Positions 1 through 64,000 of a stretch of 64,000 bases of DNA are shown piece after piece. How positions within the stretch are numbered: position 1 is the stretch's first letter; every line of letters starts with the position of its first letter. The notes below the pieces were generated by a model. It ran no database searches, was not told where the DNA came from, and saw only the letters and a list, made by a program, of their open reading frames with translations. The position numbers were made by a program, and so were the translations under genes. Source of the DNA: Fusobacterium mortiferum ATCC 9817 (GTDB taxonomy: Bacteria; Fusobacteriota; Fusobacteriia; Fusobacteriales; Fusobacteriaceae); the NCBI RefSeq assembly GCF_000158195.2, contig NZ_GL987988.1, positions 205,371-269,370 of the forward strand, read 5' to 3'.

Positions 1-440
1 CATATAGAATAGTTATTGACCCTAAACTAGAGATACCACTAGAAAGTAAAATTGTAAATTTTGAAGATGGAAAGAGTGTTATTATCACTTCACAGGAGAA
101 TAGGGAGAGTGAAAAGATAAAGATACTAGAGGAAAAAAGAGTAAGAGTGGAATATTTAGAAGGGGATGAATTTGAAGTCTCTGAAATATTAAAGAAGACT
201 GGAGAGCTAGGAATAGATGGAATAATTTTAGAAGGTGGAAGTTATCTTATCTCTAAGGCTTTTAAAGAGAATGCAATAGATGGTGGAGAGATATTTATAG
301 CTCCCAAAATATTAGGAGATAGCGAAGCTATATCATTTGTAAGAGGATTTTCTGTTGAAAATATAGCAGATGGATTTGAATTAAAAAACGTAAAGATAAA
401 TAGCTATGGAAACAATGTATCTATGGAGTTTTACAAGTAG
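1..440 (+). CDS. ribD: Riboflavin biosynthesis protein RibD, 3' end only
   Basis: This is the C-terminal reductase part of the bifunctional pyrimidine deaminase/reductase RibD; the 5' end lies outside the window. The frame is open from base 3 and begins YRIVIDPKLEIPL, a typical RibD reductase strand. The motif LEGGSYLISKAF near the end fits the NADPH-dependent reductase domain that reduces the ribosylamino-pyrimidinone intermediate. It ends 6 nt before riboflavin synthase and 681 nt before ribBA, so it belongs to a ribD-ribE-ribBA operon. Its product is expected in the cytoplasm. Any FMN riboswitch would lie upstream and cannot be seen. Confidence 0.9.
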   Translation, partial: YRIVIDPKLEIPLESKIVNFEDGKSVIITSQENRESEKIKILEEKRVRVEYLEGDEFEVSEILKKTGELGIDGIILEGGSYLISKAFKENAIDGGEIFIAPKILGDSEAISFVRGFSVENIADGFELKNVKINSYGNNVSMEFYK

Positions 441-446
441 AGAGGA

Positions 447-1106
447 GTGAGTGCTATTTTTACAGGATTAGTAGAAGAGATGGGAGAAGTTATAGCTATT
501 GAAAATGGTGAAAAATCTCTAAAACTTAAGATAAAATGTAAAAAAGTATTAGAGGGAGCAAAGTTAGGAGATAGTATAGCAACTAATGGAACTTGTCTTA
601 CAGCTACAGAGTTAGGAAATAATTTCTTTACTGCAGATTGTATGTATGAAACAGTAAAGAGAACTAACCTTAAAAGATTAAAGGTTGGAGATAGAGTAAA
701 TTTAGAAAAGTCAATAACTCTAGCTACTCCATTGGGAGGGCATCTAGTAACAGGGGATGTGGATTGTGAAGGAAAAGTAGTAGCAATTACTCCAGAGGGA
801 ATAGCTAAGATATATGAGATAGAGATAGATAGAAAATATATGAAATATATAGTTGAAAAGGGAAGAGTTACCCTTGATGGTGCTAGTCTTACTGTAATGA
901 AGCTAGGAGATACTACTTTTGGAGTTTCTTTAATACCTCATACACAGGAGATGATAACTCTTGGAAAAAGAAGAGTTGGAGATTATATAAATGTAGAGAC
1001 AGACTTGATAGGAAAATATATAGAGAGATTTATGAAATTTCAAGATGAGCCTTCTGAAAAAAAAGAGGGAATTACTATGGAGTTTCTTATGAAAAATGGA
1101 TTTTAG
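447..1106 (+). CDS. ribE: Riboflavin synthase, alpha chain
   Basis: This enzyme dismutates two 6,7-dimethyl-8-ribityllumazine molecules into riboflavin. The protein shows the family's two tandem lumazine-binding repeats (about residues 4-95 and 96-200). Each has a GxSLT/GTCLT-type core: NGTCLTATELG in the first and DGASLTVMKLG in the second. GHLVTGDVD opens repeat two. The usual start is MFTGLVEE, but here the only standard start in frame is the GTG at 447, which overlaps its own Shine-Dalgarno bases. Starting instead at the ATT codon at 456 would give MFTGLVEE with SD AGAGGAG (441-447) 8 nt upstream. The function is certain; the start is not. Confidence 0.93.
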   Translation: MSAIFTGLVEEMGEVIAIENGEKSLKLKIKCKKVLEGAKLGDSIATNGTCLTATELGNNFFTADCMYETVKRTNLKRLKVGDRVNLEKSITLATPLGGHLVTGDVDCEGKVVAITPEGIAKIYEIEIDRKYMKYIVEKGRVTLDGASLTVMKLGDTTFGVSLIPHTQEMITLGKRRVGDYINVETDLIGKYIERFMKFQDEPSEKKEGITMEFLMKNGF

Positions 1107-1120
1107 AGGAGTGAAAAATA

Positions 1121-2317
1121 ATGCTAGATAGAATAGAAGATGCTCTTGAAGATTTAAGGGCTGGAAAAGTAATAATAGTAGTAGATGATGAGGACAGAGA
1201 AAACGAAGGAGATTTTATTTGTGCTGCAGAGTTTGCTACTCCAGAAAATATTAATCTTATGGCAACAGTAGGAAAAGGATTAATCTGCATGCCTATGACA
1301 GAGGAATATGCTAAGAAATTGGCTCTACCTCCAATGTGTTATGACAATACTGATAATCATTGTACAGCTTTTACTGTATCAATAGATCATGTGGATACTA
1401 CAACAGGAATATCTGCTTATGAGCGTTCGTTGACAGCTATGAAAGCTTTGGATGAAAATGTAAAGCCTTATGAATTTAGAAGACCAGGACATATGTTTCC
1501 ATTAGTAGCTAAAAAAGGTGGAGTAATAGTAAGAAATGGACATACAGAAGCAACTGTAGATTTAATGAGATTAGCAGGATTAAAGGAAATGGGACTTTGT
1601 TGTGAAATCATGAAAGAAGATGGAACTATGGCTAGATTTGATGATTTACAATTACTTGCTAAAGAGTTGGATATGAAGATGATATCTATTGAGGATTTAC
1701 AAAAATATATCAAGATGAATGAGCAACTTATGACTGTAAGTGTAAGAGCTAAGATGCCTACTGGCTCAGGAGTATTTGAGATAGTAGGATTTGAAAATAA
1801 TCTAGATGGAAAAGAGCACATAGCTCTAGTAAAAGGAGATGTAGCTGGGAAAGAAGATGTTTTAGTGAGATTACACTCTGAGTGCTTTACAGGAGATATT
1901 TTAGGTTCATTAAGATGTGATTGTGGTTCTCAATTAAAAAGAGCTATGAGAAGAGTGGATGAAGAGGGAGAAGGAGTAGTTCTTTATCTAAGACAAGAGG
2001 GAAGAGGAATAGGACTTTTAAATAAATTGAAAGCTTATACACTTCAAGATCAGGGTGCAGATACAGTAGAGGCAAATGTAGCACTAGGATTTGATCCTGA
2101 TATGAGAGATTATGCAGTAGCTGTTCAAATGTTAAAAGCTCTTGGAGTAAAATCTGTAAGAGTAATGACTAATAATCCTGCTAAGATAGAGGCTCTTGAG
2201 GATTATGGAATGAAAGTAACAGGAAGAGAAGCTATTGAGACAGGATTTAATGAGACTAATGAAAAGTATATGAAAACTAAAAAAGAAAAAATGAGACATA
2301 TGCTAACAAAAATTTAA
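1121..2317 (+). CDS. ribBA: RibBA: DHBP synthase / GTP cyclohydrolase II
   Basis: This bifunctional enzyme supplies both riboflavin precursors. The N-terminal half (about residues 1-200) is 3,4-dihydroxy-2-butanone-4-phosphate synthase, with the acidic [10 protein letters not shown] loop and the GHTEATVDL motif. The C-terminal half (about 205-398) is GTP cyclohydrolase II, with the zinc-binding Cys set in [20 protein letters not shown] and the RQEGRGIGL motif. The length of 398 aa is normal. SD AGAGG precedes the ATG. It is the last gene of the operon: a strong terminator follows within 45 nt, although many ribDEAH-type operons continue with ribH. Confidence 0.95.
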
Positions 2318-2358
2318 AAAGAACATAAAAGAGAGTGTTATAATTAAAGAACTAAAAA

Positions 2359-2406
2359 AATCAAGAGTGACTTTCGTTTAGAGATGAAAGTTATTCTTGA
2401 TTTTTT
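2359..2406 (+). terminator. Rho-independent terminator after ribBA
   Basis: A 17-bp stem (2359-2375 with 2386-2402, including G-U pairs) has a 10-nt loop and is followed by a T run. It separates the riboflavin operon from the GAG island. Confidence 0.85.
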
Positions 2407-2476
2407 ATATTGAAGAATTTTAGTTTTAGATTTAAAAAATTGTAATATCTTTATATGCAAAATTCTATAAGGAAAT

Positions 2477-2512
2477 ATGAGGATTGTATATTTTTAATAA
2501 AAATGGTACAAC
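2477..2512 (+). promoter_or_regulatory. Putative promoter of the first PL8 gene, degenerate GAG-type motif
   Basis: ATGAGGATTGTAT (2477-2489) resembles the ATGAAGATTTACA element found before other GAG genes. It contains a -35-like TTGTAT at 2484-2489. After a 17-nt spacer there is a weak -10 (TACAAC, 2507-2512). TTCTATAA lies just upstream (2463-2470), as in the stronger copies. This is the weakest member of the set. Confidence 0.45.
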
Positions 2513-2542
2513 TGAGATAAAAATATAGTAATGGAGGAGAGT

Positions 2543-4519
2543 ATGAGTGAATATTGCTTAATGATAGATAAAAGAAAAAAATATTTAATAGGGGAAGGGG
2601 AAGTAACTAAAGAGATTTTAGAAGAGTTAGATAGAAATGGAAGAAAAATAGTAGAAAAATTAGAGGAAATTTTAGAAAAAGATGGATATTTAGAGTATAG
2701 AGATAATATTGTAGTAATAAAAGAGCTGTATGGAGATATTTTAAGTTTAGCTAAAGTCTATAAAACAGAGGGAACTATCTATTATAATGATGAGAGAATA
2801 CTAGAGTTAATAAAGAATAGTTTAATTTTATTTGAAAAGGAATATTACAATATAGAATGTAGAGAGCATACTAATTGGTGGCAATGGGAGATAGGTATAC
2901 CTCTAATTTTAAATAATATATTTTCACTTCTTTATAAAGAGCTACCAAGAGAGATAATATTAAAGAATCTTAAAACAAGTAGATATTTTCAGCCAGATGC
3001 AAGATATTCTGGAAATAATCCAGTGGCAATTCATCCAAGTGGAAATCCCTTAAGATTATCAAGTGGGGGGAATAGAACAGATACTGTAAAAATATCTTTT
3101 TTTAGAGGAATGATCTTAGGAGACGAGGAGGAGATAAAAAAATCTTTAGAAGCCTTAGAAGATGTATGGAAATATAAAGATGATGATATAGATGGAGAGA
3201 ATGATGGTTTCTATAGGGATGGATCATTTATTCAACATGGATCAATTCCTTATGCTGGTGGTTATGGAGAGGTTTTGCTAACAGGATTAGGAGAGATTTT
3301 CTATAATATAAAGGATACAAAATTCTCTAAATATATCAAAGGATTAGAAAATTTGTATGAGATAATTTTTAATTCTTTTGAACCATTTTTCTATAATGGG
3401 AGATTTACAGATATGTTATCTGGAAGAGGGATAACTCGTGAAAATAATAGTGATAAAGTCATTGGACACAGAATATTAAATGATATTCTACTTATAAGTG
3501 GAGCTTTTGTTGGAGAACAAAGAGAGAAGATAGAAAATTTTGTAAAAAGAGAGGTTGAGAAATATGGAGGAGAAAGATATCTAGCGGAAGAAAAAAATCC
3601 ATTTATGTATCAGCTGTTGAAAGAACTATTAGAAGAGGAGAAAAAAGTAGAGTATAGAAATAGTATAAAAGTAACTAATAGAATGAATAGAGTTATGAAA
3701 AGAGAGGAAGAGTTTGCTGTAGGAATAGCTATGCACTCTTATAATGTAGGAAACTATGAGACTATGAATGGAGAAAATCTAAGAGGTTGGTATACAGGCG
3801 ATGGTGCTTATTATCTTTACGATAAAGATATAGATGGATATGATGAATATTGGAAAAATGTGGATATGTATTTTATTCCTGGAACTACTGAGATAAAAGG
3901 GAATATGGAAGGAGTAGATGCTCAAAGAAACTCTGAAACAAAATTTATAGAAATTAGAAAAGTAGGGGGAGTATCTTTAGATAGTACAGGAATAGCAATA
4001 ATGGATTTTTTAAATTGGAATGAGAAGTTAAAAAGTAGAAAGATATGGTTTTTCTTACAAGGAAAGACAGTGTTTATAGAGGATAAAATAGAGAGTGATA
4101 GGGAGATATATACTACTCTGTTTAATAAAAAGTATTTAAAGTTACCAAAAATATTTTTAGATGGGAATATAAATGAAGAGGAGTTAATAGAAAAATCTGT
4201 TAAAGAGATAGTGATAGAAGAATGGAAATTAAAATTCTTTAGAGAAGAAAGAGTAAAAGTAGAGATAGAAGAGAGAGGAAAATATTATTTTGTTAAAATT
4301 TGGAAGGAGTATGAGAGAAAAGAGAAAGGAATAATTTGGGAATTAATAAATTTAAAAAGTGAAGTTATAGATGAAATATTAAAGTTAAAAATAGAAGAGG
4401 AGCTTTATCAACTTGAAACAGATAAATATATGTATAAAATATTGTGGAATAAGAATGATGTTTGTACTATTGAGAATAAAGCAGAGCATAGAAGTGGAAA
4501 AATGACAATAGAAAATTGA
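2543..4519 (+). CDS. Cytoplasmic polysaccharide lyase family 8 (hyaluronate/chondroitin lyase type)
   Basis: PL8 enzymes cleave the hexosaminidic bond before uronate in hyaluronan, chondroitin or related chains by beta-elimination. The sequence keeps the aromatic patch N111-W-W, the catalytic-type Asn in SGGNR (N177), His232 in DGSFIQH and Tyr241 nine residues later, plus SGRGITR. There is no signal peptide, so the enzyme should work on imported oligosaccharides, unlike the secreted PL8 paralogue at 16345. I chose the ATG at 2543 because GGAGG lies 5 nt upstream; the in-frame ATG at 2531 has no SD. The N-terminal domain is short (658 aa in total). Exact substrate is unknown. Confidence 0.85.
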   Translation: MSEYCLMIDKRKKYLIGEGEVTKEILEELDRNGRKIVEKLEEILEKDGYLEYRDNIVVIKELYGDILSLAKVYKTEGTIYYNDERILELIKNSLILFEKEYYNIECREHTNWWQWEIGIPLILNNIFSLLYKELPREIILKNLKTSRYFQPDARYSGNNPVAIHPSGNPLRLSSGGNRTDTVKISFFRGMILGDEEEIKKSLEALEDVWKYKDDDIDGENDGFYRDGSFIQHGSIPYAGGYGEVLLTGLGEIFYNIKDTKFSKYIKGLENLYEIIFNSFEPFFYNGRFTDMLSGRGITRENNSDKVIGHRILNDILLISGAFVGEQREKIENFVKREVEKYGGERYLAEEKNPFMYQLLKELLEEEKKVEYRNSIKVTNRMNRVMKREEEFAVGIAMHSYNVGNYETMNGENLRGWYTGDGAYYLYDKDIDGYDEYWKNVDMYFIPGTTEIKGNMEGVDAQRNSETKFIEIRKVGGVSLDSTGIAIMDFLNWNEKLKSRKIWFFLQGKTVFIEDKIESDREIYTTLFNKKYLKLPKIFLDGNINEEELIEKSVKEIVIEEWKLKFFREERVKVEIEERGKYYFVKIWKEYERKEKGIIWELINLKSEVIDEILKLKIEEELYQLETDKYMYKILWNKNDVCTIENKAEHRSGKMTIEN

Positions 4520-4719
4520 ATATAAAAATAGAGTAGAAAAGTATAAGAGAAATATATAGAAATTAGTAGAAAAATGAAGATATAAAAATGAAGATTTACA
4601 ATTATAATTTATTGTGAGATAATCAAGGCACAACAGAGGTAATATGGTTTAATGAAAAGTTTGTTTGAAAAATATTAAAATAAACTAAAAACATTAAAAA
4701 TTATAGGAGGTAATTGGTT
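4520..4719 (+). promoter_or_regulatory. kduDI promoter with GAG-regulon motif
   Basis: In this AT-rich gap AAATGAAGATTTACA lies at 4586-4600. Its TTTACA (4595-4600) serves as the -35 box, followed by a 17-nt spacer and -10 GATAAT (4618-4623). The same ATGAAGATTTACA block with the same spacing occurs before the chondroitinase-type lyase, the sulfatase operon and the heparinase-family gene. A partial extra copy, ATGAAGATATA, starts at 4574. No terminator for the upstream lyase was evident. Confidence 0.7.
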
Positions 4720-5493
4720 ATGTTAAATAGTTTTAACATGGATTTCTTTTCTTTAAAAGGAAAAGTGGCAATAGTAACAGGAGGAAATACTGGACTAGGA
4801 CAAGCTTATGTTGTAGCACTAGCTAAAGCAGGGGCAGATCTGTTTGTAGTAACTTACGATAGAGCTTGGGATGAAACAAGAGCTATGGTAGAGGCTGAAG
4901 GAAGAAGAATAGAGTTCTTCCAAGCAGATTTAACAGACAGAGCACAAATAGATAAAGTAATTTCAGCATGTGTAGAGACATATGGAAAAATAGATATATT
5001 AGTAAATAATGCAGGAACAATAAGAAGAGCTCCACTATTAGAGTACAAAGATGAAGATTGGAAAGCAGTAATGGATATCAACTTAAATTCAGTATACTTC
5101 TTAAGCCAAGCAGCAGCAAAAGTAATGGTAGCACAAGGTTCAGGAAAGATAATCAACATAGCATCAATGTTATCATTCCAAGGAGGAAAATTTGTACCAC
5201 CTTACACAGCAAGTAAACATGGAGTAGCAGGAATAACAAAAGCATTTGCTAATGAATTAGCAGCACACAATATCCAAATCAATGCAATAGCACCAGGATA
5301 TATCAAAACAGCAAATACAGCACCAATAAGAGCAGATGAAAAGAGAAATGCAGAGATACTAAGTAGAATACCAGCAGAGAGATGGGCAGATCCATTTGAT
5401 TTAATGGGAGCAGTAGTATTCTTAGCAAGTAAAGCATCAGATTATGTAAATGGACACATCTTAGCAGTAGATGGTGGATGGTTAGTAAGATAA
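4720..5493 (+). CDS. kduD: 2-dehydro-3-deoxy-D-gluconate 5-dehydrogenase (KduD-type SDR)
   Basis: This short-chain dehydrogenase interconverts 2,5-diketo-3-deoxygluconate and 2-keto-3-deoxygluconate using NAD(H). It is the second step in handling the 4-deoxy-5-keto-uronate released from GAG disaccharides. The Rossmann motif TGGNTGLG is near residue 20, NNAG is in the middle, and the catalytic Ser/Tyr/Lys set sits in NIASMLSFQGG...PYTASKHG. The N-terminal NMDFFSLKGKVAIVTGG is typical of KduD. The length of 257 aa is normal. I chose the ATG at 4720 (SD AGGAGG, 9 nt away) over an in-frame TTG at 4714. It is followed by kduI 45 nt downstream in the same operon. Confidence 0.92.
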   Translation: MLNSFNMDFFSLKGKVAIVTGGNTGLGQAYVVALAKAGADLFVVTYDRAWDETRAMVEAEGRRIEFFQADLTDRAQIDKVISACVETYGKIDILVNNAGTIRRAPLLEYKDEDWKAVMDINLNSVYFLSQAAAKVMVAQGSGKIINIASMLSFQGGKFVPPYTASKHGVAGITKAFANELAAHNIQINAIAPGYIKTANTAPIRADEKRNAEILSRIPAERWADPFDLMGAVVFLASKASDYVNGHILAVDGGWLVR

Positions 5494-5538
5494 TAATTAC
5501 CAATTATAGAATAGAGAAGATATTAGGAGGAAATATAA

Positions 5539-6375
5539 ATGAAATTAGATGTAAGATATGCAAATCACCCAGAGGATTCAAAACGTTATACAACTGAGGA
5601 GTTAAGAAAACATTATTTTATAGGAACAATATTTGAAGCTGATGAAGCAGCACTAACTTACTCTCATGTAGATAGAATAATAGCAGGAGGAATAATGCCT
5701 GTAACTAAAGAGGTAAGATTAGAGGGAAGTAAAGAGTTAGGATCTGAATACTTCTTAGAGAGAAGAGAATTAGGAGTAATCAACATAGGTGGAGCAGGAA
5801 AAATAATAGTAGATGGAGTAGAGTATAAAATGAATCCAAAAGATGGATTATATGTAGGAATGGGTTCAAAAGAGTTAGTATTTATCTCTGAAGATGCTAA
5901 TAATCCAGCAAAATTCTATGTAAACTCAGCACCAGCACACATGACATATCCAATAGTAAAAATAGATATTGAGAAAGCTAACCCAGTAAAATTAGGAAGC
6001 TTAGCAACATCAAATGAGAGAACAATATATCAATATGTACACCCAGCAGTATGTAAATCTTGTCAATTACTAATGGGAATGACAGTATTAGAGCCAAATA
6101 ACATGTGGAATACAATGCCTTGTCATACACATGAGAGAAGAATGGAAGTATACTTCTACTTCAACATGCAACCAGAAACAAGAGTATTCCATTTAATGGG
6201 AGAGCCACAAGAGACAAGACACATAGTAGTAGGAAATGAGCAAGGAGTAATATCACCATCTTGGTCAATTCACTCGGGAGTAGGAACAAGTAACTACACA
6301 TTTATCTGGGGAATGGTAGGAGAGAACCAAACATTTACAGATATGGACCATGTAGCAATGGAAGATTTAAGATAA
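5539..6375 (+). CDS. kduI: 5-dehydro-4-deoxy-D-glucuronate isomerase
   Basis: KduI isomerises 4-deoxy-5-keto-uronate, formed by non-enzymatic opening of the sugar released by GH88, into 2,5-diketo-3-deoxygluconate, the substrate of KduD. The protein is 278 aa, the normal family length. The opening [23 protein letters not shown] and the cupin metal motif [17 protein letters not shown] (His-x-His and Glu ligands) are diagnostic. The SD AGGAGG lies upstream. It is the last gene of kduD-kduI, before a terminator. No downstream KDG kinase or KDPG aldolase is encoded in this window. Confidence 0.95.
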
Positions 6376-6395
6376 TAAAATAGTTAATTACTAAG

Positions 6396-6445
6396 AAGGA
6401 GGGAACCTATTTTCACCCATACACCACTCTTTTCCCTCCTTTTAT
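6396..6445 (+). terminator. Terminator after kduI
   Basis: A perfect 10-bp stem AAGGAGGGAA (6396-6405) pairs with TTCCCTCCTT (6432-6441), with a 26-nt loop and a short T tract. It separates kduDI from the ABC transporter operon. Confidence 0.75.
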
Positions 6446-6464
6446 TAATTTTTATTTTTTAATG

Positions 6465-6486
6465 AATACTTAATGTTTTAAGTATT
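6465..6486. promoter_or_regulatory. Palindrome upstream of the ABC importer operon, candidate operator
   Basis: AATACTTAA (6465-6473), a 4-nt spacer and TTAAGTATT (6478-6486) form a perfect 9-bp inverted repeat. It lies between the kduI terminator and the first ABC gene and has no T run behind it, so an operator is more likely than a terminator. I could not place a convincing -35/-10 pair here. Confidence 0.45.
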
Positions 6487-6535
6487 TATTAAAGGGTAAA
6501 AGATTGATATTTGATAAAAAAGTTGGAGGAAAATA

Positions 6536-7666
6536 ATGGCAGAAGTAATATTAAAAAAAGTAGAAAAACAATATCCTAATGGGTTTAAAGCTGTACATGG
6601 GATAGATTTAGATATTAAAGACGGGGAGTTTATGGTTTTTGTTGGTCCATCTGGTTGTGCTAAATCTACTACTCTTAGAATGATAGCTGGTCTTGAAGAG
6701 ATTACTGGTGGAGAGATTTGGATTGGAGATAAGTTAGTTAATGATTTACCACCAAAAGATAGAGGAATTGCAATGGTATTCCAAAACTATGCTCTGTATC
6801 CTCATATGACTGTATATGATAATATGGCATTTGGACTTAAGATGGCTAAAGTACCAAAAGATGAGATAGATAGAAGAGTTAGAGAAGCAGCAGAAAAATT
6901 AGAGATAACTCAATTATTAGATAGAAAACCAAAGGAGATGTCTGGAGGACAAAGACAAAGGGTAGCAGTTGGAAGAGCTATTGTAAGAAAACCAGATGTA
7001 TTCCTATTTGATGAACCACTATCTAACCTAGATGCAAAATTAAGAGTATCAATGAGAGTAAAGATAACTCAACTACATAAGCAATTAAAAGCTGAGGGAC
7101 AAACAGCTACAATGATATATGTAACACATGACCAAGTAGAAGCAATGACAATGGGAGATAGAATCTGTGTATTAAACTATGGAAAGATAATGCAAGTAGA
7201 TACACCGTTAAATCTATATCATAAACCAGCAAATAAATTTGTTGCAGGATTTATAGGTTCACCAGCAATGAACTTTGTGGAGGGAGCAATAGAGGAAAAT
7301 GAAAATGGAGTAATCTTCATGTTTGGACAAGGAAGATATGTAGTACTACCAGAGGATATGGGAGAAAAGGTAAAATCATATATAGGTAAAAAAGTAGTAC
7401 TAGGAATAAGACCAGAGAATATAGGAAATAAGGTAACACACCCAGAGGGAGAGAAGATAAATTTCTTAAAAGGAGATGTAAGTATAGTAGAGCATATGGG
7501 AAATGAAGAGTATATCTACTTCAACATAGACGGAAATGAATTTACATCAAGAATAGAAGCAAGAAAGAGTGAAAATGTAAAATATGGAGAAGTAGGGGAG
7601 TTTTACTTCAACATAAAGAGAGCTCATATATTTGATATAGAAACTGAAGAGAATATCACTTTATAA
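6536..7666 (+). CDS. ABC sugar importer ATPase, MsmK/UgpC type
   Basis: This is the cytoplasmic nucleotide-binding subunit of a carbohydrate ABC importer. It has Walker [10 protein letters not shown] (about residue 38), the signature [13 protein letters not shown], Walker [18 protein letters not shown], the switch His in YVTHDQ, and a C-terminal OB-like regulatory domain (about 240-376) typical of the MalK/MsmK/UgpC group. It is the first gene of a four-gene operon with two permeases and a lipoprotein binding protein. A dedicated ATPase inside this operon suggests a self-contained importer rather than one borrowing a shared MsmK. In S. moniliformis the homologous system imports unsaturated GAG disaccharides; the same substrate is inferred here. 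Confidence 0.9.
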
Positions 7667-7677
7667 CTGGAGGTAGT

Positions 7678-8577
7678 ATGAAAGTAAAATTTAATAGAGA
7701 TCAAAAAATGTTATATTTAATACTACTACCATTTATAATATGGTATGCAGTATTTATGTTTAAGCCTATGTATGGAATGGTAATAGCTTTTAAAGATTAT
7801 AGTTTGTTTAGAGGAATATCTGGAAGTGAGTGGGTAGGACTTAAGAACTTTAAAGATTTTTTAACAAGCCCAGAATTCTATGTTACTTTAAAAAATACAT
7901 TGATGTTAAATGTATATAGCTTACTATTAGAATTTCCTTTTGCTATTTTATTAGCTTTAATGTTAAACGAGGTAAAGAACAAATATTTTAAAACAATAGT
8001 TCAAACAGCTTCGTTTATTCCTTACTTTATAGCAATAGTTGTAGCAACAGGGATAACAGTTAATATTTTATCTCCAAGTACTGGAGTAGTAAATGTTTTC
8101 TTAGAAAAATTAGGATTTGAAAGAGTATATTTTTTAGCTAAACCAGAATTTTTTAGAGGGATATTTACAGGACTTAATATGTGGAAGACAGCTGGATTTA
8201 ATGCTGTAATATATTTAGCGGCACTAACAGCTGTAGATGAACAACTTTATGAAGCAGCAAAAATTGATGGAGCAAATAAATTTCAACAATTAAGACATAT
8301 AACAATACCAGCAATAATTCCTACAATAGTTGTAATGTTAGTATTAAAAGTAGGAAGTATGCTAAATGTAGCTTTTGAAACAGTGTTATTACTTTATCAA
8401 CCAGCAACATATGAAACAGCAGATGTAATTAGTACTTATGTATATAGAACAGGAATGTTGATGCAAGACTTTGGACTTGCAACAGCAGTTGGGTTATTCA
8501 ATGCAGTAGTAGGGTTTATTTTAGTATATAGTGCAAATAGATGGAGTAAAAAAGTTACTCAATCGAGTTTATGGTAG
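7678..8577 (+). CDS. ABC importer permease, LplB-like
   Basis: This integral inner-membrane subunit has about six transmembrane helices, beginning MLYLILLPFIIWYAVFMFKPMYGMVIAF. The EAA loop reads YEAAKIDGANKFQQLRHITIPAI and contacts the ATPase. It belongs to the LplB/YtcP-style permeases used for oligosaccharides of uronate-containing polymers. It starts 11 nt after the ATPase gene, with SD GGAGG, and ends next to the second permease. Its substrate is taken from the operon context, not from the sequence alone. Confidence 0.88.
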   Translation: MKVKFNRDQKMLYLILLPFIIWYAVFMFKPMYGMVIAFKDYSLFRGISGSEWVGLKNFKDFLTSPEFYVTLKNTLMLNVYSLLLEFPFAILLALMLNEVKNKYFKTIVQTASFIPYFIAIVVATGITVNILSPSTGVVNVFLEKLGFERVYFLAKPEFFRGIFTGLNMWKTAGFNAVIYLAALTAVDEQLYEAAKIDGANKFQQLRHITIPAIIPTIVVMLVLKVGSMLNVAFETVLLLYQPATYETADVISTYVYRTGMLMQDFGLATAVGLFNAVVGFILVYSANRWSKKVTQSSLW

Positions 8578-8588
8578 GAGGAAAAAAG

Positions 8589-9467
8589 ATGAAAATAAAA
8601 ATGGGAACAGATGAAAAAATCTTTTATACAGTAAATTATATACTTCTTACTATATTCGCAATAATGTTTTTATATCCAATAGTTTATGTATTTTCAGCAG
8701 CAGTAAGCAATCCATATCTTGTAGAGACAGGATCAGTGGTACTTTTTCCAAAAGGATTTAATTTAAATTCTTTTAAAAGTGCTATGGAGTTAACAGGGAT
8801 GTGGAGAGCTTATGGAAACTCAATATTTATAACAGCAGTGGGAACAGTAGTGAGCATGGTATTTACTATAAGTGGAGCCTATGTTTTATCAAAACCAGAG
8901 CTGAAATTTAGAAAGTTTTGGACATTTATGGTAATAGTAACTATGTGGTTTGATCCAGGAATGATACCTAAATATTTAAACTTTAGAGATTTAGGATTGA
9001 TAGATAGTTACACAGGAGTAATTTTAGGATTTGCAATAAATACATTTAATGTTATAATTTTAAAGTCATTCTTTGAAGCAGTGCCAAAATCATTAGAAGA
9101 AGCAGCAAGAATAGATGGAGCTTCACAATTTCAAATAATGACAAAGATATATCTACCTCTATCAGTATCAGCATTGACAACAGTTTCTTTATTCTATGCT
9201 GTTTCAAGATGGAATGGATATTTCTGGACAATGGTACTTTTAATAGATGATAAGAAAGCACCATTACAAGTTTTCTTAAAAAAATTAATAGTAGAAAAGA
9301 ACATGGCTGGAGAAGCAAGTCAAATGATAACAGCACAAAGTTTGACATCTCCACAGACAATCATATATGCTGTGATAGCTCTATCATTAATACCGATATT
9401 TATAGTATATCCATTTATACAAAAATTCTTTAGAAAAGGGGTTACATTAGGAGCGGTAAAAGAATAA
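8589..9467 (+). CDS. ABC importer permease, YtcP-like
   Basis: This is the second membrane subunit of the importer, with about six transmembrane helices and the EAA loop LEEAARIDGASQFQIMTKIYLPLS. I place the start at the ATG at 8589 because AGGAGG (8576-8581) lies 7 nt upstream. The in-frame ATG at 8571 overlaps the end of the preceding gene and lacks an SD. The family pairing with the LplB-like permease is the usual one. Product length is 292 aa. Confidence 0.88.
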   Translation: MKIKMGTDEKIFYTVNYILLTIFAIMFLYPIVYVFSAAVSNPYLVETGSVVLFPKGFNLNSFKSAMELTGMWRAYGNSIFITAVGTVVSMVFTISGAYVLSKPELKFRKFWTFMVIVTMWFDPGMIPKYLNFRDLGLIDSYTGVILGFAINTFNVIILKSFFEAVPKSLEEAARIDGASQFQIMTKIYLPLSVSALTTVSLFYAVSRWNGYFWTMVLLIDDKKAPLQVFLKKLIVEKNMAGEASQMITAQSLTSPQTIIYAVIALSLIPIFIVYPFIQKFFRKGVTLGAVKE

Positions 9468-9492
9468 GTTTAGGGAAAGAGTAGGAGGAACT

Positions 9493-11055
9493 ATGTTAAA
9501 AAAAATATTATTAGGGGTAGTTGCAATATTAGCTCTTATAGGATGTGGAGAAGAAAAAGAGGAGAAAGTAACAGGACCAGTTAAAAAATTAGAAGGGTCA
9601 GTTATTACAGAAAAACATAAAGAATTTACAGTATTTGCAATATTTCAAGGAAAGGCTTTTGATTCTGAATTGCCAGTATTTAAAAAAGCTGAAGATATGA
9701 CAAATGTAAAAATGGTAGGAGTAGCATCAAAAAATCAAAGTGATGAAGTACAAGCCTTTAACTTGATGTTATCATCAGGAAATTTACCAGATGTAATAGC
9801 TTATGAATTGACACCAGATTTAGAAAAATTAGGAATAGATGGAGGATTAATTCCGTTAGAAGATTTAATAAAGGAACATGCTCCAAATATTACAAAATTT
9901 TGGGAAGAGAATCCTCAATATAAAAAGGATGCTGTAGCAGTAGATGGACATATCTATATGATACCTAACTATAATGATGTTAAAAATTTAAGTTTAACTC
10001 AACAATACTATATAAGAAAAGATTGGTTAGAAAAATTAGGATTAGAAGAACCTAAAACAGTTGATGAGCTATATAATGTATTAGTAACATTTAGAGATAA
10101 AGACCCAAATGGAAATGGGAAAAAAGATGAAGTACCTATTTTTATTAGAGGAAATGTAGTAAGAAAGATATTACTACCATTAACAGATATATTTAAGGCA
10201 CAAGCAGTGTGGTATGCAGATAATGGAACACCAAAATTTGGACCTGCAGAACCAGAATGGAAAGATGCTATGATAAATTTAGCAAAATGGTATAGAGAGG
10301 GATTAATAGACCAAGAGGTATTTACAAGAGGAATGACTTCAAGAGACTATATGTTAAGTAATGACTTAGGTGGATTTACTAATGACTGGCCAAGTGCTGG
10401 AACATATAATGAAAGTTTGTCAAAAACAATACCTGGTTTTGATTTTTCAGTAATGTTACCACCAGAGTATAAAGGAAATAATAAAACATTCTTTGCAAGA
10501 CCTAACTATATGGGAGCTTGGGGAATTACAATAGCTGCTAAAGATCCAGTAACAATAGTTAAATACTTCGATTTCTGGTATTCAGAAGAGGGAAGAAGAT
10601 TATGGAACTTTGGAATTGAGGGAGAAGATTATACAATAATTGATGGGAAACCTCAGTTTACTGATAAAATTTTAAAAGATCCTAATGGAAAAAATCCAGT
10701 AGCAGCGATTAGAGAAACTGGAGCTCAATATAGATTGGGAATGTTCCAAGATGCAGAGGCTGAAAAGCAAACATCTGGAGAAGCTGCATTAAAAGCAGTA
10801 GACCTATATGTAAAAAATAATGTAGTTGATCTACCAATGCCACAGTTAAAATATACAAAAGATGAGCTGAAAGAGTTCTTAAAAATAGAAGCTCAACTTC
10901 GTTCTGTGTCAGAAGAGATGGGACAAAAATGGATATTAGGTGTATCAGATGTAGAAAAAGATTGGGATAGCTATATAGAGAGATTAAATTCTTTAGGATT
11001 AAAGAGAGCTCAAGAAATCCAAAAAAATGCATATGATAGATTTATGAAAAATTAA
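9493..11055 (+). CDS. Lipoprotein sugar-binding protein of the ABC importer
   Basis: This extracytoplasmic solute-binding protein has a lipobox, LIGC, with the lipidated cysteine at residue 18. It is large (520 aa), as in the LplA/AlgQ-type binders of oligosaccharides. DPNGNGKKDE (about 204-213) is an EF-hand-like calcium loop, as known in alginate and GAG-disaccharide binding proteins. Conserved stretches such as AWGITIAAKDPVTIVKYFDFWYS and MGQKWILGVSDVEKDWDSYIERL recur in the second binding protein at 36000-37532, so the two are paralogues. It is the last gene of the ABC operon. By analogy with the S. moniliformis protein Smon0123 it probably binds unsaturated hyaluronan or chondroitin disaccharides. 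Confidence 0.88.
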   Translation: MLKKILLGVVAILALIGCGEEKEEKVTGPVKKLEGSVITEKHKEFTVFAIFQGKAFDSELPVFKKAEDMTNVKMVGVASKNQSDEVQAFNLMLSSGNLPDVIAYELTPDLEKLGIDGGLIPLEDLIKEHAPNITKFWEENPQYKKDAVAVDGHIYMIPNYNDVKNLSLTQQYYIRKDWLEKLGLEEPKTVDELYNVLVTFRDKDPNGNGKKDEVPIFIRGNVVRKILLPLTDIFKAQAVWYADNGTPKFGPAEPEWKDAMINLAKWYREGLIDQEVFTRGMTSRDYMLSNDLGGFTNDWPSAGTYNESLSKTIPGFDFSVMLPPEYKGNNKTFFARPNYMGAWGITIAAKDPVTIVKYFDFWYSEEGRRLWNFGIEGEDYTIIDGKPQFTDKILKDPNGKNPVAAIRETGAQYRLGMFQDAEAEKQTSGEAALKAVDLYVKNNVVDLPMPQLKYTKDELKEFLKIEAQLRSVSEEMGQKWILGVSDVEKDWDSYIERLNSLGLKRAQEIQKNAYDRFMKN

Positions 11056-11081
11056 AATTGTTAACCAATACCTCTTAATAT

Positions 11082-11121
11082 AAAAGGATTACTGTATCTT
11101 AATGATATGGTAGTTCTTTTT
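11082..11121 (+). terminator. Terminator after the ABC importer operon
   Basis: A 13-bp stem pairs 11086-11098 with 11104-11116, including several G-U pairs, around the 5-nt loop TTAAT. A T5 run follows, and an A tract precedes the stem. Confidence 0.7.
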
Positions 11122-11309
11122 AATTTAAAATAAATAGAAATTGCTTGTATAATTTTTGAAAAATAAAAGTTAAAATTATAGTGAACGTACCTGATAAAGT
11201 TCATAAAAATGCAGTTAGTCTGTGATTGAAAGATTTATTTAGGGAAAAATTTGGAGAAAAATAAAAAAAGAAATAGAAGAAAATGAAATAATAGGAAGAA
11301 AAAAAGTGT

Positions 11310-11440
11310 GATATGCCTATCAATAAAAATTGTGAGGGGGTATCACAAAAATCTGTGATGGATAATCAAAAAATGGTGGGGGTATCAATAAAAAATAGGG
11401 GAGGGTATTAAGAAAAAAATGATTTACCTATTAATAAAAA
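11310..11440. repeat. Degenerate 23-bp tandem repeat, about six units
   Basis: TATCA/TATTA cores recur at 11318, 11341, about 11363, 11383, 11406 and 11429, a spacing of about 20-23 bp. Four of them follow a G-rich step (GGGGTATCA type), and all are followed by an A-rich stretch. The period is about two helical turns and is not a multiple of three, so the repeat is not coding. Function is unknown. Confidence 0.55.
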
Positions 11441-11729
11441 GACGAAGTATAATAATACAAGAAGAATAATACAAGATTATTATTACAAGAAGAATAAATA
11501 TATTATATATACACATATACAAACTGAAAAAAGCTTTGGAAGTAGAATCTTTAACTTATTATGGTTAAAAAATATATAGAAAATTGAATATAGAAAGATA
11601 GAAAAATAATAATGCTGTTAAAAAATAAAAAAATAATTTATTTTAAAATTATTTTTGAAAATAAATATAATAAAATACTTTGCAGTATTCTCTCTTAATA
11701 AAAGAAAATGGAATATAGAATCATAATGA

Positions 11730-11758
11730 TTTATTTTGTGAAGAAATTATGATAATAT
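11730..11758 (+). promoter_or_regulatory. Putative promoter of the autotransporter-PL8 operon
   Basis: ATAATGATTTATT places a -35-like TTTATT at 11730-11735, followed by a 17-nt spacer and -10 TAATAT at 11753-11758. The GATTTA core and TAGAAT just upstream (11716-11721) resemble the stronger GAG promoters, but the match is partial. Confidence 0.45.
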
Positions 11759-11832
11759 AAGAATGAAAAACAACATTCAGCTCTAAAATAATACATAATA
11801 ATTAGAGGTGAGATATGAGTTAGGGAGGGAAT

Positions 11833-14800
11833 ATGCAGAAGAAAAAATTATTATTATTATCAGCAATAGTTTTATTGATGGGAACAAATAGTTATGGAAG
11901 ATTATACCCTAAAGATGGAGAAGTAATTACCCAAGAGAATATAGAAAAACATTTGGGAGAAAAACCAGATAAGAATGGTGTAGCAACAATTGTAAGTATT
12001 GCTAAAAATGTGGGGGCTAGTGTTGATGAGAAAGTAAATTTAGAGTTGGTAAATTCTGAAGATGGAGTTCTAAAAAAAGTTATAAATATAGCAAGTGGGA
12101 GTTCTGATATTGCGACTACTAATAATGGAATTATAAAAGCTACTAATAATGGTGGAAAAGGAGTAGAGATAGTTTCTATTCAAAGTGGGAAGTTTGTAAA
12201 TAATGGAACTATTGGTATTAATGGTACTGGTGGAAAAGGAATAAATATAACTGGAGCTAATGTAAAAACAGAAAATAATGGAACAATAGAAGTTAATGGG
12301 GGAGCAAGTGGAGTTGTTGTAAGTAATGATAGTGCTTCTTTTGTAAATAATGAAACTGGAAAAATAATAGCAACTGGTGAAAACTCAAAAGGAATAGAAA
12401 TAACAAAAGGAACAGCAGAAAATAAAGGTATAATAGAAGCAAAAGATGGTGCTATCGGAGTTTATGTAAATGGAGGAAACTTAACAAATAGTGGTAAAAT
12501 AATAGCTTCTGGAGTAAATACTGATGGAGTAAGAATAGAAAAAGGTAATTTTACAACAGATGAAAATAGTGTGATTGAAGTAAATGGAAGTGATAAATTA
12601 ACTTCTGGTAAATCAGAAGCAAGTGGTGTAAAAGTAAATGGAACTTCTAACTTTGTAAATAATGGGATTATTAAGGTATCGGGAACTACTGATGGAGCAT
12701 ACTCTGGATATCAATCAAAAGGAATAAATATAAATAGTGCAACTGCTACTGCAGAAAATAAAGGAACTATTATTGTTGAAAGAAATGGAATAGGAGTAGG
12801 AACAAAAGGAACATTTACAAATAATGGTGGAATAAAAGTAAGTGGAAGTGGAATAGGAATAAATGTAATAGATAGTGGAAATGCCATTAATAATGAAATA
12901 ATAGAAGCTGATGGAAAAAGTTATGGAATACAAGTATCAGCTAAAGGAACAGCAACAAATAAAGGAACTATTATTGTAAAAAATGGTTCAACAGGAATAA
13001 CAACGTCAAAGGTAGATGGAAATACAACAAGTTATACTGATATAATTAATGAAGGAGTTATTGAAGTAAGTGGAGATAATTCGACAGGAATGCAGGCTAA
13101 TGATAATAGAAAAGTTGTAAATAATGAAGATATATTAGTAAATGCAGGAAAATATACTTCAGGAATGAAGACTGCTGGAAAAAATGCGTTAGCAGAGAAT
13201 AATGGAAATTTAACTATTAATGGAGATAAAAAAAATACTTCTAATGGAATGCTTGCTCAAAATGGTGGAAAAGTAGTTAATGGAAAAGATGGAGTAGTAA
13301 AAGCTAGTGGGAAAACAACTTCAGCAATGTCAGCTAGTGGAAAAGGTTCAAAAGCAGAAAATATTGGAAAAACAGAATTATTTGATAATGCTATTGGAAT
13401 GAAAATAGAAAAAGAAGGGATAGGAACTAATAGTGGAACTATAAAAGGAAGTGGAACAGGGATAAATCTAATTGGTGGTATTTTTGTAAATAGTGGAGAG
13501 ATTAGCATAGGAGATATTGCTATTCAATCTTCAACTACTAGCAAAAAAGAGAATAATCAAACTGTAATTGTGCCAACTAATAATACTGTTTACTTAAAAA
13601 ATGGAAGTAAGATAAATGGAAAAATAGTAGGAAATACTGGAATAGATGTACTTGCTTTAGAAGGAAAAGATGGAGAATATAATAACCTTGATGTTTCAAA
13701 ATATGAAGCTATAACTGTTAGAAATGGAGATGCTACAATCTCAGATTCTACAATAGCATTAGAATATAACAAAGGAACAGAAGATTATTTAAATACTAGT
13801 AATAATGAATTGGATAAATTAGAAAATTCCTCTACTGCAAAGATAGATAGTACAGGAAATTTAACTATGAAAAATAGTAATTTAATTATAGATTTTAAAG
13901 ATTCGTTGACAAACCCAAATGCAACAGAAAATCCAATAATAGATACTGGAAGTTTAAGTTTTGAAGGAAAGACAAGTTTTGTTTTTAATTCAAGTGATGG
14001 AAGAACAGAGTTTAATTTAAATGAAGCTTTAGGTTTGGAAGGAAAAGATAAGATAAATTTAAAAGAGGCAAAATTAGAAACAACAGCTGTATGGGATTAT
14101 CAAGTTGATGAAAATGGAGATCTTATTGCTAAGAAAGAAACTTATGATAATGTAATTACAGATAGTAGATTAGATAATTTTGCAAAGATATTCGAAAAAA
14201 ACAGAAGTAAGATGTCAGGAGAATTTTTTAAACAAGTAGTTGGAGAGCTGGATACTTTAAAAACAGAAGAAGAATTTACAAAAGCTATGGGACAAATTTC
14301 TGGTGGGATACATGGATATACTGTGGATATAGCAGCTATCAATTCAAGAAATTTAGTTAATACTATGAAAAATAAAGCATTAACAAGAGATTATTTAACA
14401 GCTAGACCATTAAATTCTTGGTATCAAGATGTAATATATTTGGATAATAATCAAAGATTAGGTGGACTTATGTCTGGAAGTTATCAAGAAAATGGAATAC
14501 TTGGAATCTCAGAAAAACAATCTGTAAAAAATGGAAGATTAGGATTTGTATATGGTGGAAGTAAAGGAAAAGCTAAGTTCGATGGTGGAGATAGTGGAGA
14601 AATAGCAACAGATAATATTTATGTAGGACTTTATTATAACCATAATTTAAGTGAAAAATTAGCATTAAATACAAATTTCTCTTTTGTTTATGGACACAAT
14701 AACATAAATAGAAGAGTGAATATAGGAAACTTTAATGAGGAATTAAAATCTCATTATCCTACATATGCTATGGGAGTAGGAACAAGTGCTATCTATACTA

Positions 14801-16326
14801 TTAAAGATGATGCTAAAAATAAAGCTTCATTCTATGCTGGAATAGATGTAAATAGAATAATGCAAGGGAATATAAATGAGAAAGAAGAGGAGAGAATTCA
14901 TTCAACAAATCAAGATAATATAAATTTAATGGTAAAAAATCAAAATGCTAATGAATTTTCTTATTACTCAATTACTCCACATGCAGGATTTATGTTCCAA
15001 AATACAGGGTATATTTTTGATAGAAAATATTTAGTAGGAGCAGATTTAGCTTGGGAAACAGAGTTAGGAAATATTAAAGATGGAAAAAGATTAAATATGC
15101 AAGGTATAACGGACCAATATAAAGTAGGAACTATGGAGAGAGAAAATGTATTTTCTACAAGTATCTTTGGACAATTAGATATAACAGAATCTTTAGCTTT
15201 AAATGGTAGATATACATCTTCAATATCAGATGAGTATGATGCTGATATGCTAACAATGGGATTAACATATAAGATGGATACTATGGCAGATACTCCAATT
15301 TTTGGACCTCTTTTAAGTGGTATAGAAAATACTAGATTATCATCAGATAGATGGAGTGGAACTTTTGCATTGATGATGGAGTCAGAAGATGACTCAGATA
15401 GAGTATATTATTCACAAATAGATAATTCATTAAGTAGTGGGGATTATGCTACATCAATGAAGATGAAACCTAAGTTTACTTTGAGCTTAAATGATAAGAA
15501 AACAAAATGGTCATACTATTTTGAAGGTTACTATATGGCAAATGATTTCTTAAAAGATACTAAGGCTGGAGAAGCAGAACAAAAGGCTACAAGACTTCAT
15601 GGGGAAGCTAGATGGAGTGATTCATATTCTAAGGGAAGATATGGATTTAACATAGGATATAGAAATGAAACATCAGATAAGCCAGCATTATCATATACTA
15701 AAGGACCAGCAAGAGTAGAAAGAGGGGTTCATCAATTAAGATTAACACCAAACTTCTCGTATAATTTAGGTAGTGGATTTAGATTAGATATGAAAACTAC
15801 AGGAATATTTGAGTATAACTACACTGGACTTTTAGAAGGACAAATGGATTTCTTAATGGAAAATGAACATAATTTAGTGTATACTGGATTTATGCCAAGA
15901 TGGCAATTAAGAATGGGATATTATAGAGAAGATAGATGGATGGATCATGATGGGATAAAGTATTCTAGTTATAATGCTAATTCAGGAGAATATGTATTTG
16001 CTAAAGGAGCAGGAAGATATCAAATGAATCAATTAAGACCATCAGCAACTTACTATTTTGGAAATGGAGATAGTGTAACATTTGCTCTAAGAGTACCACT
16101 AGGAAACGGAGCTTGGTATAACTCATTAGATAATAATAAGAAAGATTCTGAAAGCTATGAAACAAGGTATACAGTAAAGTATAACCATGTGGTAGTACCT
16201 GGATTTAATATCTTTGGAGAACTTACTTTCTTAGATTTAAAAACTAAAGTAACGAAAGAAAATGATAGAAAAGTTACAAGAGCATACTCATTTAGACCAA
16301 CAGTAGGATTCAGTTATAATTTCTAA
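11833..16326 (+). CDS. Autotransporter adhesin with an added C-terminal porin-like beta-barrel
   Basis: A signal peptide (MQKKKLLLLSAIVLLMGTNSYG) precedes a long Gly/Asn-rich passenger (about residues 30-775). The passenger has many NNGTI-type imperfect repeats of about 20-30 residues, as in fusobacterial beta-helix adhesins. A type V autotransporter barrel follows (about 860-1148), ending in the strand MLTMGLTYKM. Such proteins normally stop there. This one continues for about 350 residues (1149-1497) with alternating aromatic and polar beta-strands and ends in VGFSYNF, a terminal-Phe outer-membrane signal. That tail resembles an oligosaccharide porin of the KdgM/OmpG kind. It is the first gene of an operon with a secreted PL8 lyase 18 nt downstream, so adhesion to GAG and uptake of its fragments are plausible roles. 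The second-barrel reading is inference. Confidence 0.85.
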   Translation: MQKKKLLLLSAIVLLMGTNSYGRLYPKDGEVITQENIEKHLGEKPDKNGVATIVSIAKNVGASVDEKVNLELVNSEDGVLKKVINIASGSSDIATTNNGIIKATNNGGKGVEIVSIQSGKFVNNGTIGINGTGGKGINITGANVKTENNGTIEVNGGASGVVVSNDSASFVNNETGKIIATGENSKGIEITKGTAENKGIIEAKDGAIGVYVNGGNLTNSGKIIASGVNTDGVRIEKGNFTTDENSVIEVNGSDKLTSGKSEASGVKVNGTSNFVNNGIIKVSGTTDGAYSGYQSKGININSATATAENKGTIIVERNGIGVGTKGTFTNNGGIKVSGSGIGINVIDSGNAINNEIIEADGKSYGIQVSAKGTATNKGTIIVKNGSTGITTSKVDGNTTSYTDIINEGVIEVSGDNSTGMQANDNRKVVNNEDILVNAGKYTSGMKTAGKNALAENNGNLTINGDKKNTSNGMLAQNGGKVVNGKDGVVKASGKTTSAMSASGKGSKAENIGKTELFDNAIGMKIEKEGIGTNSGTIKGSGTGINLIGGIFVNSGEISIGDIAIQSSTTSKKENNQTVIVPTNNTVYLKNGSKINGKIVGNTGIDVLALEGKDGEYNNLDVSKYEAITVRNGDATISDSTIALEYNKGTEDYLNTSNNELDKLENSSTAKIDSTGNLTMKNSNLIIDFKDSLTNPNATENPIIDTGSLSFEGKTSFVFNSSDGRTEFNLNEALGLEGKDKINLKEAKLETTAVWDYQVDENGDLIAKKETYDNVITDSRLDNFAKIFEKNRSKMSGEFFKQVVGELDTLKTEEEFTKAMGQISGGIHGYTVDIAAINSRNLVNTMKNKALTRDYLTARPLNSWYQDVIYLDNNQRLGGLMSGSYQENGILGISEKQSVKNGRLGFVYGGSKGKAKFDGGDSGEIATDNIYVGLYYNHNLSEKLALNTNFSFVYGHNNINRRVNIGNFNEELKSHYPTYAMGVGTSAIYTIKDDAKNKASFYAGIDVNRIMQGNINEKEEERIHSTNQDNINLMVKNQNANEFSYYSITPHAGFMFQNTGYIFDRKYLVGADLAWETELGNIKDGKRLNMQGITDQYKVGTMERENVFSTSIFGQLDITESLALNGRYTSSISDEYDADMLTMGLTYKMDTMADTPIFGPLLSGIENTRLSSDRWSGTFALMMESEDDSDRVYYSQIDNSLSSGDYATSMKMKPKFTLSLNDKKTKWSYYFEGYYMANDFLKDTKAGEAEQKATRLHGEARWSDSYSKGRYGFNIGYRNETSDKPALSYTKGPARVERGVHQLRLTPNFSYNLGSGFRLDMKTTGIFEYNYTGLLEGQMDFLMENEHNLVYTGFMPRWQLRMGYYREDRWMDHDGIKYSSYNANSGEYVFAKGAGRYQMNQLRPSATYYFGNGDSVTFALRVPLGNGAWYNSLDNNKKDSESYETRYTVKYNHVVVPGFNIFGELTFLDLKTKVTKENDRKVTRAYSFRPTVGFSYNF

Positions 16327-16344
16327 TAGGAGGAAGGAGAAAAG

Positions 16345-18762
16345 ATGAAAAAGAAATTAATATTAATATGTGCAATACTAGCTTTAACAACTACTTCTTT
16401 CTCTCAAGAGGTAGAAAAAATAGAGAATACAAAAAAACAGGAGATTTCTCAACAGGAGATAAGAGATTATAAAAAGATAAGAGATGGTTGGGTGGAGTTT
16501 TTAACTGGCTTACCACAAGATAATAGAATTTTGGAGATGTCAAAAGCTGACATCTCTAGAATAGTGGCTATGAATGAGGGAGTAGCAGATAAAGTTTATG
16601 AGAATATGAACTTTGATAAAAATAGAACATCTATTTTTAAAGGTGCTGAAAATATGAAAAATGGAGTTCATGTAATGAGACAATATGAGAACTTAGTAAA
16701 AATAGCCAAGGCATATGCAACTCCAGGAACTAAATACTATAAAAATGAAAAAACTAAACAAGATATAATAGAGAGTTTAGATTGGTTATATGATAATGCT
16801 TATCATGAAGGATTACCAGAACTAGGAAACTGGTGGCAATGGGAATTAGGAATTCCTAAAAATTTAAATGATTTATTAACTTTAGTATATGATGATGTAC
16901 CAGCAGAAAAAAGAACGAAATACTTAAAAGCTTCTCAATATTTCCAACAATATGCAGAGTGGTCAGGTGTAAGTCCATCGGCTTCTTACTCTTCATCTCC
17001 AGATAAGAGAATTTCTACTGGGGGAAATAGAATGGATACATCAATAATCTCATTTTTAAGAGGGGTATTGATGGAAGATAAGGTACAAGTATTAGATGGA
17101 TTAAATGCTGTTGCAGATGTTGGAGAGTATGTAACATCAGGAGATGGATTCTATAGAGATGGTTCTTTTATTCAACATGACAATGTAGCATATAATGGAA
17201 CATATGCAGCAGTACTTTTTAATGGACTAGGTTCTATTTTATGGTTAATTAATGGAACAGAGTTTAAAATAAAAGACCCAAGAATAGATAATATTTATGA
17301 GTCTATTTTAAATGGATATAGCTACCTTATGATAAATGGAGGAGTGAATGACTCTGTAAATGGAAGATCTATTTCAAGAGATAAATCTAATGATATTGAG
17401 AAAGGAAGAGCGTTAGTTAGTTCTTTTGCAATGTTATCAGAGGGGGCTAGTCCAGAGTATAAAGAAAAGTTACAATCGTTAATAAAGAAATTAATTCTAG
17501 ATAATAATTCTTATTATACAATAGACAGAGTAAGTAATCAAACTATAAAAAATATCTTAATAGATATAATGAATAATAAAAGTATAAAACCTTTAGAAGT
17601 AAATGGGACAAAAGTTTTTGGTGCCATGGATAGAGCTGTATATTTCAATGGAAAAGATGGAAAAGTAGTAGTGTCAATGCACTCATCAAGAGTAGCTAAC
17701 TTTGAGACAATGAATGGAGAAAATATAAAAGGTTGGTATACTGGAGATGGAATGACATATATCTATGGTAAGGATTCAAGTGCATTTACAGAATTTTGGC
17801 CAACAGTAGATGACTATCATCTACCAGGAGTAACTAATAGTTTAAATCCTAGAGGAGATAAATCAGGAGAGAGAAGAATGATAGGATTTGTATCTCCAAA
17901 ATCTTTTGTAGGAGGAGTTGAAACTGGAAGAGAATCATTTGTAGGAATGGATATGATATCTTGGAATAAACAAACTGAGATGAAAAAATCTTGGTTTATG
18001 ATAGATGGAGTTATTTTAGCAATAGCTTCAAATATAGATAGTAGAGATGGAATAATTCATACTACAATAGATAATAGAATTTTAGAAGATGGAAAAATCT
18101 ATTTAGATGGAAAGCAATTAAAAGAGGAGATTACAATTCAAAATCCTAAAAATCTTTCTATAAACTTTAATGAAAACTATCCAGAAGAAAATATTGGATA
18201 TAAGATAGTAGAAGCTCCTGAGGTAGTAGTAAAAGTAACTGAAAATAAAGGTAGTTGGAAAGATATTGGAGGAAACTCTGATAAAGAGATAACAAAAAAA
18301 TATTTTACAACATATATTAATCATGGAAAAAATCCTAAAGATGCAAAATATGCTTATGTAATTTTACCAATGTTCTCTAAAGAAGAGGTGGATAGTTTTG
18401 ACACTTCAAGATTTGAAATAGTAAAAGCTGATAATGAGGCTCATATAGTTAAAGATAGACAAACTAATACAGTGGGTATAAATTTCTGGAAAGATAAACC
18501 ACAAAAATTTGGAGGAATAAAAACTTACTCTACCCTTTCAGTCTTAAAGAAAGAAAAAGGAGATATCTTAGATTTATATGTAAGTGATCCAGCTCAAATA
18601 CAAAATTATGATTCAAAAATTGAATTAGATGGAAAATATGAGTTAGTAGAAAGTACAGATAAGAATATCAAGCTAAATATTAAGAACTTTATAACAGAAA
18701 TAGAAGTGGATTTAAAAAATAATGGTGCTACTAAATATATAAAACTAAGAAAAGTAAAATAG
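16345..18762 (+). CDS. Secreted polysaccharide lyase family 8 (hyaluronate/chondroitin AC lyase type)
   Basis: The protein has a signal peptide (MKKKLILICAILALTTTSFS, then QEV), so it acts in the periplasm or outside. The alpha/alpha-toroid domain carries the aromatic patch N162-W-W and the catalytic triad N228 (GGNR), H278 (GSFIQH) and Y287. The spacings of 50 and 9 residues match pneumococcal hyaluronate lyase (N349, H399, Y408). NGRSISR supplies the conserved Arg. The beta-sandwich follows from about residue 420, with the NFETMNGENIKGWYTGDGMTYIY motif. Length is 805 aa. It is co-transcribed with the autotransporter. The likely products are unsaturated disaccharides from hyaluronan and/or chondroitin. 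Confidence 0.92.
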   Translation: MKKKLILICAILALTTTSFSQEVEKIENTKKQEISQQEIRDYKKIRDGWVEFLTGLPQDNRILEMSKADISRIVAMNEGVADKVYENMNFDKNRTSIFKGAENMKNGVHVMRQYENLVKIAKAYATPGTKYYKNEKTKQDIIESLDWLYDNAYHEGLPELGNWWQWELGIPKNLNDLLTLVYDDVPAEKRTKYLKASQYFQQYAEWSGVSPSASYSSSPDKRISTGGNRMDTSIISFLRGVLMEDKVQVLDGLNAVADVGEYVTSGDGFYRDGSFIQHDNVAYNGTYAAVLFNGLGSILWLINGTEFKIKDPRIDNIYESILNGYSYLMINGGVNDSVNGRSISRDKSNDIEKGRALVSSFAMLSEGASPEYKEKLQSLIKKLILDNNSYYTIDRVSNQTIKNILIDIMNNKSIKPLEVNGTKVFGAMDRAVYFNGKDGKVVVSMHSSRVANFETMNGENIKGWYTGDGMTYIYGKDSSAFTEFWPTVDDYHLPGVTNSLNPRGDKSGERRMIGFVSPKSFVGGVETGRESFVGMDMISWNKQTEMKKSWFMIDGVILAIASNIDSRDGIIHTTIDNRILEDGKIYLDGKQLKEEITIQNPKNLSINFNENYPEENIGYKIVEAPEVVVKVTENKGSWKDIGGNSDKEITKKYFTTYINHGKNPKDAKYAYVILPMFSKEEVDSFDTSRFEIVKADNEAHIVKDRQTNTVGINFWKDKPQKFGGIKTYSTLSVLKKEKGDILDLYVSDPAQIQNYDSKIELDGKYELVESTDKNIKLNIKNFITEIEVDLKNNGATKYIKLRKVK

Positions 18763-18797
18763 CTAATAAGTTTTCATAAAATTTTCCCAATAAATAG

Positions 18798-18834
18798 AGA
18801 GGATAGATTATTAATTTTCTATCCTCTTTTCTTT
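18798..18834 (+). terminator. Terminator after the secreted PL8 gene
   Basis: A perfect 10-bp stem AGAGGATAGA (18798-18807) pairs with TCTATCCTCT (18818-18827), with a 10-nt loop and a T tract. Confidence 0.85.
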
Positions 18835-18855
18835 TATAGAAAAATAGTATCTACA

Positions 18856-18920
18856 TTATTCTATAAAATGAATTATACAGAATAATGAAGATTTACATTA
18901 GAAATGATTTTGATTAAGAT
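18856..18920 (+). promoter_or_regulatory. Promoter of the chondroitinase-type lyase with full GAG-regulon motif
   Basis: TTATTCTAT (18856-18864), a short spacer, then AGAATAATGAAGATTTACA ending at 18897. The arms TTATTCT and AGAATAA form an inverted repeat. TTTACA (18892-18897) is the -35 box, followed by a 17-nt spacer and -10 TAAGAT (18915-18920). Nearly the same arrangement precedes the sulfatase-GH88 operon, where bases 37934-37976 match over 40 bp apart from the central spacer. Confidence 0.75.
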
Positions 18921-18977
18921 AATTATATAGTATTAAGTATTATTATAAAAATTAAATTTATGAGAAAAGAGGTTATG

Positions 18978-21908
18978 ATGACAAGAAAAAATAGGATTAC
19001 CTTTAGAAAGATGTTGCTTTCTATTGCAGTTTTAATCAATAGTTATGCTTATGGAAATTATCAATTTGAAGGAGGAATTCCAGAAAATATAATTGTTGGA
19101 AAGAATTCAAAAATAGAGATATCAAAAGAGATAGTAAAAGATGGAGAGCAATCTTTAAAATGGAAATTTAAAAAAGGAGATAAACTCTCTATAAAAGGAG
19201 ATGTAGGATATAAACCTTTTCAAGAGGGAGGAAAGGAAAAATCAAGAGCAAGTTTTGCTATGTGGATATATAATAAAACTCCAATAAAAGATAAACTAAA
19301 GGTAGAGTTTAAAAAGTATGGAGAAACGAAGTCATACTTTGAAATAAATATGGATTTTACAGGTTGGAGAACTATGTGGGTGCAGTATGATAGAGATATG
19401 AAGGGAAGAGCAATTACAGGAATGGATGAAATAGTATTTGTTGCTCCTAATTCTGATGGAGAGATATATTTAGATCAGATTATACCTTCTATTTTGATAG
19501 ATCCTAGATATAATGCTAGAGATGAGCAGGTAAATTTTGTAAATCTGCCAGCTGATTACACAGCTAATGCTCACTGGATGGCTCTATATAAAAATTATAA
19601 TCAAATAAAGAAAAGTAATTTAAAAGAGATAACATCTCAAGAGAGAATAGGATTACAAAAGATAGGGGAAAAGTTAAGAAAAGATATATTGAAAAGTGTA
19701 AAAGTAAAAGATAAAAATATTAGAGAGAAGAGAGAAAAGTTAGAAGAGTATAAAAAACAATTCTTAGCTACTCCACAGTTGATAGAAATCTATGAAGAGT
19801 TATCAAAAGAGGAGTTTGCTTTGATAGATTATCTTCCACTTCAAGAGTTTGGAACTTATTTAAGAGAGCTAGCATATATGTATAATTCTACAAATGATAA
19901 AAACCAACAAGAAGAGATATATTCTATATTTAAAGATGCTCTTGATTTTATGTATAGTCAAGGGTGGACAAAGGGAAGCTCTCAAGGAACAATACACCAT
20001 CTTGGATATAATATAAGAGAGGTATATCAAAGTATCTTACTTATGAGAGAACCGCTTTTATCTCATAGAGATTTAATTAAAGCTAAAGAGATGGTAATGT
20101 GGTATAGTGCTATGGGAATGATATATACTCCAAGTGAAGAGATAAAAGGTGTAAATATAGATGTATTGAATACAATGTTATCTGGAATGTTAACAGCTAT
20201 AATGTTAAATGAAGATGAAAGAGTAGCAACTGCACAACTTAGACAATTCAATAATTATCTAGCTTATGGAATAAATTATACACCTGGGCTTTCTGGTGGA
20301 TTTAAAGATGATGGCTCTGTATTTCATCATATGCAAAATTATCCAGCTTATGCAAAAGGAGCTTTTGAAGGATTAACTCCAATAATCTATTACTTAGGAA
20401 ATACAGACTTTGCTTTAGATGAAATTGCCTATAATAAGGTAAAAAAATCTGTTCTCATGTCAAGAATCTATTCTAATAAATATAATTGGTTAATTAGTAT
20501 AAGTGGAAGACATCCAAATGATAGTTTTAAAATATCCACTGATGTATTTAGATATACAGCATATGGGAAAAAAGAGGGTATAGATAAGGAGCTAGCTGAA
20601 GCATATTTAAGACTTGATAGTGATGGAAAATTTGCCAAAGAATTAAAAAAACTTGGGTATAGAGAGGAAGAAACTCCAAATGGAGCTTGGACAATGAATA
20701 TGGGATCGCTACAACTTCATAGAAGAGATGAGTGGTTAGTGGGAGTAAAGGGATTTAGTAGATATTTGGTAGGAAATGAAACTTATAAAAAAAATAATCT
20801 ATATGGAAGATATATGAGTTATGGAACTGTTCAAATATTACAAAACTCTTTAAAAGAGAGTGGATTTGTACAAGAGGGATGGAACTGGGCACATTATCCT
20901 GGAACTACTGCCATTGCTTTGCCACTGGAAGAGATGAAATCAAGCATAGCTCAAGTAGATACATTTAGTGGAATAGAGGAGATGTTACTTTCAGATGAAA
21001 CTTATTCTGGAGGAAATAACTTAAATAACAATGGTATGTTTGCTATGAAATTACACGAAAATCCAAAATATAATGGAAGCCATAGAGCTAGAAAATCTGT
21101 ATTTTTCTTTGATAATAGAGTGGTATTATTAGGTAGCAATATAGAAAATGACGATAAAGTTAATGAAACTCATACTACTCTTTTCCAAAACTATTTAGGA
21201 GATGGGAAAATTGAAAAAGTAGAAAAGGTAACGAAGGGAGATATAGTTTTAATAGATAGTCAAAATAATATCTATGCAGTTGCTGATGGAGAGGTACATT
21301 ATAAAAGAGAAAAACAACACTCTTTTGACCAAAAAGAGGGAACTCCAACTGAAAATAATTATGAGTTAGCGTATATTAACCATGGAAAAAATCCAAAAGA
21401 TAAGGGATATGAGTATAGTATCTTAGTTAAAGGAAATGAGGAGGAACAAAATAAATTTAAAATTGATAAAGGATATGAGGTACTTAAAAAAGATTATAAT
21501 GCACATATAGTGGAAGATAAAGTATCTAAAATGAGGGGATATGCTTTATTTGAAAGTGGAAAGATAAAGGATAGGTATATCTCTGAAATAGATACCCCAT
21601 CTATGATAATGATTGCTCCAATGGAAGCTGGGATAGAACTTAGTTTTGTTGATCCAGATTTAAGACTTTATGAAGGAAGAGATGAAAGCCAGTATGATAA
21701 AAATGGTAAAATGAGAGAGGTAAGTATATATTCTAGAGCTTGGAATAAAAATAATTCAATACCTCATACTTCAAAGGTTGTTTTAAATGGAAAATACAAA
21801 TTAGAAGAGAATAAAGGGATAAAAGTTGAATATCAAGATGAGAAAACAATTCTTTATATAACAACTACTTATTCTAAAGTTATAAAAATTAAGTTACAAA
21901 AAATTTAA
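18978..21908 (+). CDS. Secreted chondroitin-sulfate ABC lyase-like protein (PL8 superfamily)
   Basis: The architecture matches chondroitinase ABC: a signal peptide (to about residue 30), an N-terminal carbohydrate-binding beta-domain (FEGGIPENI... SLKWKFKKGD), a catalytic alpha-toroid and C-terminal beta-sandwiches. Residues aligning with Proteus chondroitinase ABC I are visible: H451 in VFHHMQNYPAY (its H501), Y458 (Y508), R511 in SGRHP (R560) and E601 in GNETYKKNN (E653); the spacings agree within 2 residues. I prefer the ATG at 18978, with AGAGG 5 nt upstream, over the in-frame ATG at 18960, which has no SD. Length is 976 aa. It is a single-gene unit with its own regulated promoter and terminator. 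Sulfation preference and endo/exo mode cannot be read from the sequence. Confidence 0.88.
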   Translation: MTRKNRITFRKMLLSIAVLINSYAYGNYQFEGGIPENIIVGKNSKIEISKEIVKDGEQSLKWKFKKGDKLSIKGDVGYKPFQEGGKEKSRASFAMWIYNKTPIKDKLKVEFKKYGETKSYFEINMDFTGWRTMWVQYDRDMKGRAITGMDEIVFVAPNSDGEIYLDQIIPSILIDPRYNARDEQVNFVNLPADYTANAHWMALYKNYNQIKKSNLKEITSQERIGLQKIGEKLRKDILKSVKVKDKNIREKREKLEEYKKQFLATPQLIEIYEELSKEEFALIDYLPLQEFGTYLRELAYMYNSTNDKNQQEEIYSIFKDALDFMYSQGWTKGSSQGTIHHLGYNIREVYQSILLMREPLLSHRDLIKAKEMVMWYSAMGMIYTPSEEIKGVNIDVLNTMLSGMLTAIMLNEDERVATAQLRQFNNYLAYGINYTPGLSGGFKDDGSVFHHMQNYPAYAKGAFEGLTPIIYYLGNTDFALDEIAYNKVKKSVLMSRIYSNKYNWLISISGRHPNDSFKISTDVFRYTAYGKKEGIDKELAEAYLRLDSDGKFAKELKKLGYREEETPNGAWTMNMGSLQLHRRDEWLVGVKGFSRYLVGNETYKKNNLYGRYMSYGTVQILQNSLKESGFVQEGWNWAHYPGTTAIALPLEEMKSSIAQVDTFSGIEEMLLSDETYSGGNNLNNNGMFAMKLHENPKYNGSHRARKSVFFFDNRVVLLGSNIENDDKVNETHTTLFQNYLGDGKIEKVEKVTKGDIVLIDSQNNIYAVADGEVHYKREKQHSFDQKEGTPTENNYELAYINHGKNPKDKGYEYSILVKGNEEEQNKFKIDKGYEVLKKDYNAHIVEDKVSKMRGYALFESGKIKDRYISEIDTPSMIMIAPMEAGIELSFVDPDLRLYEGRDESQYDKNGKMREVSIYSRAWNKNNSIPHTSKVVLNGKYKLEENKGIKVEYQDEKTILYITTTYSKVIKIKLQKI

Positions 21909-21944
21909 AAAATATTATAAATTCTTAAAGAGAATTTAAAGTAA

Positions 21945-21993
21945 AAAAGAAGGTACTGTTGCAAATTCTTAAATTGCAATAGTACCTTCTTTT
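21945..21993. terminator. Bidirectional terminator between convergent genes
   Basis: A 20-bp stem (21945-21964 with 21974-21993, one G-U pair) has a 9-nt loop, an A tract on one side and a T tract on the other. It can stop both the lyase gene and the PTS operon from the opposite strand. Confidence 0.85.
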
Positions 21994-22011
21994 AAATTTT
22001 AAAGTTAATTC

Positions 22012-22437
22012 TTAAATACCATCTTCGTCATCAGTAGAGGTATTAGTTATAATAGGATTAAATAGTATTATATTGTCTTTAGCGAAGTTTAAAATCTCAT
22101 CTGCTATGTAATTTATATCTTCTTCTTCTGAAAGTTCGATTGCAGAGATTATCATTGGCATATTACAACCACCAAAAATCTTGTATTCTGGATTCTCTTC
22201 ACTTAAGAGAACAGCAGTTGAAAAAGGAGTACCACCAACTAAGTCAGTTAAAAATAAAATTTGCTTACTATTTAATTCTTGAATAAGATTTTTTAATTTA
22301 TCTTCTAATTCTCTATTTCCCATACCGTTATTAAAATCTACAAAATATACATTAGGTTGTTCTCCAAGAATATATTTTATGGTTTCTTTTATAGAAGTGG
22401 CAAATTGTCCATGTCCAGTTATTACAATAGGTATCAT
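22012..22437 (-). CDS. agaF: PTS mannose-family EIIA component (AgaF-like)
   Basis: This cytoplasmic phosphocarrier passes phosphate from HPr to EIIB. The N-terminal MIPIVITGHGQFATSI carries the phosphorylated His9, and FLTDLVGGTPFSTAVLL is typical of EIIA-Man domains. The length is 141 aa. It is the last gene of a four-gene operon read right to left (EIIB, EIIC, EIID, EIIA). In streptococci a similar AgaFVWD system sits in the GAG cluster and is needed for hyaluronan or chondroitin fragment uptake; in enterobacteria the family transports GalNAc. Either substrate is possible here. Symbol by analogy. Confidence 0.85.
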   Translation of the reverse strand: MIPIVITGHGQFATSIKETIKYILGEQPNVYFVDFNNGMGNRELEDKLKNLIQELNSKQILFLTDLVGGTPFSTAVLLSEENPEYKIFGGCNMPMIISAIELSEEEDINYIADEILNFAKDNIILFNPIITNTSTDDEDGI

Positions 22438-22451
22438 ATGACCTCCATTAT

Positions 22452-23258
22452 TTATAGTACACCAAAGAATTTTCCAACAATACCAATAACTAATGTTACT
22501 ACTATTAGGAAGATAGGCTTTTTACCTTTTTTCAATAGATAGAACATGAATAATGTATAAAGAAGAGGAAGCATATTTGGCATAATTTTATCTATAATAT
22601 CTTTTTGAATATCTATACTAATACTTCCTAGATTAACAACATAAGCGATATTCATTCTTACAAATGAAGCTATAAGTCCTCCAATAACTGTAAGTCCTAA
22701 GATTAGAGAACCGTTAGTTACATATTGAGTATCATCTTTTAATTTCTCAATAGCTCCTACTCCCATTTTATAAGAGTAATGCATTAAGAAAAATCTTAAG
22801 AAGAGATGAACAATATTAAAAACTAATAAGAAGATAATAGGACCAGCTATATTACCTTGTATTCCTAAAGAAACTCCAACAGAAGCAGCAATAGGAAGTA
22901 AAGTAAACCAGAATAAAGCATCTCCAATACCACCAAGAGGTCCCATTAAAGCTATTTTTATACCTCTTATAGAATCTCTACTCTCTTTATTTTCTTCCAT
23001 TGCAAGTACAAGCCCTTGTACAAATGTAACTAAGAAAGGATGTACGTTGAAAAATTCTAGATGTAATTTCATAGAATTACTTAAATCTTCTTTATTTTTA
23101 TGAATTTTCTTTAGTCCAGGAAGAATAGAATATAACCAACCACCAGCTTGCATTCTTTCATAGTTGAAAGAAGCTTGTAAAAGTAATGATCTCCAAACCA
23201 TTCCATTTAAATCTTTTTTAGTTAAAACTTTCTCTTTACTTGTATCTCTATATTCCAT
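22452..23258 (-). CDS. agaE: PTS mannose-family EIID component
   Basis: This membrane subunit of the sugar-translocating EIIC-EIID pair begins MEYRDTSKEKVLTKKDLNGMVWRSLLLQASFNYERMQ, a classic EIID opening. GPLGGIGDALFW is conserved in the family. C-terminal transmembrane helices follow (LPLLYTLFMFYLLKK and a terminal hydrophobic helix). I place the start at 23258, where AGGAGG lies 9 nt upstream; this overlaps the end of EIIC by 11 nt, a sign of translational coupling. Sugar specificity (GalNAc, galactosamine or a GAG disaccharide) is inferred from the neighbours. Confidence 0.87.
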   Translation of the reverse strand: MEYRDTSKEKVLTKKDLNGMVWRSLLLQASFNYERMQAGGWLYSILPGLKKIHKNKEDLSNSMKLHLEFFNVHPFLVTFVQGLVLAMEENKESRDSIRGIKIALMGPLGGIGDALFWFTLLPIAASVGVSLGIQGNIAGPIIFLLVFNIVHLFLRFFLMHYSYKMGVGAIEKLKDDTQYVTNGSLILGLTVIGGLIASFVRMNIAYVVNLGSISIDIQKDIIDKIMPNMLPLLYTLFMFYLLKKGKKPIFLIVVTLVIGIVGKFFGVL

Positions 23259-24030
23259 CGCTATAATCCTCCTCACCATTTGCTGTTGCTACAGGTTCTA
23301 AGCTATCCATTTTTTTATTTATGAAGTAATCGTATAGAGCAATTATGAATCCAATTGCAGCAATACCTATAACAGGTAGATTTAGATAAGTTGCTAAGAT
23401 AAATCCTAGTACAAAGAATATGATATAATTTTTCTTAAACATAATATTTAATAACATAGCAAATCCAATTGCAGGCATTAATCCACCAGCTACTCCAAAT
23501 CCAGCTATTAACCACTCTGGTAAAAGCTCAACAATCTCTTTAGCTGCTTCAGCACCCAATGAAATTGGTAAAAATGTAACAACGAAATAGAATACAAATA
23601 ATAGTGCCATTCCAAGATAGTTGATTCTTTCAATTCCACTTGTATTGCATTCTTCAGCAAACTTATCTGCCTTATGCATAACAGGTGAGAAGAAAGTAAA
23701 CATCAATGTAATACAAGCTTGAACTGCTACAGCAAATGGGATTGCTATTCCAACTGCTGTTGCAGGATCTTGTTTAGTTAAAATAGCGAAAGCACTACCT
23801 ATAATACCTCCAACTACAACGTTAGGTGGTTGTGCTCCTCCAACTGGCACTGCTCCCATCCATACAAGCTCAAGGGTAGCTCCAGCAATAAGCCCCATTT
23901 TTAAATCACCTAGAATTAAACCTACAATTGCTCCTGTTACAATAGGTCTATGGATATGAAAAAGTCCATTAAATAAATCAATACCAGCAATACCAGCAAA
24001 TATTGCTATTAACAATGATTCTAGTAACAT
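23248..24030 (-). CDS. agaW: PTS mannose-family EIIC component
   Basis: This is the membrane channel partner of EIID. It is a hydrophobic 260-aa protein with several transmembrane helices, the family motif GLFHIHRPIVTGAIVGLILGD near the N-terminus and GATLELVWMGAVPVGGAQPPNVVVGGIIGSAFAI in the middle. It lies 20 nt after EIIB and overlaps EIID. Symbol by analogy with the N-acetylgalactosamine system. Confidence 0.87.
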   Translation of the reverse strand: MLLESLLIAIFAGIAGIDLFNGLFHIHRPIVTGAIVGLILGDLKMGLIAGATLELVWMGAVPVGGAQPPNVVVGGIIGSAFAILTKQDPATAVGIAIPFAVAVQACITLMFTFFSPVMHKADKFAEECNTSGIERINYLGMALLFVFYFVVTFLPISLGAEAAKEIVELLPEWLIAGFGVAGGLMPAIGFAMLLNIMFKKNYIIFFVLGFILATYLNLPVIGIAAIGFIIALYDYFINKKMDSLEPVATANGEEDYSDGI

Positions 24031-24050
24031 AGTCTTCCTCCCTTAAAAAT

Positions 24051-24527
24051 TTATTTTATTAATTCCCAAATATTTTCTTTTGCTTCAGTAGGAACTCTTT
24101 GTATTTCTACTTCTACACCAAGTTCTTTTAATCTATTAAAAGCTTTTATATCATTATCATCAACACAAACAGCCTTTGAAATTTGTTTTTTTCCTTCAGA
24201 CATATGCATATTTCCAACATTTACTTTTTTTATAGGAACTCCACCTTCAACTAATTTTACTACATCTTGAGGTGTTTCAGCTATGATAGCTATAAGTTGT
24301 CTATCAGCAGCTTTGTGAATGATATCAATAGTTTTTTGAATAGAAAAAAATCTTGTTTGGACTCCTTTAGGTGCAGCAAGGTTCATTAAATTTTGTCTAG
24401 TAGGATTAGTTGAAACATCATCATTAGGAACTAATAATAAGTTTGCTCCTGAATATTGAGTCCAAGCAGTAGCTACTTGACCATGGATTAATCTGTTATC
24501 AATTCTAGTTAAAACGATATTAGGCAT
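24051..24527 (-). CDS. agaV: PTS mannose-family EIIB component
   Basis: EIIB receives phosphate from EIIA and passes it to the sugar. The N-terminal MPNIVLTRIDNRLIHGQVATAW carries the active-site His15. The length of 158 aa is standard. It is the first gene of the PTS operon, with a clean SD (AAGGAGG) before the ATG. The promoter just upstream has near-consensus boxes with a GntR-type operator between the -10 box and the gene, so expression is likely controlled by derepression. Confidence 0.88.
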   Translation of the reverse strand: MPNIVLTRIDNRLIHGQVATAWTQYSGANLLLVPNDDVSTNPTRQNLMNLAAPKGVQTRFFSIQKTIDIIHKAADRQLIAIIAETPQDVVKLVEGGVPIKKVNVGNMHMSEGKKQISKAVCVDDNDIKAFNRLKELGVEVEIQRVPTEAKENIWELIK

Positions 24528-24552
24528 AATAAAATCCTCCTTAAAATGTTGT

Positions 24553-24603
24553 GTTGTACGTACCTCTTTCGATAATTTTACAACTTTAAAAATATAATGT
24601 CAA
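24553..24603 (-). promoter_or_regulatory. PTS operon promoter with downstream GntR-type operator
   Basis: Read on the minus strand: -35 TTGACA (24603-24598), a 17-nt spacer, -10 TAAAAT (24580-24575), then GGTACGTACAAC (24564-24553). The last element matches GGTACGGACAAC before the ROK kinase gene (29785-29796) at 11 of 12 positions. A strong promoter with an operator over the start region fits repression by the second GntR protein. Confidence 0.7.
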
Positions 24604-24868
24604 TAGATAAAATGTTTTTTTTAGTATTTTTTTTATTAAAAAAGTTTAATTTGAAGTAAAAAACAAAAAAAATAAATTTAGTTGATTTAAAAAATTATAG
24701 GGGGTTTTAAAAAGTAAATTTATTATTTTTGTATATTATATTTTCTAAATAGAATATCTATTGTAAAATAGTTCTTTACAGTCTTAAAAAGAACAAAATG
24801 AGTTGTAAAAAACCTTGAAAAAATTTATTAGATACAAGTTGATTAAAAGTGATGAAAAAGCTGTATTT
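24604..24868. other. AT-rich divergent intergenic region, no gene seen
   Basis: This gap between the PTS operon and gntR1 has long A and T runs. Apart from a half operator GATACAAG at 24831-24838, I see nothing further in it. Confidence 0.5.
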
Positions 24869-24883
24869 CTTGTATGATACAAG
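24869..24883. promoter_or_regulatory. Upstream palindromic operator for GntR1
   Basis: CTTGTAT-G-ATACAAG is a perfect 7-bp inverted repeat. It matches the style of the operator overlapping the gntR1 -10 box (24933-24946) and the half site at 24831-24838. Confidence 0.6.
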
Positions 24884-24905
24884 TTTAAGCCAGTAAAAAT
24901 AAGGG

Positions 24906-24946
24906 TTGACAAGGAAAAGTAGAAAGGTTATACTTGTTATAACAAG
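24906..24946 (+). promoter_or_regulatory. gntR1 promoter with overlapping operator
   Basis: -35 TTGACA (24906-24911), a 17-nt spacer and -10 TATACT (24929-24934) are near consensus. The perfect palindrome CTTGTTATAACAAG (24933-24946) overlaps the -10 box. This predicts that GntR1 represses its own operon. Confidence 0.75.
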
Positions 24947-24979
24947 ATGATATCATTTTATTAAACCATGGGAGAAAAA

Positions 24980-25702
24980 ATGTTTAAAATTGACAAAAAA
25001 AGTGAAATACCTTTATACCAACAGTTAGCTCATAGTATAAAAAAAGCTGTAGATGAGCAAAAGCTTAAAGAAAATGATAAAATTCCAGCAGAAAATGAAT
25101 TTTGTAAAATTTATGATTTAAGCCGTACAACAGTAAGACAAGCTCTAGATATTTTAGAAAAAGATGGATATATTTATAAATTGAGAGGGAAAGGAAGTTA
25201 TGTTTCTACTCCTAAGATATATCAAAATCGTTCTAGTTTTAGTAAGTTTTATGATGATATGAGAAGCCTTGGAAAAGTTCCAGTTTCAAAAATAATCTCA
25301 TTGAAAATAAAAGTAGCTGATGCCTATGTAAGAGAAAAAATGCAACTAGAAGAGAATGAAATGCTATGCCAAATTAAATGGATAAGATATGGAAATAATG
25401 AGCCTCTTATTTATGAAACAATTAATCTTAACTATAAGCTAGTAGATGGAATAGAAATGAAAGAACTTACTGACAAAAAACTTTATGATATTTTATCTGA
25501 GGAGTACGGAATAAAAATGACACATGGAAAAGAGTTATTTTATCCATGTAAATTAGACATAAATGAAGCAAAAAATTTAGGATTAAAAGAAAATGATTTA
25601 GGAATGAAGGTAGAAAGGGTAGTGTTTCAAGGTAAAGATGTAGTAGAATATACAACTTCTACAGTAAGAGGAGATAGATTTATATATACTACAAATTTTT
25701 AG
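24980..25702 (+). CDS. GntR-family repressor with UTRA sensor domain (GntR1)
   Basis: The N-terminal winged helix-turn-helix (about residues 5-72: IPLYQQLAHSIKKAV... RTTVRQALDILEKDGYIYKLRGKGSYV) is of the HutC/FadR-like GntR type. The rest (about 85-240) is a UTRA ligand domain, which usually binds a phosphorylated sugar. I chose the ATG at 24980, with GGGAG 5-6 nt upstream, over the ATG at 24968, which has no SD. It heads an operon with a sodium symporter (44 nt downstream) and a sulfatase, so the inducer may be a sulfated or amino-sugar phosphate. Two palindromes in its promoter suggest autoregulation. Confidence 0.88.
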   Translation: MFKIDKKSEIPLYQQLAHSIKKAVDEQKLKENDKIPAENEFCKIYDLSRTTVRQALDILEKDGYIYKLRGKGSYVSTPKIYQNRSSFSKFYDDMRSLGKVPVSKIISLKIKVADAYVREKMQLEENEMLCQIKWIRYGNNEPLIYETINLNYKLVDGIEMKELTDKKLYDILSEEYGIKMTHGKELFYPCKLDINEAKNLGLKENDLGMKVERVVFQGKDVVEYTTSTVRGDRFIYTTNF

Positions 25703-25746
25703 TTAAGTTTTAGGATTTTTTAGAAGATAAATTTAGGGGTGGTAAA

Positions 25747-27423
25747 ATGACATTTATATCATTTGTGTTTATTACAGCATTAATAGCTTTTATATCTTGG
25801 TTAAAAACAAAAGATGAAGAGAATAGTGCAAAGGGGTATTTTTTAGCAGGTAGAGGACTGACAGCAACAGTAATTGGGTTTTCAATGGTTCTTACAAGTT
25901 TATCAACTGAACAACTTGTTGGAGTAAATGCTTCATCATATGCTAGTAACTTTTCAATAATAGCTTGGACAGTTCAATCAGTAATTCCATTATGTGTACT
26001 TGCAATATTCTTACTACCAAGATATTTAAAAGGTGGATTTACAACAATACCAGAGTTTTTCGAAGAAAGATATGATAAACAAACAAGACAGATAATGTCT
26101 CTTTTATTCTTAGTAGCATATACATTTGTAATGATTCCAGGAGCTTTATACTCAGGAGCAATAGCTTTTACACAAATATTTGACGTAGAAGCAATGTTTG
26201 GAGTAAGTTTTAATGTAGCATTATGGAGTGTGGTGTGGTTAATAGGAATTATTGGAGGAATATATGCTATATTTGGAGGATTAAAAGCAGTAGCAGTATC
26301 TGATACATTAAATGGTTTTGCTCTAATAATAGGTGGAGCTATGATACCTTTCTTTGCTTTAAAATATCTTGGAGAAGGAAGTATGGCAAAAGGAGTAGAG
26401 ATAGTAACTACTACTCATATTGATAAACTTACAGCTTGGGGAGGAGCAGCAGATCCTGTACCTTGGACAACTATATTTACAGGAATCTTAATAGTAAACT
26501 TCTTCTATTGGACAACAAACCAAGCAATTATTCAAAGATCGTTAGCAGCTAAAAGTTTAGCAGAGGGACAAAAAGGTATATTATATGCAGGAGTATTCCT
26601 ATTATTTTTACCATTTTTATTAAATGTACCTGGATTAGTATCATTCCATATTTTTGGAGATTCTATAAAAACAATAGACTTAGCTTATCCAATGTTAGTT
26701 TCAAAAGTACTACCTAAACCATTATTAGGTTTCTTTACAGCTTGCTTATTTGGAGCAATTTTAAGTACATTTAACTCATTTATCAATAGTGCTGCAACAC
26801 TTTTCTGTTATGATATTTATAGACCAATATTTAAAAAAGATATTTCAGATGAAGATTTGATTAAAGTTGCTAAGATAGCAGGAACAATAATAGCAATAGT
26901 ATCTATGATAATTGCTCCATTATTACAATATGGAACAGGAGGATTATTTTTACTATTAAAAAGATTTGCAGGATTCTTTAATATTCCAATAGTTGCTTTA
27001 GTAGCAGTAGGATTTTTAAATAAAACAATATCAGGAAAAGCAGCAAGAATAGTTGTATTACTACATGTTATTTTATACTATTCACTAGTATGGATTTTTA
27101 AAGTTCAAATAAACTTTACTCATGTAATGGGAGGATTATTTGTATTTGATATAGTTGCAATGTTTATACTAGGAAGTATTTTCAAAAGAGAAACTCCATA
27201 TGTTCCATCAACAAGAAATAAATCAAATGTAGATTTAAGTGATTGGAAATATGTAAGAGAATTTTCAGCATTATTAATAATAGGTTTAGCATATCTTTAT
27301 GCAGTATTATCACCAATAGGATTAGCTGGAGGAAATGGATTAGGAAGATTAACAGGAATATTTGTTGTATTAACAGTTATTATATTATTTATAATAAATA
27401 AAACAAAAAAAAGAAACAACTAA
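25747..27423 (+). CDS. Sodium:solute symporter (SSS family)
   Basis: This inner-membrane protein of 558 aa has about 13-14 transmembrane helices. Family features include [36 protein letters not shown] near the N-terminus, [21 protein letters not shown] (SSS signature) and [26 protein letters not shown] in the second half. It lies between a GntR repressor and a cytoplasmic-type sulfatase, 14 nt from the latter. The likely cargo is therefore a sulfated monosaccharide or disaccharide from chondroitin or heparan chains. That is inference: SSS proteins also carry sialic acid, galactosides and other solutes. Confidence 0.85.
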
Positions 27424-27437
27424 GGAGGCAATATTAA

Positions 27438-28889
27438 ATGAATAATATAGCTTTTATATTATTAGACCAAGTAAGAGTAGATATGCTTGGAACATATGGA
27501 CATAAAATAGTAAAAACTCCAAATATGGATGCTATAGCAGCAGATGGAGTAAAGTTTAATAATGCTTTTACACCAGCTTCAGTGTGTGGTCCAGCAAGAA
27601 CATCTCTTTTTACAGGACAGATGCCAAGTAATCATGAATTAATGAGAAATAGTGAAAAAGGTGGAGAGGGAGATCCTAAATTAGATAATCCTAATATCAT
27701 AACTGAGATGGGAGATTATGCTAACTACTTAATTGGTAAATGGCATGTTGGAAAAACAGTACTCCCAAGAGATTTTGGATTTAGAGGACACAACTTTGAT
27801 GGATATGGATATCCAGGAAGTGGAGTATACAAAAATATGGTATTTGCTCAAGGACCAAAACAGGAGCCAAGATATAGAGAGTGGTTAGAAGAGAAAGGAT
27901 TTGAGATTCCAGAAGTAACAAGAGAGTATTTTGGAGAGAACCCACATCTTAGAGTTCAAGAGTTATGTGGATTATTAAGTGGACCAAGAGAAGCTTCATT
28001 ACCATTCTTCGTAGTAGATGAAGCTAAAAAAGCTGTATTAGAAGCTAAAAAAGAAAATAAACCTTTCTTTGTATGGATGAACTTTTGGGGACCACATACA
28101 CCATGTGTAATACCAGAGCCATATTATTCTATGTATAAGCCAGAAGATGTTGTGTTAGATGAGAGCTTTTATAATCCATTAGAAGGAAAGCCACTACACT
28201 ATAAAGATATATCTAAAATGTGGGGAATGTGGAGTGCTTCAGAAGAGAGATGGAAAGAGGTAATCAGTAAGTTCTGGGGATATATAACTCTTATTGATGA
28301 CGCTATTGGAGAGTTTGTAAAATTCCTTAAAGAAGAGGGATTGTATGAGAGTTTATTTATGGCAATAACTGCTGACCATGGAGATGCTATGGGAGCTCAT
28401 AGAATGATAGAAAAGGGAGAGTTTATGTTTGATACAACATATAGAATCCCTATGATAATAAAAGATCCACTTTCAAATAGAAAAGGAGAGGAAGATAATA
28501 ACTTTGTATATCTTCACGATTTAACTTCTACTTGTAATGAGGTAGCAGGGAAAAAAGCACCTGATTTCTTTGATGGAGAATCATTATTACCTATTTTAAG
28601 AGAGGGAAAAAATAATGATAGAAAAGGTGTATTAGGACAACTTGCTGGACATTTTGTGGCTTTTGAACAAAGAATGTGGAGAAGAGATGATTATAAACTT
28701 ATCTTCAATGCCACTGATGTTGGAGAACTATATGATCTAAAAAATGACCCACAAGAGTTACACAATTTATTCTATGATGAGAAGTATTCTAAAATAAAAA
28801 GAGAGATGTTAGAAGAACTTCATGCTGAAATGGTAAAGATCAAAGATCCACTAGAAAACTGGTTATATAGAATAATCTATGAAATTTAA
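27438..28889 (+). CDS. Arylsulfatase-family sulfatase, Cys type, no signal peptide
   Basis: This enzyme hydrolyses a sulfate ester. The maturation motif is C50-G-P-A-R54 in SVCGPARTSLFTGQ, whose Cys is converted to formylglycine. An N-terminal metal Asp is in LLDQVRVD and the C-terminal metal pair in TADHGDAMGAH. At 483 aa it is of normal length. No signal peptide is present, so it should act in the cytoplasm on sugars that enter still sulfated, in keeping with the symporter gene just before it. A maturase (anSME) is required for Cys-type sulfatases in anaerobes and none is encoded in this window. The position of the sulfate cleaved is unknown. Confidence 0.9.
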   Translation: MNNIAFILLDQVRVDMLGTYGHKIVKTPNMDAIAADGVKFNNAFTPASVCGPARTSLFTGQMPSNHELMRNSEKGGEGDPKLDNPNIITEMGDYANYLIGKWHVGKTVLPRDFGFRGHNFDGYGYPGSGVYKNMVFAQGPKQEPRYREWLEEKGFEIPEVTREYFGENPHLRVQELCGLLSGPREASLPFFVVDEAKKAVLEAKKENKPFFVWMNFWGPHTPCVIPEPYYSMYKPEDVVLDESFYNPLEGKPLHYKDISKMWGMWSASEERWKEVISKFWGYITLIDDAIGEFVKFLKEEGLYESLFMAITADHGDAMGAHRMIEKGEFMFDTTYRIPMIIKDPLSNRKGEEDNNFVYLHDLTSTCNEVAGKKAPDFFDGESLLPILREGKNNDRKGVLGQLAGHFVAFEQRMWRRDDYKLIFNATDVGELYDLKNDPQELHNLFYDEKYSKIKREMLEELHAEMVKIKDPLENWLYRIIYEI

Positions 28890-28902
28890 TAGAGTTTAAA
28901 TA

Positions 28903-28942
28903 AAAGGAGTTGTGGCAAATGATTTGTGACAACTCCTTTAAA
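28903..28942 (+). terminator. Terminator after the gntR1-symporter-sulfatase operon
   Basis: An 11-bp perfect stem AAAGGAGTTGT (28903-28913) pairs with ACAACTCCTTT (28929-28939). The loop is 15 nt and can pair further. Confidence 0.8.
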
Positions 28943-28950
28943 ATAAATTC

Positions 28951-28979
28951 TTGTAAAAAAGTGATAAAAGTGGTATTAT
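28951..28979 (+). promoter_or_regulatory. gntR2 promoter
   Basis: -35 TTGTAA (28951-28956), a 17-nt spacer and -10 TATTAT (28974-28979) lie 37 nt before the gntR2 start. Confidence 0.6.
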
Positions 28980-29015
28980 CATAATAATTGGAAAATATTA
29001 TGATGGAGGAATCTT

Positions 29016-29756
29016 ATGTTATTAGGAAAAGAGAGGATTCCACTGTACTATCAATTAGCAGAGATTATAATAGGAGAGATAGAGAGTAAAGGGTTACATG
29101 AAAATGATAGGTTACCTGCTGAAAGAGAGTACTGTGAGAAATATAAATTAAGTAGATCAACAGTAAGGCAAGCTATAGATTATTTGGAGAAAAAGGGATA
29201 TATATATAAAATTCAAGGAAGTGGAACTTTTGTTTCCTCTCAAAGATTAAAACAAAAACTTTTAAAATTTTATAGTTTTACAGAGGAAATGAAAAAACAA
29301 GGTAAAGTTCCTGAATCTAAAATTTTATCTTTTAAAGAAGTTGAAGCTAGTGAAAAAATTTCTAAAGAATTAAATATTGAAAAAGGAGATAAGGTTTTTG
29401 AACTGATAAGGCTTAGATTGGCAGATGGAGAGGAAATTATGTATGAAAAAACATACCTACCTGTGAAAAAATTTCCAAATTTATCAAAAAAAGATTTGCT
29501 AATTAGTCCATTATATGATATCCTACAAAGTAGATACAAGATGATATTCACAAAAGCCATTGAGAGATTTTCATTAGAAATTTCTGACAAAAAGGTTGCT
29601 GATGTACTTTCAATAGTAGAGGGAACACCAGTTATAAAGCTTCAGAGATGGACATATACAGGAATAGAGATTATCGAGTACACCATAAGTTCAGTTAGAG
29701 GAGATAGATTCGAATTTGAAGTTGAACTTGAGGAAGAGCAAAATAACAGACTCTAA
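29016..29756 (+). CDS. GntR-family repressor with UTRA domain (GntR2, NagR-like)
   Basis: A winged helix-turn-helix (about residues 6-73: IPLYYQLAEIIIGEI... RSTVRQAIDYLEKKGYIYKIQGSGTFVSS) is followed by a UTRA domain (about 90-240) ending ISSVRGDRFEFEVE. It precedes the galactosamine genes, so its effector is probably an amino-sugar phosphate such as GalN-6-P or GlcN-6-P. The element ATTGGTACGGACAAC behind it resembles the B. subtilis NagR box and recurs in the PTS promoter, making GntR2 the likely common repressor of both. SD GGAGG precedes the ATG. It differs from GntR1 in both protein sequence and predicted operator. Confidence 0.87.
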   Translation: MLLGKERIPLYYQLAEIIIGEIESKGLHENDRLPAEREYCEKYKLSRSTVRQAIDYLEKKGYIYKIQGSGTFVSSQRLKQKLLKFYSFTEEMKKQGKVPESKILSFKEVEASEKISKELNIEKGDKVFELIRLRLADGEEIMYEKTYLPVKKFPNLSKKDLLISPLYDILQSRYKMIFTKAIERFSLEISDKKVADVLSIVEGTPVIKLQRWTYTGIEIIEYTISSVRGDRFEFEVELEEEQNNRL

Positions 29757-29768
29757 CGGGTCTGATTT
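29747..29768 (+). terminator. Small hairpin overlapping the gntR2 stop codon
   Basis: A 7-bp stem CAGACTC (29747-29753) pairs with GGGTCTG (29758-29764), with a 4-nt loop that includes the TAA stop. ATTTTA follows. It could act as a weak terminator or mRNA-processing site that lowers expression of gntR2 relative to the genes behind it. Confidence 0.45.
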
Positions 29769-29782
29769 TAATTAAAATAAAA

Positions 29783-29798
29783 TTGGTACGGACAACAG
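29783..29798 (+). promoter_or_regulatory. NagR-like GntR operator before the ROK kinase gene
   Basis: TTGGTACGGACAACAG resembles the B. subtilis NagR/YvoA box (ATTGGTATAGACAACT). It shares 11 of 12 core bases with the site in the PTS promoter (24553-24564, other strand). Confidence 0.65.
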
Positions 29799-29819
29799 TA
29801 TAAATTTTAGGAGGAGAAG

Positions 29820-30773
29820 ATGAATTATTTTGTAGGAATAGACATAGGTGGGACAAATGTTGAGATAGGTATTTTAAATGCTCAAGGAGATATTTTAGGA
29901 AAAGAGAGTATAAAAACTGAATCTAAAAAAGGAGCAGAGGATACTTTTAATAGAATTTGGAATAAGACAAAGGAATTAGCTGAAAAATTAAAAATTAAGG
30001 TAGAGGATATAGAAGCTATAGGATTAGGGATACCTGGACCAGTAGTGAATAACTCAGTGGTAAAAATAGCAGCAAACTTTTCATGGAATAACGATTTTCC
30101 TGCTAAGGATTTGATGGAGAAGGTAACAGGAAAACCAGTAAAAGTTGGAAATGATGTTAAGGTAATAGCTTTAGGAGAAACACTTTTTGGAGCTGGAAAA
30201 GGGTATAAAAATAGTATAACAATACCAATAGGAACAGGAATAGCAGCTGGAATAATAATAGATGGAAAAATATTAGAAGGAGCTGGAGGAGCAGCTGGAG
30301 AGTTTGGACATGTAGTGGTAAATAAAGAGGGGTATAAATGTGGTTGTGGACTTACTGGTTGTTTAGAAACTTATTGCTCAGCTACTGGTATAGTTAGAGA
30401 GGGAAGAAGAAGATTAGAGCTAGATAAAAATAATGCCTTATATGAAGTAATAGGTGGAGATTTAGAAAAACTAGAAGCAAAGCATATATTTGATTTAGCT
30501 AAAAAAGGAGATAAATTTTCAAGTGAGATTGTAGATTTCTTCTGTGAAAAATTAGCTGAAGGGGTAGGAATGCTTTTAAATATAATCAATCCAGAAATAA
30601 TAATATTTACTGGTGGTGTAGCAAGAGCAGGAGAGATAATTACAGATGGTGTAAAAAAATATCTACCTAAATATGCATTAGGAATGACAATGGAAAACCT
30701 TATTTTTACATTTGGTAAGTTAGAAGAGGAAGCGGGAATAAAGGGAGCAGCAGCCCTTGTAATGAATAAATAA
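29820..30773 (+). CDS. ROK-family sugar kinase, probable N-acetylgalactosamine/amino-sugar kinase
   Basis: This cytoplasmic kinase of 317 aa has the ATP-binding motif GIDIGGTNVEIG at the N-terminus, the PIGTGIAAGIIIDG phosphate loop, and the ROK zinc motif GHVVVNKEGYKCGCGLTGCLE. ROK members include glucokinases, NagK and the AgaK type that makes GalNAc-6-phosphate. The position between gntR2 and agaS, with tagatose-pathway genes behind, points to phosphorylation of free GalNAc released by GH88 in the cytoplasm. GlcNAc is an alternative if hyaluronan is the main substrate. SD AGGAGG lies before the ATG. Confidence 0.82.
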   Translation: MNYFVGIDIGGTNVEIGILNAQGDILGKESIKTESKKGAEDTFNRIWNKTKELAEKLKIKVEDIEAIGLGIPGPVVNNSVVKIAANFSWNNDFPAKDLMEKVTGKPVKVGNDVKVIALGETLFGAGKGYKNSITIPIGTGIAAGIIIDGKILEGAGGAAGEFGHVVVNKEGYKCGCGLTGCLETYCSATGIVREGRRRLELDKNNALYEVIGGDLEKLEAKHIFDLAKKGDKFSSEIVDFFCEKLAEGVGMLLNIINPEIIIFTGGVARAGEIITDGVKKYLPKYALGMTMENLIFTFGKLEEEAGIKGAAALVMNK

Positions 30774-30802
30774 AATAAATTGAGGATAAAAGGAGAAAAA
30801 AG

Positions 30803-31945
30803 ATGGAATTTAAAAATTGTGTAACTTGGCAAGAAATAATTCAACAACCTTCTATTTGGAGAGAGGAACTAGAAATAGTAAAAAATAACCTTAAGTCAAT
30901 AGGAGCTTTTATTGAAAAAGTTCAAGGAAAAAAAGTAAAAGTAGTTTTTACAGGGGCAGGTTCTTCTGAATTTGTAGGAAATACTCTTTGTTCATATGTA
31001 AACAGCAAAGTAGATATAGATGTTTTATCAGTACCAACTACTGATATAGTATCTATGCCAGAACAATATTTAGAAGCAGATACAGCTACTATATTAGTTT
31101 CATGTGCTAGATCAGGGAATTCTCCTGAAAGTGTAGCTACAGTAAACCTAGCTGATAAATTAGTGAAAAATATTTATCACATCTTTATAACTTGTAATCC
31201 AGAAGGACATTTAGCAAAAATTTCTAAAGAGGGAGATAATAAATATCTTCTACTAATGCCTGAAAAAACAAATGATAAGGGATTTGCTATGACAGGAAGT
31301 TTCTCATCAATGGTAGTAGCAGGGGTATTAGTTTTACTAAGAAAAGATTTTGCTGAAATGGAAAGAAAAGTTACTTATGTAGCTAACTTAGTAGAAAAAA
31401 ATCTAGAAAAAATATTAGCAGATGCTGAAACAATAACTGACTTAGATATAGAGAGAATAGTTTATTTAGGAGATGGAGCTTTAAAAGGATTAGCTGAAGA
31501 GGTATCTTTAAAAGTTCTAGAGTTAACAGGTGGAAAATTGGCTTCTTTCTATAACACATTTTTAGGATTTAGACATGGACCTAAATCAATAGTAAATGAT
31601 AAAACAGCTATCGTATGTATGATGTCAAATAATCCATATACAAGAATATATGAATTAGACCTTTTAAAAGAGTTTAAAAATGAAGGTGGAAAGAAAAAAA
31701 TAATCGTACTAGATACTGTATGTGATGAAGAGGTAAAAAATAACTGTGATTATTACTTCTCATTTGCTGATGAAAAACTAGGAGAGATTGAAGAGGTATT
31801 TGCGGGATTAGGATACCTAGTATATGGACAATTAATATCTTTAGTAAAATCTGCAAAATTAGGAATTAACCCTGATAATCCATGTCCTACAGGAGAGGTT
31901 AACAGAGTAGTTAAAGGTGTAATTATCCATGAATATAATAAATAA
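30803..31945 (+). CDS. agaS: AgaS: galactosamine-6-phosphate deaminase/isomerase (SIS domains)
   Basis: The protein has two SIS (sugar isomerase) domains. Conserved AgaS features are TWQEIIQQPSIWRE at the N-terminus, VFTGAGSSEFVGNTL, LVSCARSGNSPESVATVNLA and FLGFRHGPKS. AgaS deaminates and isomerises D-galactosamine-6-phosphate to tagatose-6-phosphate, feeding the kinase and aldolase encoded downstream. The length of 380 aa is usual. It needs a deacetylated substrate, yet no GalNAc-6-P deacetylase gene is in this window. It is the third gene of the gntR2 operon. Confidence 0.9.
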   Translation: MEFKNCVTWQEIIQQPSIWREELEIVKNNLKSIGAFIEKVQGKKVKVVFTGAGSSEFVGNTLCSYVNSKVDIDVLSVPTTDIVSMPEQYLEADTATILVSCARSGNSPESVATVNLADKLVKNIYHIFITCNPEGHLAKISKEGDNKYLLLMPEKTNDKGFAMTGSFSSMVVAGVLVLLRKDFAEMERKVTYVANLVEKNLEKILADAETITDLDIERIVYLGDGALKGLAEEVSLKVLELTGGKLASFYNTFLGFRHGPKSIVNDKTAIVCMMSNNPYTRIYELDLLKEFKNEGGKKKIIVLDTVCDEEVKNNCDYYFSFADEKLGEIEEVFAGLGYLVYGQLISLVKSAKLGINPDNPCPTGEVNRVVKGVIIHEYNK

Positions 31946-31986
31946 TTTTTTAAAAAAGTAAATTTAAAATTTTAATAGATTTATAG

Positions 31987-32846
<860 letters not shown>

Positions 32847-32847
<1 letters not shown>

Positions 32848-33779
32848 TGAGTAGAGTATTAACAGTTACTTTAAACCCAGCTATTGATGTGAGATATAAT
32901 GTTGAAAATTTTAGATTAGGAAATGTCAACAGAACTCAAGGGATAGAAAAAAATGCTGGTGGAAAAGGAATAAATGTAAGTAGAATAATAAACCTTTTAG
33001 GTGGAGATATATTAGCAACAGGTATAGTTGGTGGATTTACAGGAAAACTTTTCTTAAAAAAATTAAATGAAAACTCTATAAAAAACAATTTTTTAGAGAG
33101 TGAGTATGAAACAAGAACATGTATTGCTATAATTGATGAGAAAATAGATGGAATTACAGAGATCCTAGAGTCTGGAAAAGGAGATATGGAAGTTTGTAAT
33201 CTATTTATAAAAAAATATTTAGAAATATTAGAAGATAAAGAGATTAAAGTAATATGTGGTTCTGGAAGTTTACTAAAGGGAATAGACCCATTAGTTTATA
33301 ATACTCTTATTGAAGAGGGAAATAAAAGAGGTATAAAATTTATTCTTGATACAAGTGGAAGTACACTAGTAAAGGGAATAGAAGCTAAGCCTTTCCTTAT
33401 AAAACCTAATCAAGAGGAGTTAGAGGATATTTTAGGAAGAAAATTAAACTCTATTGAAGAGATAGCAGATGCAGCTAGAGAGCTTATGAAAAAAGGAGCT
33501 GAAAATGTTATGGTAACTCTTGGAGGAGCAGGAGCCTTACTTATAACACCAGAGAGAGTATATAGAGGAACATTTCCTAAAGTAGAGATAAAAAATACTG
33601 TTGGTTCAGGAGATTCAACAGTAGGGGGATTTGCTTATGCACTTTCTCAAGGAAAAGATTTAGCAGAGTGCTTTAGATTAGGAATAGCTTGTGGAACTAC
33701 TAACGCTATGTTAGATTCTACAGGAACAATAGATATGGATATTTTAAATAATATTCTACCTAAAATAGAGATAAAATAG
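32847..33779 (+). CDS. lacC: Tagatose-6-phosphate kinase (LacC/PfkB family)
   Basis: This PfkB-family kinase has the LacC/FruK opening TVTLNPAIDVRYNVENF, the sugar-binding motif KNAGGKGINVSRIINLLGG and the C-terminal signature VKNTVGSGDSTVGGF, with catalytic Asp in GSGDS. It phosphorylates tagatose-6-phosphate to the 1,6-bisphosphate used by the aldolase just upstream. 1-Phosphofructokinase cannot be excluded from the sequence alone. The start overlaps the aldolase stop (TAATGA), which suggests translational coupling. It is the last gene of the gntR2 operon. Confidence 0.85.
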
Positions 33780-33788
33780 CTTTATAAT

Positions 33789-33845
33789 AAAAGGAAAAAG
33801 TTTATTGTATTACCCTATAGGTTAACAAAACTTTTTCCTTTTTTC
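33789..33845. terminator. Bidirectional terminator
   Basis: A 15-bp perfect stem AAAAGGAAAAAGTTT (33789-33803) pairs with 33828-33842. A tracts and T tracts on either side suit both the galactosamine operon and the convergent AraC gene. Confidence 0.8.
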
Positions 33846-33876
33846 TTAAAGTAATTTACTGGCTAGGTAGTTACTA

Positions 33877-35316
33877 TTATTCATTTAAACCAAAGTATTT
33901 CCCAGGAGAAACTCCCTCATATTTCCTAAAGATTCTTATAAAAGTATTTGAACTATTGTATCCAATTCTTTCGGCTAAATCTTTTATTTTAATATCTTTA
34001 TTTTCAGCCATAATCTCTTTGGCTTTTTCTATCCTATAGATATTTAGATAGTTTTTAAAATTATCCCCCATAACTTTTTTAAATAAAATACTTGTATATT
34101 TAAAAGAGTGTCCTAGATAATCAGCAAGATTATCAAGAGAGATATCTATATGGTAATTATCTTCAAGATATTTTTCTATTTTATTTTTTATATCAGAGTT
34201 ATCATCTTCATCTTTTTCTTTAGCTATTTTACATACATCTAGAATTTTTTCTTCAAATTTTTCTCTAAGCTCTTTTAAATCATTGGCTCTTAAAATTTCT
34301 TCACTACTAAAAATTTTAGGGTCAATATCTGAATTCATCTCTTTTAATTGAATTAAAATTCTTCCTAAACTATTATAAAGAAGCCCACTAAATTCTTTTA
34401 AATGTTTTTTATCAATATCTGCTGTGTTACTCTCATCAAATATTTCATCTAAGATTCTTTTAATTCCTATCTCATTAGCATTTAAAGTTTTAGTTATAAG
34501 CTTAGCTTCTATCTCAATAGGATAGTAATATTTCTTAGTTTGAGTTTCGTCTAAATCTTTAAGGAAAATAACTCTTTTTTGTTTGAATACAAACTTGTAA
34601 TCTAATATTTTTTTAGCTTCTTTGTATGCTCTTGGCATCTCATTTAATTTAGCATATTCTTTTGTAATAGCAATAGAAAATGTCAATTTGAAGTTTCTTT
34701 CACAATGATTAGCAAGACAGATCATTACCTCTTCTAACTCTTCTTCGCTAAGTTTATCTTCTAAAATAATAGCAATACTCTTATAGTCTATATCTACTAT
34801 TTCATAAATAACTTCCTCTTCAAAATATTTAGAAACAAACTCTTTAGAGATTTTAATCTTATCATAAATATTATCTGTAACTTCTACATCTAAAATTTCA
34901 AGAATTAAAACTCTATAGTTTTTTAAATTTAAAACAGGGATATTTGAGATAATATCTTGAATACTTTCTAAATTATTTAATCCAAGTAAAAAATCTTTAA
35001 TTTTTTTTCTGTTTTGATAAACTTTCATATCACTAATAGTATATTCAAGATTTTTATTTTCTAATGTGATTTCCTCAATCTTCTGTTCTATAAATTTTAC
35101 TTCTTGCTTGATATTTTTTCCTGAATAACCAATTTTAGTAGCTAAACTTCTAACAGGCTCAATTATAAAAAGTTTTAATAGATAGCATAAAAAGTATAAT
35201 ATTCCTGCTATTACAATAAGTTTAAATAATTCATAAGAAAAAATTTCAACCCTATTAATTTTAGGGAAACTATATATAAAATCACCGTTAAAATAACTTA
35301 TTTTAAATTTAATCAT
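33877..35316 (-). CDS. Membrane AraC-family regulator, C-terminal part (frameshifted)
   Basis: The last 95 or so residues form a double helix-turn-helix AraC domain (IDISLDNLADYLGHSFKYTSILFKKV... KIKDLAERIGYNSSNTFIRIFRKYEGVSPGKYF). The N-terminal part has a transmembrane helix (ELFKLIVIAGILYFLCYLL, about residues 30-50), followed by a cytoplasmic linker region. The same frame stays open upstream from 35316 to 35430, giving FFSEIYFELDNWYL, and joins the preceding reading frame across a 7-base T run. The intact protein would be about 700 aa, with two transmembrane helices around an extracytoplasmic sensor, like Bacillus YesS-type regulators. It is the best candidate activator of the lyase promoters. 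The DNA targets are inference. Confidence 0.8.
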   Translation of the reverse strand: MIKFKISYFNGDFIYSFPKINRVEIFSYELFKLIVIAGILYFLCYLLKLFIIEPVRSLATKIGYSGKNIKQEVKFIEQKIEEITLENKNLEYTISDMKVYQNRKKIKDFLLGLNNLESIQDIISNIPVLNLKNYRVLILEILDVEVTDNIYDKIKISKEFVSKYFEEEVIYEIVDIDYKSIAIILEDKLSEEELEEVMICLANHCERNFKLTFSIAITKEYAKLNEMPRAYKEAKKILDYKFVFKQKRVIFLKDLDETQTKKYYYPIEIEAKLITKTLNANEIGIKRILDEIFDESNTADIDKKHLKEFSGLLYNSLGRILIQLKEMNSDIDPKIFSSEEILRANDLKELREKFEEKILDVCKIAKEKDEDDNSDIKNKIEKYLEDNYHIDISLDNLADYLGHSFKYTSILFKKVMGDNFKNYLNIYRIEKAKEIMAENKDIKIKDLAERIGYNSSNTFIRIFRKYEGVSPGKYFGLNE

Positions 35317-35396
35317 TTTTTCTGGAATAATATCAGAAAAAGGAGGTTTTTTTCCTAGATTGATATTAAAATTTCCGTTAGTCAGATACCAGTTAT

Positions 35397-35978
35397 CTAA
35401 TTCAAAATATATTTCTGAAAAAAAGCTTCTCTATCTAAAGAGATTATCCAATAAATATTACTATTTTTCTCAAAACTTCCTTGATAAAATACAAAATTTA
35501 TTTTTTCTCCCACTTTATTAAGAAATTTTTGTTTTTCTTCTAAATTTTCAGGAAAATCATTGTATTTGAAATATTGAGTTTTATCCATAACTCCTAAATT
35601 GGAAAAAACTAAATTTTCATTTTTTTCAAAAAATTCTATTGAAAATCCAAGTCTATTATATATAGTATTAGTTTTTTTCAAATATTCATAAAGTTTAATT
35701 CTCTTATATCTTTTTTCACTAATAGAAGAGTTTTCAGAAAAATATGCTTTAAATTGTGAACTAGTTTTTAACTCATAAAGAGTAATATTAAGAAAATTTA
35801 ATTTTTTATCAATGCTCTGGTAAAGCTCTTCGGCTTTTTGTAAATTTTCTTTTTGGGTTTGATTGAGTATTTTATTAGTATTATAGATAGTCAATAAAAA
35901 TATAATAAGGAAAACAAATATTGGAATAAGTTTATTTGAAATTTTATTCCAATACTCTTTTTTTAAAATAGTTTTCAT
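35397..35978 (-). CDS. Membrane AraC-family regulator, N-terminal sensor part (frameshifted)
   Basis: This 193-aa fragment begins with a short basic stretch and a transmembrane helix (KLIPIFVFLIIFLLTIYN, about residues 17-34). A predicted extracytoplasmic helical/Cache-like sensor region follows and breaks off at EAFFQKYILN. The break is just after T7 (bases 35424-35418 on this strand). One extra T, or a -1 ribosomal slip on T-TTT-TTT, would give EAFFSEIYFELDNWY and continue into the AraC part. SD AGGAG precedes the ATG, and the gene starts 21 nt after the binding-protein gene upstream. The pair is therefore read as one interrupted gene, not two independent proteins. Confidence 0.72.
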   Translation of the reverse strand: MKTILKKEYWNKISNKLIPIFVFLIIFLLTIYNTNKILNQTQKENLQKAEELYQSIDKKLNFLNITLYELKTSSQFKAYFSENSSISEKRYKRIKLYEYLKKTNTIYNRLGFSIEFFEKNENLVFSNLGVMDKTQYFKYNDFPENLEEKQKFLNKVGEKINFVFYQGSFEKNSNIYWIISLDREAFFQKYILN

Positions 35979-35999
35979 AACACTCTCCTAAGCATAAAG

Positions 36000-37532
36000 T
36001 TAATTACTAGAAATAAATCTCTCATAAGCTTTTTGGTTTATTTCTAATGCTTCATTTAATCCAATATGTTTTAATTCTTTTAAAAAATTATCATATGTAG
36101 TATCGAAGTCTTCAACTCCTAATATCCATCTTTGACACATATCTTTAACAAAGGTATCTAATTTAGGTTTTATAGTTTGCAATTTTTCATTTTCAGCTAA
36201 GGTATATTTTAGTGTAGGCATAGGTTCTACTAAGAAGCCTTCTTGAGTATATCTTTTCATCCAAAAATTTGCATCAGTTTCTCCCCAAGCTTTTTCATAC
36301 TCATAATCTTGAGGACCACCTATTCTAAATTGAACTCCCTCTTCTCTTAAAACTTGTAGAGGAGTTCTATTTTTATCCTTCATAACCTTCTTAGTAAAAT
36401 ATTTATTTCCATCAATATCTTTTAGAAATGTATCTCCCTCAATTCCCCAGTTAGCTAACTCATATCCTTTAGGAGAAAACCAATAATCAAAGTATTTTAT
36501 AATAGATATAGGATCTTGAGCTGATTTAGTTATTCCCCAGCCACCTAAATAAGTTGGTCTAGCATCTGGAGCATAACGTTTACCTTTATATAGTGGGGGG
36601 TCAATAGCTATAAATTCAAAATTATTAACCTCTTCCTTTAATGAGGTATTATATGTACTTGTACTACTAAACCAATCAAATGTAGCTCCACCAAGGTTAT
36701 TTTTTAAAATATAATCTCTTGTTTGAAACCCTCTTGTAAAAATTTCAGAATCAATTAATTCTTCACTATACCATTTTATAACTTCTCTAATAGCTTCTTT
36801 AAATCTTTCTTCTTTAGGACCAAATTTAACTTTATTTTCATCTATATAAAAACTTATTTCAGCTCCAAATAAACCTAAGAGCTCTTTTTCCACAAACTCT
36901 GTATTTCTTTCAAAATATGGAATCTCATCAGGTATTCCATTACCATTTGGATCTTGAGTTTTAAAAGCTTTTAAAGTTTTATAAAACTCTTCCATTGTAT
37001 TAGGAACTTTTAAATTTAAGTTATTAAGCCAATCTCTTCTAATATAGAGCCCCTGGGAAGCTCTCATAGCATACCAATCATAATAATCTGGGATAAAATA
37101 TATGTTTCCATCTGCAGAAATTGCATCTTTTTTATAACGTGGATATTTTTCAAAAAAAGCTTTAATATTAGGAGCATATTTATCAATTAAATCATTTAGA
37201 GGAAGTATTTTTCCATTCATTCCAAGCTCTTCAAGTTTATCTCCTTGACTTAATGAGATGATATCTGGTAACTCTCCAAAGGTAATCATTAAATTAAAAG
37301 CTTGTATTTCATCAGCAAGATTTTTTGAACCAATTCCTTTCAATTTAATATTCGTATCTTTAAATGCTTCCTTAAATACAGACCAATTTTCATTAAAAAC
37401 TAAGTCATTATGTATAGCTAATATTGTAACTTCCAATGGCTTGTCAGTTATTTTTAAATTATCTTGAGAGTATGTTGGAATTATAAAAAAAATAATTTCT
37501 AATAAAATAAATAATGTTTTTTTTAATATCAT
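36000..37532 (-). CDS. Extracytoplasmic oligosaccharide-binding protein paired with the AraC regulator
   Basis: This is a paralogue of the ABC lipoprotein at 9493-11055: it shares DPNGNGIPDE (EF-hand-like calcium loop), LGGWGITKSAQDPISIIKYFDYWFS and MCQRWILGVEDFDTTYDNFL. It has a signal peptide (MILKKTLFILLEIIFFIIPTYS) but no lipobox Cys, so a soluble periplasmic protein is expected. No permease or ATPase genes accompany it. Instead it lies 21 nt upstream of the membrane AraC regulator in the same operon, which suggests it presents a GAG fragment to the regulator's sensor. Serving the distant ABC permeases as an alternative binder is also possible. Length is 510 aa. Confidence 0.82.
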   Translation of the reverse strand: MILKKTLFILLEIIFFIIPTYSQDNLKITDKPLEVTILAIHNDLVFNENWSVFKEAFKDTNIKLKGIGSKNLADEIQAFNLMITFGELPDIISLSQGDKLEELGMNGKILPLNDLIDKYAPNIKAFFEKYPRYKKDAISADGNIYFIPDYYDWYAMRASQGLYIRRDWLNNLNLKVPNTMEEFYKTLKAFKTQDPNGNGIPDEIPYFERNTEFVEKELLGLFGAEISFYIDENKVKFGPKEERFKEAIREVIKWYSEELIDSEIFTRGFQTRDYILKNNLGGATFDWFSSTSTYNTSLKEEVNNFEFIAIDPPLYKGKRYAPDARPTYLGGWGITKSAQDPISIIKYFDYWFSPKGYELANWGIEGDTFLKDIDGNKYFTKKVMKDKNRTPLQVLREEGVQFRIGGPQDYEYEKAWGETDANFWMKRYTQEGFLVEPMPTLKYTLAENEKLQTIKPKLDTFVKDMCQRWILGVEDFDTTYDNFLKELKHIGLNEALEINQKAYERFISSN

Positions 37533-37580
37533 AATCTCTCCTTTTCTTTCAATAAACTGCCACTTAACAAGTATTATTTT

Positions 37581-37610
37581 ATCATAAATTTTTTGTTTTT
37601 TCTATGTCAA
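37581..37610 (-). promoter_or_regulatory. Promoter of the binding protein-AraC operon
   Basis: On the minus strand: -35 TTGACA (37610-37605), an 18-nt spacer and -10 TATGAT (37586-37581). It is near consensus, as expected for a constitutively made sensor. ATACTTGTTA just after the -10 box shares 10 bases with the gntR1 operator region, a possible half site. Confidence 0.6.
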
Positions 37611-37885
37611 AATTCTAGAGGATATTTTTATAAAATTTTTTGAAAATATAGACGAAAAAATAATTTGTAAATTTTAATAAATTTTAAATATTAAGAGGAA
37701 GATAGACGAAATTATAAAAAATAACTGTTTGATAAGAAAAAAATACAATAAAAAATGAAAATAAAACATCAAAAAAAATGTACAAAAAAAGGAAAAAAAT
37801 AAAAAATATAAAAAAAATAAACAAACAAAAAGGAGAAGAATACAGAAATAGAAATAATTTTAAAAAAATAACTCTAAAATAAAAC
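37611..37885. other. AT-rich, A-dominated intergenic stretch, no gene seen
   Basis: Most of this stretch is runs of A and AAT on the plus strand. The open frame on the minus strand is low-complexity (Phe/Leu/Ile only) and lacks a ribosome site. I see no other structure here. Confidence 0.5.
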
Positions 37886-37996
37886 ATCATCATTATTCTA
37901 TTTTGTATTGAAAGAGAATAATGATGATTTCGATATTCTATTTTGTATTAAAAAAGAATAATGAAGATTTACATTAAGCCGAAATTTTAATATTAT
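37886..37996 (+). promoter_or_regulatory. Duplicated operator and promoter of the sulfatase-GH88 operon
   Basis: There are two direct copies of a 37-bp block (37894-37930 and 37934-37970, 34 of 37 identical). Each contains TATTCT...AGAATA as an inverted repeat; in the first copy the arms extend to a perfect 14 bp (37886-37899 and 37915-37928). The second copy runs into ATGAAGATTTACA, with -35 TTTACA (37968-37973), a 17-nt spacer and -10 TATTAT (37991-37996). Confidence 0.75.
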
Positions 37997-38035
37997 GTTG
38001 ATGTAAAGTGAAGATAAAAAGAGGGAGGATTAACT

Positions 38036-39445
38036 ATGAAAAAACCAAATTTACTTTTTATATTTGCAGATCAATGGAGAAGAGATGCAATGGGATTTAT
38101 GAAAAAAGATGAAGTAATAACTCCTAATATTGATTCTTTTGCAGAAGAAGCATTGAGTTTTGATAATGCTATGAGTGCATGTCCACTATGTTCTCCTAAT
38201 AGAGCTACTATGTTTACTGGAAAATATCCAATAAGTCATGGTGTATGGACAAACTGTAAAAATGGTTTAAATAATGTATTTTTAAAAGAGGAAGAGATTA
38301 CTCTAATGGATGTTTTAAAAAATAATGGATATACAACAGGGTATATAGGAAAATGGCATCTAGATCTTCCAGAGAGTAATTTAGTAGAAAATCCAAAATC
38401 TGGAGCAAGAGATTGGGACGCATATACTCCACCTGGAAAGAAAAGACATGGGGTAGATTATTGGTATTCCTATGGAGCTTATGATCATCACTTAGAACCA
38501 CACTATTGGAATGATAGTGAGGAAATGATACAGGTAAAACAATGGTCTGTAGAGCATGAAACAGATAGAGCATTAGAGTTTATTGATAAAAACAAGGAAA
38601 ATCCTTTTGCCTTGATAGTTTCATGGAATCCACCACATACACCACTTGATTTGGTACCACAAAAATATGTAGATATCTATGCTGGTAAAAAATTTAAGGT
38701 AAACCCAAATGTTCTTTTAACTGATGTAACTGACCATACAGAGTCAGTAAATCCAAGACTTAATTTCACTGATGATGAGTATCAGGAGATAATGAGAAAA
38801 TATTTTGCAGCAGTAACTGGAGTAGATGAAAACTTTGGAAGACTATTACAAAAATTAAAAGATGATGGACTTTATGATGATACAATAATCGTTTTAACAG
38901 CTGACCATGGAGAGTTACTATGTGCTCATAGACTATGGAGTAAGCATGTATGGTATGAGGAATCAGTAGCAGTTCCTTTTATAATAAAGTATGGAGATAG
39001 ATATATAAAAGGAAGAACAGAAAGTGTATTAAATGGAGTAGATATAATGCCTACAATACTTTCACTTATGGGGTTACCAATTCCTAATACTGTGGAAGGA
39101 GTAGACTTAAAAGAGGTTATACTTACAGGAGATAAGAAAGAAAACTATGCAATACTTTCTGCATATCCTGGACAAGCGAGAGCTGTAAAAGGTTTTGAAG
39201 AGGTAGGAGAAAAAAATATAGATTATGGTTGGAGAGCTGTAAGAAGTGAGAGATATACCTATGTAATCAATAGAGGATATAGACTAGATTATGGAGTGGA
39301 AAGATTACTTTATGATAATATAGCAGACCCATATCAACTAAATCCAGTAAAAATAGATAAAATAGAAGAAAATCCATTGGCTGAAAAATTTGAGAAAATT
39401 TTAAAGGAATGGGCAAATAAGTATCAAGATAATTTTAAATTTTAA
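38036..39445 (+). CDS. Sulfatase, Cys type, no signal peptide
   Basis: This is a second arylsulfatase-superfamily enzyme (469 aa). The maturation motif is C52-S-P-N-R56 in PLCSPNRATMFTGK. An N-terminal metal site is in FIFADQWRRD and the C-terminal metal pair in TADHGELLCAHR. There is no signal peptide, so a cytoplasmic role on imported unsaturated or sulfated disaccharides is expected. It is only distantly like the other sulfatase at 27438 and probably cleaves a different sulfate position (2-O, 4-O or 6-O cannot be told). It is the first gene of a five-gene operon with GH88 and a GPH symporter, under the duplicated operator. Confidence 0.9.
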   Translation: MKKPNLLFIFADQWRRDAMGFMKKDEVITPNIDSFAEEALSFDNAMSACPLCSPNRATMFTGKYPISHGVWTNCKNGLNNVFLKEEEITLMDVLKNNGYTTGYIGKWHLDLPESNLVENPKSGARDWDAYTPPGKKRHGVDYWYSYGAYDHHLEPHYWNDSEEMIQVKQWSVEHETDRALEFIDKNKENPFALIVSWNPPHTPLDLVPQKYVDIYAGKKFKVNPNVLLTDVTDHTESVNPRLNFTDDEYQEIMRKYFAAVTGVDENFGRLLQKLKDDGLYDDTIIVLTADHGELLCAHRLWSKHVWYEESVAVPFIIKYGDRYIKGRTESVLNGVDIMPTILSLMGLPIPNTVEGVDLKEVILTGDKKENYAILSAYPGQARAVKGFEEVGEKNIDYGWRAVRSERYTYVINRGYRLDYGVERLLYDNIADPYQLNPVKIDKIEENPLAEKFEKILKEWANKYQDNFKF

Positions 39446-39466
39446 ATAGTTGTAGGAGGAAATAAG

Positions 39467-40657
39467 ATGGAATTAACTAAAGAGATGAGAGAAAGATTTT
39501 CAAAAGATGTAGAATTACCAAGAGAGATGCTATTTGGAGCATTACATGAAGCATTAAAAAAGATAGATGGAAATTGTAAAACATTTATCAATACATACCC
39601 AAGACCTTGTAGTACTAACTATATCTATCCTGGAATATTAAATGGAGGAGAATGGGACGACTGGACTAGTGGATTCTGGACAGGAATGTTATGGCTAGCT
39701 CATGAAATAACAGGAGAAAAGAGATATAAAAATGTAGCTCAATTTCAAATAAAATTTTATGATGAGAGAATAACAAATAAAGTAGGAGTAAACCATCACG
39801 ACTTAGGATTTTTATATACTCCATCAGCAGTAGCAGGATATAAAGTAGCGGGATTAGAAAGAGCTAAAGTAGCAGCATTAAAAGCAGCTGATCATCTATT
39901 AGGAAGATTTAAAGAAAAAGGAGAATTTATTCAAGCATGGGGAGATTTAGATGATCCTAATGCATATAGATTAATAATAGATTGTAATATGAATGTACCT
40001 TTACTATTTTGGGCAACAGAGGTAACAGGAGATCCTAAATATAGAGAGGTAGCTACAAAACATATCAATACAGCAGCAAGTGTAGTGGTAAGAGATGATA
40101 GTTCAACACACCACACATTCTTCTTTGACCCAGAAACTGGAAAACCAACAAAAGGAGTAACAGCACAAGGAGCATCAGATGAATCAGCTTGGGCAAGAGG
40201 ACAAGCATGGGGAGTATATGGATTCCCACTAGCATATAGTTACCTAAAAGATGAAAAATTTGTAACACTATTTAAGAGAGTAACAAACTACTTCTTAAAT
40301 AAATTACCAGCAGACAGCGTATGTTACTGGGATTTAATGTTTGATGATAATTCTGGAGAAGAGAGAGATACATCAGCAGCAGCAATAGCAGTATGTGGAA
40401 TGTTAGAGATGTTAAAATATTTACCAGATACAGACCCAGATAAGAAAATTTATAAGAATGCTGTAAATACAATAATGAAATCATTAATAGAGAAATATAC
40501 AACAAAGGATATAGAATATTCAAACGGATTGTTAACTCAAGCAGTATATAGTAAACCACATGGTTCAGGAGTAGATGAGTGTTGTATATGGGGAGATTAC
40601 TTCTATATGGAAGCACTAGTAAGAATAATGAAGCCAGAGTGGAAAATGTACTGGTAA
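39467..40657 (+). CDS. ugl: Unsaturated glucuronyl hydrolase (GH88)
   Basis: GH88 hydrates the double bond of the unsaturated uronate in GAG disaccharides, releasing 4-deoxy-5-keto-uronate and the amino sugar. The alpha/alpha-barrel sequence has the two key aspartates, D112 in NHHDLGF and D172 in IIDCNMN. They match the general-acid pair known in Bacillus (D88, D149) and streptococcal (D115, D175) enzymes. Other family motifs are GEWDDWTSGFWTGMLW, DESAWARGQAWGVYG and DTSAAAIAVCGM. The length of 396 aa is usual and no signal peptide is present. It links the lyases to KduI/KduD. SD AGGAGG precedes the ATG. Confidence 0.95.
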   Translation: MELTKEMRERFSKDVELPREMLFGALHEALKKIDGNCKTFINTYPRPCSTNYIYPGILNGGEWDDWTSGFWTGMLWLAHEITGEKRYKNVAQFQIKFYDERITNKVGVNHHDLGFLYTPSAVAGYKVAGLERAKVAALKAADHLLGRFKEKGEFIQAWGDLDDPNAYRLIIDCNMNVPLLFWATEVTGDPKYREVATKHINTAASVVVRDDSSTHHTFFFDPETGKPTKGVTAQGASDESAWARGQAWGVYGFPLAYSYLKDEKFVTLFKRVTNYFLNKLPADSVCYWDLMFDDNSGEERDTSAAAIAVCGMLEMLKYLPDTDPDKKIYKNAVNTIMKSLIEKYTTKDIEYSNGLLTQAVYSKPHGSGVDECCIWGDYFYMEALVRIMKPEWKMYW

Positions 40658-40697
40658 TAAATTAAAATAATATAGGAATATTGAGGAGAATAAAACA

Positions 40698-42113
40698 ATG
40701 GAAACGAATAAAACTATAAGACCTTTTGGTATGAGAGATAAGATAGGTTATCTTTTTGGAGATTTTGGAAACGACGTAATGCTTATATTTGTAAGCCAAT
40801 TTTTAATGGTATTCTATACACAAGTATGGGGAATGAAGCCAGCAGTAGTAGGAACAATGTTTCTAGTGTCAAGACTAGTAGATGCTTTTACAGATATAAC
40901 TATGGGAAGAATAGTTGATACTGCTCCACAAGGTAAAGATGGTAAGTTCAAAAAGTGGATAAGAATAATGGCAGCTCCAGTTGCTATTGCAAGTTTCTTA
41001 ATGTATCAATCATTCTTAAGAGATTATCCAATGATTGTGAAAATAGTATATATGTATATAACTTACTTATTATATGGAAGTATTTGTTTTACTGGAATAA
41101 ACATTCCTTATGGAGCAATGGCTTCAGCTATAACTGACAAACCAGATGAGAGACAATCACTTATTACATTTAGAGCAATGGGAGCATATATTGGAGAGTT
41201 TTTAATAGGATTCTTTGGACCATTAGTAATCTATCAACGTATAATAACAGATGAAGGAGTTCAAGTAGTTATCAGAAATAATGGAAATATATTCCCAGTT
41301 GCAGCTGGAGGAATATCTTTAATAGCAATAGTGTGTTACTATATCTGTTATACTTGTACAACAGAACGTATAAAAGTACCTGCATTAAGTAAAGAGGGGG
41401 TATCTTTTGCAAGCTCTGTTAAGATGATATTTAGCAACCGTGCTATGATAGGAATACTAGGAGGAACTGTATGTTTAATATTTGGTAACCTATTAACTGG
41501 TGGAGTAAATGCTTATCTATATGCTTACTATTTCAAAATGCCAGAAGCACTTTCAACATATAATGCTATTAAATTAGGAGTAGCTTTAGCAATGGCAACA
41601 GGAGTTACTTTAGTAGTTAAGAAAATTGGAAGAAGAGAGTCTATCAGCGTGATGGCAGGGCTTGCTTCATTAGTATTTGTTTTATTATTCTTCTTAAGAA
41701 TAAAAAATCCTTGGGTATATGTTGCTATTTCATCAGTTGGATTCTCAGGAGTAACTTTCTTTGGATATACAGTATGGGGAGCTATCATAGATGTTATTGA
41801 TGACGCAGAGATTAAAAGTGGAAAAAGAGAAGATGGAACACTTTATGCTATCTATTCATTCTCGAGAAAAATTGGACAAGCTCTTGGAAGTAGTATAGTA
41901 GGATATGCTCTTGCAATTATAGGATTCCAATCTGGAGTAAAAGAGCAAACACAAGAAGTTTTAAATGGAATCTATAACTTAGCAACTGCTGTTCCTGCAA
42001 CATTATTCTGTTTAGTTGTGTTAATGTTTATGTTAGTATATCCACTATCTAAGAAGAAAGTTAACGAGAATGCAGAAATTTTAAGATTAAAAAGAGAAGC
42101 GAAAAATAATTAA
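40698..42113 (+). CDS. GPH-family sugar:cation symporter (MelB-like)
   Basis: This inner-membrane transporter of about 12 helices (471 aa) belongs to the glycoside-pentoside-hexuronide:cation symporters of the major facilitator superfamily. The N-terminal motif KIGYLFGDFGNDVMLIFVSQFLMVFYT and the cytoplasmic loop SRLVDAFTDITMGRIVD are typical. The internal DDAEIKSGKREDGTLYAIYSFSRKIGQALG is the family's second signature. It follows GH88 by 40 nt. A hexuronide such as an unsaturated GAG disaccharide is a fitting cargo, but this is context only. It is the fourth class of importer in the island. Confidence 0.87.
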   Translation: METNKTIRPFGMRDKIGYLFGDFGNDVMLIFVSQFLMVFYTQVWGMKPAVVGTMFLVSRLVDAFTDITMGRIVDTAPQGKDGKFKKWIRIMAAPVAIASFLMYQSFLRDYPMIVKIVYMYITYLLYGSICFTGINIPYGAMASAITDKPDERQSLITFRAMGAYIGEFLIGFFGPLVIYQRIITDEGVQVVIRNNGNIFPVAAGGISLIAIVCYYICYTCTTERIKVPALSKEGVSFASSVKMIFSNRAMIGILGGTVCLIFGNLLTGGVNAYLYAYYFKMPEALSTYNAIKLGVALAMATGVTLVVKKIGRRESISVMAGLASLVFVLLFFLRIKNPWVYVAISSVGFSGVTFFGYTVWGAIIDVIDDAEIKSGKREDGTLYAIYSFSRKIGQALGSSIVGYALAIIGFQSGVKEQTQEVLNGIYNLATAVPATLFCLVVLMFMLVYPLSKKKVNENAEILRLKREAKNN

Positions 42114-42128
42114 TTCTCTGGAGGAATT

Positions 42129-42767
42129 ATGCAGAATATAAAAGCTCTATTTAGGGAAGAAAAAATAAATAAAACTATTGAAAATTTAAAAAATAATGGA
42201 TTTGATGTAGTATTAGTAAATAATGTAGAAGAAGCTGAAAAGCTTACATTACAAGAGATACCAAGAGGGAGTTTTATAAGTATGGGAGGCTCTGTTACTT
42301 TAAATATGACAGGGCTTCTACAAAAATTTAGAAGTGAAGAGTATTCTTTCTTTGAAAGATTTGCTCAACCTACTTGGGAAGATACAGTAAAAGTTATGAG
42401 AGAATCTCTTTTAAGTGATTACCTTGTAACAGGAACAAATGCTATAACTGAAGATGGAAAATTGTTACAAGTGGACTCTGGTGGGAATAGAGTAGCAGGT
42501 ATGGCATATGGTCCAAAAAATGTTATAGTTATAAGTGGAATAAATAAAATAGTAGCTGATACTCATGAGGGACTTGAAAGATTAAAATATGCAGGACCTT
42601 TAAACTCTAAAAGATTAAATCATAAAACACCTTGTAATATAAGTGGAAAATGCGAAAACTGCTCTACTCATATGAGAATGTGTAATTTTATATCTATTAT
42701 TTCAAACGGTAAAAGACCTTTTGGAAATGTAAAAGTAATTTTAATAAAAGAGGAATTGGGATACTGA
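42129..42767 (+). CDS. LUD-domain protein (DUF162), first of a pair
   Basis: The protein is a single LUD (lactate-utilisation DUF162) domain of 212 aa with the motifs SMGGSVTLNMTGLL, DYLVTGTNAITEDGKLLQVDSGGNRVAGMAYGP and a C-terminal Cys cluster CNISGKCENCSTHMRMC. Family members are often annotated lactate-utilisation proteins, but many are encoded away from lactate genes, and their reaction is not established. Here it lies 15 nt after the GPH symporter and overlaps a second LUD gene by 1 nt, inside the GAG operon. A role in uronate-derived metabolism is conceivable but unproven. Confidence 0.83.
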   Translation: MQNIKALFREEKINKTIENLKNNGFDVVLVNNVEEAEKLTLQEIPRGSFISMGGSVTLNMTGLLQKFRSEEYSFFERFAQPTWEDTVKVMRESLLSDYLVTGTNAITEDGKLLQVDSGGNRVAGMAYGPKNVIVISGINKIVADTHEGLERLKYAGPLNSKRLNHKTPCNISGKCENCSTHMRMCNFISIISNGKRPFGNVKVILIKEELGY

Positions 42768-43348
42768 TGGATAAAAATATATTATGGTATAAGAATAAGA
42801 GAGTTGAAGAGTTGAGTAGAATATTATTAAATAAAGAGTATTTAATATATTGTGTAGAGAGTTTAGAAGAGGGAAAAGAAAGAATAATCTCTTTACTTAA
42901 CAAAGATAAAACAGTAGCTCTAGGAGATACTTGGGAATTAAATACAGAGGAATTCATAGAGAGATTAAAAGAGTGTAAATTTTTTAACTATATGGAAGCT
43001 GGAGAAAAGAAAGAAGAGATAAAAAGAGATTCTTTAACAGCGGAGATAGCTATATTAGAAGGGGAATTTATAACTGAAGATGGACAGATAGTTATGGTAG
43101 GAGATTATAATACAAGTTCTGCACTATTTGGTGCTGAAAATATAATTATACTTCTGTCTGAAAATAAAATTGTTAAAAATTTAGATATAGCCTTAGATAG
43201 AGTTGAAAAATTAAAAAAATACTATAAATTAAAAAATGAAAAATTAGGAAATCTGAATGATGGATTAAGTATTGGAGTTATTGAGAATGGAAGAAAGTTC
43301 AATAAAAGAATAACTTTAATATTTACATTAGAGGATACTGGGTTATAA
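42767..43348 (+). CDS. LUD-domain protein (DUF162-like), second of the pair
   Basis: The protein is 193 aa and resembles the preceding LUD protein in layout: N-terminal helix pair, ALGDTWELNTEEF in place of SMGGSVTLN, TAEIAILEGEFITEDGQIVMVGDYNTSSALFGAENIII in place of the TGTNAITEDGKLLQVDSGGNRVAGMAYGP segment. It lacks the C-terminal Cys cluster. The start overlaps the previous stop (TGATGG), so translational coupling and a heteromeric partner role are likely. Its divergence suggests one of the two has a regulatory or structural role. Function unknown. A terminator follows at once. Confidence 0.7.
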   Translation: MDKNILWYKNKRVEELSRILLNKEYLIYCVESLEEGKERIISLLNKDKTVALGDTWELNTEEFIERLKECKFFNYMEAGEKKEEIKRDSLTAEIAILEGEFITEDGQIVMVGDYNTSSALFGAENIIILLSENKIVKNLDIALDRVEKLKKYYKLKNEKLGNLNDGLSIGVIENGRKFNKRITLIFTLEDTGL

Positions 43349-43351
43349 AAT

Positions 43352-43388
43352 AAAGAGCAAGTAACTTTATAGTTGACTTGCTCTTTTT
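43352..43388. terminator. Bidirectional terminator between LUD and heparinase-family genes
   Basis: An 11-bp perfect stem AAAGAGCAAGT (43352-43362) pairs with ACTTGCTCTTT (43376-43386), with T and A tracts on opposite sides. Confidence 0.85.
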
Positions 43389-43392
43389 ATAT

Positions 43393-45282
43393 TTAATATT
43401 TTAGAACTCTTAATTTTCCGTTTAAGAAAAAGGCAGTTTTACCGTAGAAAAGAGTATCATTTAATTTATAAGTTTTCTTTTGATTATTAATTTCCTTTGT
43501 AGAATTGAAGAAAATAATTTCATCATTATCTAAAGAGATTTTAATAGCTTTAGATTCATTTTCCTCAACTAAATCATCATTTCCTCTTCTCACTTGGATT
43601 TTCTCCAATTCAAAATCTTTAGGAGAGATTACAGTTATTATTGTAGTAGCTCCACTATTTAAAAAATTAGTAGTGATACGTTTACTAGGTTGGAGCTTAT
43701 TATATTCTTTAGAGATTTGAATATCTTTTATATCAATATCCAATTTATCAGACCACTTCATAAATAGAGTATTTTTTCCTTGAAGGGTAACAGAGTTATT
43801 CTCAATAGTTGGAGTAATCTTATCATCAAGGTTAAAAAATTGAGAGTACTTATGTTCTCCTGATGTATTAAACTGGTCTACTATAATCCATAGCTTTGGT
43901 TTTAGATAAAAGATTTTTCTCATAGGAATAACGGGATTAGGAAGATTAAGATATCCTAAATGAGCTCCCTCTACATAGTCAAAATTTTTATTAAATTTAT
44001 AATAATTATTTAAGGGAAGAGCAGCTTCAACTATTCCCCAAGCACCTTTAAATTTAGAAAACATCTCATCATCTACAATAGTTGTATTATGAGCATAACA
44101 ATTTTTCAATTCTACTCTTACAGGATTTTCTTCCACATAGGTATATCTACCAGAATCAATTAAGAAATCTTCTCCCTGATAGTTTAAATCGAAATGGAGT
44201 AAATTAGCATGTCCATGTCCACTTCCAATAGCTCCACAGTTAAACCATAGATAGTTCCCATCTTCGTGAAAAGAGTTACGTAGGAAGAAGTTTCCACTCT
44301 CTTCAAGAGCCATAGAAGGATATTTAGGATAGTTAGTAGGAATACTAGGATAATTTTTTATACTTTCTTCATCTAATTCCCAGATAGATTCAAAATCAAT
44401 TTCAGAATACCCTGCAGATTTTAGAGTTCCATCTTTTAAAATAGCAGCACATCTAGTAATAATATCTCTTAAATCTGTATAATCACTATCTCCTTGCATA
44501 GGTTGAGTATGGCTAGGTTTTTTCATAGCCATATTTGAGTATCCTATTTTAGATATTGTTCTTTTTAAAAATGGTGGAATAGAAAATTTATACTTTTTAA
44601 AATTTATTGCCACTTCAAGAATACAGTTTAAAACTTCATTTTGATACATAGGAGATTGTTCCCAATGTACTCCATCTGGTAATATTTGAATAGCACATTG
44701 ATGTTTCAATCTTTTTAATGGTATAGAAAAATAATCAGTATCAGTGAGGTGGTAATAAAAAGCAAAAGTAATAAGTCCACAATTTTGTAAAACACCCCAA
44801 TTACTTAAAATTCTAAAATCATCATAAACTTCAAGTAACACATCACATTGTTGTTTTAAAGATTTAAATATTTTTGTTTTAAACTCTTTATCAAAAGTAT
44901 AATCTTTTTCAAAAATTTCTAAAGTTTTAATCCAGTTGATACATCTAAGTCCCATTTCAATAGTTCGAGAACAATCTTTATACTCTTCAGAAAAGATATC
45001 TACACTATCAATCCAAGAATTTATTTGTCTGATAAAAGTATCTAAATATTTTTTATCTTTTGTAAGATGATAGGCTTTGGCTAAGAAAGTCCAGAATTTA
45101 TGTCTATTCATCATAAAGGTCCACTCTGGATCATCAAAAGGGATATGATTCCATTTTATATCATTATCAAAAGTTACTGGAGTTTTACAAACTTCCATAT
45201 CCCATTTGTGGTTAAAAATAAAGGTATTACAGCAAATCATATCAGCTGTTTCTATTAATGTTTCTTTAGTCATATCTGCCAT
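43393..45282 (-). CDS. Heparinase II/III-family polysaccharide lyase-like protein, cytoplasmic
   Basis: An N-terminal alpha-toroid (about residues 30-330, with GLRCINWIKTLEIF and ILPDGVHWEQSPMYQNEVLNC) is followed by the heparinase II/III beta-sandwich. The latter holds the hallmark SGHGHANLLHFDLNYQGEDFLIDSGRYTY and CYAHNTTIVDDEMFS. The Tyr and His of HWEQSPMYQ are likely catalytic. At 629 aa with no signal peptide it should cut imported oligosaccharides. Lyase families PL12, PL15, PL21 and PL33 share this fold; I cannot assign which, so heparan sulfate, hyaluronan and chondroitin are all possible. It is a single-gene unit with its own GAG-type promoter. SD AGGAGG lies 5 nt before the ATG. 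Confidence 0.85.
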   Translation of the reverse strand: MADMTKETLIETADMICCNTFIFNHKWDMEVCKTPVTFDNDIKWNHIPFDDPEWTFMMNRHKFWTFLAKAYHLTKDKKYLDTFIRQINSWIDSVDIFSEEYKDCSRTIEMGLRCINWIKTLEIFEKDYTFDKEFKTKIFKSLKQQCDVLLEVYDDFRILSNWGVLQNCGLITFAFYYHLTDTDYFSIPLKRLKHQCAIQILPDGVHWEQSPMYQNEVLNCILEVAINFKKYKFSIPPFLKRTISKIGYSNMAMKKPSHTQPMQGDSDYTDLRDIITRCAAILKDGTLKSAGYSEIDFESIWELDEESIKNYPSIPTNYPKYPSMALEESGNFFLRNSFHEDGNYLWFNCGAIGSGHGHANLLHFDLNYQGEDFLIDSGRYTYVEENPVRVELKNCYAHNTTIVDDEMFSKFKGAWGIVEAALPLNNYYKFNKNFDYVEGAHLGYLNLPNPVIPMRKIFYLKPKLWIIVDQFNTSGEHKYSQFFNLDDKITPTIENNSVTLQGKNTLFMKWSDKLDIDIKDIQISKEYNKLQPSKRITTNFLNSGATTIITVISPKDFELEKIQVRRGNDDLVEENESKAIKISLDNDEIIFFNSTKEINNQKKTYKLNDTLFYGKTAFFLNGKLRVLKY

Positions 45283-45312
45283 ATTTTCCTCCTAAATATT
45301 TGTTATATATTT

Positions 45313-45349
45313 ATTTTAAAAAATAAAATAGGATATGTAAATCTTTGTT
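45313..45349 (-). promoter_or_regulatory. Promoter of the heparinase-family gene, GAG-regulon motif
   Basis: On the minus strand AACAAAGATTTACA ends at 45336. TTTACA (45341-45336) is the -35 box, followed by a 17-nt spacer and -10 TAAAAT (45318-45313). The AAGATTTACA core equals that of the other strong copies, though the upstream arm is not obvious. Confidence 0.65.
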
Positions 45350-45465
45350 TTTCTTTATCTTTTTTTAGAAAAAAATGTAGATAAAATAGAAATAGAAAAT
45401 TAAATATAGAAATTTGAATATAAAAAAAATAGTAGTTTTATCCTTAATAATATAGGATAATATAA

Positions 45466-45494
45466 TTGAAAAAATCCTGTTTTTATGATAAAAT
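45466..45494 (+). promoter_or_regulatory. Promoter of the housekeeping block
   Basis: -35 TTGAAA (45466-45471), a 17-nt spacer and -10 TAAAAT (45489-45494) lie 68 nt before the DUF445 start. TATCCT/AGGATA (about 45439-45459) forms a small inverted repeat just upstream. Confidence 0.55.
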
Positions 45495-45562
45495 AGTTTA
45501 CTGGAATGGTAAAAAAATACAGGAAATATTTAAAAATAAAAAGAGAAATAAAGGAGTAAAAA

Positions 45563-46177
45563 TTGAATACAGAATTATTTATAAAATTACTGTTGATAGT
45601 AGGAATAGGAGCAGGAATTGGTTGGGTAACTAACTATGTTGCAATAAAAATGTTATTCAGACCATACAAAGAGATAAACTTAGGATTATTTAAAATACAG
45701 GGGCTTCTACCTAAGAGAAAGCACGAGATAGGAGAGAGCATAGCCGAGGTTATTCAAACTGAGTTAGTTTCTTTACAAGAGATTTTAAAATCTTTAGATG
45801 GGGAGAAACTTGAAAAAGAGATGAGTGCGGTTATTGACAGAATTTTAGAAGAGAAACTTCAAAGTGAAATAACAAGAAATTTTCCTATGTTAGCTATGTT
45901 TTTAAGTAGTGATATGCTAGAAAAAATAAAAGGTATAATAAAAAATTCAATTTTAGAAAATAAAGATAATATAGTTGAGATGTTTTCAAATTATTTAAAA
46001 GGGAATGTAGATTTTAAAGGAATTATTGTAAAAAATGTAGATGCCTTCTCATTAGAAAAATTAGAAGAGGTAACATACACTTTAGCAGCGAGAGAGTTTA
46101 AACATATTGAAGTAATAGGAGCAATATTAGGAGCAATTATTGGTTTTGTTCAATTTATCATTGGAATGATAATGTAA
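45563..46177 (+). CDS. DUF445-family membrane protein
   Basis: The protein begins with a transmembrane helix that includes IVGIGAGIGWVTNYVAIKMLFRPYKEINLG, the defining DUF445 motif, and ends with a second hydrophobic helix (AIIGFVQFIIGMIM). The 204 aa form a short version of the family (YheB is longer). The start is a TTG with SD AAGGAG; no better ATG exists in frame. It is the first gene of the long housekeeping cluster, 10 nt before ruvB. The biochemical role of the family is not known. Confidence 0.8.
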   Translation: MNTELFIKLLLIVGIGAGIGWVTNYVAIKMLFRPYKEINLGLFKIQGLLPKRKHEIGESIAEVIQTELVSLQEILKSLDGEKLEKEMSAVIDRILEEKLQSEITRNFPMLAMFLSSDMLEKIKGIIKNSILENKDNIVEMFSNYLKGNVDFKGIIVKNVDAFSLEKLEEVTYTLAAREFKHIEVIGAILGAIIGFVQFIIGMIM

Positions 46178-46187
46178 GGAGAAATAA

Positions 46188-47189
46188 GTGGAGAGAGTAG
46201 TAGCAAATGAAGAGTTTGAAAATGAGATAGAGGTACAAAAAAGTCTAAGACCAAAAAGTTTTAGAGAGTATATAGGACAGGAGTCTTTGAAAGATAAGAT
46301 GTCAATATATATAGAGGCAGCTAAAAGAAGAGGAAGTTCTGTAGACCATATACTATTATATGGACCTCCTGGACTTGGAAAAACTACTCTAGCTGGGGTT
46401 GTTGCCAATGAGATGGGAGCAAATCTTAAGATAACTTCTGGTCCAGTACTAGAAAGAGCAGGAGATTTAGCAGCAATACTTACATCTTTAGAGGAGAATG
46501 ATATATTATTTATAGATGAAATCCATAGATTAAATAATACAGTGGAAGAGATACTTTATCCAGCTATGGAAGATGGAGAGTTAGATATTATAATTGGGAA
46601 AGGACCATCTGCTCGTTCTATCAGAATAGAGTTGCCTAATTTTACATTGATAGGAGCTACTACAAGAGCTGGACTTTTAAGTTCTCCACTTAGAGATAGA
46701 TTCGGAGTTACTCATAGAATGGAATATTACACTGAAGAGGAGTTAGCTCAAATCATACTTCGTGGGGGAAAAATTTTAGGAGTAAAGGTGGAGAGAGAGG
46801 GAGCTTTAGAGCTTGCTAGTAGAAGTCGTGGAACTCCAAGAATTGCCAATCGTCTTCTAAAAAGAGTAAGAGATTATTGTGAGATAAGAGGAAATGGAGT
46901 AATTACTAAAGAAATTTCTATGAAGGCATTAGATATATTAGGAGTAGATTCAGTGGGATTAGATGATTTAGATAGAGATATAATCAATGCTATAATAGAC
47001 AATTATGGTGGAGGACCAGTGGGGATAGAGACATTATCGTTACTTTTAGGTGAAGATAGAAGAACTTTAGAAGAGGTATATGAACCTTACTTAGTAAAAA
47101 TTGGATATATTAAAAGAACTAACAGGGGAAGAGTTGTTACAGAGAAAGCTTATGAGCATTTTAAAAGAGTGAAGGAGCAGGATAAGTAA
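46188..47189 (+). CDS. ruvB: Holliday junction branch-migration ATPase RuvB
   Basis: RuvB is the hexameric motor of RuvAB in recombination repair. The protein has [17 protein letters not shown], Walker [20 protein letters not shown], Walker [12 protein letters not shown], sensor [18 protein letters not shown] and the C-terminal winged helix ([38 protein letters not shown]). The 333 aa are usual. The start is GTG (46188) with an AAGGAG SD. ruvA and ruvC are not nearby. The stop overlaps the next start by 1 nt. Confidence 0.96.
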
Positions 47190-47611
47190 TGAAGATAAGT
47201 ACAAGAGTTAGATATGGATTAAAGGCTTTAGTATATATAGCCGATAAAAGTAGTGAAAATAAATTAGTAAGAATAAAAGAGATATCTGATGAACAAGGAA
47301 TATCAGTTCAATATTTAGAGCAGATACTATTTAAGTTAAAAAATGAAAATATAATAGAGGGAAAAAGAGGACCTAATGGTGGATATAGACTAGCCAAGGA
47401 ACCTAAAGAGATTACATTGCATCAACTTTATAAGATATTAGATGAAGAGGAAAAAGTGATAGATTGTAATGAAAGTGAGGAGCATAAAGCAGTATGTAGT
47501 GATGGAACTTGTTCTGGAAAATGTATCTGGGGAAAATTGGACAATGCTATGACTAAGATACTAGAAGAAACAACTTTAGATGAATTTATAAAAAATAAAG
47601 ATATGATATAG
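47189..47611 (+). CDS. Rrf2-family transcriptional regulator (IscR/CymR-like)
   Basis: An N-terminal winged helix ([19 protein letters not shown]... ISVQYLEQILFKLKNENIIEGKRGPNGGYRLAK) is typical of Rrf2. The C-terminal loop carries four Cys (C93, C103, C108, C112), so an iron-sulfur cluster of the IscR/NsrR kind is plausible, unlike the Cys-free CymR. It is coupled to ruvB by a TAATG overlap. No iscSU genes are adjacent. The target genes cannot be told. Confidence 0.85.
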   Translation: MKISTRVRYGLKALVYIADKSSENKLVRIKEISDEQGISVQYLEQILFKLKNENIIEGKRGPNGGYRLAKEPKEITLHQLYKILDEEEKVIDCNESEEHKAVCSDGTCSGKCIWGKLDNAMTKILEETTLDEFIKNKDMI

Positions 47612-47620
47612 GAGAATCCT

Positions 47621-48334
47621 ATGATAAGTGTTATAATATCAGAAGAGAATATTTTAGAAAATAAGATTATAATAGATGAAAAGGGAGATGTCAATCATCT
47701 AAAAAATGTTTTTAGAGTAAAAATAGATGAAAAAGTAAGAGCAGTAGACGGAGAAAAGGAATATCTTTGTAGAGTAGCAGAGTTAGATAAAAAAAGTGTA
47801 ACTCTAGTTATAGATGAGATTTTTGAAGATAGATTTTCTACTAAGGTAAAGATAGATGCTGCTATTGGAATATTGAAAAATGATAAGATGGATTTAACTA
47901 TCCAAAAACTTACTGAGATAGGAATAAATAAAATAATACCTTTGAGTACTAAAAGAGGAGTAGCAAAGGTAAGTGAAAAGAAAGATAAATGGGATTTAAT
48001 TGTGAGAGAGGCTTTGAAACAGTGTCAAGGAGTGAAGCCTCTAATTATTGATGAAGTAACAAAAATAGAAAAATTGAAGCTGGAAGATTATGATTTAGTA
48101 ATTGTTCCCTATGAGTGTGAAGATGAGTATACTTTAAAAAATCTTTTAAGAAAGCAGACAAAAGAGTTAAAGAGTGTTTTATATATAGTAGGACCAGAGG
48201 GTGGTTTTGATATTGAAGAGATAGAGTATCTAAAACAAAAGGGTGCTAATATAGTAACATTGGGAAAAAGAATTCTAAGAGCAGAGACAGCTTCTATTGT
48301 AGTAGGAGGAGTTTTAATCAATGAATTTCAATAA
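47621..48334 (+). CDS. rsmE: 16S rRNA m3U1498 methyltransferase RsmE
   Basis: RsmE methylates U1498 of 16S rRNA. It is a SPOUT (knotted) methyltransferase: an N-terminal PUA-like region (residues 1-70, HLKNVFRVK) is followed by the knot with LTEIGINKIIPLSTKRG, VGPEGGFDIEEIE and LGKRILRAETA near the C-terminus, which bind S-adenosylmethionine. At 237 aa it is of usual size. It overlaps mtaB by 14 nt, so the two are coupled. Confidence 0.92.
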   Translation: MISVIISEENILENKIIIDEKGDVNHLKNVFRVKIDEKVRAVDGEKEYLCRVAELDKKSVTLVIDEIFEDRFSTKVKIDAAIGILKNDKMDLTIQKLTEIGINKIIPLSTKRGVAKVSEKKDKWDLIVREALKQCQGVKPLIIDEVTKIEKLKLEDYDLVIVPYECEDEYTLKNLLRKQTKELKSVLYIVGPEGGFDIEEIEYLKQKGANIVTLGKRILRAETASIVVGGVLINEFQ

Positions 48335-49619
48335 AAGAGTAGCTTTTTATACTCTAGGTTGTAAAGTAAATCAATATGAAACTGAGAGTATAAAAAATCA
48401 ACTTCTTCAAAAGGGGTATACAGAAACAGCTTTTGAAGATGAGGCAGATATCTATATAGTAAACTCTTGTACTGTTACTAGTGTAGCAGATAGAAAAACA
48501 AGAAATATGTTGAGGAGAGCTAAAAAAGTAAATCCTCACAGTAAAGTAATAGTTACAGGATGCTATGCTCAGACTAATAGTAAAGAATTACTAGAGATGG
48601 AAGATATAGATTATGTAATAGGAAATAAATATAAAAAAGGGATAGTAAATTTTATAGAAGATATTGAGAATAGGACAATGGATAGATTGAAAAATGACAA
48701 TATCTTTGATGAGTATGAATACACAGAGTATGAGTTTGCTACTCTAAGAGAGATGTCAAGAGCATACGTTAAGATACAAGATGGATGTAATAATTTTTGT
48801 TCATATTGTAAAATACCTTTTGCAAGAGGAAGAAGTAGGTCAAGAAAAAAAGAGAATATCTTAAAAGAGATAGAAAAACTTGTAAATGAAGGATTTAAAG
48901 AGATAATCTTAATTGGAATAAATCTAGGAGCTTATGGAGAGGATTTAGAAGAGGATATAGATTTTGAAGATCTGTTAGAGAAGATTTTACAAGTAAAGGG
49001 ATTAGAAAGAGTCAGAATAGGTTCTGTATATCCAGATAAAATTTCTGATAGATTTGTAGATATGTTTAAATATAAAAATCTGATGCCACATTTACATATA
49101 TCTCTTCAATCATGTGATGATACAGTTTTAAAGATGATGAAGAGAAAATATGGAAGTGATTTGATAGAAGAGAGACTTCTAAAGTTAAAAAACAGTGTAG
49201 GGAATATGGAATATACAGCTGATATTATAGTAGGATTTCCTGGAGAGAGTGAGGAGATGTTCCAAAACTCTTATAATCTTATAGAGAAAATAGGATTTTC
49301 AGGATTACATATTTTCCAATACTCTGATAGAGAAAATACTGTTGCTAGTAGATTAGAAAATAAGATTGACTCAAAAGTGAAAAAAGAGAGAGCAGATAGA
49401 TTAGAAGAGTTAAAGAAAGAGATGGCTATAATTGAAAGAGAAAACTATATAGGAAAATCTTTAAAAATTTTAATAGAGGAAGAGATAGATGGGTATCTAT
49501 ATGGTTATAGTGAAAACTACTTGAGAGTAAAAGTAAAAGGGGACAAAAAAATGATTAATGAGATAATAGAAGTAAAGATTACCTCATTAGAAAAGGAGTT
49601 GTTAGTAGCAGATGAATAA
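48321..49619 (+). CDS. mtaB: tRNA t6A37 methylthiotransferase MtaB
   Basis: This radical-SAM enzyme turns t6A37 into ms2t6A. The order is a UPF0004 domain (FYTLGCKVNQYETESI, NSCTVTSVADRKTRNMLRRAKK, VTGCYAQ), the radical SAM motif CNNFCSYCKIPFARGRSRSR (CxxxCxxC) and a C-terminal TRAM-like region. GCKVNQYETE and the lack of MiaB-type features favour MtaB (YqeV) over MiaB or RimO. Length is 432 aa. It overlaps both neighbours. Confidence 0.92.
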   Translation: MNFNKRVAFYTLGCKVNQYETESIKNQLLQKGYTETAFEDEADIYIVNSCTVTSVADRKTRNMLRRAKKVNPHSKVIVTGCYAQTNSKELLEMEDIDYVIGNKYKKGIVNFIEDIENRTMDRLKNDNIFDEYEYTEYEFATLREMSRAYVKIQDGCNNFCSYCKIPFARGRSRSRKKENILKEIEKLVNEGFKEIILIGINLGAYGEDLEEDIDFEDLLEKILQVKGLERVRIGSVYPDKISDRFVDMFKYKNLMPHLHISLQSCDDTVLKMMKRKYGSDLIEERLLKLKNSVGNMEYTADIIVGFPGESEEMFQNSYNLIEKIGFSGLHIFQYSDRENTVASRLENKIDSKVKKERADRLEELKKEMAIIERENYIGKSLKILIEEEIDGYLYGYSENYLRVKVKGDKKMINEIIEVKITSLEKELLVADE

Positions 49620-50580
49620 AAGAGTGAGAGCAATATTTACAGTAATTTTAATAATAGTTGCATTAGGTGGATTTTTATTTGTAAATTCAATGAGAAAGAA
49701 TCCAGAGCTAGATAAAAATAGTAGCTACTTAATAATAGGAAAAGAAAATCTTATAGCTGTGTACCAAGATAAATTAGCAGTAAGAATTCCTTTTGAAATA
49801 AATATTGATAAAGATACAACTGTAAGAGATTTAGTTGCTAATAAAAATGAAGAAGAAGTTTTAAAAACTATAAATAAATTATTGCCAGTTCAAGTAAATA
49901 ATTATATGACAGTTAAGTTTGGACAAGTAAAATTAAATGTAAAAAATGCTAAAAATATTCCTGAAACAACAGTGGATAATAAAAGATATATAATAACATC
50001 TAGCTTATACTCTATGTATGATTCTTTGTACAATGAACAACAAAATAAAAATGAAGTAAATGAAAATATCATAGTGGATGTATTGAATGCTAATGGAATA
50101 AATGGATATGCTAGAAGAACAGGAGAGAATATTAAAAATAAATTAGGAATGAAATATAATGCTGCTAACTATGAGAAAAATTTAGAAGAGAGTTATATTA
50201 TATTAAATGATATCTCAATAGAAAAAGCTCAAGATATAGTTATGCAATTGAATGAAAAATATTTTAAAATTCAACAGGTACCAACTATTCCAACACTTGC
50301 TAATATAGTAGTAGTGTTAGGACAAGAGAAAAATATAGATTTTACAATAGAGGTAGCTGGAGAAAATAATGCAACTGTTCAAAGTATAAGTAATGAATTA
50401 AAAAGAGAAGGATATAGAAAAGTTGAAAGTGAAAAAGATAAAATAAAAGTTGAGAGTTCTTTTGTAGAATATGCTTCTGAAGATTATTTTATAGCTTATA
50501 AGATAGCAAAAACTTTAAATATAGATAGTTTAATAGAAAATAATAATTTAAAAAATAAAATAAGAGTAATAACAAAGTAG
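49612..50580 (+). CDS. Membrane-anchored protein with LytR C-terminal-type domain
   Basis: One N-terminal transmembrane helix (AIFTVILIIVALGGFLFVNSM, about residues 5-25) anchors a 322-aa extracytoplasmic protein. The region about 145-230 (IIVDVLNANGINGYARRTGENIKNKLG... IVVVLGQ) is a LytR_C fold, and a second, weaker copy may follow at about 245-320 (DFTIEVAGENNATVQSISNELKREGYRK). It lies directly before MreD-like and PBP2 genes, so an envelope role is likely. The exact function is unknown. Confidence 0.7.
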   Translation: MNKRVRAIFTVILIIVALGGFLFVNSMRKNPELDKNSSYLIIGKENLIAVYQDKLAVRIPFEINIDKDTTVRDLVANKNEEEVLKTINKLLPVQVNNYMTVKFGQVKLNVKNAKNIPETTVDNKRYIITSSLYSMYDSLYNEQQNKNEVNENIIVDVLNANGINGYARRTGENIKNKLGMKYNAANYEKNLEESYIILNDISIEKAQDIVMQLNEKYFKIQQVPTIPTLANIVVVLGQEKNIDFTIEVAGENNATVQSISNELKREGYRKVESEKDKIKVESSFVEYASEDYFIAYKIAKTLNIDSLIENNNLKNKIRVITK

Positions 50581-50589
50581 TGAGAGAAA

Positions 50590-51003
50590 ATGGTTTATTT
50601 AATTTCTTTTTTTCTAATTGTAGTTGAAGTGAGTTTACCTCTTACTGCTAATATGTATGGAGTTACATTACCATTTTTAACTTATTTAGTAAGTTTAAAA
50701 AAGGAAAAAGAGATAGGACTTGTTATTCTTGTAATTTTGATACGTTCTTTGCAAACAAATAATTTTTTTGAGATACTTATTATATTATTACTTGGTTATT
50801 ATTTATTTTATTATTTATTTACACATCTAACTTATGGAAAAGCAAATATCATTCTAATTTCATTGTTACAGTTAGGAGTATATGCAGCTCTTTCTATAAA
50901 TAGATTGAAAAAAGAGTATGTTATTGCAAATATTTGTATTTTTATAGTTTTAAACTTTATTTATGTAAAAATTTCAAAGAAAAGGGAAAATATTAAAGGA
51001 TAA
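50590..51003 (+). CDS. Small integral membrane protein, MreD-like by context
   Basis: The 137-aa protein is almost entirely hydrophobic with about four to five transmembrane helices. Its size and position directly before a PBP2 gene match MreD of the rod-shape complex, although no clear signature is visible and mreB/mreC are not adjacent. I therefore call it only MreD-like. It ends 2 nt before the next gene's start. The ATG has a weak SD (GAGAG). Confidence 0.55.
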   Translation: MVYLISFFLIVVEVSLPLTANMYGVTLPFLTYLVSLKKEKEIGLVILVILIRSLQTNNFFEILIILLLGYYLFYYLFTHLTYGKANIILISLLQLGVYAALSINRLKKEYVIANICIFIVLNFIYVKISKKRENIKG

Positions 51004-51005
51004 TT

Positions 51006-52859
51006 ATGAAAAAATTGAAGAGAAGGAATATTAATATAAAACTTGGAGAGGAGAATAACTCTAGAAATATAATATTAAAAGCTTTTATGTTATTAGTCTT
51101 TTTATTAATGGGGTTAAGAATTTTTTATTTACAAGTTTTAATGGGAGATAAATATTCCTATCTCTCTCAAAGAAATAGAATAAAGATAAAGGAGATAGAA
51201 GCTCCTAGAGGAAAAATATATGATAGTAAGGGAAGACTTATAGTAACTAATGGTTCTGGATATAGATTAGTTTATCTCCAAGAGAGAAAACAAACACCAG
51301 AGGTATTGAAAGAAATTAGTGAAATTACAGGCTATAGTGAAGATTATATATCTAAAAGAATAAAATATGGAGAGATATTTCCATATACAAGAGAGAATGT
51401 CATAATTGATGATTTAAAACCAGAGATAGCTCATAAATTGATAGAGCAATTAATAGATTATCCATATCTTCAAGTACAGACTTATTCAAAAAGAAGATAT
51501 CTTTTTGATGATGTAGCAGCCCATAGTATAGGATATGTAAAAAAGATATCTGAAAAAGAGTATGAAAAATTAAAAGATGAAGGATATGGACCAAGGGATA
51601 TTATTGGAAAAGATGGACTTGAAAACAGATATGATAGAGAACTTCAAGGGGAAGATGGGTATGAATATATAGAAGTTAATGCCCTTAATAAGTTACAGAG
51701 AAAAATCGAAGAAAAAAAGAATCCAATTCCAGGAAAAGATATGCATATAACACTGGATATGGAACTTCAAGAATATATGGAAAAACAGTTTGAAGCTGAT
51801 GGAAGAGCAGGAGCTTTCATAGCTTTAAATCCCAAAAATGGAGAGATACTTACAATGGTAAGTTATCCAACATACTCATTGAATATGTTTAGTTCACAAA
51901 TATCCTATGATGAATGGGATAAGATAATAAATGATCCTAGAAAGCCACTTTCTAATAAGGCAATAGCAGGAGAATATCCACCAGGTTCGGTATTTAAAGT
52001 GGTATCGGCAATAGCTTTTTTAGAAAATGGTGTAGACCCAAAAGAACAATATTATGATAAAACTGGATATTATCAAATAGGAAAATGGAAATGGAGAGCT
52101 TGGAAAGCTGGAGGACATGGATATACAGATATGAAGAAATCTATAGTAGAATCTGCGAATCCATATTATTATAAATATTCAGATAAGATTGGACATAAGC
52201 CAATTATAGATGTAGCTGCTTCTTTTGGGCTAGGAGAGAAAACTGGAATTGATATTCCAGGAGAAAAAAAAGGTTTGCTTCCTGACACAGCTTGGAAAAA
52301 GAAGATGATAGGAAGTGGTTGGTTTAAAGGAGATACCATACTATTATCAATAGGGCAAGGGTATCTTTTGGTTACACCATTACAAATAGCAAATCTCTAT
52401 GCAGCAATAGCAAATAAAGGGGAGATATATACTCCGCATTTAGTGAAGGAATTTAAAGATTCTAAAGGAAAAAGCTACCCTATAGAGCTATATAAAAAAG
52501 AGATTAAGTATTATCCAAAGTCATACTATAATATTCTAAATGATGCTTTGATAGCTACAGTATCACAGGATAATGGAACTACGAAAGTATTAAGAACAAA
52601 AGGAATGAAAGTAGCAGCTAAAAGTGGTTCAGCACAGAATGCTCATTCAAAAATAACTCATGCTTGGGTAGCAGGATATTTTCCAGCAGATGATCCAGAG
52701 ATAGTTTTTGCAACTATCTTAGAAGGAGCTGGAGGAGGAGGAGCAGTAGCTGGAGGAATGGCTAGAAAATTTATAGATAAATATCTAGAGATAAAAAATA
52801 GACCAACTGAAGTTCCACAAGAGGGGAGAAAAATAGAAAATGATGAAAAAGATTTGTAA
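51006..52859 (+). CDS. mrdA: Penicillin-binding protein 2 (peptidoglycan transpeptidase)
   Basis: This class B PBP has one N-terminal transmembrane helix (ILKAFMLLVFLLMGLRIFYLQV), a dimerisation domain (RNRIKIKEIEAPRGKIYDSKGRL) and a C-terminal transpeptidase. The active-site motifs are S-V-F-K in GEYPPGSVFKVVSA (SxxK), SAN in VESANPYYY, and K-S-G in AAKSGSAQN. The MrdA-type sequence VDPKEQYYDKTGYYQIGKWKWRAWKAGGHG between them favours PBP2 (elongation) over PBP3. Length is 617 aa. It should cross-link peptidoglycan in the periplasm with RodA, which is not encoded here. Confidence 0.92.
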   Translation: MKKLKRRNINIKLGEENNSRNIILKAFMLLVFLLMGLRIFYLQVLMGDKYSYLSQRNRIKIKEIEAPRGKIYDSKGRLIVTNGSGYRLVYLQERKQTPEVLKEISEITGYSEDYISKRIKYGEIFPYTRENVIIDDLKPEIAHKLIEQLIDYPYLQVQTYSKRRYLFDDVAAHSIGYVKKISEKEYEKLKDEGYGPRDIIGKDGLENRYDRELQGEDGYEYIEVNALNKLQRKIEEKKNPIPGKDMHITLDMELQEYMEKQFEADGRAGAFIALNPKNGEILTMVSYPTYSLNMFSSQISYDEWDKIINDPRKPLSNKAIAGEYPPGSVFKVVSAIAFLENGVDPKEQYYDKTGYYQIGKWKWRAWKAGGHGYTDMKKSIVESANPYYYKYSDKIGHKPIIDVAASFGLGEKTGIDIPGEKKGLLPDTAWKKKMIGSGWFKGDTILLSIGQGYLLVTPLQIANLYAAIANKGEIYTPHLVKEFKDSKGKSYPIELYKKEIKYYPKSYYNILNDALIATVSQDNGTTKVLRTKGMKVAAKSGSAQNAHSKITHAWVAGYFPADDPEIVFATILEGAGGGGAVAGGMARKFIDKYLEIKNRPTEVPQEGRKIENDEKDL

Positions 52860-52890
52860 TGGAGGGAGATTTTAGAAAAAAGGAGAGAAG

Positions 52891-54789
52891 ATGTTAAGAA
52901 CAGAAAAAGGTAGTATAAGTCAAGAAAAAAGAAAAAGATTAGAGAGAAAATTTAAGTTAGAAAGTAGTAATACAGGAGTAGATGGCATAAAAGAAAAAAT
53001 AAAAGCTATCAAAGAAGGAATAAAAGAGTTAAAAACTGAAAAGGTAAAAAAAGCTACAGGTAAAGTAGCAAAGGAAGTAGCTACTAATATTGTAGTAGAA
53101 ACAAAAGAAGCTAAAGCACAAAAAGAGGAAAAAATGTATGTAATACCTCTTGGAGGAATGGAAGAAGTAGGGAAAAATAGTACAGTAGTCCAATATAGAG
53201 ATGAAATAATCATTATTGATTCTGGGGTTATATTTCCGGATGAAAATCTTTTAGGAATAGATTTAGTTATTCCAGATTTTAGCTTTTTAGAAAATAATAA
53301 AGATAAGATAAAGGGATTATTTGTAACTCACGGACATGAAGATCATATAGGATCTATTCCTTATCTTTATCAAAAAATTGATAAATCAGTTCCAATGTTT
53401 GGAGGAAAACTTACATTAGCATTAGCTAAATCAAAATTTGAAAATGGTTTTACAAAAGATATACCTAAGATGAAAGAGGTAAAGGGTAGAACTAAAATAA
53501 AAGTAGGAAAATATTTTACTGTTGAGTTTATTAAAATAACTCACTCAATAACAGATGCATATTCTCTTTTAGTAACTACTCCAGCTGGAACAGTATTTCA
53601 TACAGGAGATTTTAAGATAGATTTAACTCCAGTAGATGGAGAGGGAGTAGATTTTGCAAGATTATCACAGATAGGAGAGCAGGGAGTAGATTTAATGTTA
53701 TCTGATTCTACTAACTCAGAAGTAGAAGGGTTTACTCCATCTGAGAGAAGTGTAGGAGAAGCTTTTAAGGTAGAGTTTTCTAAAGCTAAGGGAAGAATAA
53801 TAGTTGCTGCCTTTGCTTCACATGTGCATAGACTTCAGCAGATAGTAAATGTTGCACAAGAGTATGGAAGAAAGATTGCAATAGATGGAAGAAGTTTAGT
53901 TAAGGTATTTGAGATTGCTGGAAGTTTAGGATATCTAAAGGTACCTAATGATATGATGGTACCACTATCGGAAGTAGATACTTTAAAGGATAATAAAGTT
54001 GTAATTCTTTGTACAGGGACACAAGGAGAACCTATGGCTGCTTTATCAAGAATAGCTAAAAATATGCATAAACATATAAAAATAAAAGAGGGGGATACAG
54101 TAATTATCTCAGCTACACCTATTCCAGGAAATGAGAGAGCAGTATCTAATAATATAAATAATCTGTTAAAATATGATGCTGAGGTTGTATTTAAAAAAAT
54201 AGCTGGAATACATGTATCAGGGCATGGAAGTAAAGAGGAGCAGAAGCTTATGCTAAATCTTATTAAGCCAAAATATTTTATGCCAGTACATGGAGAGCAT
54301 AAGATGTTAAAGGCTCATCAAGATACAGCAATGGAAACAGGTATTCCTAAGAATAATATAATTATAGCTCAAAATGGTAGTAAGATAGAAGTTACAAAAT
54401 CGGGAGCTAAGATAAAAGGAAAAGTAAATGCTGGGTGTACATTAGTGGATGGACTTGGAGTAGGAGATATAGGAAATATAGTACTAAAAGATAGACAACA
54501 ACTATCACAAGATGGAGTTGTAGTAATAGTATTTACTTTAGATAAAGAAACAGGAAAAATAGTAGCAGGACCAGATATTGTAACAAGAGGATTTGTATAT
54601 TCTAAAGAGTCAGATGATATAATCAAAGAAGCAATAGAGAATATTAAAGAAAAAATAGATGATACATCTAACTATTATTCGAAAGATTGGGGATTATTAA
54701 AGAATACTACAAGGGATATTGCTGCTAAGTTTTTCTATAATAAGACAAAAAGAAATCCAATGATTTTACCAATAATAATGGAAGTATAA
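52891..54789 (+). CDS. rnj: Ribonuclease J with N-terminal extension
   Basis: This metallo-beta-lactamase/beta-CASP nuclease works in mRNA decay and RNA processing. The catalytic motif is THGHEDHIGSIPYLY, with further metal ligands in TGDFKID, ASHVHRLQQ and HVSGHGSKEE. The canonical protein starts at MYVIPLGGMEEVGKN, which here is residue 82. The first 81 residues are Lys/Glu-rich and possibly disordered or coiled. An internal ATG at 53134 with AGAGG 6 nt upstream could give the standard 551-aa form. Both starts have SD signals, so two isoforms are possible. Confidence 0.92.
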   Translation: MLRTEKGSISQEKRKRLERKFKLESSNTGVDGIKEKIKAIKEGIKELKTEKVKKATGKVAKEVATNIVVETKEAKAQKEEKMYVIPLGGMEEVGKNSTVVQYRDEIIIIDSGVIFPDENLLGIDLVIPDFSFLENNKDKIKGLFVTHGHEDHIGSIPYLYQKIDKSVPMFGGKLTLALAKSKFENGFTKDIPKMKEVKGRTKIKVGKYFTVEFIKITHSITDAYSLLVTTPAGTVFHTGDFKIDLTPVDGEGVDFARLSQIGEQGVDLMLSDSTNSEVEGFTPSERSVGEAFKVEFSKAKGRIIVAAFASHVHRLQQIVNVAQEYGRKIAIDGRSLVKVFEIAGSLGYLKVPNDMMVPLSEVDTLKDNKVVILCTGTQGEPMAALSRIAKNMHKHIKIKEGDTVIISATPIPGNERAVSNNINNLLKYDAEVVFKKIAGIHVSGHGSKEEQKLMLNLIKPKYFMPVHGEHKMLKAHQDTAMETGIPKNNIIIAQNGSKIEVTKSGAKIKGKVNAGCTLVDGLGVGDIGNIVLKDRQQLSQDGVVVIVFTLDKETGKIVAGPDIVTRGFVYSKESDDIIKEAIENIKEKIDDTSNYYSKDWGLLKNTTRDIAAKFFYNKTKRNPMILPIIMEV

Positions 54790-54818
54790 TAAATAAAGAA
54801 ATATAGAAGGAGACAAAA

Positions 54819-55124
54819 ATGGAATTAACAAGTAAAAGAAGAGCATATCTAAGAAAGAAGGCACATGATTTAGATGCACTAGTAAGAATAGGAAAAGAAG
54901 GAGTAACTGACAACTTAATTCAAAGTATATTAGATGCTATTGAGTCAAGAGAATTAATAAAAGTAAAAATACTTCAAAATTGTGAAGAGGAAAAAATGGA
55001 AATAATGGAGCAACTTTCTCAATGCAAAGAGTTTGAAGTAGTAGGAATAATAGGAAGAACTATTATACTTTTCAAAGAGAATAAGGATAAGCCTGTAATC
55101 TCTTTAGAATTAAAAAGTATTTAA
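54819..55124 (+). CDS. yhbY: YhbY-family RNA-binding protein (CRM domain)
   Basis: The 101-aa protein is one CRM domain: LTSKRRAYLRKKAHDLDALVRIGKEGVTDNLIQSILDAIESRELIKVKIL holds the GxxG-like loop (RIGKEG) that binds RNA. YhbY associates with pre-50S ribosomes. The SD AAGGAG lies upstream. It is flanked by RNase J and a DUF212 gene. Confidence 0.9.
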   Translation: MELTSKRRAYLRKKAHDLDALVRIGKEGVTDNLIQSILDAIESRELIKVKILQNCEEEKMEIMEQLSQCKEFEVVGIIGRTIILFKENKDKPVISLELKSI

Positions 55125-55146
55125 GTAATAGAAAGGGGAGAGAGCT

Positions 55147-55632
55147 ATGAGTCGTGGAATAATTTTTGGTAATAGAATACTAGATATAGTTTTTATAGCT
55201 TGGTTTATAGCTCAATTTTATAAAGTTTTAACAACTATTTTTTCAGATGGTAAGCTGAATATAAGAAGGATGTGGGAAACAGGTGGTATGCCTAGTTCTC
55301 ATAGTTCTACTGTATCTTGCTTGACTACATGTATAGGGATTCGCCATGGGATAAGCAGTGATATATTTGCTATAGCAATAATTCTTTCTGGAATAGTGAT
55401 GTATGATGCTACTGGAATAAGGAGAGCAGCTGGAAAGCAGGCTGGAGTAATTAATCAATTTGTAGAAAAAATACCTCTTATGTTAGGAGAGAAGAGATAT
55501 GAAAAATATTTTGGAAAAGAGAAAAGTGAAAAGCTAAAGGAACTTTTAGGTCATACACCTTTTGAAGTATTAGTAGGGTGTATATTAGGAATAGGTGTAG
55601 GTTTAATTTTTACTGATTATTTACAGGGGTAG
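55147..55632 (+). CDS. Divergent PAP2-family membrane protein (DUF212, YuiD-like)
   Basis: The 161-aa protein has hydrophobic N- and C-terminal helices and the DUF212 signature WETGGMPSSHSSTVSCLTTCIGIRHG and VMYDATGIRRAAGKQAGVIN. DUF212 is related to PAP2 acid phosphatases, with PSSH as the remnant active site. The substrate is unknown; a lipid phosphate is conceivable. It stands 5 nt before dxs, an isoprenoid gene, which may hint at a prenyl-phosphate role, though this is only context. Confidence 0.85.
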   Translation: MSRGIIFGNRILDIVFIAWFIAQFYKVLTTIFSDGKLNIRRMWETGGMPSSHSSTVSCLTTCIGIRHGISSDIFAIAIILSGIVMYDATGIRRAAGKQAGVINQFVEKIPLMLGEKRYEKYFGKEKSEKLKELLGHTPFEVLVGCILGIGVGLIFTDYLQG

Positions 55633-55637
55633 AGTAG

Positions 55638-57461
55638 ATGAAAAATATACATAGTATGAGTATTGAAGAGATAAATAAAAAAGCAAAAGAGGTAAGAGAA
55701 ACTTTAATAGAAACAGTAAGTAAAAATGGTGGGCATCTATCTTCTAATCTTGGAATAGTAGAACTGACACTGTGCCTACATAATGTATTTGACTTTTCCA
55801 AAGATAGATTACTATTTGATGTTGGTCACCAATCTTATGTTCACAAGTTACTTACTGGAAGAGATAAGAAGTTTTCTACTCTTAGGCAAAGAGGAGGAAT
55901 AGGTCCTTTTACAGATCCTAAAGAGAGTAGTGCAGATCCATTTATCTCAGGACATGCTGGAACTGCACTTTCGGCAGGAGCAGGGATAGCTATGGCTTCT
56001 CCAGAGAAAAAAGTGGTAGTAGTGATAGGAGATGCATCTATATCTAATGGTCACTCTTTAGAAGCTCTTAATAATATAGGTGGAAATAAATTAAAAAATA
56101 TGATAGTAATCTTAAATGATAATGAGATGTCTATTGGAAAAAATGTAGGTTCACTTTCAAGATTTTTTGGAAAATTTATGGTAAGTGAAAAATACATGAG
56201 TTTAAGAGATGATATAAAGGGAATAATAAAAAAAATAAAGGCTAATAAAGTTTCTAATACTTTAGAAAGAATGGAGTTCTCATTAAAAAATTTTTTCTTA
56301 CCTCTAAGCATGTTAGAAAGTTTAGGGTTTAAATTTTTTGGAGTATTAGATGGACATAATCCTGAAGAGTTATTGTCAACTTTAAATAAAATAAAAAATA
56401 TGGAAGGACCTATATTTATACATGTTAAGACTCAAAAAGGAAAAGGTTATAGTTATGCAGAACAGGATAAGGAAAAATTTCATGGAATCTCTCCTTTTGA
56501 TATGAAAACAGGAAATACTAATTCAACTGTAAAAACTTATTCGAGTATATTTGGAAGTGAGATAGTAAAATTAGGAGAAGAGGATAATGATATCTATGTA
56601 ATATGTTCTGGTATGGTAAAAGGGACAGGACTTGGAGAGTTTTTCAAAAAGTTTCCAACAAGAGCAATAGATACAGGTATAGCTGAAGGGCATGCTGTAA
56701 CTTTTGCTGGGGGACTTGCTACTCAAGGGAAAAAGCCATATGTAGCCATATATTCTACATTTTTACAAAGAGCATATAGCCAACTTATACATGATATCTC
56801 TTTACAAAACTTATCTGTAAGATTTATAGTGGATAGAGCAGGAATTGTAGGAGAAGATGGGAAGACTCATAATGGACTTTATGATTTATCAATATTTTTA
56901 ACTATTCCTAATTATACAGTACTAGCACCAGCAACATCAAAAGAGTTAGTAGAGATGTTGGAATTTTCTAAAGATTTCCAAGAAGGACCACTTATGATAA
57001 GAATACCAAGAGAAGTGGAATATAATATAGATAAAGCTAAAAAATTTGAGTTTGGAAAATGGCATGAGATAAAAAAAGGAAAGAAGAATCTTTTTATAGC
57101 AACAGGAAGTATGCTAAAAGAGATATTAGATATAGAGGATAGATTGAAAGCTAGAGGAATAGAGGGAACAATAGTCAATGCTTCTACTCTAAAACCATTA
57201 GATGAAAAATATCTTTTAGATTGTGTAAAAGAGTATGAAAATATATTTGTTTTGGAAGAAGCCTATGAGAAAAATTCTTTTGGAAGCAGTATAATGGAAT
57301 TTTACAATGAAAGAGATATAGATGTTAGAATTAGAAAAATAGCTCTAAAAGAGGGAGCTATTCCTCATGGAAAAAGAAGTGAGCTTTTAGAAGAGTTTGG
57401 TTTGAGAGGCGAAAATTTAATAAAAAGAATTGAGGAAAAAATAGATGCAGGAAAAAAATAG
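55638..57461 (+). CDS. dxs: 1-deoxy-D-xylulose-5-phosphate synthase
   Basis: This thiamine-diphosphate enzyme condenses pyruvate and glyceraldehyde-3-phosphate in the first step of the MEP isoprenoid pathway. Domain I has GGHLSSNLGIVELTLCLHNVF, DVGHQSYVHKLLTGR and the ThDP site VVVIGDASISNGHSLEALNN. Domain II has EGHAVTFAGGLATQG, and domain III is the transketolase C-terminal fold. At 607 aa it is slightly shorter than the usual 620-640. Its 3' end overlaps the next gene by 17 nt. Confidence 0.92.
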   Translation: MKNIHSMSIEEINKKAKEVRETLIETVSKNGGHLSSNLGIVELTLCLHNVFDFSKDRLLFDVGHQSYVHKLLTGRDKKFSTLRQRGGIGPFTDPKESSADPFISGHAGTALSAGAGIAMASPEKKVVVVIGDASISNGHSLEALNNIGGNKLKNMIVILNDNEMSIGKNVGSLSRFFGKFMVSEKYMSLRDDIKGIIKKIKANKVSNTLERMEFSLKNFFLPLSMLESLGFKFFGVLDGHNPEELLSTLNKIKNMEGPIFIHVKTQKGKGYSYAEQDKEKFHGISPFDMKTGNTNSTVKTYSSIFGSEIVKLGEEDNDIYVICSGMVKGTGLGEFFKKFPTRAIDTGIAEGHAVTFAGGLATQGKKPYVAIYSTFLQRAYSQLIHDISLQNLSVRFIVDRAGIVGEDGKTHNGLYDLSIFLTIPNYTVLAPATSKELVEMLEFSKDFQEGPLMIRIPREVEYNIDKAKKFEFGKWHEIKKGKKNLFIATGSMLKEILDIEDRLKARGIEGTIVNASTLKPLDEKYLLDCVKEYENIFVLEEAYEKNSFGSSIMEFYNERDIDVRIRKIALKEGAIPHGKRSELLEEFGLRGENLIKRIEEKIDAGKK

Positions 57462-58269
57462 GAGAGCACTTGGTTTTATAACCTCTCTATTAGAGTTAGA
57501 GATGGTACAGGATTTAGAACTTTTTGATGACCAAGGAGTAAAGGTTTCTACTCATACATATGATGTTTTAAAAATCTCAATAGATGAGCTAAAAAGAGAT
57601 TATAGAACATTTTTAGAAGCAAAGGAGAGAGTGGATTTTTTTGCTTTGACAGTAGGAATTATAATACATGATTTGAGTAAGGGAAGTATAAGAAAGATGG
57701 AAGAGAAGTATTCTCATTCTCAAATGATGTTAAAAAAACCAGAATATATAACAAAAGAAACTGAAAAAGTTTTAAAAGAGATAGAGGAAAAAGTAGGAGC
57801 AGAACTAAAGGAGAATATTAAGAAAAATATCATTCATATAGTTCTATCTCATCATGGGAAATGGGGAAAAATTCAACCTAATAGTAAAGAGGCTCATATT
57901 GTTCATAGGGCTGATATGTATTCAGCTAAGTATCATAGAATTAACCCTATTGGTGCAGATAAGATATTGGATCTTATGGCTAAAGGAGTCCAATTAGACG
58001 ATATTCCAGATAAGTTAAATTGTACTCAAGGAGTAATAAAGGATAGATTAAAAAGAGCAAAACAGGAGTTGAAAGTAAAAACTACTAAACAGCTTTTAAA
58101 TTACTATAAGAAAAATAAAAAAATCCCAATAGGGGATAATTTCTTTATTCAAAGAGTGAGAGAAACTGAAAAGTTAAAGAGAGTAGTAGATAAAAAGGGA
58201 TTTAAAAATATTATGTTAGAAAGTCCGCTACTACCATATATGATAGATGAGGAGATATTTAAAATCTGA
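57445..58269 (+). CDS. HD-domain phosphohydrolase-like protein
   Basis: The 274-aa protein has an HD-type metal site: H-D in IIHDLSKGSIRKM, HH in VLSHHGKWGKIQ and a later His/Asp in IVHRADMYSAKYHR. This layout resembles the HD domain of YhaM-type 3'-5' exoribonucleases, but the OB-fold part is absent. The C-terminal third (about 190-274) contains a helix-turn-helix-like stretch (LDDIPDKLNCTQGVIKDRLKRAKQEL). Nuclease or nucleotide phosphohydrolase activity is possible; nothing more specific can be said. It overlaps dxs, so the genes are coupled. Confidence 0.7.
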   Translation: MQEKNRRALGFITSLLELEMVQDLELFDDQGVKVSTHTYDVLKISIDELKRDYRTFLEAKERVDFFALTVGIIIHDLSKGSIRKMEEKYSHSQMMLKKPEYITKETEKVLKEIEEKVGAELKENIKKNIIHIVLSHHGKWGKIQPNSKEAHIVHRADMYSAKYHRINPIGADKILDLMAKGVQLDDIPDKLNCTQGVIKDRLKRAKQELKVKTTKQLLNYYKKNKKIPIGDNFFIQRVRETEKLKRVVDKKGFKNIMLESPLLPYMIDEEIFKI

Positions 58270-58277
58270 GGTGTACA

Positions 58278-59087
58278 ATGAAAGAAAGGTTAGATGTTCT
58301 ACTAGTAAAAAGAGGTTTTTTTCCAGATAAAGAAAAGGCTCAAAGAGCTATTATGGCTGGACTTGTAATAGTAGATGAGAAAAAAATAGACAAGAGTGGA
58401 ACTATGATAAAACTAGATAAAGAGCCTAATATAAGGATAAAGGGAGATTCTTTAAAGTATGTAAGTCGTGGAGGATTGAAATTAGAAAAGGCTGTATCAG
58501 TTTTTAATATAGATTTTAGTGGGAAAAAAGTATTAGATGTAGGAGCATCAACTGGAGGATTTACAGATTGTGCCTTACAAAATGGAGCTGAATTTGTATA
58601 TTCAGTAGATGTAGGAACAAATCAGTTAGATTGGAAATTAAGAAATAATCCTCAAGTAAAATCTTTAGAAAATATGCATATAAAGGATTTGACTTTAGAG
58701 GATATTGATAATAATAAAGTTGATTATATAGTTATGGATGTTTCATTTATCTCTATAAAAAAGATAATTGGAGATTTAGTTAAATTTTTTAAACCAGAAA
58801 CAAAGCTTATGGCTCTTATAAAACCACAATTTGAAGTGGAGAAAGAACATATAGCAAAAGGTGGAATTGTAAAAGATGATACTAGACATATAGAGGTAAT
58901 AAAAGATATAATAGAGTATGGAAAAAAAGAGGGACTTTATTTAGAAGGTTTAGATTTTTCTCCTATTACAGGAACAAAAGGAAATGTAGAATATATCTCT
59001 CTTTTCGGAAAAGATTCTTCTAAGGAAATATATATAAGTATAGAAGAGATAGTAGAGAAGGGTAGAAGTTTAGGAGGTACAATATGA
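58278..59087 (+). CDS. tlyA: TlyA-family rRNA 2'-O-methyltransferase (S4 + FtsJ)
   Basis: An N-terminal S4 RNA-binding domain (MKERLDVLLVKRGFFPDKEKAQRAIMAGLVIVD) is followed by a Rossmann FtsJ domain with GGLKLEKAV and the SAM motif VLDVGASTGGFTDCALQNGA. Later come VDVGTNQLDWKLR and IKPQFEVEKEHIAKGGIVKD. TlyA methylates 16S and 23S rRNA in the cytoplasm; the older name hemolysin A is misleading. It is 269 aa long and overlaps ctpA by 4 nt (ATGA). Confidence 0.93.
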   Translation: MKERLDVLLVKRGFFPDKEKAQRAIMAGLVIVDEKKIDKSGTMIKLDKEPNIRIKGDSLKYVSRGGLKLEKAVSVFNIDFSGKKVLDVGASTGGFTDCALQNGAEFVYSVDVGTNQLDWKLRNNPQVKSLENMHIKDLTLEDIDNNKVDYIVMDVSFISIKKIIGDLVKFFKPETKLMALIKPQFEVEKEHIAKGGIVKDDTRHIEVIKDIIEYGKKEGLYLEGLDFSPITGTKGNVEYISLFGKDSSKEIYISIEEIVEKGRSLGGTI

Positions 59088-60394
59088 GAGGGCTACTTAA
59101 AAATAAATTAGTAATAGTAATTCTATCAGCTTTAATATTTACTAATTGTTTTGGAAAAGAAGAGGTTAAAGCAACTAATAAAGCTAGCGAAGAGTCAACA
59201 GGATTTTTATCTAATATTAGACAGCTTAAAGAGTTGTCAGATATAATGGATGTCATCAATCAAAATTATGTGGGAGATAAAGAGGTAGATAGAAAATCTC
59301 TTATGCAAGGAGCTTTAAAAGGAATGATAGAATCTTTAGGAGACCCACACTCTAACTATTTTACAAAGGAACAGTTAGAAAATTTTCAAGAGGATATTAA
59401 GGGAAAATATGTAGGAGTAGGAATGGTAGTTCAAAAAAGAGTAAATGAACCATTAGTAGTAGTTTCTCCTATTGAAGATGGACCAGGATATAAGGCTGGA
59501 ATGAAACCTAAGGATAAAATTATAGCAATAGATGGAGTATCTACATATAATCTTACTAGTGAAGAGGCAGTAGAGAAATTAAAAGGAAAAGAGAATACAA
59601 AGGTAAAAGTTACTGTTGTAAGAGATGGAATAAAAGACCCTAAAGAGGTAGAGATAACAAGAGCAGTTGTAGAATTAAAATATGTAAAGAGTAAGATGGT
59701 AGATGATAAAAATAAAATAGGATACTTAAGACTTACTCAATTTGGTGAAAATGTATATCCAGATGTAGCAAAAGCATTGGAAGGATTACAAAAGCAAGGA
59801 ATGAAAGCTCTTATATTTGACTTAAGAAGTAATCCTGGTGGAGCTTTAGATCAAGCTATAAAAATTTCTTCTATGTTCTTAAAAGAGGGAAAAGTTGTAA
59901 GTGTAAAATCTAAAGATGGAGAGGAACAAATTTCTAATAGAGAGGGAAAATATTATGGAGATTTTCCATTAGTAATACTTATTAATGGAGGAAGTGCTTC
60001 AGCCTCTGAAATTGTTTCTGGAGCTATTAAGGATAATAAAAGAGGAATACTTGTAGGAGAGAAGAGTTTTGGAAAAGGAAGTGTACAAACTCTAGTTACT
60101 CTACCTGATGGAGATGGAATAAAGCTAACAATAGCTAAGTATTATACACCTAGTGGAGTATGTATCCATGGAGTAGGAATAGAGCCAGATGTTAAGGTAG
60201 AGGAAAAAAATGGATATATGCTATTTGATAGTGTGGTTACTAATATAGATGAAGAGGGAACAAAGGAAAATAAAAAAGAGCTAATCAAAGAGGTAGTAGG
60301 AGAGAAAGAGGCAAAAGAGTTTGAAAATCATCAAGATATTCAACTAGATACTGCTATTGGAATTTTAAAAGGAATACTACTAGAAAATAAATAG
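59084..60394 (+). CDS. ctpA: C-terminal processing peptidase (S41 family)
   Basis: An N-terminal hydrophobic export segment (KLVIVILSALIFTNCFG) is followed by a PDZ domain (about residues 105-185: YVGVGMVVQKR... GPGYKAGMKPKDKIIAIDG). The S41 core carries the nucleophile Ser in NGGSASASEIVSGA and the general-base Lys in VGEKSFGKGSVQT. CtpA enzymes trim or degrade envelope proteins in the periplasm. FTNC is a poor lipobox (Asn at -1), so lipidation is doubtful. It is 436 aa long. Confidence 0.92.
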   Translation: MRGLLKNKLVIVILSALIFTNCFGKEEVKATNKASEESTGFLSNIRQLKELSDIMDVINQNYVGDKEVDRKSLMQGALKGMIESLGDPHSNYFTKEQLENFQEDIKGKYVGVGMVVQKRVNEPLVVVSPIEDGPGYKAGMKPKDKIIAIDGVSTYNLTSEEAVEKLKGKENTKVKVTVVRDGIKDPKEVEITRAVVELKYVKSKMVDDKNKIGYLRLTQFGENVYPDVAKALEGLQKQGMKALIFDLRSNPGGALDQAIKISSMFLKEGKVVSVKSKDGEEQISNREGKYYGDFPLVILINGGSASASEIVSGAIKDNKRGILVGEKSFGKGSVQTLVTLPDGDGIKLTIAKYYTPSGVCIHGVGIEPDVKVEEKNGYMLFDSVVTNIDEEGTKENKKELIKEVVGEKEAKEFENHQDIQLDTAIGILKGILLENK

Positions 60395-60406
60395 GAGAGA
60401 AGAGAT

Positions 60407-61072
60407 ATGTTATACATAGTGGCAACACCTATTGGAAATCTTGAGGATATGACTTTGAGAGGAATTCGTATTTTAAAAGAGGTAAACTACATATTTGCTG
60501 AGGATACAAGAGTTACAAAAAAATTATTAAATCATTTTGAGATAGAGAATACTGTATATAGATATGATGAGTTTACAAAGATGCACCAGATAGCTAATAT
60601 AATCAATCTTTTAAAAGAGGGAAAGGATATAGCATTAGTTACTGATGCAGGAACACCTTGTATATCTGATCCTGGATATGAGTTGGTAGATGAGGCTCAT
60701 AAAGAGGGGATAAAAGTAGTGCCAATTCCTGGAGCAAGTGCTCTTACAGCTTCAGCTTCTGTAGCTGGACTTAGTATGAGAAGATTTTGTTTTGAGGGAT
60801 TTTTACCTAAGAAAAAAGGAAGACAAACTCTATTAAAATCTTTAGCTGAGGAGGAGAGGACAATAGTTATATATGAATCTCCATTTAGAATAGAGAAAAC
60901 TTTAAGGGATATAGAGCAATTTATAGGAGTAAGAGAGGTAGTAATTATCAGAGAGATTACTAAGATATATGAAGAGATAATGAGAGGAACTACTACCGAA
61001 CTTATAGAGAGATTGGCTAAAAATCCTATCAAAGGAGAGATTGTTCTTCTGATTAAAGGTTTAGAGGATTAA
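60407..61072 (+). CDS. rsmI: 16S rRNA 2'-O-ribose C1402 methyltransferase RsmI
   Basis: This tetrapyrrole-methylase-fold enzyme has MLYIVATPIGNLEDMTLRGIRILKEV, the motif EDTRVTKKLLNHF, VTDAGTPCISDPGYELV and PIPGASALTASASVAGL, which together define RsmI. At 221 aa it is shorter than most members (about 280). It stops after the LLIKG strand and lacks the usual C-terminal extension. The stop is followed by an SD for the next gene, so the short form looks genuine. Confidence 0.93.
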   Translation: MLYIVATPIGNLEDMTLRGIRILKEVNYIFAEDTRVTKKLLNHFEIENTVYRYDEFTKMHQIANIINLLKEGKDIALVTDAGTPCISDPGYELVDEAHKEGIKVVPIPGASALTASASVAGLSMRRFCFEGFLPKKKGRQTLLKSLAEEERTIVIYESPFRIEKTLRDIEQFIGVREVVIIREITKIYEEIMRGTTTELIERLAKNPIKGEIVLLIKGLED

Positions 61073-61087
61073 GAGGAGAGTTAAGTT

Positions 61088-61951
61088 ATGTCAATGACAA
61101 AAATCAACTGGTATCCTGGACATATGAAAAAAACAAAGGACTTAATAAAGGATAATATGCAACTGATAGATATAGTTCTTGAAGTAGTAGATGCAAGAAT
61201 ACCTTTATCAAGTAAAAATCCAGATATTACAGTTTTTGCAAAAAATAAGAAAAGAGTAATTGTTTTAAATAAGTCAGACCTTGTAGATAAAAAGGAGCTA
61301 GCTTATTGGAAAAAATATTTTAAAGAGAATAATTTTGCTGATGAAGTATTGGAGATAAGTGCTGAAACAGGATTTAATATAAAAGGACTATATTCAATAA
61401 TAGATAAGGTATCAGCAGAGAAAAAAGAGAAGATGATGGCTAAAGGTCTTAGAAAAGTAAATACAAGACTTATGGTTGTAGGAATACCAAATGTTGGAAA
61501 ATCTAGACTTATCAATAGAATTGTTGGAAAAAATAGTGCTGGGGTAGGAAATAAACCTGGATTTACTAAGGGAAAACAATGGGTAAGAATAAAAGAAGGA
61601 TTAGAGCTTTTAGATATGCCTGGAATACTTTGGCCAAAGTTTGAAAGTGAAGAGGTAGGACAAAATTTAGCTATTACAGGAGCTATAAGAGATGAGATAC
61701 TACCAATAGAGGAGATAGCTGGAATATTAATTTCTAAAATGATAAGATATGAGATGTGGGATGTACTGAAAGAGAGATATAAACTTTTAGATGAGGATAA
61801 GAGTGAAATAATGGGAGAAATCTTAGAAAAAATAGCTCTTAGATGTAAAATGTTTAATAAAGGTGAGAGTCTAAATGTACAACAAGCAGCTTATACAGTA
61901 CTTAGAGATTATAGAGGTTGTAGAATTGGAAAATTTGGACTAGATAGATAG
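61088..61951 (+). CDS. rbgA: Ribosome biogenesis GTPase RbgA/YlqF
   Basis: This circularly permuted GTPase acts in late 50S assembly. The G4 motif NKSDLV lies before G1 [13 protein letters not shown] and G3 [11 protein letters not shown], the order that marks this family. The start is [18 protein letters not shown], as in RbgA. The 287 aa are usual, with a C-terminal helical domain. It is 13 nt upstream of nadE. Confidence 0.94.
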
Positions 61952-61964
61952 TTGTGGAGGAGTT

Positions 61965-62786
61965 ATGGAAAAGCTGAATGTAGATTTAAGTGTTTTAGAG
62001 GAGATACTTGTAAATTTTTTAAGAGAGGAAGCTGGAAAAGTAGGATTTAAAAAAGTAGTACTTGGTCTTTCTGGAGGAATAGACTCAGCTCTAGTAGCTT
62101 TTTTAGCAGCAAAAGCTTTTGGACCAGAAAATGTACTAGGAATAATGATGCCATATAAGACATCTAGTAAAGAGAGTGTAGAACATGCTAAACTTGTGAT
62201 AGAAAAAACTGGAATAAGAAGTAAGTTAGTAGAAATCACTCCAATGGTAGATGCTTACTTTGCTATGAATCCAGATATGAGTAGCTTAAGAAAAGGGAAT
62301 AAGATGGCAAGAGAGAGAATGTCAATACTGTTTGACCATTCAGCAGCAGAGAATGCTCTTGTGCTAGGAACTTCCAATAAAACAGAGTTATTACTAGGAT
62401 ATGGAACACAGTTTGGAGATTCTGCATCAGCTATTAATGCCATAGGAGATTTATATAAAACTCATGTATGGGATTTATCAAGACATATGGGAGTACCAAA
62501 TGAGCTTATAGATAAAAAACCAAGTGCAGATCTTTGGGAAGGACAAACTGATGAGCAAGAGTTAGGTTATTCATATAGAATGGCAGATGAAATCTTATAT
62601 AGATATGTAGAAGAGAGAAAGACAATAGATGAGATAGTGAAAGAGGGATATCCCCAAGAAGTAGTTGAAAAAATTATTAAAAGAACTAAAATTATGCAAT
62701 ATAAAAGAGTTATGCCTGTAATTGCGAAGGTTTTCTCAAGAGGAATAGGAACAGGATTTAGATATCCAAGAGATTGGGGAGTATAA
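61965..62786 (+). CDS. nadE: NH3-dependent NAD synthetase
   Basis: NadE amidates nicotinic acid adenine dinucleotide with ammonia. The PP-loop [18 protein letters not shown] binds ATP, and [32 protein letters not shown] and [17 protein letters not shown] are family motifs. At 273 aa it is the short form without a glutaminase domain, so it uses free ammonia. SD GGAGG precedes the ATG. Confidence 0.95.
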
Positions 62787-62827
62787 AAAGAGTTGAAAAT
62801 AGATTAAGATAAGGGGTTGAAATTTAT

Positions 62828-63187
62828 ATGGAAAGAGATGAGCACTTAAGACAGGAGTTAGATGAGTTTAAAAAGGAAAAAGAGAGAATAAGAAATATTG
62901 TAGGAGAGATAGGAGGAAAAAATAATAAACAACATAAGATAGTGAGCTTAATATTTGTTTTATTAATAGGAGTACTTTTAATCTTAGGTGTTGTTTTACA
63001 AAAAATTACTTTATTTCTTACATTGGAGATAGTAGCTCTTTTAGGAGTATTCAAACTTATTTGGATGGCTTATGAAACACAAAGAGCAAGTCACTTTCAA
63101 TTTTGGATACTTAATTCGTTAGAGTTTAGATTAAATGAGATAGACAGAAGAGTTAAAAAAATTGAAAAAATGTTAAAAGAGGAATAA
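62828..63187 (+). CDS. Small membrane protein with two helices, unknown function
   Basis: I do not recognise this 119-aa protein. It has a charged, coiled-coil-like N-terminus (about residues 1-38, rich in Glu, Lys and Arg), two adjacent transmembrane helices (about 40-58 and 62-80) and a C-terminal amphipathic segment with heptad-like residues (LEFRLNEIDRRVKKIEKMLKEE). It is the last gene of the housekeeping block, with a terminator right behind it. The SD (AAGGGG) is rather far from the ATG, so the start could be off by a few codons. Confidence 0.65.
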   Translation: MERDEHLRQELDEFKKEKERIRNIVGEIGGKNNKQHKIVSLIFVLLIGVLLILGVVLQKITLFLTLEIVALLGVFKLIWMAYETQRASHFQFWILNSLEFRLNEIDRRVKKIEKMLKEE

Positions 63188-63192
63188 AAAAT

Positions 63193-63238
63193 AAAGAGGA
63201 GTCTATTATAATTAAAAATTATGAGAACTCCTCTTTTA
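63193..63238 (+). terminator. Terminator of the housekeeping block
   Basis: A 10-bp stem AAAGAGGAGT (63193-63202) pairs with ACTCCTCTTT (63227-63236). Further A/T pairing (ATAATT/AATTAT) lies inside the loop, and a T run follows. Confidence 0.8.
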
Positions 63239-63267
63239 TTATTCTGTATATTTAGTAGAATTAGAGA

Positions 63268-63296
63268 TTGATAAAAAAATATAAATAATATATACT
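63268..63296 (+). promoter_or_regulatory. Promoter of the HPt gene
   Basis: -35 TTGATA (63268-63273), a 17-nt spacer and -10 TATACT (63291-63296). Confidence 0.6.
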
Positions 63297-63322
63297 ATAG
63301 ATAGAGAATAGGAGGGAGAGAG

Positions 63323-63670
63323 ATGGAATTAAAAGATTTAAAAAATGTAATAGATATAGATATTGATGGAAGTTTAGCTAGATTTGGAAATATGGAAAGT
63401 TTTTATATCAAATTTTTAAAAAAATTTATAGATGATAAAAGTTTTATAAATTTAAAAGAGGCTTTAGAAAATAATAATATAGATAAAATAGGAGAGGAAG
63501 CTCATACTCTAAAAGGTGTAGCTGGAAATTTAGGACTCAATAAGGTATATCAATATTCAGTGGAGTTAATGAGATTAGCAAAGGAAAACAATCTTGCAGA
63601 GATAAAAGAAATAGTAGAAAAATTAGAAGAGGAGATAGAAAAAGTAATATCAGCTCTAAAAAATTTATAG
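63323..63670 (+). CDS. Histidine phosphotransfer (HPt) protein
   Basis: The 115-aa protein is a four-helix HPt domain with the phosphorylatable His61 in EEAHTLKGVAGNLGL. Free-standing HPt proteins relay phosphate between hybrid kinases and response regulators. No kinase or regulator gene is adjacent here, so its partners must be encoded elsewhere. It is a single-gene unit with its own promoter and terminator. Confidence 0.88.
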   Translation: MELKDLKNVIDIDIDGSLARFGNMESFYIKFLKKFIDDKSFINLKEALENNNIDKIGEEAHTLKGVAGNLGLNKVYQYSVELMRLAKENNLAEIKEIVEKLEEEIEKVISALKNL

Positions 63671-63680
63671 AATTTCAAAT

Positions 63681-63723
63681 AAAAGAGAGAATAGTAGTAA
63701 CAACTAAAAATCCTCTCTTTTTA
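63681..63723 (+). terminator. Terminator after the HPt gene
   Basis: A 9-bp stem AAAAGAGAG (63681-63689) pairs with CTCTCTTTT (63713-63721), with a loop of about 23 nt and a T tract. Confidence 0.7.
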
Positions 63724-63739
63724 TTTTCTTTAAGTTTAT

Positions 63740-63768
63740 TTGACGAATATTAATCAATGAGCTATACT
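63740..63768 (+). promoter_or_regulatory. Promoter of the nucleosidase-like gene
   Basis: -35 TTGACG (63740-63745), a 17-nt spacer and -10 TATACT (63763-63768), 26 nt before the ATG. Confidence 0.6.
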
Positions 63769-63793
63769 CTTATTGAATAAAAAAGGAGAGAAG

Positions 63794-64000
63794 ATGATAT
63801 ATATTTCAGTAGCTTTAGGAATAGAAGCAAAACCTATTATAAAGTATTTTAATTTGAAGAGAGATAATAGTATAAAAAAATTACAAGTTTTTAAAAATGA
63901 GAGAGTTACCTTGATAATAACAGGAGTAGGAATTTTAAAAAGTGCAATAGCATTGACATATATTCTCTCCCAAAGTGAGATAGATGAAGATGATATATTT
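63794..64000 (+). CDS. Nucleoside phosphorylase/nucleosidase-like protein, 5' end only
   Basis: Only the first 69 codons lie in the window. MIYISVALGIEAKPIIKYFNL and VTLIITGVGILKSAIALTYIL resemble the opening of the PNP/UDP phosphorylase fold of MTA/SAH nucleosidases, in which an N-terminal Ala-Leu-Gly/Glu strand and a GVG(K/I) loop recur. The catalytic region is outside the window, so the assignment is tentative. SD AAGGAGAG precedes the ATG. Confidence 0.45.
   Translation, partial: MIYISVALGIEAKPIIKYFNLKRDNSIKKLQVFKNERVTLIITGVGILKSAIALTYILSQSEIDEDDIF

Follow-up and report, generated by a model that had tools for sequence, protein, structure and literature searches.

A predicted two-barrel protein joining an autotransporter to an OmpG-like porin beside a glycosaminoglycan lyase gene of Fusobacterium mortiferum

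The locus and its genes

A window of 64,000 nucleotides from Fusobacterium mortiferum ATCC 9817 (contig NZ_GL987988.1, positions 205,371–269,370) was analysed. It holds a glycosaminoglycan (GAG) island, and all window features described here lie on the forward strand. An ABC importer, consisting of an ATPase, two permeases and a solute-binding lipoprotein, is encoded at 6536–11055 and was assigned by orthology (gene order and similarity) to the Streptobacillus GAG-disaccharide importer (PMC5430744). The solute-binding protein gene is separated by a 777-bp gap (11056–11832, no listed ORF of at least 100 aa) from a gene for a fusion protein of 1497 aa (11833–16326), which was delimited by its ORF, a PF03797 match and an AlphaFold2 (AF2) model. 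A secreted PL8 GAG lyase is encoded 18 bp downstream (16345–18762; Pfam). It is followed by a second secreted PL8-type lyase (Lyase_N/Lyase_catalyt, 18960–21908; Pfam), which also occurs at loci L028 and L104. Promoter-like and terminator sites in the region were not above those in shuffled sequences.

Domain layout of the fusion protein

From its N-terminus, the protein comprises a signal peptide, a beta-repeat passenger, an autotransporter (AT) barrel, a linker and an OmpG-like barrel. Signal peptide and repeat-rich passenger (residues 1–781, 11833–14175) vary between homologues, and the passenger vs PDB sequences gave no solved relative. At 14176–14418, AF2 predicted a helical linker, which includes the long AT helix at model residues 44–69. 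The 12-strand AT barrel (residues 863–1148, 14419–15276) was delimited by PF03797, AF2 and Foldseek. An inter-barrel linker with a short helix and weak conservation follows (residues 1149–1172, 15277–15348; AF2 and alignment), and the chain closes with a predicted 14-strand OmpG-like barrel containing six invariant Arg (residues 1173–1497, 15349–16323; AF2, Foldseek and profiles).

The PF03797 match covers residues 889–1128 and profile positions 29–255 of 255 (E 1.9e-13, Pfam). Since the profile is reached to its last position, a whole AT barrel precedes the tail. It ends at residue 1148, with the sequence DADMLTMGLTYKM (MLTMGLTYKM), where autotransporters classically stop and close to where a sequence-only reading of the window had placed its end. 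The tail has 349 aa (bases 15277–16323 plus stop, residue 1149 at base 15277) and a C-terminal Phe (VGFSYNF). That reading had also estimated about 350 further barrel-like residues; the length agrees, 14 strands were predicted by AF2, and hydrophobic alternation in these strands was above shuffles (p 0.002).

The fusion protein has 369 residues after the PF03797 match. The genome encodes eight other PF03797 proteins; in seven, 15–22 residues follow the match, and in the eighth 165, which form an OmpA domain. At L019 (G000:C2:428583–429302 and downstream), in this same genome, another autotransporter carries an OmpA-family domain (PF00691, 1.2e-18) C-terminal to its AT barrel. The tail of the fusion protein is thus something other than the usual barrel of the PF03797 autotransporter group.

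Structure prediction

An AF2 model was computed for residues 782–1497 with 15 homologous sequences (mean pLDDT 76.5, pTM 0.68). In it, a long helix precedes 12 strands, and a short linker helix leads on to a further 14. In Foldseek searches against the PDB, whole autotransporter barrels were matched (NalP at TM 0.84 by target length, also EstA and AaaA), as were whole OmpG (TM 0.77–0.80) and CymA (0.69). Foldseek named no query residues, and the OmpG match is assigned to the tail by strand count and sequence kinship. When the full model was superimposed on one large barrel (TonB receptors, about 700 columns), the TM was about 0.2 with an rmsd of about 21 Å. A second model, of a passenger-less homologue with 25% identity, again gave 12 + 14 strands (pLDDT 66.5, pTM 0.48); it matched both NalP/EspP and OmpG, and TonB-type receptors were also listed. 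Only generic barrels were retrieved from a viral fold library.

Both models, of moderate confidence, thus predict two closed barrels in one polypeptide, i.e. two independent barrel domains on one chain. This is the arrangement proposed by the sequence-only reading; a single larger barrel over residues 860–1497 was not seen by AF2 or Foldseek, and such a barrel was rejected on the Foldseek scores. Both strand counts are even, which would place the linker and both barrel ends in the periplasm, a consistent topology.

Kinship of the tail

The tail alone had no Pfam match and no PDB sequence match, and PDB sequence searches with the tail profile and with a free-standing porin (see below) also gave no matches. 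From another genome, G018, the profile of 15 tails retrieved a free-standing protein (E 1.4e-10) that has 340 aa and a signal peptide and passes the PF16946 (Porin_OmpG_1_2) cut-off with 25.3 vs 23 bits. In the reverse search, this porin retrieved the tail at 1e-7. Tails and free-standing PF16946-type porins were aligned by hhalign with a probability of 97.6% over 268 columns, vs 0.7% for the tail and the AT barrel. The tail is therefore a relative of the OmpG-type porins (PF16946). The window tail itself stays below the PF16946 cut-off, and the homologue in G052 reaches 21.3 bits vs 23.

Two other origins were tried. A duplication of the AT barrel was rejected on the hhalign probability given above; the tail is accordingly not a second copy of the standard barrel of its group. 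KdgM/NanC porins are 12-strand barrels. Membership in that family was rejected: the tail has 14 predicted strands, no KdgM-family Pfam match was found, and the family was absent among the top 50 folds. Of the KdgM/NanC/OmpG resemblance suggested from the sequence, the OmpG part thus held and the KdgM/NanC part did not.

The gene of the free-standing porin (L029:5602–6624, forward strand) lies directly upstream of a fusion gene, so that both forms occur in one genome. A split version as envisaged by the sequence-only reading was therefore found as a separate porin, but one standing beside the fusion and not replacing it. The window genome contains neither a free-standing PF16946 porin nor a second copy of the tail, consistent with the earlier remark that the island has no separate porin gene. 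Other free-standing PF16946 porins of the Fusobacteriota are located in sugar operons. Their neighbours are either what we take, from sequence, to be a GH65-type phosphorylase, a beta-phosphoglucomutase and sugar ABC permeases, or a presumed GH32-type hydrolase, named in the same way, with an ABC importer.

Pore chemistry

Predicted strands were oriented with their polar side inward; facing was set by hydrophobicity and not by coordinates. With this assignment, Lys and Arg make up 22% of inward positions in the tail (22 basic, 14 acidic residues) vs 11% in the AT barrel. On the same assignment, F/W/Y in the tail are found at 33 outward vs 7 inward positions. Arg 1173, 1254, 1365, 1402, 1420 and 1445 are invariant in 15/15 tails, above expectation (hypergeometric p 0.002), and no invariant Arg was found in the AT barrel in the same 15-locus comparison. 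These features would fit a tail lumen that guides acidic sugars.

Conservation and distribution

Of 98 Fusobacteriota genomes, 13 carry the fusion; they belong to two families and contribute 15 loci in total. In all 15, the tail is fused. AT-barrel subfamily and tail share an identical set of loci, the next AT matches following only at 1e-11, and the tail is conserved to the same degree as the AT barrel. Two loci (L038:9606–11504 and L039:9197–11095) encode 632-aa forms with signal peptide and both barrels and no passenger. As the passenger is missing there while both barrels are present, what is conserved is the pair of barrels.

A lost stop codon or an assembly error was considered and discarded, since no stop interrupts the frame at any of the 15 loci. 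These come from 13 genomes, of which one is a single contig. The same tail at 14 other loci also rules out chance. To look for the tail in other phyla, genome contigs were scanned with exact peptide patterns; only two near relatives were retrieved, both from one MAG, and the tail may yet extend beyond the Fusobacteriota.

The PL8 partner gene and the GAG island

At 15/15 loci, the fusion gene precedes a co-oriented PL8 gene by 8–26 bp. PL8 genes were found in 24 of the 98 genomes, namely the 13 that have the fusion and 11 that lack it. The latter show that a different channel can do the work. Pairwise distances of AT barrel, tail and PL8 are correlated (r 0.93–0.96). Fusion presence on the PL8 tree takes three changes vs 7.4 in shuffles; a single gain with two losses would account for this.

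The PL8 lyases (window 16345–18762 and homologues) have a plain Sec signal, no lipobox and no AT or secretion domain. They must therefore reach the surface by some other route, or cutting is partly periplasmic. The island was aligned with the GAG cluster of Streptobacillus moniliformis; homologues of the ABC importer, solute-binding protein, PL8, sulfatase, UGL, KduI and KduD were matched. GAG clusters have also been described in F. mortiferum and L. goodfellowii (PMC5430744). F. mortiferum is a human-gut hyaluronan degrader that makes hyaluronan oligosaccharides in culture (PMC10191264). Fusobacterial GAG import was previously traced via lyase, binding protein and ABC importer, with the outer-membrane step given as an 'unknown channel/transporter' (PMC5430744).

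Streptobacillus-type GAG clusters are closed by proteins of 684–760 aa (L106:15097–17175, forward; L107:3175–5229, reverse; L108:10051–12333 and L109:10080–12236, both forward). These have a signal peptide and an outer-membrane-type C-terminus ending in KYTW, RYTW or KYSW, belong to no Pfam family and are unrelated to the fusion. Gene order identifies the cluster-end protein as Smon0128, which PMC5430744 lists as a 'hypothetical protein'; it is a candidate for the missing outer-membrane channel of these clusters. In G081, another genome from the same taxonomic order, a 452-aa protein with a similar outer-membrane-type C-terminus (EYKW) and no significant Pfam match is encoded beside the UGL gene (L110:2058–3416, reverse).

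Proposed mechanism and alternatives

We consider it probable that the protein forms two side-by-side barrels, an AT displaying the passenger and an OmpG-like porin that probably admits acidic GAG oligosaccharides released by PL8. The N-terminal unit would act as a type Va autotransporter and expose the beta-repeat passenger. The co-expressed PL8 lyase would cut GAG and supply acidic oligosaccharides, which would most likely be passed into the periplasm by the C-terminal 14-strand barrel with its putatively basic, conserved lumen. There, solute-binding protein and ABC importer would take over. Where present, the passenger probably keeps substrate, cell or lyase close to the pore. We infer transport, substrate and this 'adhesin' role. 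As the two barrels have remained joined in 13 related genomes, always beside a GAG lyase gene, the fusion is a good candidate for the outer-membrane channel importing hyaluronan and chondroitin fragments.

In an extended form of this reading, capture and uptake would be united in one gene: the passenger would bind GAG or PL8 at the cell surface and hand fragments to a dedicated, GAG-selective OmpG-like pore. This we regard as possible and rather doubtful. If true, the protein would be a capture-and-uptake fusion that corresponds in function to SusCD and also supplies the GAG channel missing from the fusobacterial outer membrane.

Alternatively, the porin-like barrel might handle the lyase, helping PL8 across the outer membrane or holding it at the surface. 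Strict PL8 adjacency with correlated divergence would agree with this, as would the PL8 export signals: the lyases have a Sec signal only, with no lipobox or AT domain, yet extracellular hyaluronan is depolymerised by Streptobacillus and F. mortiferum (PMC5430744, PMC10191264). However, a folded 90-kDa enzyme does not fit through a 14-strand pore of OmpG size, the OmpG kin are channels, and PL8 occurs without the fusion in eleven genomes; lyase handling is thus improbable.

There is also little probability that the tail is a structural or assembly appendage which, for instance, stabilises the AT barrel and does not itself take part in transport. The tail lacks its own Pfam match and is never found alone at high similarity, as an appendage might be. 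It is, however, as well conserved as the AT barrel, with invariant Arg, Glu and Gln at inward positions, and it was retained with that barrel where the passenger proved dispensable.

One joint barrel of about 26 strands, built by both halves in the manner of LptD or TonB-type receptors, could explain why AT barrel and tail are inseparable in evolution and why TonB-type receptors appear among the Foldseek matches of both models, but it is very unlikely, given that whole 12- and 14-strand barrels fit at TM 0.84 and 0.80 while large barrels fit only as poorly as stated above, that the helix-bearing linker is weakly conserved and that the tail has a free-standing relative.

For the preferred reading of an AT beside a probable GAG porin, the tail provides a named, expressible and testable candidate for the missing GAG channel in species related to Streptobacillus, probably including relatives of F. 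mortiferum, and the passenger-less 632-aa forms are natural controls.

Comparison with known systems

The S. moniliformis GAG cluster (PMC5430744) contains orthologues of the island's genes for PL8, the ABC importer, the solute-binding protein, UGL and KduI/D. It differs in having no fusion and, at the cluster end, an unrelated protein of about 690 aa with an outer-membrane-type C-terminus; no kinship between this barrel-like protein and the fusion tail was found.

Type Va autotransporters (PF03797; NalP, EstA, AaaA) share signal peptide, repeat passenger, helix, 12-strand barrel and a fold match with the N-terminal unit. Unlike in these, the AT barrel of the fusion is internal and not the C-terminal end, 349 residues with a predicted 14-strand barrel following it, and two members (L038, L039) lack a passenger. 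OmpG-type monomeric porins (TCDB 1.B.21; PF16946; E. coli OmpG, CymA) resemble the tail in 14 strands, here predicted for the window tail and a passenger-less homologue, in a length of about 330 residues and in the C-terminal Phe. In contrast to these free-standing monomers, the tail is fused behind an autotransporter, lies below Pfam detection, has a basic conserved lumen by assigned facing and is tied to GAG lyases.

Multi-barrel outer-membrane proteins are reportedly the subject of Solan et al. 2021. A literature search, mostly outside subscription journals, found neither an autotransporter-porin fusion nor a GAG link of such a protein. The 'new architecture' claimed by the sequence-only reading therefore stands for the combination of AT and porin and falls for barrel fusion as such, which is already known. 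MnoP and other fused porins carry two or three barrels; these fusions are reported from alpha-proteobacteria only, and none of those described includes an autotransporter (PMC4827864). GfcD combines 12 and 13 strands and serves capsule export (PMC11494523). With these multi-barrel proteins, the fusion shares two barrel domains per chain, in its case by prediction.

What the first reader, a model, noticed from the sequence alone, without database searches (positions are those of the whole stretch)
18856..18920. Shared promoter module before lyase, kdu, sulfatase and heparinase-family genes
ATGAAGATTTACA, or its AAGATTTACA core, with TTTACA acting as the -35 box and a -10 box exactly 17 nt later, occurs at 4586-4623, 18884-18920, 37961-37996 and, on the minus strand, 45349-45313. 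Weaker versions sit at 2477-2512 and 11722-11758. The two best copies also share TATTCTAT about 20 bp upstream and an AGAATAA arm. A conserved element touching the -35 box is what a class II activator site looks like, so these units probably form one regulon, most likely of the local AraC protein. I know of no published motif of this form.
Basis: partly seen in the sequence, partly recalled or inferred. Interest (0 to 1): 0.7.

Follow-up and report, generated by a model that had tools for sequence, protein, structure and literature searches.

The report
Operator for host-polysaccharide degradation genes
A short DNA switch, conserved across two families of fusobacteria, sits directly against the promoters of genes that break down animal connective-tissue sugars (chondroitin and related polysaccharides), and it tracks with one membrane-bound AraC-type activator that very probably turns these genes on together.

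Summary
The four main sites are where stated, with TTTACA and a -10 box 17 nt apart. The exact 14-mer AATGAAGATTTACA occurs three times in the 2.67-Mb genome, all in this cluster. The 10-mer core alone is not specific (32 places versus 28 for a control). A matrix built only from other genomes ranks the four main sites 1, 2, 3 and 5 of about 128,000 window positions. Across 61 Fusobacteriaceae genomes, 14 of 16 intergenic matches to a 17-nt consensus lie upstream of glycosaminoglycan genes, in 12 genomes that all carry an ortholog of the local AraC gene. One GAG-positive relative without the AraC lacks the site. Both Leptotrichiaceae genomes with the AraC gene have the site. The element is a 14-bp half-site, AGAAWAATGAAGAT, abutting the -35 box. 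Its partner is a direct copy at exactly 14-bp pitch (kduD type, conserved across genera) or an inverted copy (sulfatase and lyase type). The two 'weaker' sites fail the matrix test but have similar sequences in a relative. The AraC reading frame is broken by a frameshift in this assembly. Binding and activation are inferred, not shown. It is a new operator and regulon of a known kind.

The parts
18849..18862 (-). Site A, distal inverted half-site (AGAATAATGTAGAT read on minus)
   Evidence: 13/14 match to the proximal arm, 16 bp between arms
18879..18892 (+). Site A, promoter-proximal half-site AGAATAATGAAGAT before chondroitin lyase gene 18960-21908
   Evidence: rank 1 (tied) by matrix from other genomes
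18892..18920 (+). Promoter A: -35 TTTACA 18892-18897, 17-nt spacer, -10 TAAGAT 18915-18920
   Evidence: transcription start not mapped
37886..37928 (.). Site B1: inverted repeat ATCATCATTATTCT-N15-AGAATAATGATGAT, perfect 14-bp arms, between the SBP2-AraC genes and the sulfatase operon
37934..37970 (+). Site B2: tandem copy of B1 (37 nt, 92%, 40-bp spacing); proximal half-site AGAATAATGAAGAT 37955-37968
   Evidence: top score in window by matrix from other genomes; orthologous site upstream of the same sulfatase in G006, G008, G011, G032, G034
37968..37996 (+). Promoter B: -35 TTTACA 37968-37973, 17-nt spacer, -10 TATTAT 37991-37996
4568..4581 (+). Site D, distal direct half-site AGAAAAATGAAGAT
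   Evidence: 14-bp pitch conserved upstream of kduD in G006, G008, G034
4582..4595 (+). Site D, proximal half-site ATAAAAATGAAGAT before kduD
   Evidence: rank 3
4595..4623 (+). Promoter D: -35 TTTACA 4595-4600, 17-nt spacer, -10 GATAAT 4618-4623
45341..45354 (-). Site C, proximal half-site AGAAAAACAAAGAT before the heparinase II/III-family gene
   Evidence: rank 5 with -10, rank 4 by motif; not conserved before the G006 and G011 orthologs
45369..45382 (+). Site C, possible distal inverted half-site AAAAAAATGTAGAT
   Evidence: degenerate
45313..45341 (-). Promoter C: -35 TTTACA 45341-45336, 17-nt spacer, -10 TAAAAT 45318-45313
2471..2512 (+). Probable weak site before the PL8 lyase gene 2531-4519: half-site-like 2471-2484, -35 TTGTAT 2484-2489, -10 TACAAC 2507-2512
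   Evidence: rank 317 by matrix; similar GAAATAATGATGATTGACT before a PL8-family gene in G034
11717..11758 (+). Probable weak site before the autotransporter/PL8 operon: AGAATCATAATGAT 11717-11730, -35 TTTATT 11730-11735, -10 TAATAT 11753-11758
   Evidence: rank 58 by matrix; aligned to two upstream regions in G034 (E 1.7e-8 and 7e-7)
33877..35316 (-). C-terminal part of the AraC-type regulator: second membrane segment, linker, HTH_18 DNA-binding domain
35397..35978 (-). N-terminal part of the same regulator: first membrane segment and most of the extracytoplasmic region; separated by a frameshift at a T7 run
   Evidence: orthologs are uninterrupted frames of 626-748 aa
36000..37532 (-). Solute-binding protein SBP2, upstream of and probably co-transcribed with the AraC gene
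   Evidence: similar to SBP1; conserved beside GAG genes in relatives
2531..4519 (+). Target: PL8-family lyase
4714..6375 (+). Targets: kduD and kduI (metabolism of unsaturated uronic acid)
9493..11055 (+). Cluster gene: solute-binding protein SBP1 of the GAG-disaccharide ABC importer family
   Evidence: PDB 5XS8, E 1.2e-205
11833..18762 (+). Probable targets: autotransporter and PL8-family lyase
18960..21908 (+). Target: PL8-family chondroitin ABC lyase-like protein
38036..43348 (+). Target operon: sulfatase, GH88 unsaturated glucuronyl hydrolase, MFS/GPH transporter, two LUD-domain proteins
43393..45282 (-). Target: heparinase II/III-family lyase

Best explanation
The element is the operator of a glycosaminoglycan (GAG) utilisation regulon controlled by the membrane-bound AraC-family activator encoded at 33877-35978. 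The regulator has two membrane segments flanking an extracytoplasmic region and a C-terminal AraC-type DNA-binding domain. When it senses GAG-derived material, most likely unsaturated disaccharides directly or through SBP2, it binds a pair of 14-bp half-sites (consensus AGAAWAATGAAGAT). The proximal half-site abuts a weak -35 box (TTTACA) that has a -10 box 16-17 bp downstream. From there it recruits RNA polymerase in class II fashion and switches on lyases, sulfatase, GH88, kduD/kduI and transport genes. The distal half-site is a direct repeat at 14-bp pitch (kduD type) or an inverted repeat (lyase and sulfatase type). Shown here: the element, its conservation, its restriction to GAG operons and its co-occurrence with the AraC gene. 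Inferred: binding, direction of control, ligand and class II contact.
For: (1) A 17-nt consensus searched in 61 genomes gave 39 places; 16 are intergenic and 14 of those precede GAG genes. (2) The 12 genomes with such sites are all among the 14 with a close AraC ortholog (E<1e-60), against 0 of 47 others (Fisher p about 5e-11; genomes are not independent). (3) G005 has PL8, GH88, kduD and kduI orthologs but no close AraC ortholog (best match is the DNA-binding domain only, E 2e-9) and no site: a negative control. (4) GntR1 and GntR2 orthologs occur in G004, G007, G009, G010, which have no site. (5) Matrix from other genomes finds the window sites; matrix from the window finds relatives' GAG promoters, 10/56 versus 0/95 other upstream regions at 14 bits or more. 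(6) The two Leptotrichiaceae genomes with an AraC ortholog both carry TAGAAAAATGTATATATAAAATT-N3-GATTTACA plus a -10 at the head of their GAG operons. (7) The AraC DNA-binding domain is 71-82% identical in most site-bearing genomes (65% in G023) with near-invariant recognition segments. (8) The AraC gene is the last gene of the operon controlled by the element in several relatives. (9) A scan of pitches gives one clear peak, direct 14 bp, in both the kduD group and the Cetobacterium-like group.
Against: No binding, expression or start-site data exist. AraC and the GAG genes are neighbours, so co-occurrence could reflect the whole locus; only one GAG-positive AraC-negative genome was available. 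The window's AraC frame is broken. Site C is not conserved before the G006 and G011 heparinase orthologs. Distance between inverted half-sites varies (14-16 bp in the window, about 3-5 bp in relatives). A 14-bp direct pitch is unusual: 21 bp is reported for several AraC-family motifs (PMC3870299).
Confidence: 0.83

Rival explanations
1. A different regulator co-inherited with the locus (one of the two GntR proteins, or a regulator encoded elsewhere) binds the element, and the AraC protein controls something else.
For: Two GntR genes lie in the cluster. AraC and GAG genes are physically linked, so distribution alone cannot fully separate regulators.
Against: GntR1 and GntR2 orthologs occur in G004, G007, G009 and G010, which lack the site; the element tracks the AraC ortholog in two families; in relatives the AraC gene closes the operon behind the element.
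Confidence: 0.1
2. The conserved DNA is only a strong or weak promoter with an A-rich UP element, read by RNA polymerase alone and kept by shared ancestry.
For: The sites are AT-rich and adjoin a -35 box; a common -10 box with a weaker -35 box is reported for F. nucleatum promoters (PMC11005410). TTTACA alone is common here (54 plus 62 copies in the window).
Against: The AGAAWAATGAAGAT half-site and its paired copy carry non-A/T positions kept across two families and are almost confined to GAG promoters; paralogous promoters within one genome share it.
Confidence: 0.05
3. The AraC protein binds the element but represses rather than activates, or does both depending on half-site arrangement.
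For: Two arrangements (direct and inverted) exist; AraC-type proteins can repress from some sites (general knowledge).
Against: The proximal half-site ends at the upstream edge of the -35 box with the -10 box 16-17 bp further down in nearly every copy, the usual geometry of activation; the -35 is non-consensus.
Confidence: 0.08

Closest known systems
RhaS/RhaR of Escherichia coli (AraC family)
   Same: Sugar-responsive AraC-type activators binding inverted repeats of two half-sites; RhaR uses two 17-bp half-sites 17 bp apart (PMC3870299). From general knowledge, the proximal RhaS half-site overlaps the -35 box.
   Different: Soluble proteins, unrelated site sequence and longer half-sites. Here only lyase and sulfatase promoters have the inverted form; kduD, GH88 and transporter promoters use direct repeats.
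ToxT toxboxes of Vibrio cholerae
   Same: A short (13-bp) A/T-rich box used as direct repeats at some promoters and inverted repeats at others, with tight spacing to the -35 region (PMC3089052).
   Different: Different regulator and genes, soluble regulator, and ToxT sites lie upstream of the -35 box (class I). Comparison of architecture only.
AraC-family sugar regulators with 21-bp tandem sites (Bacillales, Bacteroides, Enterococcus RhaR; PMC3870299) and Caldicellulosiruptor AraC-type regulators with upstream tandem repeats (PMC8579813)
   Same: Local AraC-type regulator in a carbohydrate locus, tandem sites upstream of mapped promoters suggesting activation.
   Different: Their repeats are 21 bp apart or widely spaced; here the pitch is 14 bp.
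Bacteroides hybrid two-component GAG regulators (BT3334, BT4663; PMC9067506)
   Same: Membrane sensor with an AraC-type DNA-binding domain in one protein, controlling chondroitin or heparan genes in response to unsaturated disaccharides.
   Different: No kinase or receiver domain was detected in the fusobacterial regulator; a one-component membrane AraC.
Fusobacterial GAG clusters of Streptobacillus moniliformis, F. mortiferum and Leptotrichia goodfellowii (PMC5430744)
   Same: The same kind of gene cluster with the Smon0123-type importer.
   Different: A text search of that paper found no AraC protein and no operator for the cluster.

Membership tests
AraC/XylS-family regulator | C-terminal double-HTH domain (PF12833/PF00165) | tested here: met
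   HTH_18 E 7.4e-16, HTH_AraC 3.6e-9 in window 33880-35316; orthologs likewise
AraC/XylS-family regulator | Intact reading frame in this genome | tested here: not met
   Frameshift at a T7 run splits it into 193 and 479 aa; orthologs are single frames. Sequencing error or real lesion not distinguishable here
Membrane-bound one-component AraC regulator | Two hydrophobic segments flanking an extracytoplasmic region | tested here: met
   Hydropathy: L125 protein 21-51 and 258-291; window fragments show one segment each. Sensor fold not identified
Hybrid two-component system | Histidine kinase and receiver domains | tested here: not met
   Pfam finds only the AraC HTH in three full-length orthologs, apart from one sub-threshold match
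Class II activator-dependent promoter | Activator site abutting or overlapping the -35 box, -10 at 16-18 bp | tested here: met
   24 aligned sites, -10 at 16-17 bp in nearly all
Class II activator-dependent promoter | Transcription requires the bound activator | not testable with these tools
   Needs expression data
Regulon operator | Restricted to functionally related genes and conserved at orthologous promoters | tested here: met
   14 of 16 intergenic matches in 61 genomes precede GAG genes
RhaS/RhaR-type site | 17-bp inverted half-sites about 16-17 bp apart | tested here: not met
   Half-sites are 14 bp; only some promoters are inverted, with variable spacing
AraC-family tandem site with 21-bp periodicity | Direct repeats 21 bp apart | tested here: not met
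   Single peak at 14 bp

The most novel reading that the evidence does not exclude
The fusobacterial GAG activator uses an unusual site grammar: 14-bp half-sites packed head to tail without a gap (14-bp pitch, 1.33 helical turns, sometimes three in a row as before the Cetobacterium-like perm1 genes) or as inverted pairs, always ending at the -35 box. Neighbouring AraC-type domains would then sit on different faces of the DNA, a binding mode that differs from the known 21-bp tandem AraC sites.
Probability: 0.3. Interest if true: 0.6.

Novelty: new member of a known kind. Interest (0 to 1): 0.52.

Why it matters
Little is known of fusobacterial transcription control, and I found no described regulator or operator for GAG degradation in this phylum. 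This gives a testable operator and regulator for using host connective-tissue and mucosal polysaccharides, conserved across two families, and a matrix that predicts regulon members in unannotated genomes. The 14-bp tandem pitch is a concrete structural question about how AraC-type domains can pack on DNA.

Tried and rejected
- AAGATTTACA core as a genome-wide marker: at background.
- Genome-wide inverted repeat TATTCT-N14-19-AGAATAA: 11+9 versus 5+3 in control, too weak alone, though three copies are at sites A, B1 and B2.
- GntR1 or GntR2 as the regulator: distribution does not fit.
- Intergenic AAGATTTACA copies outside the cluster (L001, L022) lie 13 and 29 nt before a YchF-like GTPase gene and a RidA-like gene and lack the half-site; rejected as regulon members.
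- Weak sites at 2477 and 11722 as good motif matches: rejected by score, kept as probable by similarity to upstream regions in G034.
- Literature: no paper on a fusobacterial GAG regulator found; the library is incomplete.
- Structure prediction of the AraC sensor was not run, because most orthologs here come from sources outside that tool's stated rules.

Full report
WHAT THE WINDOW IS. The window lies at G000:C2:205371-269370 of a 2.67-Mb genome; the window is 29.8% GC. Relatives found by sequence are Fusobacterium and Cetobacterium. Size and GC suit F. mortiferum, a species named as having a GAG cluster (PMC5430744), but the species was not tested. The cluster encodes three PL8-family lyases, a heparinase II/III-family protein, two sulfatases, a GH88 enzyme, kduD/kduI, an ABC importer, a PTS, an SSF and an MFS/GPH transporter, an autotransporter, two GntR regulators and an AraC regulator. 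SBP1 matches the Smon0123-type GAG-disaccharide-binding protein at E 1.2e-205; the sulfatase at 38036 matches chondroitin 4-O-sulfatase structures among others.

CHECK OF THE OBSERVATION. All four main sites are at the stated places with a 17-nt spacer. The exact 14-mer AATGAAGATTTACA occurs three times in the genome, all in this cluster.

ANATOMY. The unit is a 14-bp half-site, AGAAWAATGAAGAT, whose last T is the first T of the -35 box TTTACA. Site A (18849-18892) has an inverted partner, ATCTACATTATTCT, 16 bp away. Before the sulfatase gene a perfect inverted repeat with 14-bp arms (37886-37928) is followed 40 bp on by a diverged tandem copy (37934-37970) that carries the promoter-proximal half-site. 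Site D before kduD is two half-sites head to tail (4568-4581, 4582-4595). Site C before the heparinase-family gene is degenerate.

CONSERVATION, FORWARD TEST. A matrix from the window sites was applied to upstream regions in loci of relatives: 10 of 56 upstream of genes with a homolog in this cluster reach 14 bits, 0 of 95 upstream of other genes (Mann-Whitney p 8e-12). The sulfatase operon in G006, G008, G011, G032 and G034 is preceded by TGAATAGTGRAGATTTACA; kduD in G006, G008 and G034 by AGAAAAATGTAAAT-GTAAAATTGAAGAT-TTAC or close variants; GH88, perm1 and the autotransporter in Cetobacterium-like genomes by AGAAAAAnGnnnAT-nnnAAAnnGnWGAT-TTACA.

CONSERVATION, REVERSE TEST. A matrix trained only on other genomes ranks the window sites 1 (37955), 2 (18879), 3 (4582) and 5 (45354, minus) of all positions on both strands when the -10 box is included; rank 4 is the distal half-site of site D. 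In 60 Markov-simulated 64-kb sequences the mean number of positions at 19.7 bits or more was 0.017; the window has 3.

GENOME-WIDE SPECIFICITY. AAWARDGRWGATTTACA in 61 genomes gave 39 places. The reversed control gave 28 by my addition, so the raw count alone is not striking; what differs is location. 23 places lie in stop-free frames of 122 codons or more. Of 16 intergenic places, 14 precede GAG genes; the two others are beside a likely tRNA gene in G042 and before an SDR gene in G058. In G000 itself there are four matches: three here, one inside an 899-codon frame.

WHICH REGULATOR. The 12 genomes with GAG-upstream sites are all among the 14 with a close AraC ortholog; 0 of 47 others have one (Fisher p about 5e-11, with the caveat that genomes are related and the genes are linked). 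G005 has GAG genes, no close AraC ortholog and no site. GntR orthologs occur without sites in four genomes. In the order, only 19 of 96 genomes have the AraC protein at E 1e-25 or better; two are Leptotrichiaceae-type (G083, G084), and both have the tandem element plus a -10 box: before a 359-aa outer-membrane-like gene heading the GAG operon in G083, and before kduD in G084. This was a prediction made before looking. The AraC DNA-binding domain is 71-82% identical in most site-bearing genomes and 65% in G023.

SITE GRAMMAR. Scoring the sequence upstream of the proximal half-site at pitches 8 to 33 gives one clear peak: direct, 14 bp, for kduD (10.0 bits, next best -1.2) and for the Cetobacterium-like group (9.5, next best -3.4). 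The Fusobacterium sulfatase/lyase group shows an inverted partner instead. Mixed direct and inverted use resembles ToxT (PMC3089052); the 14-bp pitch differs from the 21 bp reported for several AraC-family sugar regulators (PMC3870299).

THE REGULATOR ITSELF. The frame is broken at a run of seven T in CTTTTTTTC, roughly window 35418-35426: the upstream 193-aa frame and the downstream 479-aa frame together match single frames of 626-748 aa in relatives. Homopolymer error and a real lesion cannot be told apart here. Hydropathy shows two membrane segments flanking an extracytoplasmic region; no sensor domain was found by Pfam, and kinase and receiver domains were absent. SBP2 upstream of it may take part in sensing; this is speculation.

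VERDICT. Regulon operator: about 0.97. AraC as the binding protein: about 0.87. Activation in class II position: about 0.8. Signal identity: open.

Noticed in passing
window 35397-35450 (AraC gene): The AraC regulator is split by a frameshift at a T7 homopolymer; all full-length orthologs are single frames. Sequencing error or a true loss or phase-variable tract.
   Followed up: partly
window 11318-11440: About five imperfect 23-bp direct repeats (TATCAATAAAAATTGTGAGGGGG type) lie in the 777-bp gap before the autotransporter gene; function unknown.
   Followed up: no
window 36000-37532: SBP2 is similar to the GAG-disaccharide binding protein SBP1 but lies beside the AraC gene and has no permease genes next to it, as in several relatives; possible co-sensor.
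   Followed up: partly
L074 (G005): A relative with GAG lyase, GH88 and kdu genes but no AraC ortholog has other repeated elements upstream (for example TAACCGATTAACGTG), suggesting regulator replacement.
   Followed up: no
L133/L134 divergent LUD1-autotransporter regions; L138/L140 SBP2-heparinase regions: A second variant, AAAATAGAATATTTACW with a -10 box at about 17, occurs in Cetobacterium-like genomes that carry two AraC paralogs; it may be the site of the paralog.
   Followed up: partly
L175 15601-16623 (G034) and L209 975-2054 (G083): Outer-membrane-protein-like genes of 340-359 aa sit behind the element or a related sequence; candidate GAG-oligosaccharide porins absent from the window cluster.
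   Followed up: no
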